Shown: positions 1 through 37,548 of the stretch, in pieces
Layout: every line of letters starts with the position of its first letter
Position numbering within the stretch: the first letter of the stretch is position 1
Origin: Streptomyces albidochromogenes
GTDB taxonomy: Bacteria > Actinomycetota > Actinomycetes > Streptomycetales > Streptomycetaceae
Length of the DNA: 37,548 nt
Reading direction: 5' to 3'
NCBI RefSeq assembly: GCF_005981925.1
Contig: NZ_VBVX01000025.1
Location: forward strand, 1 to 37,548
The notes under the pieces: model-generated
Databases searched by the model: none
What the model was told of the DNA's origin: nothing
What the model saw: only the letters and a program-made list of their open reading frames with translations
Translations under genes and position numbers: made by a program

Positions 1-17
1 TCCTTATCCTTGGGGTA

Positions 18-72
18 GGTGACCACGCGAACCCTCTGGGTTCACGGGTATCACCCGGCAGACGAGGTCACC
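18..72. repeat. Dyad-rich stretch at the left edge
   Basis: GGTGACC at 18-24 is inverted as GGTCACC at 66-72. Between them GAACCC and GGGTTC form a small hairpin around 29-43. No gene is seen before 187. The function is unknown; it could be a folded leader or terminator of a gene outside the window. Confidence 0.3.
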
Positions 73-124
73 TCGCTGCTCACGACTCAGGAGTGTGGAA
101 GCTCTGGGTGAGTCGTTGCTAGAA

Positions 125-156
125 AGCGGTCCCCGTTGTCAGAGGCGGGGGCCGCT
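125..156 (-). terminator. Stem-loop downstream of the XRE gene
   Basis: An 11-bp stem (AGCGGTCCCCG with CGGGGGCCGCT, one G-T pair) encloses a 10-nt loop. It lies about 30 bp past the stop of the leftward XRE gene. There is no clear U-tract, which is common for terminators in high-GC actinomycetes. Confidence 0.5.
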
Positions 157-186
157 TCGCGTTTAGCGAGATGCAGAGCGGTCTGA

Positions 187-471
187 CTACGACATGTCCG
201 CTCCTTCCTCAGGCTGGTTCCCAGCGGCTGCGGGATACCTGGCCGCGAGGCCTTGGAGCAGCAGCGCGTAGTCCTGTCGGTGCGGCGGGCGCGGCTCGGC
301 CTTGCCGCTCTCCCAGCGGGCAACCTGCACCCTATGGACTCCAATCGCTGCCGCCACCTCGGACTGAGTTAGGCCCCCCGCTCGGCGCAACCGCCCCCAT
401 GACTCCCGGGCAGGCAAACTGGCGGCACGGCTGAGCAGCGACTGCACAGCATCAGAAGCAACTTGCGCCAT
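187..471 (-). CDS. XRE-family helix-turn-helix protein
   Basis: A 94-residue protein that is mostly one DNA-binding domain. The helix-turn-helix covers about residues 28-60: GGLTQSEVAAAIGVHRVQVARWESGKAEP reads as the classic turn GLTQSEVA, recognition helix VHRVQVARWE and closing ESGK. Family members are usually repressors or plasmid/phage control proteins. The ATG at 469-471 has only a weak upstream GGGGAT as ribosome site. The gene ends a leftward group of regulators, which suggests a role in controlling the conjugative element. No effector domain is present and no target can be named. Confidence 0.75.
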   Translation of the reverse strand: MAQVASDAVQSLLSRAASLPARESWGRLRRAGGLTQSEVAAAIGVHRVQVARWESGKAEPRPPHRQDYALLLQGLAARYPAAAGNQPEEGADMS

Positions 472-563
472 GTGGACATCCCCTGGCTACTCGAACGCTA
501 CACAGAGGCTACCGGATCACGCTTTCCTATACCTGCTGCTTGACTCTGTCATTTGACTGCGTT

Positions 564-1112
564 TCAGGGGGCCTGCCACTCGTGAGCGAGCACTGAGTAC
601 AGGACGCTGTCGCGCCATGTGCCGTTGGTGAAAACGTGATCGCGCAGGATGCCCTCCTTGGTGAAGCCGAGCTTCTCCACCATGGCGATAGAGGCGGTGT
701 TCTCTGGCCCGATGGCTGCGCTGACTCGATGTAGCCCAAGCTCTTGGAAGGCGTAGGCGGTGAGTGTCCGGGCCGCGTCGGTGGCGTAGCCGTGGCCCCA
801 TACCTTTGCCGCGGTGGCGTAGCCCAGTTTGCCAGCCTTCACGCCGGCGAGGCCGATTCGTGCGAAGCCAATGACTCGCTCCTCGGCTCCACGCGCCGTC
901 ACCGCTAGGTAGAACTCGGCGCGCGGCTCCTGCTGGGCGCGCTCGACCGTTCCCCTGATCATTGCGGTGGCCTCGGCGTGACTACGGCTGTCGAACGACA
1001 GCCACTGAGTGACTTGATCGTCGCCGATGATTTCGAGTACGTCATCCACGTCGGCGGGGGTGAACTCGCGCAGCACGACCTTGTCGCCGACGATTCGGAT
1101 GGGATACGGCAC
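564..1112 (-). CDS. GNAT-family N-acetyltransferase, RimJ/RimL type
   Basis: A 182-residue acetyl-CoA-dependent acetyltransferase. The start is GTG at 1112, 8 nt after an AGGAG ribosome site; the reading frame stays open further upstream but overlaps the next gene. It begins with the usual RimJ opening (IVGDKVVLREFTPADVDDVL). Motif A is seen around GKLGYATAAKVWGHGYATDA, and the C-terminal motif is NTASIAMVEKLGFTKEG. Members acetylate N-terminal or side-chain amines of proteins, peptides or small molecules; the substrate here cannot be told. It begins 10 bp after the stop of the HTH/TPR regulator gene, so the two are probably cotranscribed. Confidence 0.8.
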   Translation of the reverse strand: MPYPIRIVGDKVVLREFTPADVDDVLEIIGDDQVTQWLSFDSRSHAEATAMIRGTVERAQQEPRAEFYLAVTARGAEERVIGFARIGLAGVKAGKLGYATAAKVWGHGYATDAARTLTAYAFQELGLHRVSAAIGPENTASIAMVEKLGFTKEGILRDHVFTNGTWRDSVLYSVLAHEWQAP

Positions 1113-1122
1113 TGGTGAACTC

Positions 1123-2436
1123 CTAGCAGGGCAGGGACTTGAGCGGGGTGCGGGTGAAGATTTCGATCTGCTCCTGTAGATCGGCACCGTCTTCGGCCAG
1201 CTGCGAGTCGCGCAGAGCGCTGTGCACTCGCTGCGCGGCGTGGACGATTCCGTTGATCCGCTGCTCGGGAGCGAGCGCAAGGACTGGTGCCACTGATTCA
1301 GCGGCGCCCTCGAGCTCGCCGGCTTGGATGCGGGCGATGGCCAACGCGCTGCGGGAGCCGGCCTGGTCTCCAAATGCCCACTCGGGCGAGGAGCTGTCCT
1401 CATACGCGTTGACGGCTCGCGTCGCGTACTCACCCGCAGCCGATGCCTGCGACGGTAGCCATGACAGGGCCTCGGCTGCGTAGTAGATCTGGCGGGTCTG
1501 GCCAAAAGTGCAGAGGCCGCCTAGTTCATCGACTTCGTCGACCAGCACGGTGTCCCAGGCGTTCTCGGCCCGCTCGATCGCGGCCCGGGCCTCGTTGGCG
1601 TTACCGAGTGCTGCCCATGCCCGGGCCTCGCTCATCGGCAGCCACACGCTGGCCGTGCTGTTCGTGGCGTACGCCGCTCCGGCCTGGGCATAGCGGACGG
1701 ACTCTCGTGTTCGGCCGGCCCAGTACGAAACCAGGGACTGGATGCCGCGGATCCACGCGCGCAGTCCGTTGTGGTCGGCGTTGTCGGCGCAGACGAACGC
1801 CGTCCGGGCCTGGGTGAGCGCGGCGTGCGGGTCTGCCAGGTCGTGCGATGCCTTCGCGAGCAGTCCGCCGGTAACCCCGGCCAGGAAGCAGAGCTGCCTT
1901 GCTTGGTTCGGCCGGCGTTGCTGCTCCAGCAGCGTGAAGATGGTGTCTTGCGTCGTGATGAGGTCAGGGAGCAGCTCAGACAGCGGCCGTTGGGGGTATT
2001 CCGTTGCCAGCCGCTGGACATCCGCGTGCACCTGATCCATCAAGTCGGCGGTCAAGTCGGTCTGCCCTGCCGCGAGGGCGAAACTCTTGGCTCGGCGTGC
2101 TGCCATCTGGATCAGCTCCTTGTCCGCAGTGGGCTGTCCTGTCGCCCGGATCAGCCCGGTAGGTCCGTCCACCACTGGTGCGAGTCCGTCCCAAGGGGCT
2201 AAGAGCTCGTTCAGGGGCTTACCGAACATCGATTGCAGGACCCGGCGCATGACCGGGGTGGTGTTGGTCCGCTCGCCGCTGGCCAACCGCCGGAGGTGGC
2301 GAGTGCTGAGTGTGACGTCCTCGTTCAGCTGCTCAGCAAGACGCCCGAAGTCACGGACGATCTCCTCAAGCGTGCGGTCCTGCTGGTGCAGCAGAAACTC
2401 CAACGTGGTGCGCGGATCTCCCTGGCGGCTGGCCAC
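1123..2436 (-). CDS. Large HTH/TPR-like transcriptional regulator
   Basis: A 437-residue protein. The N-terminal 80 or so residues resemble an XRE-like DNA-binding domain (TLEEIVRDFGRLAEQLNEDVTLSTRHLRRLASGERTN). The rest is alpha-helical with tetratricopeptide-like repeats, for example HAALTQARTAFVCADNADHNGLRAWI and SVRYAQAGAAYATNST. Such actinobacterial regulators often sense a peptide or small ligand through the repeats. I chose GTG at 2436, which follows GGGGAGG closely (4 nt); an in-frame GTG at 2454 is an alternative. It precedes the GNAT gene by 10 bp in a probable operon. An imperfect dyad lies about 85-135 bp upstream and could be its operator. Confidence 0.7.
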   Translation of the reverse strand: MASRQGDPRTTLEFLLHQQDRTLEEIVRDFGRLAEQLNEDVTLSTRHLRRLASGERTNTTPVMRRVLQSMFGKPLNELLAPWDGLAPVVDGPTGLIRATGQPTADKELIQMAARRAKSFALAAGQTDLTADLMDQVHADVQRLATEYPQRPLSELLPDLITTQDTIFTLLEQQRRPNQARQLCFLAGVTGGLLAKASHDLADPHAALTQARTAFVCADNADHNGLRAWIRGIQSLVSYWAGRTRESVRYAQAGAAYATNSTASVWLPMSEARAWAALGNANEARAAIERAENAWDTVLVDEVDELGGLCTFGQTRQIYYAAEALSWLPSQASAAGEYATRAVNAYEDSSSPEWAFGDQAGSRSALAIARIQAGELEGAAESVAPVLALAPEQRINGIVHAAQRVHSALRDSQLAEDGADLQEQIEIFTRTPLKSLPC

Positions 2437-2520
2437 CGATCCTCCCCGAGTCACGATTCCGTGCTCTGCATGCCTCAGTCTCACGCTGTGGCAGCGGCAA
2501 AGCAGCATGGCATTGGCTCT

Positions 2521-2569
2521 GGTCCTACAGCGGTCCGCTTCATGTCCGGCAGTGGTCCGCTGCAGGACC
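2521..2569. promoter_or_regulatory. Imperfect dyad upstream of the HTH/TPR regulator
   Basis: The 16-mer GGTCCTACAGCGGTCC at 2521-2536 is inverted at 2554-2569 with 14 of 16 positions matching. The arms are separated by 17 nt. It sits in the 263-bp gap between the HTH/TPR regulator and the GntR gene, so an autoregulatory operator is a reasonable guess. The rest of the gap holds no convincing gene. Confidence 0.4.
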
Positions 2570-2699
2570 TCGTGCGGTCATGCTCGCTCATCGGACGGTT
2601 GTGATCAGCGAGTTCTGGAAGCCGACCGACTTGGAGACCCGGGCCGATGCTGGAAAACCTGTGCAGCGCGATCGTCGTCGCGGGCTGCCGTGGAACTCT

Positions 2700-3449
2700 T
2701 CACTGCAAGGGAAGATCGTCGTATGTGAGTTGGACCCGGTCGGCAGGGGCAGTCGAGCGAAGCACTTCGAGCACTCGACCGTCGGCGTCCTTGGTGAGTC
2801 GCTGGACAGCTACAACAGGGACTTTGCCGCTTATCTTGAGTTGGGTGGCCTCGCTGGGGGTCGGCATGCGTGAGTCCACGTGTTCGCTCGCCGTCGAAGG
2901 AACGCGTCCAGCGGAAGTCAGCGCGGCGAACACACCACCGACGACTTTGGCTTCGCCAGAGATGCCTGCCTCGTCGGCCAGGTCGGCGGGGTACCAGACG
3001 TCTTGGACCTGGACCACGTCGTCGGAGCCGATCATGGCGTACCTGCGGCGGTGGAGCACCTCAGAGCTGGCCGGTACGGCCAGAAGCTCAACGATGTCAG
3101 GAGGGCCTTCGCCCCTCGACACATGTACGACCTTCATCTGCCCGTCAAGCCCTTGCTCGGCGCAGGACGTCTCCCAAGGTCCCTTGGTGCAGTTAGGGCT
3201 TAGGGCACGGGAGTATCGGCTCAGCTGGATGCGTACCCGCGTTCGGTTGCGCACGATCGTTCCACCCTTCCCCATGGTGACCACCAGGCCTTCGTCGGCT
3301 AGCACACCGATGGCGTCGCGCACGGTCTGGCGCGAGAGTCCGTACTCGTCGATCAGGTCGACGATCCGCGGCAGAGTCTGCCCCGAGGCAAACTCCCCAT
3401 CGTTGATGCGCTGCCGTAGCTCCTCAGCGAGCTCTCGGTATCCGCGCAC
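2700..3449 (-). CDS. GntR-family regulator with UTRA domain (KorSA-like)
   Basis: A 249-residue repressor-type protein. Residues 1-68 form the GntR winged helix (YRELAEELRQRINDGEFASG, then LIDEYGLSRQTVRDAIGVLADEGLV, then the wing GKGGTIVR). Residues about 95-245 match a UTRA effector-binding fold. KorSA/TraR-type GntR proteins control transfer genes and excision in Streptomyces conjugative elements such as pSAM2, where unregulated transfer proteins harm the host. The start is GTG at 3449 with GGGGAG 5 nt upstream. It is divergent from the transfer genes, and two perfect palindromes lie in the gap. Assigning it as the transfer repressor is inference from family and position. Confidence 0.8.
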   Translation of the reverse strand: MRGYRELAEELRQRINDGEFASGQTLPRIVDLIDEYGLSRQTVRDAIGVLADEGLVVTMGKGGTIVRNRTRVRIQLSRYSRALSPNCTKGPWETSCAEQGLDGQMKVVHVSRGEGPPDIVELLAVPASSEVLHRRRYAMIGSDDVVQVQDVWYPADLADEAGISGEAKVVGGVFAALTSAGRVPSTASEHVDSRMPTPSEATQLKISGKVPVVAVQRLTKDADGRVLEVLRSTAPADRVQLTYDDLPLQ

Positions 3450-3494
3450 GTCAACTCCCCTCGCGACCTGACATCGGATAAAGGCTATCTCCTA

Positions 3495-3543
3495 TTGACA
3501 ATCTTTGGGGCTAGCCCCATCCTAAATAAGGGCTAGCCCTTAT
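3495..3543. promoter_or_regulatory. Twin palindromic operators between korSA-like and transfer genes
   Basis: TGGGGCTAGCCCCA at 3506-3519 and ATAAGGGCTAGCCCTTAT at 3526-3543 are perfect palindromes sharing GGGCTAGCCC. Their centres are 22 bp apart, two helical turns, so two dimers could bind the same face. A TTGACA hexamer at 3495-3500 could be a -35 for rightward transcription overlapped by the first palindrome, though no good -10 is spaced correctly. The likely ligand is the GntR protein. The remaining 3544-3739 is an untranslated leader with no convincing gene. Confidence 0.65.
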
Positions 3544-3739
3544 CGCTTGCTTGCTCCCTCAACTTCATACGTCTGGCTGTCCGTGCTTACACGCCGGCCG
3601 GGGTGACAGGTACGACGCGGTCCCTCGGAGGCGCAGCCAGGTGCGCTACCCGCAGCTGTTGCGCTGCCCGCCGGCCAGGAACTCGCTGTTCATCACGGGG
3701 TCTTGACCGAAGGAGAACGCAATCGCAAGGGAGAACCTG

Positions 3740-4429
3740 ATGCGCCACAACAGCCGCGCCGCCATCAAGGCAAGCACCATGCGCCCCGAGCACCTCAACC
3801 TCCGCGACACCGAGCCGCATATGGCGGTTTGCCCGGACTGCAGCACGTGGCACCGCCTCAAGAGGGCGATGATCACGCCGCATCGCGACAACGTCGGCGT
3901 GCCGGACAAGAAGGATGAACCGCGCCGTTACCGCGACGACGCAGTCTCGTCCAAGCCGTCGGGCGGCCGTCGCTGTCCTGGCAGCGCGCAGCGCATCGAG
4001 CTGGACATCACTGCCGAGCAGTGGGCTGAGCGGCTGTTGAAAGCGGAGAGCACCGTCGCTGCCCGGCGCACCGCCCGGCCGATCCGCAAGCCGCAGCCGG
4101 TCATTCCGGCGACCGTCTCGCGCTTAGCCACTGTGCCCAAGCAGGCCAGCCGCCTTCTCGTTCTACTGCAGTCGGCGCGTGTCGCTGTTGATGAGCACCG
4201 TGCGGACTGCGCCGCCGAGTGCAGTCGACGCGGCCGGTGCGAGACGGCCCGCGAGCTGGAGTCCTGCTACGCCGAGATCAGGGCCACCTACACCCTGACT
4301 CTGGAGCAGCAGGACCGCCAGGAGCAGAACAACGGGCTGTCCGAGGCCCGACAGCGGGCTGCCCAGTGGCGCGAGGTTGCGCCCAGGGTCCGCCGCGTGG
4401 ACCGCGAGCGCGCGTCCCTGGGCCGGTAG
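3740..4429 (+). CDS. Hypothetical protein with zinc-finger-like N-terminus
   Basis: A 229-residue protein not assigned to a family. Residues 31-41 contain CPDCSTWHRLK, a CxxC plus His pattern that could form part of a metal site. A second Cys group (CAAECSRRGRCETARELESC) lies around residues 155-180. Basic residues are abundant. The ATG follows AAGGGAG at 6 nt. It is the first rightward gene after the twin operators, so it is probably the leading gene of the transfer block. DNA or RNA binding is plausible but unproven. Confidence 0.6.
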   Translation: MRHNSRAAIKASTMRPEHLNLRDTEPHMAVCPDCSTWHRLKRAMITPHRDNVGVPDKKDEPRRYRDDAVSSKPSGGRRCPGSAQRIELDITAEQWAERLLKAESTVAARRTARPIRKPQPVIPATVSRLATVPKQASRLLVLLQSARVAVDEHRADCAAECSRRGRCETARELESCYAEIRATYTLTLEQQDRQEQNNGLSEARQRAAQWREVAPRVRRVDRERASLGR

Positions 4430-4466
4430 GACCACTCCACAAGAGACCAACAGCCGATCACGAACA

Positions 4467-4500
4467 ACGAACCCCCGGGGGGCCATCCCCGGGGGTTCGT
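4467..4500 (+). terminator. Perfect 14-bp stem-loop before the WhiB-like gene
   Basis: A perfect 14-bp GC-rich stem (arms 4467-4480 and 4487-4500) encloses a 6-nt loop GGCCAT. It starts 38 bp past the stop of the upstream gene and ends 35 bp before the WhiB-like start. There is no U-tract. It could be a terminator or an attenuating or stabilising leader structure. Confidence 0.6.
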
Positions 4501-4535
4501 CCATGCAGGCCGATCATCTGAAGGGATCCCGACCT

Positions 4536-5081
4536 ATGCACAGGATGACATCCACCCAGGCCCGGCACATGCGCCGGGCTGTACTCCAATCCGTAATCGA
4601 CGCAGGCGCAGTGTGCGCGCAGCCAGGCTCCCTCGACTCCGGCGAGTGGTTCCGTGAAGACGGCGAGGGCATCGGCGTCTGGCGCACCCGCAGCCGCGCC
4701 CTGCTCCGAGTCTGCGCCGTTTGCCCGGCGATGGAGGCGTGCCGTGAGCTGGCGCTGCGAGACGGCGACGGTGATTCCACGAGCGACGATATGGTGCGCG
4801 GCGGTCTGACCGGCCAGCAGCTGGCCAAGGCGCGCGGCAAGCAGGCGGAGCGCCTGGCGGCTGCGGTCGCAGCTGACCGGGACCCCGAGTGGCGGCGGCT
4901 GGTGGACCTCACGGTGCAGCTGCGGCGTGAGGCCGTCAAGACGCCGGACAAGGCGGGCGGCCAGCGCCGCCAGGGGGCCGCACAGGAGGTGCAGAACAGG
5001 CGGGTGCGTGAGCTCGCCTCGCAGGTTCGGCAGCTTCGTACCGCCCGCCGTGCCCGCACCGGTTGGGGTGAGGCGGCGTGA
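4536..5081 (+). CDS. WhiB-like (Wbl) protein, element-borne
   Basis: A 181-residue protein. Four cysteines are placed as in Wbl iron-sulfur proteins: C27, then C60-x2-C63-x5-C69 in CAVCPAMEAC. Wbl proteins hold a 4Fe-4S cluster and act with the primary sigma factor, in actinobacteria only. The family turn, normally G-[VI]-W-G-G, reads DDMVRGGLT here, so the tryptophan is missing. A basic, helical tail of about 90 residues extends past the usual length of 80-130 residues. The start is ATG 4536 (GAAGGG upstream); ATG 4545 is possible. The stop overlaps the next gene's GTG, so the small genes that follow are probably translationally coupled. Confidence 0.8.
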   Translation: MHRMTSTQARHMRRAVLQSVIDAGAVCAQPGSLDSGEWFREDGEGIGVWRTRSRALLRVCAVCPAMEACRELALRDGDGDSTSDDMVRGGLTGQQLAKARGKQAERLAAAVAADRDPEWRRLVDLTVQLRREAVKTPDKAGGQRRQGAAQEVQNRRVRELASQVRQLRTARRARTGWGEAA

Positions 5082-5275
5082 CAAACATCCTCGCCTCCCC
5101 CACCGCTGGTGCTCGTCGTCCCGAGCCGGACGACGCGCACCGCAAGCTCGGCAACCTGCTGCTGCGCATGGTCCGCGAGCACGACGCCCGCATCCCTGCT
5201 GGACGGTGCGCACCGCGCACCCTCTGGCAGATGCGCGCCCGCCTCCAGGAGCAAGGGCGCTGCGGTGAGCAGTGA
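5078..5275 (+). CDS. Small hypothetical protein, 65 residues
   Basis: It starts with GTG at 5078, overlapping the WhiB-like stop by 4 nt (GTGA), which suggests coupled translation. The product is basic and helical (RKLGNLLLRMVREHDARIPAGR, then TLWQMRARLQEQ) without membrane segment or recognised motif. It lies in a run of very short genes typical of the regulatory and spread region of Streptomyces conjugative elements. Function unknown. Confidence 0.6.
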   Translation: MTNILASPTAGARRPEPDDAHRKLGNLLLRMVREHDARIPAGRCAPRTLWQMRARLQEQGRCGEQ

Positions 5276-5402
5276 CCAGGAGCGCCAGGAGGCCGCAGCC
5301 CGGATGGAGAGTGCCCGCCAGCAGGCAGCCGCTGATCTGGCTGCCGCGCAGCAGGCGCAGGAGCGGCTCGCTAGGGCCGTCGCCGAGATCCCCGCCCGGT
5401 AA
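5265..5402 (+). CDS. Small coiled-coil hypothetical protein, 45 residues
   Basis: GTG at 5265 overlaps the end of the previous gene by 11 nt. The product is a nearly continuous charged helix (SSDQERQEAAARMESARQ, AAADLAAAQQAQERLARAV) and is probably a coiled coil. The tight overlap supports coexpression. No function can be assigned. Confidence 0.5.
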   Translation: MSSDQERQEAAARMESARQQAAADLAAAQQAQERLARAVAEIPAR

Positions 5403-5419
5403 GCGATCGGAGGACTCAG

Positions 5420-5524
5420 ATGCGTACGAATCTTTATCGTCTGCTGGCGGCCCTCGGGGTGTGGGCGTGCCCGAACTGCGGTTGCCTCAACCCCGACGGG
5501 CACGTCTCTTGCGGCTTCTGCTGA
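5420..5524 (+). CDS. Tiny zinc-ribbon protein, 34 residues
   Basis: The ATG at 5420 follows CGGAGG at 6 nt. After a short hydrophobic start (MRTNLYRLLAALGVW) come two CxxC pairs, CPNC and CGFC, spaced as in a zinc ribbon. It may bind metal or nucleic acid, or anchor to the membrane by its N-terminus. The call rests on the good ribosome site and the paired CxxC motifs. Confidence 0.5.
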   Translation: MRTNLYRLLAALGVWACPNCGCLNPDGHVSCGFC

Positions 5525-5736
5525 GGGGGCACTGCCACCTGCCGCACCCGATATGCGCGGCCCGTACTGCACTGCAGCACGCGGTGCGGGCCGTCGCCGC
5601 TCGCGGACTGGCCCATCCCGTCACCTGCGCTCTGCTCGCTGCTGCCGCGTTGGCGGCGGCGCTGGCGTGGGAGGCCGGCCACCGCGTCACCGACACTCAC
5701 CCGCCGCTGGGCGGCGATCGGACCACTCGTGCCTGA
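5467..5736 (+). CDS. Possible small membrane protein, start uncertain
   Basis: An open frame of about 89 residues starts at GTG 5467 (or 5461) inside the zinc-ribbon gene and ends in an overlap with the next start. The middle is basic. Residues about 55-75 (VTCALLAAAALAAALAWEAG) are a clear single membrane segment. Spread (Spd) proteins of Streptomyces plasmids are often small and membrane-bound, so that role is possible. The large overlap with the zinc-ribbon gene makes the true start doubtful. Confidence 0.4.
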   Translation: MPELRLPQPRRARLLRLLLRGHCHLPHPICAARTALQHAVRAVAARGLAHPVTCALLAAAALAAALAWEAGHRVTDTHPPLGGDRTTRA

Positions 5737-5905
5737 CGACCTGTACGTCCGCTACATGGGCGCTGCGCGGGCCCACACCACGCACCGCGCCGACTGTGCC
5801 ACCTGCCGGGCCGCTGCGGACTGCGCCACCGAGAAGCGGCTGATGGAGTCCTTGACCCGGCTCCAGGACGCATACCTCAACCGTTTGAAGCGGCCCGGCC
5901 GCTGA
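5729..5905 (+). CDS. Small Cys-containing hypothetical protein, 58 residues
   Basis: GTG at 5729 overlaps the preceding stop by 8 nt. The product has a CATC pair (residues 23-26) and a further CAT at 32, preceded by two histidines (HTTHRADCATC), then a helical basic tail. A small metal site is possible. It continues the compact run of short overlapping genes between the WhiB-like and SpdB-like genes. Function unknown. Confidence 0.55.
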   Translation: MPDDLYVRYMGAARAHTTHRADCATCRAAADCATEKRLMESLTRLQDAYLNRLKRPGR

Positions 5906-5959
5906 CCTCGAAGGGCCCGCGCAGCCGGGCCCTCCCTGCGCTTCGTCCTTGGAGGACGC

Positions 5960-6706
5960 ATGCCTCGCACCGTTGCACTGACGCACAACCTCGACGACTC
6001 CGGCCTCGCCGCCGGCGTGCAGTTGGCCGACCCGGCCTCCTACCACCACCCGCTCTTCCAGCGCAGCGAGCCCGGGCGCTGTGAGGGCTCGGTCGTCTTC
6101 TACTTCGCGGCCTTCACCGGCCGCGAGTCCGAGCCGCAGACGCCGATCTCCGCGTACGACGACAAGGTGCTGACCTGGGAGCAGATCAGCGACCTTGGCA
6201 AGCAGTACGAGGCCGCGCGGATCCTGTGGTCGAAGGCGCGGCTGCGCCTGCGTGCCGCGCCGCTCCTGCGCCAGGCCGCCCCGCTGTGGGAGGCGTGGAC
6301 GACCGCGAAGGCCGAGATGGAGCGGGTCTACCGGGCGTTTGGGGAGACCGGGGACGGCCGGTGGCGTGCGCAGATTTTGCGCCTGACCGAGGCCGAGCAG
6401 GCGGCGGAGGCCGCGGCCGGCGCGTGGGATGAGATCGCCCGGCAGCTCGCGCAGCTGGCCGCCGACCAGATCGGCGCCGCCGGGTACGACGACGAACTGC
6501 CCCTGGCCGAGGTTGCCCAGGGCCTCGGCCTGGACGCCGCCGGCTGGCATATCGAGCACGTCGACGCCTACACCGACCGGTACTGGAGCCAGCCCACCCC
6601 GCTGCGCGCGCTCCTTGCCCAGCAGGTCGACGCCCAGCGGCAGCGCCTGGTGGAGGCCGCCCGCCTTGCCGGCGATCCCGAAGCCGCGCACGACCGCCGG
6701 GCCTGA
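5960..6706 (+). CDS. Hypothetical helical protein upstream of the SpdB-like gene
   Basis: A 248-residue protein, start ATG 5960 after TTGGAGG. Residues 1-75 look globular (VVFYFAAFTGRESEPQTPISAYDDKVLTWEQI). Residues about 75-175 are rich in Ala, Glu and Arg and probably form long helices. No membrane segment, signal peptide or enzyme motif was found. It ends 21 bp before the SpdB-like start, so the two are likely cotranscribed. An accessory transfer function is inferred only from position. Confidence 0.6.
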   Translation: MPRTVALTHNLDDSGLAAGVQLADPASYHHPLFQRSEPGRCEGSVVFYFAAFTGRESEPQTPISAYDDKVLTWEQISDLGKQYEAARILWSKARLRLRAAPLLRQAAPLWEAWTTAKAEMERVYRAFGETGDGRWRAQILRLTEAEQAAEAAAGAWDEIARQLAQLAADQIGAAGYDDELPLAEVAQGLGLDAAGWHIEHVDAYTDRYWSQPTPLRALLAQQVDAQRQRLVEAARLAGDPEAAHDRRA

Positions 6707-6727
6707 GACGAGATGGAGGAACAACGC

Positions 6728-7834
6728 ATGGACGAGACCGTGGACAAGAAGTGGCACGACCGGAAGCCGTCCCCGCGCGGGGTGGTGCTAGCAGTCCTGG
6801 GGGTGGTCACGCTGGGCGTGGCCATCCTGTCGGTGGCCGTGAGCTACGACATCCTCGAGCCGAAGTTCGGCGCGTGGGCGGTTCCGACGGTGGGCGCCTT
6901 GGACGCGCTGTGGGTGGTGTTCCAGGCCACGGAGATGCTGGCGGGCAACAACCGGGCCCGCGCCCGCCGCGTCCAGTACGCCGGCCTGGTGCTCACGGCC
7001 GTCAACGCGGCCATCCCCACGGCCGACCTGATCATGTCGAGGGCCGGCGGGTTCGACCTGGCCGTCGTCCTGACCCCGATCGCCATCGTCGCGACCAAGA
7101 CCGCCTGGTGGCTCGCCCTCCCGTCGCTGGGGCGGAAGGTGTCGGCAGACACGCAGCAGCACATCGACGCCAAGCGCCAGCTGGTGTCCGACAAGCTGGA
7201 GGAGATGGAGGCCGAGGCCGCCCACCGTGTGGAACTGCTGCAGCTGGCCACCGAGCTGGAGAAGCGGGTGGCGAAGGCCGAGACCGCTTACCGCAAGTCG
7301 GTGCTCAAGACGCAGCAGATCATGACCGAGAAGTTGCACGGGCAGGCCGAGGCCACCGCGAAAACGGTCACGGAGAAGGTCCTGCCGCCCTCGGTGGCGG
7401 CGATCAGCCTGCCAGCACTGGGCGAGTGGGCGCCCACTGCCCCGGCACTGCCCGGCACGGCGGACCGTGCCCTGCCCGGCACGGCCGCCATCGGCCGTCA
7501 CACCCCCGGCACGCAGGTCAACGCCGGTGCGCAGGGCAATCCGTCACGCCAGGCGGCACGCACCGGCACGCTGGAGGAGATCGCGGCCGTCACGGGCGTG
7601 CCGGTCCCGGTACCCGGCGAACCGCTGACCAACGCTCAGCTTGCCGTCGCCCTGCGCCACCTGCGCTACTCCGACGACCCGCCCCTGTCCTACCGCCAGG
7701 CTCGCGACAGCTTCCGCCGCGCCGGCTTCGTCGGCAGCGAGGAGCGGGTGCGCCAGGAGTGGAGCGCGCTCAGGAAGAACGAGGGAACCGGCGAGGAAGC
7801 CGACGAGAGCGAGGAAGAGGACGCGGGCGCCTGA
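6728..7834 (+). CDS. SpdB/DUF2637-like membrane protein with coiled coil
   Basis: A 368-residue protein with four hydrophobic segments in the first 130 residues (VVLAVLGVVTLGVAILSVAV; AVPTVGALDALWVVF; YAGLVLTAVNAAIPTADLIM; AVVLTPIAIVATKTAWWLAL). A charged coiled coil (about 140-220), a Pro/Ala-rich linker, and a C-terminal helical domain follow (LTNAQLAVALRHLRYSDDPP to VRQEWSAL). This layout fits the SpdB/DUF2637 proteins next to tra genes in Streptomyces elements, thought to help plasmid spread between hyphal compartments. The start is ATG 6728 because GGAGG lies 8 nt upstream; ATG 6713 lacks a good site. The C-terminal part may be a DNA-binding domain. Confidence 0.65.
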   Translation: MDETVDKKWHDRKPSPRGVVLAVLGVVTLGVAILSVAVSYDILEPKFGAWAVPTVGALDALWVVFQATEMLAGNNRARARRVQYAGLVLTAVNAAIPTADLIMSRAGGFDLAVVLTPIAIVATKTAWWLALPSLGRKVSADTQQHIDAKRQLVSDKLEEMEAEAAHRVELLQLATELEKRVAKAETAYRKSVLKTQQIMTEKLHGQAEATAKTVTEKVLPPSVAAISLPALGEWAPTAPALPGTADRALPGTAAIGRHTPGTQVNAGAQGNPSRQAARTGTLEEIAAVTGVPVPVPGEPLTNAQLAVALRHLRYSDDPPLSYRQARDSFRRAGFVGSEERVRQEWSALRKNEGTGEEADESEEEDAGA

Positions 7835-7856
7835 GCCACGTCCGGCACCACCAGTG

Positions 7857-7889
7857 AGGGCCAGTCCGCACCCCGTGCGGACTGGCCCT
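7857..7889 (+). terminator. Strong terminator after the SpdB-like gene
   Basis: A perfect 15-bp stem (AGGGCCAGTCCGCAC at 7857-7871 with its complement at 7875-7889) with a CCC loop begins 22 bp past the stop. It separates the SpdB-like transcript from the TraB-like gene. Confidence 0.8.
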
Positions 7890-7932
7890 TGCTGCGACTG
7901 CCGGAACCAGCACCACGCAGTCGACCGGTGCA

Positions 7933-7994
7933 GACCCGGTGAGTGACCCGGTGAGCGAACGCCTGCGTTCGCAGACCCGGGGAGCAGACCCGGC
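7933..7994. other. Candidate clt/TRS transfer locus: four GACCCGG repeats around a palindrome
   Basis: GACCCGG occurs at 7933, 7945, 7974 and 7987 in the same orientation. The first two and last two copies flank the perfect dyad GCGAACGC-CT-GCGTTCGC (7955-7972). Related CGAACG-TG-CGTTCG follows at 8021-8034. From memory, the TraB of Streptomyces plasmid pSVH1 binds clt DNA through 8-bp repeats of consensus GACCCGGA. Here seven of eight positions agree, and the cluster sits directly upstream of the TraB-like gene. Single GACCCGG copies occur elsewhere in the window by chance; the clustering is what matters. Confidence 0.6.
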
Positions 7995-8070
7995 GTAGCA
8001 CCACAAAACCCATATGAATGCGAACGTGCGTTCGATTATGTTCGCCGGTTCAAGATCGGAAGGAGGGGGT

Positions 8071-9693
8071 GTGGGCAAGCAGAAACAGCAGCAGGAACAG
8101 GACGCCTACGCACAAGTCGCAGGCACCATCGGCGGACTCGCCATCGTGTTCGGCGGCCTCGCCGCCATCAAGGACAAGCTCGGCCTGCCTTGGCCCGTCA
8201 CGGTGCTGCTCACCGCCGGAGCACTGGTCACCCTCGGCTACGGAGCCTTCAAAGTCCGCACGGGCTTCAGGCGGCTCCTGGCGGGCGACGTACAGCCAGT
8301 CATGGCCTTGCGGCAGGAAGCGCCCACCGCGCCTGTGGACGACGAACAGGCAGACGCTCAGGCCGTCCCAGCGCATCCGGAGCTCACCGCGGCGCTCAGC
8401 ACGGCCGGCGCCATCGGCCGGGACCAGGTGATCCGGGCCGACGAGGCCACCGTCACCGACGTCCACACGGGCACGCTCTACGACTTCCTCATGCCCGAGG
8501 GGCGTACCTACGAGGACGTCGAGAAGCGGCTCGGCACCGTGGCGGGCATGTTCGGCGTCACCCGTCTGCACACGAAGATGGAGCGCAGCCGCGACAACGA
8601 ACGCCGCGTGAAGCTCCTGAAACTTCATGAACCCCCGTTCACCCACCCGTTCGCCGCCCCAACCCGGCAGGAGATCGCGACGTTCGCCGGCATTCCGCTC
8701 GGCCACGACGTCACCGGCCAGCTCGCCGGAGTGCCCACGTTCGACAAGGCGTCGATGCTGGTCGCCGGCATGACGCAGATGGGCAAAACCACGCTGGTCA
8801 ACGGGCTCATCACCTGCCTGCTGATCGCATACGGAGAATTCGAACTCTATCTACTCGACGGCAAGTTCTGCGGGCTGACCAAGTTCGAAAAGGTCGCCAC
8901 TCGCTATGAGTCGTCCGACGACCCGGCCGTCTTCGAGGGCATAGTCGATGAGCTGAACGACCGGTCGGACAAGCGATACGGACAGCTCAAGGACGCCATC
9001 CGCAATCGGCAGCCCGCACCGGAATTCAAACCGGTCATCTTCGTCGTCGACGAGGCTGCCGATTTCTTCGCCCACGATGAATCGAAGGAAGGAAAGGAGC
9101 GGGCGCGACGGATTGGAGAGAAGACCCGCTCGCTGGTCGCGAAGTCCCTGGAATCCGGAATCTCCACGGTCCTGATGACGCAGCGCCCTTCCACGAACGC
9201 AATTCCGGTCATGGTCCGGGACCAGTTCCTCTACCGGCTCTGCCTTTACGTGGCTTCGTCCGGCACCGCCAAGGTTGCTCTCGGAGACACGTACTTCGAA
9301 ACGGTTGCACCGATCAACCCGGCACTCCTGGACCCGGATATCAAGGGCCAGGCCGTCCTCTTCGCCAAGGGACGCTCCACATTGATCCGAGGGTTCAACT
9401 TCGAGGATCACTGCATCTGGGGAGTCGTTGACGAAGTGCGAGCCAGGCAGCAAAAGGTGCTCAATGAAGCTCCGGTGCCCCTCAGGCAGGCTATCGACCT
9501 GATGCGGGATAACGGGGTCGAATTCATGCCCACACCCGAACTGGCTACGGCTCTAGGGATCACAGAAACCGATCCGGCGGAGCGCGGAAAGCAGCTGAAG
9601 CAGCTTCTCAGTGTTCCCGCGTACAGAGCCGCGAAGGGTGTGCGCGGCTACCGGCTGGACGACCTCACCGCCGCCGCTATGTCCGGTTCGTGA
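8071..9693 (+). CDS. TraB-like FtsK/HerA DNA translocase
   Basis: A 540-residue conjugative DNA pump. Two membrane segments lie in residues about 17-57. A linker is followed by the FtsK/SpoIIIE motor with Walker A GMTQMGKTT (about 233-241) and Walker B VIFVVDEA (about 322-329), then MTQRPSTNAIP typical of the family. The C-terminal 70 residues (from VPLRQAIDLM to GYRLDDL) look like a winged helix, as in FtsK gamma and TraB. Streptomyces TraB forms a hexameric pore moving double-stranded DNA between mycelia. I chose GTG 8071, preceded at once by GAAGGAGGGGG; ATG 8014 would add 19 residues but lacks a site and overlaps the CGAACG dyad. A VirD4/TcpA-like coupling role to the downstream secretion genes is also possible. 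Confidence 0.85.
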   Translation: MGKQKQQQEQDAYAQVAGTIGGLAIVFGGLAAIKDKLGLPWPVTVLLTAGALVTLGYGAFKVRTGFRRLLAGDVQPVMALRQEAPTAPVDDEQADAQAVPAHPELTAALSTAGAIGRDQVIRADEATVTDVHTGTLYDFLMPEGRTYEDVEKRLGTVAGMFGVTRLHTKMERSRDNERRVKLLKLHEPPFTHPFAAPTRQEIATFAGIPLGHDVTGQLAGVPTFDKASMLVAGMTQMGKTTLVNGLITCLLIAYGEFELYLLDGKFCGLTKFEKVATRYESSDDPAVFEGIVDELNDRSDKRYGQLKDAIRNRQPAPEFKPVIFVVDEAADFFAHDESKEGKERARRIGEKTRSLVAKSLESGISTVLMTQRPSTNAIPVMVRDQFLYRLCLYVASSGTAKVALGDTYFETVAPINPALLDPDIKGQAVLFAKGRSTLIRGFNFEDHCIWGVVDEVRARQQKVLNEAPVPLRQAIDLMRDNGVEFMPTPELATALGITETDPAERGKQLKQLLSVPAYRAAKGVRGYRLDDLTAAAMSGS

Positions 9694-9727
9694 CCGTCAC
9701 CCGGCACCGCACCCGCACCGCACCTGG

Positions 9728-9777
9728 ACCGCACCCGCACCGTCACCCGGCCTGCCGGGTGACGGTGCGGGTGCGGT
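9728..9777 (+). terminator. Perfect 24-bp hairpin between traB-like and transglycosylase genes
   Basis: The arms 9728-9751 and 9754-9777 are exact reverse complements separated by only CT. The region from 9698 is built from short GCACC/GCACCC repeats. The hairpin begins 35 bp after the translocase stop and lies about 80 bp before the next start. It is likely a terminator or an expression-tuning structure. Confidence 0.75.
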
Positions 9778-9860
9778 GGACGGAGCTCCGGGTGCGGTCA
9801 CGGGTGACGGTCCTGACCAGCAAGAACAGCCAGAACCCCCGAAAGGAGGGAGGAGACTCT

Positions 9861-10859
9861 TTGCGTGCCTCAGCAGCCGTCACCATCGGCGTGGGAGCGA
9901 CCGCGGCCGTCGTCGTGGCCGCGCTCATACAGACCGCCGGCGACGACCCCATAGGGACAGCGCTCAGCATGTCCGTCCCCGCCGACTACAAACAGCTGAT
10001 CGAGGAAGCGGGCAACACCTGCCCCGAGATCACACCGAACATACTCGCCGCGCTGCTCACGCAGGAATCCGGATTCAATCCGAAAGCGCGGTCGCCGGTC
10101 GGCGCACAGGGCATTGCGCAGTTCATGCCGTCCACGTGGGAAACCCACGGAATCGACGGCAACAAAGACGGCAAGCGCGACGCATGGGACCCCGAGGACG
10201 CGATCCCCTCATCGGCCAAGTACCTGTGCACCATCGCCAAGGACGTCAAGGACGTCCCCGGCAACAAACAGCACAACATGCTCGCCGCCTACAACGCAGG
10301 AAGCGGCGCCGTCCAAAAGTACGGAGGAATCCCCCCGTACAAGGAAACACAGAACTATGTGCGGTCCATTACCGCACTCGCCAACACGCATTCCGGCGGC
10401 GGCGGTAAACCCGCCACCACCCAACAGGCCGCTACCGCCGTGAACGCGGCGAAAGCAATGATCGGCACCCCGTACTCGTGGGGCGGAGGAACCGCAAGCG
10501 GCCCGAGTACGGGTACCTGCTGCTCACCCCGAGGCCGCTCGGGTGCGTCGATATCCGGTTTCGACTGCTCCGGGCTCACGCTCTACGCCTATGCGAAGGC
10601 CGGTATCAACCTGCCCCGCACGGCAGCCCAGCAATACGCCGCATCAAAGCCCGTCAAACCCGGGGAAGTGCGTGCCGGAGATCTCGTCTTCTACGGCACC
10701 AGCGCCACGAGCATTCACCACGTCGGCATTTACATCGGCGGCGGCTGGATGATCGACGCCCCCCGGCCCGGCACCAAAGTCCGCTATTCACCCCTGGACA
10801 CGATGACCGACCTGTTCGCGGTCGGCCGGCCCGTACCGCCCAACAACAAGGAGATCTGA
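9861..10859 (+). CDS. Bifunctional peptidoglycan hydrolase: SLT transglycosylase plus NlpC/P60
   Basis: A 332-residue wall hydrolase. An N-terminal signal anchor (AVTIGVGATAAVVVAALIQT) is followed by a soluble lytic transglycosylase domain with catalytic Glu about 69 in LLTQESGFNP, then GAQGIAQFMPSTW and MLAAYNAGSGAV. A Gly-rich linker leads to an NlpC/P60 domain with Cys about 236 in GFDCSGL and His about 287 in HHVGIYIGGG. The same two-domain plan occurs in CwlT/Orf14 proteins of Gram-positive type IV secretion systems, which open the wall for DNA transfer. I chose TTG 9861 after GGAGGGAGGAG; the frame is open further upstream through the hairpin but is not credible as protein. Confidence 0.85.
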   Translation: MRASAAVTIGVGATAAVVVAALIQTAGDDPIGTALSMSVPADYKQLIEEAGNTCPEITPNILAALLTQESGFNPKARSPVGAQGIAQFMPSTWETHGIDGNKDGKRDAWDPEDAIPSSAKYLCTIAKDVKDVPGNKQHNMLAAYNAGSGAVQKYGGIPPYKETQNYVRSITALANTHSGGGGKPATTQQAATAVNAAKAMIGTPYSWGGGTASGPSTGTCCSPRGRSGASISGFDCSGLTLYAYAKAGINLPRTAAQQYAASKPVKPGEVRAGDLVFYGTSATSIHHVGIYIGGGWMIDAPRPGTKVRYSPLDTMTDLFAVGRPVPPNNKEI

Positions 10860-10862
10860 CCC

Positions 10863-11138
10863 ATGCGCAAGTTCATCACCCTCGCCAAGCCGCAGGACCT
10901 GTCCAGCGGCTTCAAGGACTTCTTCGACACGATCGGCCTGACCGGCGGCGGTCTGGTCACCAAGGGCATCGCCGCCGTGATCGCCGTGATCGCGGTCCGC
11001 ATGCTGCTCCAGCTGTCCAACGACCCCAAGGGCGCCCTGCGCAAGGGGTCGATGGCCATCGGCACCCTGTTCGTCGCCGTCGTGCTCGCCCTCTACGGCG
11101 GCACGCTGTTCTCGACCGTCACCGAAGCCAAGGGCTAA
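10863..11138 (+). CDS. Small two-TM protein, pilin-like or T4SS component
   Basis: A 91-residue protein starting 3 nt after the hydrolase stop (AAGGAG upstream). It has two hydrophobic segments (GIAAVIAVIAVRMLLQL; MAIGTLFVAVVLALYGGTLF) with a short polar loop between them. Size and layout fit VirB2/TrbC-like or other small inner-membrane parts of type IV secretion. Position between the wall hydrolase and a VirB6-like gene supports this. There is no cleavable signal peptide, so a true pilin is uncertain. Confidence 0.55.
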   Translation: MRKFITLAKPQDLSSGFKDFFDTIGLTGGGLVTKGIAAVIAVIAVRMLLQLSNDPKGALRKGSMAIGTLFVAVVLALYGGTLFSTVTEAKG

Positions 11139-11140
11139 GC

Positions 11141-12448
11141 ATGCCGGACAAGGACGAAGATCCGTGTGACCTCCTGGAAGGCACACCAGCCCACGACTAC
11201 TGCAGCGGCGACGGGTCCTCGAAGGAACCGCCCGGCGCCAGCACACGCGACGGAATCACCGACGGGGCCTCCGACCACGTCAAAGACCTCGCCGACTACC
11301 TGATCAGGACTCTCAAAGGGCTAGTGGCACCGGAGAAGGGATGGGCACCGGAGAAGCCGGACAACTGGGTGTACGAGCAGTTCCTGTCGCTCGGTCAGCA
11401 CCTGGCCGTCGCGATCTTCGTGTGCGTGGTCGTCGTCTGCGCCCTGACCGCCTGGCAGGGCGCACCCCGCCTCAAGCAGATGGGCGCCTCGACCGGGTGG
11501 ACGCTCGCGGCCGTCGCCGGCATGGCGGCGGTCCCGGGGGCCGTGATGATGCTGAACAAGGCCGTCAGCAGAGCGTTCAGCGTCGCGTTCGACAGCGACG
11601 AGAGCACCTTGTTCACCTCCATCAGCAAGGACCTGGAGGAAGGGGCTGATTCGGGCAACCCGCTGGCGATCCTCATCATCATCGCCGCCCTGGTCGTCGC
11701 CCTGGCCTTCGCAGCGCTGGTGTTCATGACGCGCCAGCTCGGCATCCTCGTGTTCGTGTGCATGGCACCTCTGGTGCTGGCCTCGCTCGCACGCGGAGGC
11801 GACACGTCCGCGGTCAAAGCGTGGGCGCAGCGGCTGCTGGGGTTAATGTTCGCCCCGTTCACGCTGCTGCTGGTCAGCCCGTTCGTGAAGGGCTTCGGGG
11901 GCTCACTGGTCATGGACGCTGTCCTGCTGGTCGCCGCCGATGCCCTGATGCTGCGGATGATCTTCCACGGGGTGCCCTACTTCGGGCCCAAGGTGGCCGG
12001 CGCCGCCCGGACGTTGGTGGAGCGCAACACGACCAACCCGTTGGCGCGGGCGGTCGTACGGGCTGGTGCGCCGACCGTCTACGAGCAGGAGAACACCCCG
12101 CGCGGACACCGCACGGTGGACACCCCGGGGCGTGCCATGTCCCAAGACCGGGGCGTGCTGTTCGCCGCCTACGGCATCGAGCGACAGGCACGGCCCGGAC
12201 GGCTGACTACTGCGTCGGCGGTCGCGAAGACCGGCCGGGACGCAGCCCGCACAGCGCAGATCAGCCAGGCGCGCCGTGAGGCGCGGACCGTCGTACAGCC
12301 GCAGGCACCGAACCCCCGGGTCTCCGGAGCGCCGGCACCGACACCGCAACCGGCACCCAACGGGCCGAGAGCGGCACCGAACCCTCGGACCCCGGAGGCC
12401 TCGGGACCGCATCCGCGGCCGGCACCCAACCGGTCGTCCAACCCGTAG
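11141..12448 (+). CDS. VirB6/TrbL-like polytopic membrane protein
   Basis: A 435-residue protein, start ATG 11141 two bases after the previous stop. A polar N-terminal region of about 80 residues is followed by hydrophobic segments: AVAIFVCVVVVCAL, TGWTLAAVAGMAAVPGAVMM, LAILIIIAALVVALAFAALV, LGILVFVCMAPLVLASLA, LMFAPFTLLLVSPF and SLVMDAVLLVAADALM. A Pro/Ala/Arg-rich cytosolic tail of about 130 residues ends it. VirB6/TrbL proteins form the inner-membrane channel of type IV secretion. The tail is low in complexity and probably disordered. It is part of the hydrolase-to-VirB4 operon. Confidence 0.7.
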   Translation: MPDKDEDPCDLLEGTPAHDYCSGDGSSKEPPGASTRDGITDGASDHVKDLADYLIRTLKGLVAPEKGWAPEKPDNWVYEQFLSLGQHLAVAIFVCVVVVCALTAWQGAPRLKQMGASTGWTLAAVAGMAAVPGAVMMLNKAVSRAFSVAFDSDESTLFTSISKDLEEGADSGNPLAILIIIAALVVALAFAALVFMTRQLGILVFVCMAPLVLASLARGGDTSAVKAWAQRLLGLMFAPFTLLLVSPFVKGFGGSLVMDAVLLVAADALMLRMIFHGVPYFGPKVAGAARTLVERNTTNPLARAVVRAGAPTVYEQENTPRGHRTVDTPGRAMSQDRGVLFAAYGIERQARPGRLTTASAVAKTGRDAARTAQISQARREARTVVQPQAPNPRVSGAPAPTPQPAPNGPRAAPNPRTPEASGPHPRPAPNRSSNP

Positions 12449-12566
12449 GAGAGCCGACGATTACTGGCCCCGGTGCGCTGTCCCGCTCTGCGCGGCAACA
12501 GCGCACCGGGGCCAGGCCGTCTGCCAGCCCAGCCGCATAGGCGGCGTGTATCTCGAGGAGGAACTT

Positions 12567-13640
12567 GTGTATTCCCTGACGCCTGGCTACCGCGTTCCCG
12601 CGCTGCAGCGCGGACTCAGCCCCGTGGAGGCGATGCTGACTAAGGTCAACGCCGGGGTCGGGGGCGCCGTACTCATGTCGGCAATGATCACCCCACCGCC
12701 CGTCTGGACCTTTGGTGCGGTGGGTGCGGCCGCGGCGCTGCTGAACGCGGCACCCGGGCCCCGCTCGATCGCACGATGGGCGGCCGTCGGCTACCGGCAC
12801 CTGCGGGAGCGCGCCGTCCCGGATGCCATGGTCCGGCAGCCGGGTGCAACAACGACCTGGGCGCTGTACCCGGACCACGGCACCATGCAGGACCCGCACC
12901 GCCGGCCCGCATTCCATGACGCGTTCTCGCGCGCCCTGACGTTCGCCGGCAACCAGGCCCGCACCGCGGGCATCCAGGTGCATGTCACCCACCACGCCTC
13001 TGTCAGCGACCACACCGCCCACACACAGACGATCTCCGTCCACGTTCCCAAGGGGCTGGTCGGCCAGCCAACCCGCGTACTCGACACCCTGGCAGGCGAG
13101 TTCGCCACTCTCGGTGTACTGACACCGCTCGATCCGGAGCCGATTCCCGTTGTGGCCGAACGCGGCCCCGGCTGGGTCGGCCTGGACGACGGCCGGTACG
13201 CGGCGACCGCACGGATCACCGCATGGCCCGAGGAGACCGGCGGAGACCTCATGCCGAAGCTGCTGCTCGGCCAGCACACGGACCGGTCCATTGGCGTCCT
13301 GTACCGACCACTGACGGCAGCCCAGTCCCGCCGGTCGACCAAGTGGCAGGAGGCCGCGGGCGAGGCCTTCACCACCGACAAGATCAAACAGGAAGCACAG
13401 GCCCACACCAGCCACACCCGGCGCGGCGCGCTCGTCCAGGGCGCGACGCTCGTGGACCTCGACGCCTATCTGACGGTGTGGGGCGACAGCCCAGGAGCCG
13501 TCACGGACGCCCGCTGGCAGACCGTACTCACGGCTGACCGGCACCGCATCAACCTGGACTGGCTCACCGGCCAGCAGCACCGCGCTCACGTGATGACCAC
13601 CCCCCGCGGAGCCTCCACCCGGAAAGGGACGATCCTGTGA
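12567..13640 (+). CDS. PrgI-like membrane protein with VirB4 N-domain-like region
   Basis: A 357-residue protein. The start is GTG 12567 after GAGGAGG at 5 nt; upstream sequence in frame is Arg-rich and not credible. Residues about 20-55 hold one or two hydrophobic segments (VGGAVLMSAMITPPPVWTFGAVGAAAALL), similar to PrgI-family proteins. The rest is soluble and lacks a Walker motif (VHVTHHASVSDHTAHTQTISV; RITAWPEETGGDLMPKLLLG; LVDLDAYLTVWGD), which resembles the N-terminal domain preceding the ATPase in VirB4. The stop overlaps the ATPase gene start by 4 nt, so the two may work as one split VirB4. This domain reading is inference. Confidence 0.6.
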   Translation: MYSLTPGYRVPALQRGLSPVEAMLTKVNAGVGGAVLMSAMITPPPVWTFGAVGAAAALLNAAPGPRSIARWAAVGYRHLRERAVPDAMVRQPGATTTWALYPDHGTMQDPHRRPAFHDAFSRALTFAGNQARTAGIQVHVTHHASVSDHTAHTQTISVHVPKGLVGQPTRVLDTLAGEFATLGVLTPLDPEPIPVVAERGPGWVGLDDGRYAATARITAWPEETGGDLMPKLLLGQHTDRSIGVLYRPLTAAQSRRSTKWQEAAGEAFTTDKIKQEAQAHTSHTRRGALVQGATLVDLDAYLTVWGDSPGAVTDARWQTVLTADRHRINLDWLTGQQHRAHVMTTPRGASTRKGTIL

Positions 13641-15775
13641 TCCGCCTGCCCTCCACCCACGCCGCCATCACGGCCCCGCTCGTCGCCTCCAGCACCCGCT
13701 TCCCGGGCATCCCGATCGGCCGGTCCCTGCTGGACGGGCGCCCGTTCCACCTCTCCCCCGCCCTGACCGACGACCGCGTCCTGCCCTCTACGAACTGCCT
13801 TGCCCTCGGCGGACTCGGTTCGGGCAAATCCACGACGTCGAAGACGCGGGGCCATCGCGAGATCCGCGACCACGGTCACCAGTACGTCGTCATCGACTCC
13901 TTCGGAGAGGACAACTCCGGGGAATGGGCACCCCTGACCCGCTCCCTGCGAGGCAGGGTCATCAAGGCCGGGGACTTCACCCTGAACCCCTGCTCCGGCC
14001 TGTTCCCTACCGAGGTCCGCGAACAGCTCATCCGCTCGCTGATCGCCGCCGTCGAACCCACCGCCCTCACCCACCAGGCCACCCACGCACTCCAGCACGC
14101 CCTGAACCACCCCAAGGCGACGTCGCTGAACGGCCTGGTGGACGCCCTGGTCCAGCCTCAGGCGGGCAGGTGGCCGACCGCCAAACTGACCGAGTGGGGC
14201 GAGGGCGCAGCCATCGCGCTCTCCCGCTACACCGAAGGCAGCCTGCGCGGCCTGTTCGACGGCCAGGACGCCAGCCTCCCGGAGACAGACCTGCCGATCC
14301 TGTCCTTCGACTTCTCCCACCTGGACCGCAACTCCCCCGCGATCCCGTCGCTGATGGCCGCCATCTCCTGCTGGGCCGAACACGTCTGGCTGCCCCAGTC
14401 AACCGCCCCCCACCGACACCTCGTCCTCGAGGAGGCGTGGCAGATCCTGCTGTCGCCGGCCACCAGCGAACTGATCCAGCGACTCCTGAAGAACTCCCGT
14501 AAGGCCGGGTTATCGGTGGAAGCGGTCATGCACACGCTGTCCGACCTCGGCGCCGGCAAAGCCCAGGACCTGGCCCGCCTGATCGAGATCGCGCACGTCG
14601 GACGCCTCGGCCCGGAAGAGGCCGGCATCGTCGGCGCCCTGCTCGGCCTGCCCGCATGGGCCGTCGACAAGATCCCGACCCTGGAGCCGGGGCAGGCCGT
14701 GTGGAAGGTCGGCCCCGACTACGTCGACATCGTCCAGACCATCCTCACCGGGGAGGAGGCCGCACTGACTGACACATCATCGCGGCGCCGCCAGGCACAA
14801 CAGGCCCACCCGGTCGAACACGAAACCGATACGACTGCGACCGAGCCTGACGAGAGCATCGACGACGACCAGAGCCAGGACGTGGCGGCGCCGGTCGAAC
14901 AGGACCCCAGCGAGGGTGGTGACGCTGACTGGGACTGGGACATGCCCGTCAACGTCATCGACACCCGCCACCACGATGCCGTTCTGGCCGCCAGGGAGGG
15001 ACGGTGCAGCGAGGCCGCCCAACTCGCCGCCCTCGGGGAACGCGAGGACATCACCACCCACGGCATCAACTCCGACGAGGCCCTCTCGTGGCTCGCGACC
15101 CGGGCCCGGGTCGCGGAACTGTGCGGAAGCCCTGACCAAGCGGTGCGGCTGCGCGCTACCGTCACCCGCATGGGCAAGGACGTCGAGTGGTTCGATCGGA
15201 GCGGCGACAGCACGTCACCGGAGTGGTATCGCGGGCCCCAGCCCGAGCCGCCCACACCAACCGCAGACGACACTGCCCCGCCCACCCGTCGGCGCACGTG
15301 GCCCTACATCGCCGCAATCGCGGCCCTGGCCATCGCGGCGTCAGTCGTGTGGCAGAACGCCTCGGACGAGAAATCCCGCGAGGAACGCCAAGAGAAAGCC
15401 GCTGCGTACAAGGGCCGGTCGGGAGCCGCGCTTGACATCGACGGCGTCAATGCGGACTTGGTGGCCCGCTGGACCAAGGACAGGACCCGCGTGATTCTCG
15501 TGCTTAGTTCGTACTTCGATCAGGACGCCAGGTATCTGAGGATCGACGCATCAGACAAGAGCGCCAGCACTACCCGGGAGAACGATTACTTCCCCGAGGA
15601 CCCTGAGATCGCGATGCCGGTGAAGGACCCTCTCGCTGACGTGACGGTCCGGGTGGCGATCGGTGGAAAGAGCTGGAAGGAGGGCTCCCGGGCTCCTTCC
15701 CGGACAGTCCGCCTGTCCCCCACCGGTACTGCCTTCGACGCTGAGACCGGGAAGCAACTGCCCTCCGATCTATGA
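13637..15775 (+). CDS. VirB4-like type IV secretion ATPase with C-terminal membrane extension
   Basis: A 712-residue protein, start GTG 13637 overlapping the upstream stop. Walker A is GGLGSGKST (58-66) and Walker B LVLEEAW (262-268), with the Glu-Glu-Ala-Trp form typical of VirB4/TrbE; ARLIEIAHVGRLG follows. VirB4 powers assembly and substrate passage in type IV secretion. Walker A lies only 58 residues from the start, so the usual N-terminal domain is absent and is probably supplied by the preceding gene. Beyond residue 380 is an acidic linker, a helical part (445-520), a membrane segment (555-572, WPYIAAIAALAIAASVVW) and a roughly 140-residue tail that would lie outside. Residues 184-194 are encoded by the sequence matched by a CRISPR spacer of this window. 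Confidence 0.8.
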   Translation: MIRLPSTHAAITAPLVASSTRFPGIPIGRSLLDGRPFHLSPALTDDRVLPSTNCLALGGLGSGKSTTSKTRGHREIRDHGHQYVVIDSFGEDNSGEWAPLTRSLRGRVIKAGDFTLNPCSGLFPTEVREQLIRSLIAAVEPTALTHQATHALQHALNHPKATSLNGLVDALVQPQAGRWPTAKLTEWGEGAAIALSRYTEGSLRGLFDGQDASLPETDLPILSFDFSHLDRNSPAIPSLMAAISCWAEHVWLPQSTAPHRHLVLEEAWQILLSPATSELIQRLLKNSRKAGLSVEAVMHTLSDLGAGKAQDLARLIEIAHVGRLGPEEAGIVGALLGLPAWAVDKIPTLEPGQAVWKVGPDYVDIVQTILTGEEAALTDTSSRRRQAQQAHPVEHETDTTATEPDESIDDDQSQDVAAPVEQDPSEGGDADWDWDMPVNVIDTRHHDAVLAAREGRCSEAAQLAALGEREDITTHGINSDEALSWLATRARVAELCGSPDQAVRLRATVTRMGKDVEWFDRSGDSTSPEWYRGPQPEPPTPTADDTAPPTRRRTWPYIAAIAALAIAASVVWQNASDEKSREERQEKAAAYKGRSGAALDIDGVNADLVARWTKDRTRVILVLSSYFDQDARYLRIDASDKSASTTRENDYFPEDPEIAMPVKDPLADVTVRVAIGGKSWKEGSRAPSRTVRLSPTGTAFDAETGKQLPSDL
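14186..14217 (-). other. Protospacer in the virB4-like gene matched by a local CRISPR spacer
   Basis: The 32 bases match the spacer at 30212-30243 at 31 positions. The one difference is A at 14209 against C at 30235. It is the third base of an Ala codon (GCA/GCC), so the encoded LTEWGEGAAIA is unchanged. In crRNA orientation it is spacer position 9, just outside the seed. The triplet 5-prime of the protospacer is AGC, not the AAG preferred by E. coli type I-E. Confidence 0.9.
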
Positions 15776-15836
15776 GTCTCCTCCAGGACTGATATCTGCA
15801 GCTTCGCCTCAGCGTGATGCGCAACCCTCCCCCACG

Positions 15837-15867
15837 GGAGAGGGCCCGCCAGGCGGGCCCCATCTCC
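15837..15867 (+). terminator. Terminator of the type IV secretion operon
   Basis: GGGCCCGCC and GGCGGGCCC pair around a central A. Outer GGAGA and TCTCC extend the stem with a small bulge. It lies about 60 bp past the VirB4-like stop and separates the secretion operon from the lanthipeptide cluster. Confidence 0.7.
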
Positions 15868-16214
15868 TGTGCCCGGTTGTCCCGACCCGTCCCCGACGCC
15901 AGCAGCGGCCTCCGGTGACGGACCAGGCGACCGGCCGGCACCACCGACGCCTCGTCCCTGGCTGCAGGGAGCAGCCCATGGAACGCCGCGCTAGTCCGAC
16001 ATCGACCGCACCAGCCCCTGAACTCGATGAGTCGGCTGGCTGCAGCTGACGACCCAGACTTCCCGGCCCAAACCGTACGTCGCTGCTGCGTGCTGTGCGG
16101 CCCCCGGCCGGGGATGGCCAGGACCGTCCAAGCGAAGTAGCCACCTGGCTACGCTCCGCGCGATGGCCCCTGGTAGCCCCACCGGCAAGACCCCAACAAG
16201 TGAGGAGAGTTGAC
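15868..16214 (+). promoter_or_regulatory. Upstream region of the lanthipeptide cluster, no gene seen
   Basis: This 347-bp stretch holds no convincing coding region. It contains a CCCCGGCCGGGG palindrome near 16102-16113 and a GTAGCC-ACCT-GGCTAC hairpin at 16137-16152. The precursor ribosome site GAGGAGA lies just before 16215. No clear -10/-35 pair stands out. It probably carries the promoter for the precursor gene. Confidence 0.4.
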
Positions 16215-16397
16215 ATGTTAGACAAGACCGACCCCAGCGCCACGCAGGTGCGCGCTCAGACCCCGCAGTCGGCGACGTCGGACGGCTTCGAGCTGGACGT
16301 TGCTCTGCTGGAGGTAGCGGACCCGGCCAGCCTGACCAATCTGACCGATGACGGCTGTGGTTCCACCTGCGGCGCCTGCACCACCAACGTCGCCTGA
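16215..16397 (+). CDS. FxLD-family lanthipeptide precursor
   Basis: A 60-residue precursor, ATG 16215 after GAGGAGA at 6 nt. The leader carries FELD at residues 25-28, the F-x-L-D recognition motif that names this class I family. The C-terminal part ends LTDDGCGSTCGACTTNVA, with Cys 48, 52 and 55 and Ser/Thr at 44, 50, 51, 56 and 57. Thioether rings could link dehydrated Thr/Ser to the three Cys. Asp45-Asp46 are candidates for the isoaspartate-forming methyltransferase encoded downstream. The cleavage site is not obvious. Modification enzymes follow on the same strand. Confidence 0.92.
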   Translation: MLDKTDPSATQVRAQTPQSATSDGFELDVALLEVADPASLTNLTDDGCGSTCGACTTNVA

Positions 16398-16491
16398 TCG
16401 AGGGCTACGCCCATTCGGGCCGGTGTCGCCGTGCGAGGTCCGCGCGGCGGCACCGGCCGCTCCCCAACCCTGCATTTCCGCGGAGGTATAG

Positions 16492-19400
16492 GTGACTTAT
16501 CCGGCCCGAGCATTCCGATCCGGCAGTACCGCACTGGTGCGCGCCGCGGTGCACCAACTGCCGCCCGTCCCTGCATGGCCCGACCTGACCCAGCCCTCGG
16601 CTGAAGGTGTCGTGCAGCAGATCGCATGGCTGGGTGCAGTGTGGGCGGACGCCACTGTCAATGAAAGTCTGAGCCACGCCAGCCCCTCGCTCGCGGCGCA
16701 GGTGCAGGCCCTCTTCGACGCTGAGACTCCCCGTCCCCGAGACGTGCGGCGTGCCATGCTGTCCGTAGCTCGCTACCTGCTGCGGGCCCAATCCCGCGCC
16801 ACCCCTTTCGGCCACTTCGCCGGCGTAACCACTGCGAGACTTAGCGAGCAAGCCCGATCCGAGTGGGGAGCCAGAGACCACACCAAGGTCAGCGTCTCGG
16901 CAGAGTGGCTGACGGCGATCGTCACGCAGTTGGAGAGCCACTCCGAGCTGCTTGAGCGTCTTCCGGTCGTCGCCAACAGCACGTTGGCGACCCGAGGGGA
17001 CCGGCTGATCGTCCCCTACCAGGCGGATGCGGAAGGTAGGCGGACTCGGGCCGTGGAGGCTTCCCTGCTGCTGACCGATCCGGTCCGTGCCGTCCTTGCA
17101 GTGACGCGGGCCCCGGTTCCGGCCGGCTCCGTCGGGGCCAAGCTCCGGGCGGAGTTTCCCGCAGCAGGCCCGGAGAAGGTGACGAAGTTGATCAGGAACC
17201 TGGTGGGCCTGCGTGCCCTGATCACGAGTCTTCACGTGCCGAGCACGGAGACCGATCCCCTGGGCCAACTGCTGTCGCGGCTCGACGCTGTCGACGCGCA
17301 AAACGTGACGGCGGTTGCCCGGCTGGTGCGCGAACTGCACGCCATCCATCGCGCTCTCGCTGATTGCAGCACGCCCGCCGTTGAGCAGGGCCGCATCCGC
17401 CGGGCATCCGTCGCAGCGCGCCTGCGGGATGTGGTGCCGGGCCTGCGTCGCCACCCGCTGGCGATAGATGTCCGGCTGGACGCCGCGCTCGCCCTTCCGC
17501 CGGCAGTCGCCCGCGAGATCGAGGGCGCCGCCCTGGTCCTGACGCGGGTCAGCACCGCTCCGTACGGAACCGCGGCGTGGAAGGCGTATCACCAACGGTT
17601 CTACGAGCGGTTCGGCATCGGGTCGATGGTGCCCGTGCAGGACGTGGTCGCCGACAGCGGGATCGGCTACCCCGACAGCTACCCGGGGACCGCAAGCCGG
17701 GAGCGCCGTCCGCGGTTGTCCAGTCGCGACGAGGCGCTCTTACGGCTGGCGCAGCGCACCGTGCTCGAGGGCCGCGACGAAGTGGTCTTGGACGAGAATG
17801 TGGTGGCGTCCCTGGAGCTGGGACCCGAGCGCGTCCGTGTACCGCCGCACCTGGAGGTAGGGGTGCGCGTTCACGCGCAGAGCGTGGAGCACCTTCAGCG
17901 CGGGGACTTCCAGCTAGAGGTCGTGAGCGTGTCCCGTGGGGCTGGTGTCAGCACCGGGCGCTTCCTGTCGGTGCTGGATCCGCCCGAGCGGGCATCCTTC
18001 GTCTCGGAATTGGCCGAGCTTCCGGGTGCCGACTCGAATACTGTCGCCGCCCAGTTGTCGTTCCCTCCGCTGCTGCCGGAGAGCGCCCACATCGCTCGCT
18101 CCCCGCGGGTACTGCCCACGGTGATCAGCCTCGAGGAGCACCGTGAGCCCAGCGACGACGTGCTGACCGTCGAAGATTTGGCGGTTGGCTGCGACGGCCG
18201 CCGGATGTATCTGGCGGTGCCAGCGCGCGGCTACCGGATCGACCCGGTGGGGATGCACGCGCTGAACCTGCGCACCCACACCCCGCCGCTCGTGCGCTTC
18301 CTGACCGAGCTGGTCCGGGCGCAGTGCGCGCAGGTCACCACGTTCGACTGGGGCGCGGCCGCGACGATGCCGTTCCTGCCACGACTGCGTTACGGGCGCA
18401 CCGTACTGTCCCCAGCCCGCTGGAGGCTGGAGGCCGAAGAACTACCTGGTCCCGCCCAGCCGTGGCAGGAGTGGGACGACGCGTTCAACGCCTGGCGCTT
18501 CGGGCGGCGGCTGCCGCGGGAGGTGCACCTGGCAGAGGGCGATCGGCTCCTGGCATGCGACCTCGCCCATGTCGGTCATCGGGTACTGCTGCGTGAGCAC
18601 GTGAACCGGTCAGGCCTGGCCCTCCTCACCGAGGCGTCGAGTGAGTTCGGCTGGTGCGCGGGCCGGGCCCATGAGGTCGTCGTTCCGCTGAAGGCCGTCG
18701 CTCCGTCACCGTGGCCGCGCCTGCCCGCGCCGACCACGGCCCGGGTCATCGGCCACGACCAGGTGCAGGCCCCCGGTACGTCGTCGGTGCTGCTCTCCAG
18801 CCTGTACGGGGACATTCGCCGGCAGGACACCATCCTCAGCGGGCATCTTCCCGATCTGCTCGGCCGGCTCGGGCAACCGGCATGGTGGTTCATCCGCTTT
18901 CGCGACCCGGGTCAGCACTTGCGCGTCCGTATCGCTTTACCCGGCCCGGAGGCGTTCGCAGAGATGGCTGCCACGGTGAGCACGTGGGGCGACGAGCTGC
19001 GCCGCGCTGGGCTGCTGGCGGAGTTGCGCTACCCCACCTCGTACCCCGAGATGGGCCGCTGGGGCTCTGAGTCGGCCTGGAGCGCAGCAGAGGAAGTATT
19101 CCGTGCTGACTCGCGGGCCGTACTCGCCCAGCTGTCCCGACCGCACCGCCCGCACCGCCGCGTGCTGGTGGCCGCGCACACGGTAGCCATCGCCACGGCG
19201 TTCCTCGGCAGCACCGAGGCGGGCATGCGGTGGCTGATCAACCACATCCCGCCGAACGCTCCCAGCCCGGTGCCCCGCCCGCTGTTCACTGCAGCCGTCC
19301 GGCTCTCCGATCCTCGCGACGACTGGACGGCGCTGCGCTCGGCCCCGGGCGGTGACGCCATCGTGCAGGCGTGGGCGGAGCGCGATCAGGCCCTCGCCAC

Positions 19401-19587
19401 GTACCGCTGCCATTTCCCCGGCACGGACACCCAGGGAATCGCGATCGACGACGTCCTGACCTCGCTCCTGCACTGCCATTTCGTACGGGCTGTCGCCGTG
19501 GACTTCCCCGAGGAAGCCATCTGCCTCTACTTGGCGAGGGCCGCGGCCCTCGCCTGGACGGCCCGTTCCACCAGGAGGCCCATGTGA
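16492..19587 (+). CDS. Class I lanthipeptide dehydratase LanB, full length
   Basis: A 1031-residue enzyme that dehydrates Ser/Thr of the precursor, using glutamyl-tRNA in characterised LanBs. The N-terminal 700 or so residues form the glutamylation domain, with the family opening RSGSTALVRAAVHQLP, the motif YLLRAQSRATPFGHFAGVT (about 97-115) and FWG-like sequence later. The C-terminal 300 residues form the glutamate-elimination domain (WWFIRFRDPGQHLRVRIALPG; LLAELRYPTSYPEMGRWG). Length matches full, unsplit LanB. The start is GTG 16492 with GCGGAGG upstream. The stop overlaps the cyclase start by 4 nt. The 94-bp gap after the precursor gene lets precursor and enzymes be made in different amounts. 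Confidence 0.92.
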   Translation: MTYPARAFRSGSTALVRAAVHQLPPVPAWPDLTQPSAEGVVQQIAWLGAVWADATVNESLSHASPSLAAQVQALFDAETPRPRDVRRAMLSVARYLLRAQSRATPFGHFAGVTTARLSEQARSEWGARDHTKVSVSAEWLTAIVTQLESHSELLERLPVVANSTLATRGDRLIVPYQADAEGRRTRAVEASLLLTDPVRAVLAVTRAPVPAGSVGAKLRAEFPAAGPEKVTKLIRNLVGLRALITSLHVPSTETDPLGQLLSRLDAVDAQNVTAVARLVRELHAIHRALADCSTPAVEQGRIRRASVAARLRDVVPGLRRHPLAIDVRLDAALALPPAVAREIEGAALVLTRVSTAPYGTAAWKAYHQRFYERFGIGSMVPVQDVVADSGIGYPDSYPGTASRERRPRLSSRDEALLRLAQRTVLEGRDEVVLDENVVASLELGPERVRVPPHLEVGVRVHAQSVEHLQRGDFQLEVVSVSRGAGVSTGRFLSVLDPPERASFVSELAELPGADSNTVAAQLSFPPLLPESAHIARSPRVLPTVISLEEHREPSDDVLTVEDLAVGCDGRRMYLAVPARGYRIDPVGMHALNLRTHTPPLVRFLTELVRAQCAQVTTFDWGAAATMPFLPRLRYGRTVLSPARWRLEAEELPGPAQPWQEWDDAFNAWRFGRRLPREVHLAEGDRLLACDLAHVGHRVLLREHVNRSGLALLTEASSEFGWCAGRAHEVVVPLKAVAPSPWPRLPAPTTARVIGHDQVQAPGTSSVLLSSLYGDIRRQDTILSGHLPDLLGRLGQPAWWFIRFRDPGQHLRVRIALPGPEAFAEMAATVSTWGDELRRAGLLAELRYPTSYPEMGRWGSESAWSAAEEVFRADSRAVLAQLSRPHRPHRRVLVAAHTVAIATAFLGSTEAGMRWLINHIPPNAPSPVPRPLFTAAVRLSDPRDDWTALRSAPGGDAIVQAWAERDQALATYRCHFPGTDTQGIAIDDVLTSLLHCHFVRAVAVDFPEEAICLYLARAAALAWTARSTRRPM

Positions 19588-20858
19588 CCGCGCACCCCGC
19601 CCGCACGCTCGTCGACTCAATCGCCGACGGCCTCGCGCACCCCGATACCGCGCCAATCGGGACCTGCGGCACGGATTGGCGCCGCCAGTCCCTCGCCCAC
19701 GGGCTTCCCGGTATCGCCTTGCTGCATGTCGAACTCGCCGCCGCAGAGCTGACACCGTGGCAGCGCGCCCACGACTGGCTCACGGCCGCCACTCGGCTTC
19801 CCCTAACCAGCGGAAGGGACAGCCACCCTTACTACGGGGCACCCGCCCTGGCCCACGCCTTGGCCTGCGCTGCGGAGCGCCTGCCCGGAGCCTACGAACG
19901 CACCCTGGATGTACTGGACCGACAGTTGATCGCAGACACCCGCCGCCGTCTCGAGACAGCCCATCACCGAATCGAGGGCGGGCACCTGCCCGCCCTAGCG
20001 GAGTTCGACGCCATCCGGGGCCTCACCGGGTACGGCGCCTACCTCCTGCGCCGCGACCCGGCGAGCAACACCGTCCGCTCCGTCCTCGACTACCTCGTTC
20101 ACCTGACCAAACCACTCAGCCACCACGGGGAGGAGCTGCCGGGATGGTGGACGGGCTCGGGACCTTCCGGCCGCCTCGACCACCGATTCCCCGACGGGCA
20201 CGCCAACATGGGCGTCGCACACGGCATCGCTGGCGTTCTGGGCCTGCTGTCCCTCGCTGCCCAGAAGGGCACCGTCGTGGACGGCCAGCACGACGCCATC
20301 CGAATGATCTGCGCGTGGATGGACCAGTGGCAGACAGACACCGGCCAGGGCCCCGCGTGGCCATACTGGGTCACCCGCGCTGAACTGCGGACCGGCCATC
20401 CTCACCCATACGCAGCACAACGCCCGTCCTGGTGCTACGGCACCAGTGGCCTTGCGCGCATGCAGCAACTCGCCGCGCTCGCCCTGCGAGACTCCGGGCG
20501 CCAAGAAGCAGCGGAGAACGCGCTCATCAGCGCCCTGACCGATCGCGCCCAGCTCGCCGTAACGACCGACGTCGCCCTTTGCCACGGCTTCGCCGGTCTC
20601 GCCCACATCGCTGCTCGTGCGGCCGACGACGCCCTACCGTCAACCACCAGCCAGCTCCGCGCCCTGATCCCCGCCCTGCTGTCCGTCGTACACCCACCGG
20701 GCACCGACGCACAAGAAGCGACCACGCGACTCCTTCAGGCGCAAGACACAGGCCCGGGGCTCCTGGATGGAGCCGCCGGCATTGCCCTGGCCACGCTGGC
20801 GCCCAGCACTGCGGCCCCGCCCCACTCCGCCTGGGACGCCTGCCTGCTCACTGCCTGA
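19584..20858 (+). CDS. LanC-type lanthipeptide cyclase
   Basis: A 424-residue zinc enzyme that adds Cys thiols to dehydrated residues to close lanthionine rings. The family features are present: AHGIAGVLG with His 213, SWCYGTSGLA with zinc ligand Cys 284, and LCHGFAGLAH with zinc ligands Cys 333 and His 334. The start is GTG 19584, overlapping the LanB stop, with CAGGAGG upstream. Length fits the family (about 400). The overlap indicates translational coupling with the dehydratase. Confidence 0.92.
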   Translation: MTAHPARTLVDSIADGLAHPDTAPIGTCGTDWRRQSLAHGLPGIALLHVELAAAELTPWQRAHDWLTAATRLPLTSGRDSHPYYGAPALAHALACAAERLPGAYERTLDVLDRQLIADTRRRLETAHHRIEGGHLPALAEFDAIRGLTGYGAYLLRRDPASNTVRSVLDYLVHLTKPLSHHGEELPGWWTGSGPSGRLDHRFPDGHANMGVAHGIAGVLGLLSLAAQKGTVVDGQHDAIRMICAWMDQWQTDTGQGPAWPYWVTRAELRTGHPHPYAAQRPSWCYGTSGLARMQQLAALALRDSGRQEAAENALISALTDRAQLAVTTDVALCHGFAGLAHIAARAADDALPSTTSQLRALIPALLSVVHPPGTDAQEATTRLLQAQDTGPGLLDGAAGIALATLAPSTAAPPHSAWDACLLTA

Positions 20859-20884
20859 CCCGCCCACCACCTCGTGAGGACCGG

Positions 20885-22966
20885 ATGCCCCCTGACCACT
20901 GGCACCAGCACAACATCGTGTTCACCGACCGCGAGAGCAGCAAGCACGCCATCACCGAGCGCCTCAGCCCCGCCGTACGTGCGGCCGAGGCAAACGGGCA
21001 GCTCACCGGCTGGTGGTTCATGAACAAGCAGCCCTGGCCGCTGCGGTACCGCGCCATCGAGCCGTCCCCATTCGTCGAGATACTGCTGATTGACCTCGTA
21101 AACGACGGCATCGCCTTGTCGTCGGTCCGCAGCGTCTACGAGCCCGAGACCACGGCGTTCGGCGGCGCCGAAGCCATGGAGGCCGCCCACGACCTGTTCC
21201 ACGAGGACAGCCGCCACCTGCTCACCCACCAGCCCGGCACCCGGCAGCTTGGCCGGCCGGAGACCGCCGTCCTTCTCATGAGCACGCTGATGCGCGGGGC
21301 CAACCTGGACTGGTACGAGCAGGGCGACGTCTGGGCCAAGGTGGCCGAGCTGCGGCCTGCCGCCGAAGCCCATACCCCTGAGCGGACCGCTGCTTTGGTC
21401 CAGGCAATGCGGCAACTGATGACCGCCGACGCCCGAAGCCTGTGCCGCCCCCGCGGCCCACTGGACGGGCATGCCGAGTGGGTGAATGCCTTCGAACGGG
21501 CCGGCACGGCACTCGCCCGTCTCGCCGCTGACGGTCGGCTCACACGCGGTCTGCGAGCCGTCATCGCCCACCACGTGATCTTCCACGCCAACCGCGCAGG
21601 GATCCGCCTGGATGACCAGAGCGCCCTGTCCAACATCGCACGAGAGGCAGTCATGGGATCGAGTGACCACGTCGCGTTGCCCACCAATGAAACGAGCACG
21701 AACGCTAGCGTCAGAGCGGTGAACACCAAGACGATCACCGCCCTCGAGGCCGACGCCGAACGACTCCGCAACGCCTTGGTCGACCAAATCCGCGCGCAAG
21801 GGCACGCCCGCACGCCTGCCGTCGAAACAGCGCTGCGCACCGTGCCTCGCCACCTGTTCGTACCCGCCGCATCGCTCAAGGACGCCTACGCCGACGCACC
21901 GGTGAATACCAAGTACGGCACCGACGGAACGTCGATCTCCTGCGCCTCTCAACCGGGCATTGTCGCCCTCATGCTGGACCAGCTGGAAGCCAAGCCCGGC
22001 GAGCGCATCCTCGAACTCGGCGCGGGCACCGGCTACAACGCCGCTCTGCTCGCTCACCTCGTCGGCGAGAGCGGACATGTCACCACCATCGATGTCGACG
22101 ACGACCTCGTGGACGGCGCGCGTGAGCACCTTGCTGCCGCCGGATGCACCAACGTCGAGGTACTGACCCGGGACGGGGCCCTCGGCCAGGCCGAGGGAGC
22201 GCCGTACGACCGCATCATCGCCACCGTCGGCGCGCACGGCGTCCCCCACGCCTGGCTTGACCAGCTCGCCCCCGGCGGCAGGCTCGTGGTTCCCCAGCGC
22301 CTCAAGGGCAGCGTGTCCCGGTCTATCGTCTATGAGCAGCAGCGCGACGGCCAGTGGGTATCCCTCGGTAGTGAGATGAACACCTTTATGCCGCTTCGCC
22401 GGGGCATCGCCGACGATGACCGTCACGTCGTCCCCCTCAGCTCGGACGGCACGGTACGGCTTCAGGCGCCCGCCGGCCAGCACATCGACGCCGATGCCCT
22501 GGCCGGCGTCCTGAGCGAGCCGCGCTGCGAGGAATGGACCGGCGTGATGGTGCGCGCGATGGAGTCGCCGGAGTGGATGGAGCTGTTCGTCACCTGCTCG
22601 ATGCCCTCCGGCCTGATCCGGATGCTCTTCCCACAGGCAGCCAAGGGAGCACTGTTGACCGAGGACCCGTACCCCTCCTCGACGGCAGCGGTCGACAAGG
22701 GTGCGCTGACCTACCTCGCCCGCCGCCTGTCGGAGAAGACCACCGACGAGGGCGGAAAGCTGTGGGAGTTCGGTGTCATCGGCCATGGCCCCGCCAGCGA
22801 TGAACTCGCCGCCCGCGTCGCTGACGTGATCCGCACGTGGGACCGCGACTACCGCGACCGCCAAGCCACGTTCCGACTCCAGCCCCCCAACGCTCCCGCC
22901 GAGACCGGCCCCGGACACTTCGCCCTCGACACCCCGCTGAACCGCATCGTCGTCGACTGGCAGTAG
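20885..22966 (+). CDS. FxLD-system methyltransferase fused to a LanB C-terminal-like domain
   Basis: A 693-residue fusion. Residues about 1-255 resemble the thiopeptide-type/LanB elimination domain (WHQHNIVFTDRESS; LTGWWFMNKQPWPLRYR). Residues about 285-500 are a PCMT-type methyltransferase with RTVPRHLFVP, SQPGIVALMLDQL and the SAM loop LELGAGTG (376-383). A C-terminal domain of about 190 residues follows and is typical of the FxLD-system enzymes. In related lanthipeptides the PCMT homologue methylates an Asp, which rearranges to isoaspartate. The start is ATG 20885 with GAGGA 5 nt upstream, 26 bp after the cyclase stop. The N-terminal domain may bind leader peptide or act in elimination; that is inference. 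Confidence 0.88.
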   Translation: MPPDHWHQHNIVFTDRESSKHAITERLSPAVRAAEANGQLTGWWFMNKQPWPLRYRAIEPSPFVEILLIDLVNDGIALSSVRSVYEPETTAFGGAEAMEAAHDLFHEDSRHLLTHQPGTRQLGRPETAVLLMSTLMRGANLDWYEQGDVWAKVAELRPAAEAHTPERTAALVQAMRQLMTADARSLCRPRGPLDGHAEWVNAFERAGTALARLAADGRLTRGLRAVIAHHVIFHANRAGIRLDDQSALSNIAREAVMGSSDHVALPTNETSTNASVRAVNTKTITALEADAERLRNALVDQIRAQGHARTPAVETALRTVPRHLFVPAASLKDAYADAPVNTKYGTDGTSISCASQPGIVALMLDQLEAKPGERILELGAGTGYNAALLAHLVGESGHVTTIDVDDDLVDGAREHLAAAGCTNVEVLTRDGALGQAEGAPYDRIIATVGAHGVPHAWLDQLAPGGRLVVPQRLKGSVSRSIVYEQQRDGQWVSLGSEMNTFMPLRRGIADDDRHVVPLSSDGTVRLQAPAGQHIDADALAGVLSEPRCEEWTGVMVRAMESPEWMELFVTCSMPSGLIRMLFPQAAKGALLTEDPYPSSTAAVDKGALTYLARRLSEKTTDEGGKLWEFGVIGHGPASDELAARVADVIRTWDRDYRDRQATFRLQPPNAPAETGPGHFALDTPLNRIVVDWQ

Positions 22967-22986
22967 GACCGACGCGCAGGTGAGCA

Positions 22987-23019
22987 GGCGGTGCCCGTCA
23001 GCAGACGGCGGGCACCGCC
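22987..23019 (+). terminator. Hairpin after the methyltransferase gene
   Basis: GGCGGTGCCCG (22987-22997) and CGGGCACCGCC (23009-23019) form a perfect 11-bp stem with an 11-nt loop, about 20 bp past the methyltransferase stop. It may end or reduce transcription before the helical-repeat gene. Confidence 0.7.
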
Positions 23020-23059
23020 CTTCCGCACTAACCCATCGATCTCGCCCCGGGGAGGCCCC

Positions 23060-24160
23060 ATGGACCCGCGCGGTCTCATAGCCAAGCGACTCCCGCTCGT
23101 CGCTCGATTCCGTCCCGCCTGCCTTGCCCTACCCGCACGTGTACGTGCCCTCGTCGACCTGGCCGCGACAGCGGTGCGCGAGCAGGCACAGGGAAACGCT
23201 TCGGCTGTCTATAACCAGGCCGCTCTCATCGCCTCCGACCTCGGGGCGACCCGACTCGCCCAGAAGCTGTGCCATCAACACGCCGCCGCGTTCCTCCAAG
23301 CCAGCCCGCTGACCGGCGAAAGTGCGATTCGAGGACTGGAACCGGTCGTCAACCTCGCCCGCCTGCAGATCCGCGCCGGTCGCGTCGACGAGGGCCGTCA
23401 ATGTCTCCAATCGCTGTATGAAGCTGTCGAGCAGGGCGTAGCCGCCCGCTTTGGGGACGTCGTCGTACCAGCCGACCTCACGGTGAGCGACGAGGACCGC
23501 CATGAGGTCCTCGCGTGGTTGTGGCGTGTTCTCCTTGCCGACGGCACTCGCACACTGACCACAGTGGGTCGCTGGACGGAAGCGTTAGCCCACATAGAGA
23601 AGCACCGCGGCCTGGGCCGCCGAATGCTCGACGGCCGCCAAGTCGCCGTACTCGCGGCCCTCACTTCCGGAGAAACGAAGCGAGCTGCGGAACTCCTGGT
23701 CAGCACCGCGCCAGGGGACCCGTGGGAGCAGGCTGTCACGGCCAGCCTGACCGTGCTGTGCCGGCGCGACGCCAAACAACCGGTCAAGGAACACCTGCAC
23801 CGCCTGGTGGACACCTTTCTGAAGTCGCCAACCCAGCACGGGATGACCGTCTTTGAGATCCGGCTTGGACTCACGATCCTCGACACCATGTGCGTCACAG
23901 ATCCCGACGCAGGCCGTATCGTCGCAGAACTGCACCGACGGACAGTGGCCGCCAACGACGGATACGCCGCCCGGGAGAACCTCACTCACCCACTCTTCGC
24001 AGCCCTTGCAACGCTGCAGCAGATGTCCGACTGCCGAAATTTGGTGAGCGCCTGCCGCCTAGGAGCTGGGACGTTCTCCGGTGCCCTACACGACGAACTT
24101 ATGAACGCCGTGAACATGAGCGACCGCGTAATACGCAACAGCCTTCGCGCCATCGGCTGA
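23060..24160 (+). CDS. Helical-repeat (TPR-like) protein next to the lanthipeptide cluster
   Basis: A 366-residue protein with start ATG 23060 after GGGGAGG at 4 nt; an in-frame GTG at 22991 lies inside the terminator stem and is unlikely. The sequence is alpha-helical with TPR-like periodicity (ASAVYNQAALIASDLGATRLAQKLCHQHA; LEPVVNLARLQIRAGRVDEGRQCLQSL). There is no signal peptide, membrane segment or enzyme motif. It could be a regulator partner, a scaffold or a self-protection factor. The hairpin upstream means its expression may differ from the biosynthetic genes. Confidence 0.6.
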   Translation: MDPRGLIAKRLPLVARFRPACLALPARVRALVDLAATAVREQAQGNASAVYNQAALIASDLGATRLAQKLCHQHAAAFLQASPLTGESAIRGLEPVVNLARLQIRAGRVDEGRQCLQSLYEAVEQGVAARFGDVVVPADLTVSDEDRHEVLAWLWRVLLADGTRTLTTVGRWTEALAHIEKHRGLGRRMLDGRQVAVLAALTSGETKRAAELLVSTAPGDPWEQAVTASLTVLCRRDAKQPVKEHLHRLVDTFLKSPTQHGMTVFEIRLGLTILDTMCVTDPDAGRIVAELHRRTVAANDGYAARENLTHPLFAALATLQQMSDCRNLVSACRLGAGTFSGALHDELMNAVNMSDRVIRNSLRAIG

Positions 24161-24244
24161 CCTATCGGAATGCACCTGTCGCGTCTCTCGCAGCACCAAG
24201 GCATCAGAGCGGGCCCATTTTCCCCATAGGAGAGATCTCAGCAC

Positions 24245-24431
24245 GTGACCGTAGAGTCCACGTCCCTCGGCAGCGCGCTTAAGCACCCGCACCGTAGCTT
24301 GGCTGCGGCCGAGATCACCCGTCGAGGAGGAAGTCGCCCGGGTCGCCAACTTCTGCGGCGACCTCGGGACGAAAATGAAGCAGCGTATGGACGCCCTGGA
24401 CAAGCTCTGTATGCCCGTGCAACGCGGGTGA
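24245..24431 (+). pseudogene. Short frameshifted coding relic
   Basis: The frame from GTG 24245 (AGGAGAG upstream) reads VTVESTSLGSALKHPHRSLAAAEIT and then degrades to Arg/Pro-rich sequence. A different frame continues sensibly from about 24322 (PVEEEVARVANFCGDLGTKMKQ, then RMDALDKLC) to a stop at 24431. This fits one small gene of about 60 residues broken by a frameshift near 24320. The family is not recognised, and the reading is tentative. Confidence 0.3.
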
Positions 24432-24514
24432 CGACCCGCCGTACTAGGTTTCCCGTGAGCCCGCCGGGGCCATGCCGCTGAAATTGGGGCGGCCACACCG
24501 CACGTCCCAGGAGC

Positions 24515-24745
24515 ATGGTCATCGCCATCGAGCGCATCAACTTCCGCCACCTGCCCGTCCCGGTCCGCGCGGCCGTCGAGGCCCGTACCGGCCCCATTCT
24601 CACCGCCACGACCGCGGAAGCCGGCATCAACTCGGGCATCGCCGCCACGCTCACCACGAGCACCGGCCGCGTGTTCCTCAAGGGCGCCCCCCTAGACCAT
24701 CCACAAATCCGAGCGCAGCAACGCGAGAGGGCTGTTGCTGCCTAA
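24515..24745 (+). pseudogene. Truncated phosphotransferase-like N-terminus
   Basis: A 76-residue frame (INFRHLPVPVRAAVEARTGP; INSGIAATLTTSTGRVFLKG). It resembles the first N-lobe strands of Streptomyces aminoglycoside-phosphotransferase-like kinases, with the Lys of VFLKG at the expected place. It stops after AQQRERAVAA, so the catalytic loop and C-lobe are missing. No continuation is seen in the other frames. It is probably a remnant left by rearrangement beside the IS element; a short expressed protein cannot be excluded. Confidence 0.5.
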
Positions 24746-24784
24746 GGGCTGTCCCGTGTCTGCCAGGAGGGGTAAGCGTCGGCC

Positions 24785-25438
24785 TCAGACTCCCTCGTGG
24801 TCTGCTGCTGCGGCCCAGCGACGGATATGTGGGTCGGGATGGACTCGGGCGGATGCAAGTGTGCTTTCAAGTAGTTCGTGTAGAGATAGCGGGTATGCCG
24901 TGTGAGAGGTAGGCAGGCCCAGCAGGACACGGTGGCGCATCTGCAGGTCGGTGGCTTCGGCGAACACCCGCAGGGATGCCTCCAGCCAGGCGGCCTTGAT
25001 GTCCTGTGACTCGTCCAGAGCGGGATCACGTACCCCGCCCACTCCGTACGCTGGAGATCGATCTGCGCGCAAGGGCACATGGGCGCTGTACCAGGCCCGC
25101 ACGGCACCAGCTCGCTCGGCATCCGTGCCGGTCCGCAGATAGTCGACCAATGCCGCCATCACACGGCGGCGTCCGAATGCGTAGACCGCCGGCTCGACGA
25201 ACCAGCGGCAGAAGCTGGGATCCGGGTCGTATACGGCTGCCGCCATCAGCGGGGCGAACCACTCCTCGGGCAGACTTGCACGTTCGAGCAGGGGCTTACG
25301 CACCGTATGGGCGAGGTGGCGGGCATTCCGGTCCTTCGGCCCCTTGCTGACGTCTCCGACGCCCAGCAGCCAGGCCACCTCTGTCACGCATGTCAGGAAT
25401 GAACGCGGTTCTATGCCGCTCTGCTTGTCTTCGGCCAC
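24785..25438 (-). CDS. Conserved-looking hypothetical protein, start uncertain
   Basis: About 217 residues when started at GTG 25438. The region from about 25400 leftwards reads as a compact, helical protein (VAWLLGVGDVSKGPKDRNAR; WFAPLMAAAVYDPDPSFCRW; RRVMAALVDYLRTGTDAERA; PDPHIRRWAAAADHEGV). The repeated pattern is HEAT-like. The frame is open to 25729 but becomes Arg/Pro-rich upstream, so the start could lie between. No ribosome site is convincing. It converges with the relics to its left. Function unknown. Confidence 0.5.
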   Translation of the reverse strand: MAEDKQSGIEPRSFLTCVTEVAWLLGVGDVSKGPKDRNARHLAHTVRKPLLERASLPEEWFAPLMAAAVYDPDPSFCRWFVEPAVYAFGRRRVMAALVDYLRTGTDAERAGAVRAWYSAHVPLRADRSPAYGVGGVRDPALDESQDIKAAWLEASLRVFAEATDLQMRHRVLLGLPTSHTAYPLSLHELLESTLASARVHPDPHIRRWAAAADHEGV

Positions 25439-25849
25439 GGCAGCATTCTGGACCGGCCACGCCGGCAGGCACAGGCCCGGTGGCCGCTGGCGCTTGGGCG
25501 GAAGAGCACTCGCACGGCCTCCCTTGGGTGGAACGATCACGGTGTGGCTGGTGTGATCACGGCGTCGGAGCCGTCCTAATTCCTTGGTAACGGGCCGTGG
25601 GAGCCGGGGGTTTCCACCAGTCCGTTCGAGCGCTGGGGGGCCGATGCCCTTCTCTCGTCCCGGCCTTCCACAGTGCAGGTGGTGGCAGCCTCGCGGGCAC
25701 CGAACGTACGCCTGGAGCCGTCTGGGCACTCGATCCCTTTATCCAGAGCGGCGGCGCTCGGTGTCTTCGAGGTCGCCACCGTCAACACTGTCCGCTTGAT
25801 CACTCGTTTGTGTTGGTGGTGCGAGCCCGCCGCACGGTGACCTCCTGAT
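25439..25849. other. Non-coding gap left of the IS110 element
   Basis: No convincing gene. It holds a dyad GATCAC...GTGATC with a repeated GATCACGG (about 25537-25562) just upstream of the leftward hypothetical gene, which could be an operator. The rest has weak, Arg/Ser-rich frames only. The left boundary of the IS110 element probably lies here or a little to the right. Confidence 0.35.
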
Positions 25850-26023
25850 ACTCCAGAGCCGCCAGAGCTCCCGAGGAGACCGGGGCCCGTGGGGTGCGCT
25901 GGTGCCACGAACGGCTAGTGAGGTGGCGGACCGACCGAATGGTCGAGTCCTGGAATTAGGTCGCTGCGTGGCCCGCATGCGCTCGCAACCAGCGCAAACA
26001 CCGCACCTCTGGGGAGGAAAGAG
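25850..26023 (+). ncRNA. Candidate bridge RNA region of the IS110 element
   Basis: IS110-family elements encode a structured bridge RNA in the non-coding end before the transposase, which pairs with target and donor DNA. The 170 or so bp before the TTG start have no gene. They contain a hairpin at 25928-25950: GGAC-CGACC, loop GAAT, GGTCG-A-GTCC, 9 pairs with one bulge. The exact RNA ends and guide loops cannot be set by eye. The assignment rests on family knowledge and position. Confidence 0.4.
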
Positions 26024-27262
26024 TTGATCTACTGCGGCATCGACTGGGCCGAGAGGACACACGACGTTGCCTTGGTCGACGACACCGGCCAGCTACTTGC
26101 GAAGCGACACATCACCGACGACGCGGCCGGCTACAGGAACCTGCTGGAACTGCTCGCCGAGTACGGCGACACGGAGGAGACCCCGATCCCGGTCGCGATC
26201 GAGACCTCCCGCGGTCTGCTGGTCGCGGTGCTGCGGGCAGGCAAGCGAAAGGTGTTCGCGATCAACCCGATGGCTGCCGCCCGCTACCGCGACCGGCACG
26301 CAGTCTCCCGCAAGAAGTCCGACCCCGGCGATGCCCTGGTCCTGGCGAACATCCTGCGCACGGACATGCATGCCCACCGGCCGCTGCCGAACGACAGCGA
26401 CCTGGCCCGCGCCATCGCCGTACTGGCCCGCGCTCAGCAGGACGCGGTCTGGAACCGGCAACAGGTCGCCAACCAGCTCCGCTCCCTGCTGCGCGAGTAC
26501 TACCCCGCCGCTCTGGAGGCCTTCGCCAAGTGGGACAACGGCTTATGCCGACCCGAGGCCCGCGAGCTGATGAAGCTCGCGCCGACACCGGCCAAGGCCG
26601 CGAGCCTGACTCGCACCCAGATCACGGCGGCTCTCAAGCGTGCGGGCCGCAAGCGCGGCATCGAGTCGGACGCCGAGCGGCTGCGCGAGGCATTCCGCAC
26701 CGACTGGGCCCGTCAGCCCGAGCTTGTCGAGGACGCGCTCGGCAAGCAGACGCTCGCCCTACTCGGACAGCTCACGGCCGCCTGCACCGCCGCCGCCGAC
26801 CTCGCCCAGGCCGTCGAGGAGGCGTTCCCGCAACACCCGGACTCCGAAATTATCCTCAGCTTCCCCGGCCTCGGTATCCAGCTTGCCGCCCGGGTGCTGG
26901 CCGAAATCGGAGACGACCGCACCCGCTTCGCGGACGCCCGCGGCCTGAAGGCCTACGCGGGCGCCTCACCCGTAACCCGGGCCTCCGGCAAGAAGTCCAG
27001 CATCACCAGACGATGGGTGAAGAACAATCGGCTCAACCACGCCGGCTACCTCTGGGCGTTCTCAGCGATCACCGCCTCACCCGGTGCCAAAGCCCACTAC
27101 CGGCGGCGACGTGACGACCACGGCGACTGGCACGCCGCTGGCCAGCGCAATCTGTTCAACCGGATGCTAGGCCAGCTCCACCACTGCCTCAAGAACCGCC
27201 GCCTGTTCGATGAGCACACCGCATTCCCGGCGCCGCAGGCCCCAGCACTGGCGGTGGCATAG
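26024..27262 (+). CDS. IS110-family transposase (DEDD recombinase)
   Basis: A 412-residue intact transposase. The N-terminal RuvC-like domain shows the DEDD residues: Asp7 in GIDWAE, Glu60 in VAIETS, Asp100 and Asp103 in KSDPGDA. A coiled-coil region follows. The C-terminal Tnp domain has SFPGLGIQLAARVLAEIGD, then GASPVTRASGKK in which Ser321 is the likely nucleophile. IS110 enzymes recombine DNA guided by a bridge RNA. The start is TTG 26024 with GGGGAGG 8 nt upstream. No frameshift or missing catalytic residue is seen, so it may be active. Confidence 0.9.
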   Translation: MIYCGIDWAERTHDVALVDDTGQLLAKRHITDDAAGYRNLLELLAEYGDTEETPIPVAIETSRGLLVAVLRAGKRKVFAINPMAAARYRDRHAVSRKKSDPGDALVLANILRTDMHAHRPLPNDSDLARAIAVLARAQQDAVWNRQQVANQLRSLLREYYPAALEAFAKWDNGLCRPEARELMKLAPTPAKAASLTRTQITAALKRAGRKRGIESDAERLREAFRTDWARQPELVEDALGKQTLALLGQLTAACTAAADLAQAVEEAFPQHPDSEIILSFPGLGIQLAARVLAEIGDDRTRFADARGLKAYAGASPVTRASGKKSSITRRWVKNNRLNHAGYLWAFSAITASPGAKAHYRRRRDDHGDWHAAGQRNLFNRMLGQLHHCLKNRRLFDEHTAFPAPQAPALAVA

Positions 27263-27324
27263 GTGATCCCGCTCACGACTCACCGCCCCCCAGAGGTCGC
27301 TCCGCAGCGTGCTTGAATCACCGG

Positions 27325-28092
27325 ATGATCGACTGGTCCACACTCCACGACGCCTACGGCCCGGCACACGCGGTACCCGGGCTGCTGGACCGAGCCATCG
27401 GCCGTGACCAGGAGGCCATCGACTGCCTTTGGGGCCGCTTGTGCCACCAGGGGACGATCACCCCGGCGAGCATCGCCGCACTGCCGCGGCTCGCGGACAT
27501 CGCGAAGACCGAGGACGCCGGGGACTGGGCGCTCGATCTGGCCGGAGCCATAGCGGGTGGCCTCCTACAACCTCACGGCGCCGACGAAGAAGTCGCACGC
27601 TGTGCGGCGACCTTGGCCGAGCTTCGCGCCATGACCGCCGCCCGGCTGCGGTCTGGCCTGGACGGAAGAATCTACCTGAGCCGACTGCGGGCCATGCTCG
27701 CGTTCGACGGCCAGACCTTGTGGTCCGAGGCCCTGGACGACTTCACCGATTCCTTCGTCACTGTCGCCTGTCCGCACTGCGACGCACCGGTGACGATCGC
27801 GGTCGGCGACTACGGCTGCTACTCCTCGATCCGGGACTGGAATCTGGGGGATGTCCACCAGGTCCCCCTCCGGCCGACCGTCCCGCACGAGCTGACCGGC
27901 ACCGGGAGGATGTTGCACGAGTCGGCCGTACGGGATGGCCAGCAACGGCTCGCCTGGGGCCTGACGCACCTGTTCGGCCAGGCGGAATGCCCAGGATGCG
28001 GGAGCATCTTCGGCATCGCAGACGAGTACGAGGCCGCCAATGCACCCGCCCCATGGGACTTCGCCCGAGGCCACACCACGGACGCTCTCTGA
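27325..28092 (+). CDS. Hypothetical protein with zinc ribbon
   Basis: A 255-residue protein starting at ATG 27325; TTG 27313 would add four residues. The N-terminal 120 residues are helical (YGPAHAVPGLLDRAIGRDQE; ALPRLADIAKTEDAGDWALD), suggesting HEAT-like repeats. The C-terminal half has CPHCDAP and CPGCGS, two CxxC pairs about 80 residues apart that could bind one zinc. It lies just right of the IS110 element and appears intact. No function assigned. Confidence 0.65.
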   Translation: MIDWSTLHDAYGPAHAVPGLLDRAIGRDQEAIDCLWGRLCHQGTITPASIAALPRLADIAKTEDAGDWALDLAGAIAGGLLQPHGADEEVARCAATLAELRAMTAARLRSGLDGRIYLSRLRAMLAFDGQTLWSEALDDFTDSFVTVACPHCDAPVTIAVGDYGCYSSIRDWNLGDVHQVPLRPTVPHELTGTGRMLHESAVRDGQQRLAWGLTHLFGQAECPGCGSIFGIADEYEAANAPAPWDFARGHTTDAL

Positions 28093-28199
28093 CGACCACC
28101 GGCAGGGCCCTCGAAATCGAACAGTGAGCTCGTGCCCGCTGTCCCGACTTGACGGCTTGACGCCGTGAGGTGTCTGGATAGCCCCGTTCTCCGGGCCGA

Positions 28200-28336
28200 G
28201 CCCTCGCGCCTTCGGGCAGCTGGTGACCGTGCTGCGACGTGAGGGTGCGGATGTGGTCCGCAAGGGCCGGCCGTGGAGCCTCCCACTGGAGGACCGGGCC
28301 CTGCTGGTGGCCGCGTACTGGCGCACGAACCTGACA
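28200..28336 (+). pseudogene. IS5-type transposase helix-turn-helix fragment
   Basis: The frame reads FGQLVTVLRREGADVV, then RKGRPWSLPLEDRALLVAAY and WRTNLT. This matches the N-terminal HTH of Streptomyces IS5-like DDE transposases (RPWSLPLEDRxLLVAAYWRTNLT). The catalytic part is absent: after about 28336 the sequence changes to a GGDEF relic. It is a transposase remnant. Confidence 0.6.
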
Positions 28337-28352
28337 TTCTGGGCACGCCACC

Positions 28353-28758
28353 GGGGACACCGCCCTCGCCGCGATCAGCGCCCGGCTCGCCGAATGGGTC
28401 GGCAAGCGCGGCATGGTCGGCAGTCTCGGAGGCGACGAATTCGCCGCCCTCACCCGTATCCGCCCTCGCCACCAGGCCCTGCACCTGGAGCATCTCGCCC
28501 TCCCTGCTCGCCCAGCCGCTTACGTACAACGGCGAGCAGCGGCCCCTCGCGGTATCCGCCGGGGCCGCGACCCCAGACACGGTCGACACACGCGACCTGG
28601 CCGTCCTCGTGCGCGCGGCCGATACGGCGATGTACGAGGGAAAGCGGAAAGGCGCGTCGTCCAGGCCCGGCCTCACCACGCTCAGACGCGCAGTGTCAAC
28701 GGCCGCCGCGAAGGCCGCCCCGGAACCCACGCCCGCCCGACCACCCACCACAGCATGA
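28353..28758 (+). pseudogene. Broken GGDEF (diguanylate cyclase) domain
   Basis: From 28353 one frame reads GDTALAAISARLAEWVGKRG and then SLGGDEFAALTRI, the signature and surroundings of a GGDEF domain. From about 28450 the frame is lost, and another frame gives the end of the domain (PLAVSAGAATPDTVDTRDLA, VLVRAADTAMYEGKRKGAS). The 5-prime half is missing, replaced by the transposase fragment. At least one frameshift or deletion has therefore destroyed the gene. The intact ancestor would have made cyclic di-GMP. Confidence 0.6.
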
Positions 28759-29279
28759 CCGCCGCTCCGCGACTGGACACCGAAATGCCAGGCCCGGAGC
28801 GGCGGCTGCCCTGGCCACACAGCTAGGCATGGACGCGCCCATCTGGCCGGTGTGGACAGGCAACTCCGCAAGCGGGTCCAAGCCAGCACCATCCCCACAC
28901 CGTCTATCTCCCGGCTCATCCCGGCCTTGGACGTGGGAAGGGGAATGGGACGCACCTGAGCGTATCCCGCACCAGACCGGACTGCTGGTTCGATCTCACT
29001 GACCCTCGGCCGCGTAAACCGATCCACGCGGCGGCGCCGGCCCCCGCCCGACTCCGCGTGCGCGGCGTGGGAGGGGGGCTCGTACCGCTCACCGCCCTGA
29101 CGCGGTACGAGCCCCAACCCCCTGACTCCGGAGACATGACCCGGGATTCAAGCGTCCGGCCACGCCTGGTGCGGGGCGACGGCCCGGCTCGTGCTCCCCC
29201 ACGACGTGACAATCGCTACCAAGGGTCCGACCCGCCGGCGGTGCCAGAGTCCTCGAGCTAGAGATCACCGGCACGTGTC
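28759..29279. other. Gap before the CRISPR repeats, no gene seen
   Basis: Frames are open by GC bias, but none has a good start, ribosome site or family look on either strand. It probably holds further degraded sequence and the downstream flank of the array. Confidence 0.4.
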
Positions 29280-29552
29280 AGCTCAACCTCCGCTCGCGCG
29301 GAGAGCACTTCTGAGCCCGGCCGCCGGTGACGTTCTCCACCGGTTCACCTCCGCTCGCGCGGAGAGCACGTCCCCGGGCCGACGAACCTGAAGGACTACC
29401 GCGGTTCACCTCCGCTCGCACGGAGAGCACCTCGGAGCCAAGGGCGTCGACCCGATGCGGGACGGTTCACCTCCGCTCGTGCAGAGAGCACCCCGCCCAC
29501 ATCGGGCCCTGGACCTCCGCCGACGGTTCACCTCCGCTCGCGCGGAGAGCAC
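29280..29552 (-). CRISPR. Type I-E CRISPR array, distal block: 5 repeats, 4 spacers
   Basis: The 29-nt repeats start at 29280, 29341, 29402, 29463 and 29524, with 32-nt spacers between each. On the minus strand the repeat begins GTGCTCTCCGCGCGAGCGGA and ends GGTGAACCG, close in form to the E. coli I-E repeat ending GGATAAACCG. Repeats degrade leftwards: the leftmost has four changes at its canonical 3-prime end, those at 29402 and 29463 have one and two. This places the leader at the right and marks this block as the old end. Confidence 0.95.
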
Positions 29553-29596
29553 TGACGAAGGCCCCGCCCGAACCCGGACGGGACCTTTGCGTACCC

Positions 29597-29959
29597 CTAC
29601 GACGCCGCACGCGGATCGTCCGCCATCCCCAACCCCTCCAGCAGCGCATCCATGAACTCCCGGTTGCCCCGGTGTGGGAATCTCTCGTCCGCCAGCCCCT
29701 GGCACACGTCCGGTGTCCGAGGATCGTCCTCCCAGGTGCCAAAGTCGAAGTTCCAGTCCTCCCACCCGGGGGCCGCTTCGGAGACGGCGACGCTGCACAG
29801 GCGTTTGGTCTCGGCCTGGCTGAGGGAGGGCGTCGCGGTGACAGTGGCTGTGGCCGTGGCTGCCTTCTTGGCGGGCTGGTCCGGTTCGCTGCTGGAGCAG
29901 CCAGCCGTGGCTCCGCCGATGAGGAGGACGGTGATGATGGCGGCAACGGTGCGGCGCAT
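29597..29959 (-). CDS. Small lipoprotein encoded between the two CRISPR blocks
   Basis: A 120-residue protein. The start is ATG 29959 with AGGGGG upstream, in preference to an upstream start giving an unlikely extension. A signal peptide (MRRTVAAIITVLLIGGATAGC) ends in a lipobox with Cys 21, followed by SSSEPDQPAKK and a Thr/Ala-rich linker. The mature part (ETKRLCSVAVSEAAPGWEDW, then TWEDDPRTPDVCQGLADERF) has two Cys that could pair. It is probably anchored on the outer face of the membrane. Its position inside the CRISPR array on the same strand is unusual; a CRISPR role is not indicated. Confidence 0.7.
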   Translation of the reverse strand: MRRTVAAIITVLLIGGATAGCSSSEPDQPAKKAATATATVTATPSLSQAETKRLCSVAVSEAAPGWEDWNFDFGTWEDDPRTPDVCQGLADERFPHRGNREFMDALLEGLGMADDPRAAS

Positions 29960-30070
29960 GGTTCCCCCTGGGGTTCTGTGACGCGGGATGCTACCGGTGG
30001 CCAGCGGATGGTGGGGGGAACGCGAAAGCCCCAAGGGCTCGGAGTCGGTGGGGCTTCGCTGCGCCAGCCG

Positions 30071-30182
30071 TCAGTCGGCGCGCTTCGGGTAGTACACCGT
30101 CGTCTCGGCCTGCTCGGGGTGCTCCCGGAACACCGCGCTATCCAACCAGCTGCGCGCCCTCGTTGACGTCCTGTAGGGCGGA
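30071..30182 (-). pseudogene. Gene remnant abutting the CRISPR repeat
   Basis: On the minus strand, directly after the repeat, one frame reads SALQDVNE. After a one-base shift in a GGGCG run the next frame gives ARSWLDSAVFREHPEQAETT, then VYYPKRAD and a stop. This fits the C-terminal 35 or so residues of a gene whose 5-prime part is absent, with a frameshift. The part next to the repeat has spacer length (32 nt), but no second repeat follows. The family is not recognised. Confidence 0.35.
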
Positions 30183-30333
30183 CGGTTCACCTCCGCTCGC
30201 GCGGAGAGCACCTGACCGAGTGGGGCGAGGGCGCCGCCATCGCCGGTTCACCTCCGCTCGCGCGGAGAGCACACCGAGAGGGTCGTCCATCCGATGCCGC
30301 TGGCCGGTTCACCTCCGCTCGCGCGGAGAGCAC
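30183..30333 (-). CRISPR. Type I-E CRISPR array, leader-proximal block: 3 repeats, 2 spacers
   Basis: Three identical 29-nt repeats start at 30183, 30244 and 30305, with 32-nt spacers at 30212-30243 and 30273-30304. Identity of the repeats and nearness to the leader mark these as the younger spacers. The spacer 30212-30243 matches the virB4-like gene at 14186-14217. The other spacer has no match that I could see in this window. Confidence 0.95.
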
Positions 30334-30498
30334 CCTTCCGGACCTGGCCTTTTCTGACGACTTTGCTGTTTCTTTGCCGAGCGTAGTTGTACATGCTTCT
30401 CGATTCGCTGTCATCGCGCAGCGAGTGTAAGACCCGCGCCTCTCATTCACATCAGATTAGGCCATTTGGGGCTGGTGTCAGTGGGGGGTGTTATCTCT
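30334..30498. promoter_or_regulatory. CRISPR leader and divergent cas3 upstream region
   Basis: The stretch is clearly richer in A/T than its surroundings. Read on the minus strand it has A-rich runs (AAAGAAACAGCAAAG) before the first repeat, as in I-E leaders. It must also hold the cas3 promoter on the plus strand. Specific -10/-35 boxes could not be assigned with confidence. Confidence 0.65.
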
Positions 30499-33369
30499 GT
30501 GCACATGCTGAATCACGACGAAGCGGAAGCCTCGGGGGACCGTGTTCTGGATGTTCGATTGTGGGGCAAGGAGAGCGGGCTGTCTCGGCCGTATCCGGTT
30601 ATGTGCCATCTCCTCGACACTGGTGCGGTGTTCCAGGGACTCTGGGATGTGGTTCTCAACGATGAGACCAAGGCTGCCATCGCGCGTTCGCTCGCCCTGA
30701 GTGTGGTGGAGGCGCGCGCGGTGGTGTCGTTTTGGGCCGGCCTTCATGACATCGGCAAGATCACTCCCCCGTTCCAGGCCCAAGTTTCAGCCTGCTACGA
30801 GCTGGTTCGTGACGATCCGGTCTATGGCTGCGCGCCGGGCGCTGAGGCCGAGAAGGGCTTCCGTCACGAGATCGCATCTCACTGGGCTCTCAACGAGCTC
30901 TTCAAGGCTGCGGCGTATCCCAGCAACGACCGCCTGCTGCATAAGTCGGTGAGCCATCAGATTGCGCAACTGCTGGGCGGCCATCATGGCCTCTTCGGCA
31001 GGGTCCTGAAAGCGAAGGAGGCGGCTCGGGCCAGCGACTACAACCCCGGCCTGGGCAAGCATGGTTGGGCTGACCAGCGGCGGGTGCATTTCGCGGAGCT
31101 ACGGCGAGTTATGGGTGCGTTCGCAGTTCCTCGTGGCGGGTTGCCGGCGGGGCTGGCTGTAGTGGTGGGCGGGTTGATCGTGGTCGCGGACTGGCTGGCG
31201 AGTCAGAGGTCCGCGATCGAGCCGCGAATCCCTGGTCCTGGCTGGTCGGGAACGACGGTGGAGGTCGATGCCCACTGGCACGCTGCCGTTGAAGCAGCTC
31301 CCAAGTTGGTGCGGGCGGCGCGGCTGGGCCGGGCCCGGTTCTCTACCGGGGAGTTCGGTGAGATGTTCCCGTTCGCTGCCAACAGCTTGCAGCGGGATCT
31401 TGCGGAGCATCTTCCCGCGATGATCGGTGATCATGGGCCTGGGCTGGTGCTGGTGACGGCCCCGACGGGTGACGGGAAGACGGAGGCGGCGTTGTTCGCG
31501 GCCTCATTGCTGGGGAAGGCGGCGGGGGCCCGGGGGTTGTACTTCGCGCTGCCGACGATGGGGACGGCAGATGCGATGTTGCCGCGGGTGGAGGCGTTCG
31601 CCGCAAGGGCATTGTCCGGTGAGCGGGCGCTGATGCTGCTGCACTCGATGGCGTGGCTGAGTTCTCTGGGCAGCCCGGACAGGACGGCGGTGTTCGACGC
31701 GCCGGTCGGTGAGGGGTCCGTGAGTGCGGGGAAACGGACGTCGGTTGAGGCGGACGGGTGGTTACGGGGTCCGAAGCGTGGGCTGCTTGCTCCGCTGGGT
31801 GTGGGCACGATCGATCAGGCATTGGGTGCGGTGCTGCCGTTGCGGTACAACGCGTTACGCCTGTTCGGGCTGTCGGACAAGGTGTTCGTAGTCGATGAGG
31901 CGCACGCGTACGGGCCGTGGATGCATCAGCTCCTGGTGCGGCTGTTGGAGTGGCTCGGTTCGATGGGCGCTCCCGTGGTGCTGCTGTCGGCCACGCTGAC
32001 GGGCCGTTCGGCGGGTTCGCTGGTGGACGCGTACCGGCGTGGTGCCGGGTTCCCCGGGCCGTCGGGTGTGTTGCCTCGGTATCCGGGCTGGCTGTTCGCG
32101 AGCGGCGTCTCGGGGGAGGTGTCGGCCGCACGGAGTATCGCGAGCAACCGTGCCCGTACGTTGCAGGTGTGCTGCCGGCCGGTGGTGTGGGACACCTCGG
32201 AGCCGGCTGGTGCGCCGGTGCGGGAGGGGGGTCGGCGTGCGGCGCTGAGGGAGGTGCTGGCACCCGTAGCCGCGGAGGGCGGCACGGCGCTGGTGTGCTG
32301 CACGACGGTGGCCGAGGCCCAGCAGACCTACCGGGATGTGTGTGCGGCGTTCCCTGAGTTTGCGGCGTATTCCGGTGGGGTGCGTCTGCTGCACTCCCGC
32401 TACCCGGCGGATGTCCGGGCGGCGATTACGGCTCAATGCGAGGCCGCGTACGGGAAGCCGGGCGGCGAGCCGGTTTCGGTGCGACCGGGGTCGGTTCTGG
32501 TGGCGACGCAGGTGGTGGAGCAATCCCTGGACTTCGACTTCGACTTGGTGGTGAGCGATCTGGCGCCGCTGGCACAGTTGTTGCAGCGCGCCGGGCGCGG
32601 GCGGCGGCATCAGCGGGGGCCTCTCGGCCGGCCGGGGTGGGCGGCTGCGGAGGACGAGCCCGAGCTGGTCGTGCTCGATCCGCTGGCCGCTCCCAGTGGA
32701 TTTGTCCCCCGCTCGTGGGGGGCGGTCTACGACGCGGGACTGCTCGTACGCACGTCTCAAATCCTTGAGACGTGCGTCCCGGACGGCATCGCGGTCCCTG
32801 ATGACGTGCAGCGGTTGGTCGACGAGGTGTACGAAGAGCAGTTCGTCGACCGGCTGGAAGGGGCAGCCCGCCAGGAGCTGGCGCGGCTGGACGAAGCACG
32901 GCTGGCGGGCGAGGCGGCCGAGCGGCATCTGGCGGCCTGGACCAGTATCTGCGCCCCGGCGGACATAAAGGGTGATCTCAGCAAGCTGTCCGCGCGGGAG
33001 GCGGGGGTGACCGAGGAATTGTTGACGACACGTCTCGGTGCCGACACCGGCCGTGTGCTCTGCCTGTACGAACAGCCAGGAAGGGCGGCCACGCTCGACC
33101 CCGGGGGCAAGGTTCCGGTCCCTGCCGGAGGCCGACATGGCCTTGGAGCGGCGGAGCTGGCCAGCGTTGCACGGCGGGTGGCGCCGGTGCCGGGGCGGTG
33201 GCTGCGTGGCGGCGAGCCCGGTGCAGTGGTGCCGAAGAAGTGGGGGACGCACCCCTCTCTCCGCGACCTCGTTGTGCTGCGTATGAGCCGGGTAGAGGGC
33301 GGGAGTTGGGCCTGCTACCACGGGCGTTACACGATTTCGATATCTGATGTCGGCCTCGAAGCCGACTGA
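30499..33369 (+). CDS. cas3: Cas3 helicase-nuclease, type I-E
   Basis: About 956 residues. The N-terminal HD nuclease has FWAGLHDIGKITPPFQ (HD about 83-84) and LLGGHHGLFG. The SF2 helicase has Walker A TAPTGDGKT (about 321-328), VVDEAHAYGPW (DEAH about 466-469), LLSATLTG and LLQRAGRGRRH. Cas3 is recruited by Cascade after R-loop formation, then nicks and unwinds target DNA. The frame is open from 30466; GTG 30499, ATG 30505 and GTG 30481 are possible starts, and 30499 was chosen because GGGGGG lies upstream. All key residues are present, so it is probably active. Confidence 0.93.
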   Translation: MHMLNHDEAEASGDRVLDVRLWGKESGLSRPYPVMCHLLDTGAVFQGLWDVVLNDETKAAIARSLALSVVEARAVVSFWAGLHDIGKITPPFQAQVSACYELVRDDPVYGCAPGAEAEKGFRHEIASHWALNELFKAAAYPSNDRLLHKSVSHQIAQLLGGHHGLFGRVLKAKEAARASDYNPGLGKHGWADQRRVHFAELRRVMGAFAVPRGGLPAGLAVVVGGLIVVADWLASQRSAIEPRIPGPGWSGTTVEVDAHWHAAVEAAPKLVRAARLGRARFSTGEFGEMFPFAANSLQRDLAEHLPAMIGDHGPGLVLVTAPTGDGKTEAALFAASLLGKAAGARGLYFALPTMGTADAMLPRVEAFAARALSGERALMLLHSMAWLSSLGSPDRTAVFDAPVGEGSVSAGKRTSVEADGWLRGPKRGLLAPLGVGTIDQALGAVLPLRYNALRLFGLSDKVFVVDEAHAYGPWMHQLLVRLLEWLGSMGAPVVLLSATLTGRSAGSLVDAYRRGAGFPGPSGVLPRYPGWLFASGVSGEVSAARSIASNRARTLQVCCRPVVWDTSEPAGAPVREGGRRAALREVLAPVAAEGGTALVCCTTVAEAQQTYRDVCAAFPEFAAYSGGVRLLHSRYPADVRAAITAQCEAAYGKPGGEPVSVRPGSVLVATQVVEQSLDFDFDLVVSDLAPLAQLLQRAGRGRRHQRGPLGRPGWAAAEDEPELVVLDPLAAPSGFVPRSWGAVYDAGLLVRTSQILETCVPDGIAVPDDVQRLVDEVYEEQFVDRLEGAARQELARLDEARLAGEAAERHLAAWTSICAPADIKGDLSKLSAREAGVTEELLTTRLGADTGRVLCLYEQPGRAATLDPGGKVPVPAGGRHGLGAAELASVARRVAPVPGRWLRGGEPGAVVPKKWGTHPSLRDLVVLRMSRVEGGSWACYHGRYTISISDVGLEAD

Positions 33370-33532
33370 TCTTCACGTCTCCACCACTCCACTCACGCAT
33401 TTCCGCTACTTTCCGAGTGCTGTCTTCCGATGCCGAGTGGGCACGCAGCCGCTGTCCAAAGTTGCGCGGCAACATCCGCCAGTTCCCCTCCCCCGCCCTC
33501 CAGCGCTGTCTGATTGACGACAGGACATCTCC

Positions 33533-35143
33533 ATGCCGACCAGCACGTACAACCTGATCGACCAACCGTGTGTCCCCGTGCGCTGGAAACCCGGCAGCGT
33601 GGCCTCCGGCACGCGCCCGCTCCCGGACCTCGTGGGGTTACGTGAACTGCTGCTGCGCAGCCACGACATCGAGTCCCTTGCCGTTGCTGACGCGCCCGCG
33701 CATTCAGCCCTGCTCCGCATCCTTTACGCCCTCACGGCCAAGGTGGCCGGCTTGACTGATCAGGGCTCCGAAGGCGATTGGGGTGAACGCCGTCTGGAAG
33801 TCCTCGACGCCGGCCGGCTCCCGCCCGGGGAGATCGACGCGTACTTCGAAAAGTTCAAGACTAGGTTTTTCCTGTTCGCGCCGGGCGGGCGTCCGTGGAT
33901 GCAGGATCCCCGGCTGATAGAGCAGTGCGACGCGACGAACACCGCCGGTGTCAACAAACTCATCGTCACTCGCCCCTCAGGCAACAACCACTCCTGGTTC
34001 CGGCACGACACGGACACCGCCCCCGAACCGCCGACCGCTCCCGAAGCCTTCCTCAGCCTGCTGGTGTGGCACTACTACGGGCCGTCAGGACGGTGTTCGT
34101 CCCGTGAGGTGAACGGGGTGAAAAGCGCGAGCGCCACCGCCGGACCGCTGCGGACGGCCCTGTCCTATCACCCCCAGGGCGATTCCCTCTTCGAGACGCT
34201 GCTCGCCGGCCTCGTACCACCGGAGGAGAGCGTGAGCGGGGAGGTGGACCTGTGCCCCTGGGAGCAGGAGGACCTGCCGGATCCGGATCGTCCGCCGAGG
34301 ACGTCCCGGGGGCCGCGTTCGCGGCACACCGGCCGCTCGCAGCACGCGCTGCTCCTGCTGCCGGACGAAGACAGCACCCATGTGCGGGACGCGTTCATTA
34401 CCTGGGCGTACCGGGGCGAGCGGATGCCGCGGGAGGACGACTACGTGATCTGGCAGACCAGCCAGCAGGGCAACCGCTACCCGCGTCCTGCCGACGCCGG
34501 GCGGGCGCTGTGGCGGGACCTGGACTCGCTGCTGCTGCAGCATCCGCCCGCGGGCAGCGCACACCCGCAGCAGCCCCGTGTGTTTGCGTCAGCGGTCCAG
34601 GTCTCCGAGAACCTGCGGGTGCGGGCGCTCGGCTTCGACCAGGAGGGGCAGGCCAAGGACACTCAGTTCATCGACGCGAGCACCCCGGCCGTCCTTGGCT
34701 ACGCCGAAGACAACGATCCCCGCACCGTCCCCGCCGTCGGCCGCCTGCGGCAATGCGGCGAACTGTACGGACGGCGTCTGGACCGGGCCGTCAAACGGGC
34801 CTGGGGCTCCTACGTCAGGGATGCCAAAGCGGATGGTGCGGCCTGGGCGGCAGAGGCCGGCGCCCGATACTGGCCGCGTGCCGAGGCCGAGTTCTGGGCA
34901 CGGTTCCGCCTGCTGGACCGCACCGGTGAGGTGACCGACGGCGGGTTCGACCCGGCAGCGACCCGTCGGGCGTTCCTGCGTCTGGCCGAGGAGGCGTACG
35001 ACGCGGTGACCGCGCCCTTCACCCGCACGCTGCGCGGCGCGAAGGCCGTCTCGCAGGCCCGCATCGAACTCTACGGCGGAACCCCGAAAACCCGGGCGAC
35101 CGTGCCCGGACCCCGCAGAAAAACCAAGGAGCCCACCGCATGA
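33533..35143 (+). CDS. cas8e: Cas8e (Cse1/CasA), Cascade large subunit
   Basis: A 536-residue protein with the family opening YNLIDQPCVPVRW and FFLFAPGGRPWMQDPRL. Cas8e recognises the PAM, stabilises the R-loop and recruits Cas3. The ATG at 33533 follows AGGA. The 163-bp gap after cas3 holds no gene and could carry a promoter for the cascade genes. The stop overlaps the cse2 start by 4 nt (ATGA). Confidence 0.92.
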   Translation: MPTSTYNLIDQPCVPVRWKPGSVASGTRPLPDLVGLRELLLRSHDIESLAVADAPAHSALLRILYALTAKVAGLTDQGSEGDWGERRLEVLDAGRLPPGEIDAYFEKFKTRFFLFAPGGRPWMQDPRLIEQCDATNTAGVNKLIVTRPSGNNHSWFRHDTDTAPEPPTAPEAFLSLLVWHYYGPSGRCSSREVNGVKSASATAGPLRTALSYHPQGDSLFETLLAGLVPPEESVSGEVDLCPWEQEDLPDPDRPPRTSRGPRSRHTGRSQHALLLLPDEDSTHVRDAFITWAYRGERMPREDDYVIWQTSQQGNRYPRPADAGRALWRDLDSLLLQHPPAGSAHPQQPRVFASAVQVSENLRVRALGFDQEGQAKDTQFIDASTPAVLGYAEDNDPRTVPAVGRLRQCGELYGRRLDRAVKRAWGSYVRDAKADGAAWAAEAGARYWPRAEAEFWARFRLLDRTGEVTDGGFDPAATRRAFLRLAEEAYDAVTAPFTRTLRGAKAVSQARIELYGGTPKTRATVPGPRRKTKEPTA

Positions 35144-35877
35144 CGACCACTCCCCTACCAGCCATCCCGGGCTCCACCAGCGTGTCGACAACGGCCGGCA
35201 ATGTCCCGCGACAAAGCGGTGCATCGCGGGCGGGCCGCTCAGCTGCGTTCACCAGCTGGGTCGTGCAAGTCAGCCGCGAAGACCCCGGTGCCCGCAGCGC
35301 GCTGCGCAGCGGGCTGCGCAAGGACCTCGACTCCGTGCGGCGCATGCACCGCCTCATCGCCCCGTGGCTGCCCGAACCGCGGACCGAGGATGTTGAGCGG
35401 GCGTACTACGCAATCGCCGCGATGATCGCCGCCCAGCCCCGCAGCGCACTGGCCGTACCGGCCGACGGCCCGCTTCAGCCCGACGAGGAACTGGCTGCGA
35501 CCGGGAGGGCAGGGCGGCGCCGTGCCAGTCTCGGTGCGGCTTTCGCGGCCGCGGTCACCGAGGGGCCGGGCAGGGAGAAGGAGATGCGGGTAGGGACGGC
35601 GGAGAGCCGTCTCAACCTCCTCACCCGCCAGAGCGTCAACGGCCTGCACCGACATCTGCCCTCCGCCGTCGGGTATCTGCGGTCGCTGGGCGTGGAGGTC
35701 GACTGGGCGCAGCTCCTTGATGATCTCGGTGACTGGCGCAAGCACTCGGGGCGGATCTCCCGCACATGGCTCCAGGACTTTTACCGGGTGCTGGGCAAGA
35801 AACTCGCTCAGCAGGCGGACGAAGCCGACGAGACGGAACTCACGGGCGAATCAACACCGGCCCCCGCCACACCCTGA
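35140..35877 (+). CDS. cse2: Cse2 (CasB, Cas11e), Cascade small subunit
   Basis: A 245-residue helical protein with FTSWVVQVSREDPGARSALR, RRMHRLIAPWLPEP and ERAYYAIAAMIAAQP, typical of Cse2. The C-terminal half has RLNLLTRQSVNGLHRHLPSA and WAQLLDDLGDWRKHSGRISR. Two copies usually sit on the Cascade belly and hold the R-loop. Translation is coupled to cas8e. Members in actinobacteria tend to be longer than E. coli CasB (about 160), as here. Confidence 0.88.
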   Translation: MTTTPLPAIPGSTSVSTTAGNVPRQSGASRAGRSAAFTSWVVQVSREDPGARSALRSGLRKDLDSVRRMHRLIAPWLPEPRTEDVERAYYAIAAMIAAQPRSALAVPADGPLQPDEELAATGRAGRRRASLGAAFAAAVTEGPGREKEMRVGTAESRLNLLTRQSVNGLHRHLPSAVGYLRSLGVEVDWAQLLDDLGDWRKHSGRISRTWLQDFYRVLGKKLAQQADEADETELTGESTPAPATP

Positions 35878-35890
35878 CCCCTCTCCTCAC

Positions 35891-35930
35891 CGCATCCGCA
35901 TCCGCATCCGCATCCGCATCCGCATCCGCA
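35891..35930. repeat. Hexanucleotide tandem repeat CGCATC between cse2 and cas7e
   Basis: CGCATC is repeated six and two-thirds times (35891-35930) without error. It lies 13 bp past the cse2 stop and ends 18 bp before the cas7e start, just before the GAAGGAG ribosome site. Each unit is six bases, so length change would alter spacing in whole codons. It may arise by slippage and could affect coupling of cas7e to cse2. Confidence 0.9.
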
Positions 35931-35948
35931 CGAAGGAGTCACACCACC

Positions 35949-37548
<1,600 letters not shown>

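What the first reader, a model, noticed from the sequence alone, without database searches (positions are those of the whole stretch)
30212..30243. A CRISPR spacer matches the virB4-like gene of the conjugative element in the same window
Seen directly: 31 of 32 bases are shared with 14186-14217, in frame with virB4 codons 184-194. The only difference is silent (Ala GCA/GCC) and falls at spacer position 9 in crRNA orientation, just outside the seed. The neighbouring triplet is AGC, not AAG. Inference: the spacer was taken from a close relative of this element, and the resident copy is tolerated either through the non-preferred PAM, a silent escape change, or low CRISPR activity. A host holding both an I-E system and an element of the remembered family is a clear case of conflict.
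Basis: partly seen in the sequence, partly recalled or inferred. Interest (0 to 1): 0.85.

Follow-up and report, generated by a model that had tools for sequence, protein, structure and literature searches.

The report
Plasmid CRISPR spacer matching its kin
A Streptomyces stretch that looks plasmid-derived carries both a plasmid transfer-gene set and a CRISPR immune system, and one CRISPR memory fits a conserved piece of that transfer-gene family, including (almost) the copy next door, as expected if such plasmids use CRISPR against rival plasmids of their own kind.

Summary
The match is real: spacer 30212-30243 and 14186-14217 share 31 of 32 bases; the difference is silent, at crRNA position 9, and the crRNA-side flank is AGC. 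The setting needs changing. The 'conjugative element' is a transfer module colinear with linear plasmid SLP2, on one contig with the CRISPR. Close relatives of this I-E locus lie on large linear Streptomyces plasmids (one chromosomal copy is nearly as close), and at least 6 of 26 plasmid records with this VirB4-like gene also carry type I-E cas genes. So CRISPR and target probably share a plasmid or plasmid-derived region. A 31/32 match does not show a close donor: the block is at the 95th percentile of conservation, 8 of 18 homologues found by similarity lie within 3 mismatches, and the one perfect match (S. parvulus) is on a module about 76% identical. The flank is AGG in 15 of these 18, AGC in none. 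Related arrays' other spacers have AAG/AGG/GAG/CAG (13 of 15; AGC 0), and an independent array also targets this gene. Best reading: plasmid-borne CRISPR aimed at competing SLP2-family plasmids, its own copy spared mainly by AGC. Activity and selected escape are not shown. New example of a known kind.

The parts
30212..30243 (-). spacer A2 (second from the leader; crRNA reads on the minus strand)
14186..14217 (-). resident protospacer-like site, 31/32, crRNA-side flank AGC, opposite-strand flank AAA
13637..15775 (+). VirB4-like ATPase gene of the SLP2-type transfer module (homologue of SLP2 ATP/GTP-binding protein WP_011116826)
   Evidence: TIGR00929 E 1.2e-5, far below the curated cut-off; colinear with SLP2
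3556..15775 (+). SLP2-type transfer module: spdB2-like 6713-7834, FtsK/SpoIIIE 8014-9693, SLT/NlpC cell-wall hydrolase 9690-10859, two further genes, VirB4-like
   Evidence: 75-78% nt identity to SLP2 over 5.7 kb and 2.9 kb; tblastn; Pfam
2700..3449 (-). GntR/UTRA regulator upstream of the module, as in related plasmids
   Evidence: Pfam; plasmid annotations
16492..24160 (+). lanthipeptide-type cargo genes (LanB-like dehydratase; dehydratase-C/PCMT fusion; further ORF)
   Evidence: Pfam
25533..28335 (+). mobile DNA: IS110-family unit (transposase 26024-27262) inside a transposase-gene remnant; the same 2.8 kb occurs at 93.6% in plasmid NZ_CP108205.1
   Evidence: Pfam; an uninterrupted version of its ends is in SLP2
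28341..28730 (+). GGDEF-gene remnant, 5' end missing, 32-40% aa identity to the GGDEF genes downstream of the module in SLP2 and two related plasmids
   Evidence: annotations
29280..29552 (-). CRISPR array A, distal block (5 repeats, 4 spacers)
29553..30182 (-). 630-base insert between two repeats, with a lipoprotein-like ORF
30183..30333 (-). CRISPR array A, leader-proximal block (3 repeats, 2 spacers)
30334..30465 (-). leader between array A and cas3, inside a continuous 84% alignment with plasmid NZ_CP108606.1
30466..33369 (+). cas3 (HD nuclease-helicase; ORF limits)
   Evidence: Pfam
33533..35143 (+). cse1 (cas8e)
   Evidence: Pfam
35140..35877 (+). cse2
   Evidence: TIGR02548 above cut-off
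35946..37124 (+). cas7e (start estimated)
   Evidence: PF09344
37121..37548 (+). cas5e, cut by the contig end; the locus resumes at cas1 on contig C102 after an unassembled gap of about 1.09 kb that should hold the rest of cas5 and cas6
   Evidence: reading frame and alignment

Best explanation
The window is one contig of a linear plasmid (or a plasmid-derived region) with an SLP2-type conjugation module and, 14 kb from its virB4-like gene, a type I-E CRISPR-Cas locus of a kind common on large Streptomyces linear plasmids. Spacer A2 was captured from some SLP2-family plasmid at a conserved, codon-constrained block of its virB4-like gene. The captured fragment fits a protospacer with an AGG flank in normal orientation: the repeat's last G equals the last G of AGG. 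Cascade loaded with A2 should recognise incoming family members that have AGG and a clean seed (11 of 18 homologues fetched by similarity) and Cas3 should destroy them: exclusion of competing plasmids of the same family. The own virB4 escapes mainly because its Ala codon before Leu is GCG, giving AGC instead of AGG, helped by the position-9 mismatch. Shown: the match, the block's conservation, the flank distribution, the SLP2-type module on the same contig, the plasmid-type cas locus, the family PAM preference. Inferred: one shared plasmid replicon, CRISPR activity, insufficiency of AGC in this system, and the exclusion function.
For: Match. Plasmid nature: module colinear with SLP2; bases 16-165 also match SLP2-family plasmids; a GGDEF-gene remnant at 28341-28730 resembles the GGDEF gene downstream of the module in such plasmids, weakly (32-40% aa); the cas3-cse1-cse2 stretch matches 80 of 72,556 plasmid records, 16 of them over at least 80% of it, best 83.5% over 99%; window 30183-37548 aligns at 84% over 7.4 kb and C102 1-2415 at 81% with one linear plasmid, NZ_CP108606.1. 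Co-carriage: at least 6 of the 26 plasmid records with this VirB4 also carry type I-E cas7, five of them among the 60 listed of 199 cas7 records and pSglau1 by annotation. Breadth of the spacer in 18 homologues fetched by similarity: 8 within 3 mismatches, AGG in 15, AGG with clean seed in 11. PAM: 15 other spacers with best hits at 5 mismatches or fewer: AAG 7, AGG 3, GAG 2, AAC 2, CAG 1, AGC 0 (one control spacer reached that level). cas3, cse1, cse2, cas1, cas2 without internal stops, dN/dS 0.08-0.32 against plasmid homologues. The one newer spacer, A1, does not match the own genome, so no sign of self-priming.
Against: In E. coli AGC is an intermediate, priming-proficient PAM (PMC6568314, passages), so AGC alone need not spare the resident. 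A chromosomal version of the cas locus is nearly as close as the best plasmid one (G100, 6.9 Mb contig, position 602 kb, 82-83% against 84%), and SLP2-type modules also occur in chromosome-sized contigs, so a chromosomal location is possible. Array A is short (6 spacers in two blocks) and interrupted; cas6 and part of cas5 are not in the assembly. The only perfect protospacer found has AGC, not AGG, in crRNA orientation. AAG stands on the opposite strand in 15 of 26 homologues (9 of the 18), which would suit a flipped capture.
Confidence: 0.52

Rival explanations
1. Host versus element: the I-E system is chromosomal and recorded SLP2-type plasmids as ordinary immunity; an SLP2-type element with a non-matching PAM later integrated next to it.
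For: A close cas locus sits in a 6.9 Mb chromosome contig. SLP2-type modules also occur in chromosome-sized contigs, e.g. G067:C1 position 6.47 Mb.
Against: Module and CRISPR are on one contig with mobile DNA and a module-associated GGDEF remnant between them; the closest copy found is on a linear plasmid; module and type I-E cas genes share at least 6 of 26 plasmid records.
Confidence: 0.27
2. The CRISPR locus is inactive or silent, so the near-self match costs nothing and says nothing about exclusion now; it is a fossil of past encounters. (Can be true together with the best explanation's history.)
For: Short, interrupted array; cas6 unassembled. The review PMC12231136 (passages) reports no activity for pSHK1 in its laboratory test and low adaptation for S. 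avermitilis.
Against: Five cas genes tested without internal stops and with dN/dS well below 1; leader inside a continuous alignment with a plasmid locus; an active Streptomyces I-E system is known (PMC4762764, passages).
Confidence: 0.3
3. Flipped capture: the spacer came from an S. parvulus-type virB4 (32/32, AAG on the opposite strand) but was inserted the wrong way round, so the crRNA faces AGC/AGG and may never have worked well.
For: AAG on the opposite strand in 15 of 26 homologues and beside the only perfect match. Inverse insertions are described in S. avermitilis (PMC4762764, passages).
Against: An exact flipped insert would put the boundary one base away; the observed repeat/spacer junction fits an AGG source without a slip (my reading of the junction).
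Confidence: 0.2
4. Self-acquisition: the spacer was taken from the resident virB4 itself and then one of the two copies mutated.
For: Only one mismatch; S. avermitilis overexpressing Cas1-Cas2 took genomic spacers next to non-AAG triplets (PMC4762764, passages).
Against: The resident lacks AAG or AGG on either side (AGC/AAA); an identical 32-mer exists in another element; the conserved block makes an outside source as easy.
Confidence: 0.08

Closest known systems
Plasmid-borne CRISPR-Cas in plasmid-plasmid conflict (Pinilla-Redondo et al., PMC9071438, passages seen)
   Same: CRISPR on a plasmid with spacers against conjugative plasmids of the same host group; the paper also reports plasmids predicted to target plasmids in the same cell.
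   Different: Here the near-target lies in the transfer module on the same contig. The paper's held main text has no occurrence of 'Streptomyces' or 'type I-E'.
Streptomyces avermitilis type I-E system (PMC4762764, passages seen)
   Same: Same subtype, 32-base spacers, AAG PAM; its CRISPR II array is also split by inserted DNA (transposase genes); self-matching spacers lacking AAG were reported there.
   Different: Ours shares a contig with an SLP2-type plasmid transfer module, and the matched gene is a plasmid transfer gene.
pSHK1 linear-plasmid type I-E CRISPR (Guo et al. 2011, known here only through review PMC12231136, passages)
   Same: Eight cas genes and arrays on a Streptomyces linear plasmid.
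   Different: No spacer against transfer genes is described in the passages seen; no activity was found in its laboratory test.
SLP2 (NC_004933.1) of S. lividans 1326
   Same: Colinear transfer module including the VirB4-like protein (67% aa identity), GGDEF gene downstream.
   Different: No CRISPR repeat of this family in the 32 kb of SLP2 read; virB4 site has AGG and 4 mismatches, seed clean.
pSglau1, S. glaucescens (NZ_CP009439.1) and S. sp. S501 plasmid (NZ_CP038146.1)
   Same: SLP2-type module and type I-E CRISPR-Cas on one linear plasmid, the virB4-like gene about 9 and 19 kb from the cas genes.
   Different: S501 Cas7 is 60% identical, that of pSglau1 was not measured; none of their spacers matched virB4 at 5 mismatches or fewer.

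Membership tests
Type I-E CRISPR-Cas | cas3, cse1 (cas8e), cse2, cas7e in order, with cas5, cas6, cas1, cas2 | tested here: inconclusive
   cas3, cse1, cse2, cas7 and the start of cas5 in the window; cas1 and cas2 on C102, read from sequence and by alignment; cas6 not found, should lie in the gap between contigs.
Type I-E CRISPR-Cas | 29-base repeats, 32-base spacers, arrays beside cas3 and after cas2 | tested here: met
Type I-E CRISPR-Cas | AAG-type PAM | tested here: met
   13 of 15 spacers of related arrays have AAG, AGG, GAG or CAG; tested on related loci and a chosen target set, not on this locus's own spacers, of which only A2 has a known match.
Type I-E CRISPR-Cas | crRNA made and interference active | not testable with these tools
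   needs RNA and plasmid assays
SLP2-type conjugation module | ordered spdB2-like, FtsK, SLT/C40, two unknowns, VirB4-like genes | tested here: met
SLP2-type conjugation module | located on an autonomous linear plasmid with telomeres | not testable with these tools
   draft assembly of 795 contigs; the window is a whole contig without known plasmid ends
VirB4 family ATPase | score above the family's curated cut-off | tested here: not met
   TIGR00929 23.8 bits against a cut-off of 643; hence 'VirB4-like' only
Plasmid-borne CRISPR in plasmid conflict | CRISPR locus on a plasmid, spacer matching another plasmid | tested here: inconclusive
   spacer matches plasmid genes, e.g. 31/32 in NZ_CP109218.1; plasmid location of the locus inferred from context
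Escape by selected silent mutation | resident differs at PAM/seed more than drift predicts | tested here: inconclusive
   AGC in 0 of 18 homologues fetched by similarity but in 3 of 8 fetched by the spacer pattern; GCG is 21 of 87 and GCA 9 of 87 Ala codons of the gene: no excess shown

The most novel reading that the evidence does not exclude
SLP2-family linear plasmids use CRISPR as a kin-exclusion system: the array on the plasmid targets conserved blocks of the family's own transfer genes, and each plasmid exempts itself by synonymous codons at the PAM and next to the seed, giving sequence-coded self/non-self recognition between near relatives. The S. albus plasmid, whose own spacer matches its own module region with 3 mismatches including position 1, would be a second case.
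Probability: 0.15. Interest if true: 0.78.

Novelty: new member of a known kind. Interest (0 to 1): 0.5.

Why it matters
[quoted passage not shown] Here one gene, the SLP2-type virB4-like gene, is hit by spacers of two independent arrays, and related arrays also hit other genes of such plasmids. That gives a concrete testable target set for Streptomyces CRISPR and a clean natural pair (AGG/GCC versus AGC/GCA) to ask how a plasmid carrying CRISPR avoids cutting itself.

Tried and rejected
Phage origin of the spacer: no phage record matches the leader-proximal array block or array B (the distal block of array A was not searched there); no viral-contig match to the degenerate pattern. Widely repeated sequence: rejected; 8 of 392 genomes match, and in the hits examined further the site is the same gene. 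Close-donor reading: rejected after the conservation profile. Excess of silent changes at the site: no support. Recognisable anti-CRISPR: none among the ORFs scanned. Loss of cas6: not accepted, because the missing 1.09 kb falls exactly between two contig ends that align to one plasmid. Backbone from 25535-25575 and 28175-28335: I first took these SLP2 matches for plasmid backbone; searches show that they belong to a transposase-gene remnant shared by several plasmids, so I withdrew them and lowered the best explanation from 0.58 to 0.52 and raised the chromosomal rival from 0.22 to 0.27. Enrichment of transfer genes among spacer targets was not computed, because my target set (977 kb unmasked) was chosen for SLP2 relatives and CRISPR plasmids.

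Biases and dropped rows: 30 virB4 homologues became 26 (three duplicate rows and one distant 37% row). Eight of the 26 had been fetched by the spacer pattern itself, which inflates closeness; the 18 fetched by similarity are given as the main count, 6 from a genus sample and 12 plasmid loci chosen by me out of the 26-28 records. In one search two zero-mismatch hits of L034 spacers to L035 were array remnants and were not counted; one search masked wider margins. Reversed and complemented control spacers are the same test on two strands, so they count as one control.

Full report
Observation. Spacer 30212-30243 and virB4-like bases 14186-14217 differ at one base, a silent GCC/GCA in codon 191, crRNA position 9; the adjoining triplet on the crRNA strand is AGC. 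Orientation follows from the repeat, GTGCTCTCCGCGCGAGCGGAGGTGAACCG read on the minus strand with the leader beside cas3, and agrees with the AAG-type PAMs of other spacers in the same orientation. In the 7.27 Mb assembly the searches list no other credible match of either array outside the arrays (40 of 112-113 first-look candidates scored). Up to 3 mismatches, 8 of 392 genus genomes match, own included, and the reversed control matches none.

What the surroundings are. Bases 3556-15414 are colinear with the transfer region of linear plasmid SLP2, at 75-78% nucleotide identity over the two main blocks: spdB2-like, FtsK/SpoIIIE, SLT/C40 hydrolase, two unknown genes and the VirB4-like 'ATP/GTP-binding protein'. 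The VirB4 assignment is weak by profile (23.8 bits against a cut-off of 643), so I write VirB4-like. Bases 16-165 also match SLP2-family plasmids (70-78%). A lanthipeptide-type gene set follows the module. Then comes mobile DNA, 25533-28335: an IS110-family unit inside a transposase-gene remnant, found at 93.6% in plasmid NZ_CP108205.1. Its ends are contiguous in SLP2, but since they belong to a transposase gene I do not count them as SLP2 backbone. A GGDEF-gene remnant at 28341-28730 has 32-40% amino-acid identity to the GGDEF genes downstream of the module in SLP2, NZ_CP109218.1 and NZ_CP107990.1; this is weak support for module-associated DNA up to about 550 bases from the array.

The CRISPR locus. 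cas3, cse1, cse2, cas7 and the start of cas5 run off the contig. C102 begins at cas1, followed by cas2 and a second array of 18 repeats. Both contig ends align to one linear plasmid, NZ_CP108606.1, leaving 1,089 bases unassembled, which explains the absence of cas6. The cas3-cse1-cse2 stretch matches 80 of 72,556 plasmid records, 16 of them over at least 80% of it. Of nine further plasmid loci opened, eight list all eight cas genes and one (L035) lists all but cas1; all nine have arrays of the same repeat. A chromosomal relative is nearly as close: G100, 602 kb into a 6.9 Mb contig, 82-83% identical against 84% for the best plasmid. cas3, cse1, cse2, cas1 and cas2 have no internal stops and dN/dS of 0.08-0.32 against plasmid homologues. 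At least 6 of 26 plasmid records with the VirB4-like gene also carry type I-E cas7: NZ_CP038146, NZ_CP103061, NZ_CP108282, NZ_CP108001 and NZ_CP120984 in the 60 listed of 199 cas7 records, and pSglau1, NZ_CP009439, by annotation. Neither the unlisted cas7 records nor the chance level of co-carriage was examined.

What the match means. I compared the resident gene with 26 de-duplicated homologues. Eight of them had been fetched by the spacer pattern itself, so the 18 fetched by VirB4 similarity are the fairer sample. In these 18 the mean nucleotide identity is 0.732 over the gene and 0.880 in the 32-base block, the 94.8th percentile of 2,105 windows (all 26: 0.744, 0.893, 96.9th). The spacer is within 3 mismatches of 8 of 18 (16 of 26), down to a homologue with 62% amino-acid identity. 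The only perfect match found is S. parvulus JCM 4068, whose module is 76.4-76.5% identical to the window over 8.1-8.5 kb. So a 31/32 match does not identify a close donor; the spacer reads a conserved, codon-constrained block of a plasmid family. In crRNA orientation the flank is AGG in 15, AGA in 2 and AAC in 1 of 18; the three AGC cases, S. parvulus among them, are all in the pattern-fetched eight. On the opposite strand AAG stands in 9 of 18 (15 of 26), while the resident has AAA.

PAM. I took 1,306 unique spacers from the held arrays and matched them to 977 kb of unmasked held sequence. Sixteen spacers, including A2, had a hit at 5 mismatches or fewer; one control spacer did. The best hits of the other 15 have AAG (7), AGG (3), GAG (2), AAC (2) and CAG (1); none has AGC. 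Of the 13 listed, 8 have a seed mismatch, so they are remnants of matches and not proven active targets. The targets are a chosen set, so this speaks to PAM and not to enrichment. In S. avermitilis the acquired PAM is AAG (PMC4762764, abstract and passages). In E. coli AGG interferes and AGC is intermediate and primes adaptation (PMC6568314, passages). A study of mismatches in E. coli counts the eight PAM-proximal bases as seed, with every sixth base unpaired (PMC13122317, passages); position 9 lies outside.

A second virB4 spacer. The window's copy has AAG too but 7 mismatches, including positions 1 and 2. G086 has only a 37% VirB4 relative. The family is therefore a repeated target. Other hits fall in an FtsK gene (NZ_CP108608.1), a gene at the spdB2-like position (NZ_CP108667.1), the SLP2 parA gene and a regulator gene of SLP2 (with annotations).

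Mechanism. I favour a plasmid-borne type I-E system that excludes other SLP2-family plasmids. Eleven of the 18 homologues have AGG and a clean seed (13 of all 26). The own copy is spared mainly by AGC. If AGC still allowed priming, further spacers from the own plasmid would be expected on the leader side of A2; the single newer spacer does not match the own genome. This fits either no recognition or an inactive system. A2's capture from an AGG source fits the repeat/spacer junction exactly; a flipped capture from an AAG source would need a one-base slip (my reading). Selection for the silent differences is not shown: GCG and GCA are ordinary here (21 and 9 of 87 Ala codons).

Known or new. Plasmid-borne CRISPR aimed at other plasmids is documented (PMC9071438, passages), and its benefit in plasmid competition has been tested (PMC12945316, abstract). 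Plasmid-borne type I-E in Streptomyces is known from pSHK1 (through the review PMC12231136, passages). My literature searches (listings only, plus the papers named) showed no report of Streptomyces spacers against the SLP2-type VirB4-like gene; the library lacks most subscription journals. I class the case as a new member of a known kind. The bolder reading, kin exclusion with self-exemption by synonymous codons, remains open.

Noticed in passing
window 29553-30182: A 630-base insert lies exactly between two intact CRISPR repeats; it carries a lipoprotein-like ORF (29597-29959, minus). No Pfam family, no phage match. It could be an aberrant long insertion or a recombination product.
   Followed up: partly
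L056 (NZ_CP103061.1) 33331, spacer at 22685: S. albus linear plasmid: one of its own spacers matches its own SLP2-type module region with 3 mismatches (positions 1, 15, 22) and an AGG flank, a second possible near-self case.
   Followed up: partly
L034 (NZ_CP109284.1) spacer 3548, site 8180: A spacer of an S. anulatus plasmid array matches its own cas3 with 4 mismatches, clean seed and AAG.
   Followed up: no
L071 (G086:C32) spacer 738: An independent array holds another spacer against the virB4-like gene, at the block corresponding to window 13868-13899.
   Followed up: yes
L009 (C102) 1351-2416: The second array uses a slightly different repeat (GTCCTC for GTGCTC in 15 of 18 copies) and contains two directly duplicated spacers.
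   Followed up: no
window 16492-24160: Lanthipeptide-type genes (LanB-like dehydratase; a dehydratase-C domain fused to a PCMT-like methyltransferase) sit as cargo downstream of the transfer module.
   Followed up: no
window 25533-28335: An IS110-family unit sits inside a transposase-gene remnant; the same arrangement is in plasmid NZ_CP108205.1 at 93.6%, and SLP2 holds the uninterrupted junction.
   Followed up: partly
NZ_CP108606.1 and NZ_CP108608.1: Strain NBC_01174 holds both the closest CRISPR plasmid found and a small SLP2-family plasmid whose virB4 site has AGG and 2 mismatches to the window's spacer.
   Followed up: no
window 1123-2508: NsdA-family TPR-like regulator (NF053720 above its cut-off) at the left end of the contig.
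   Followed up: no
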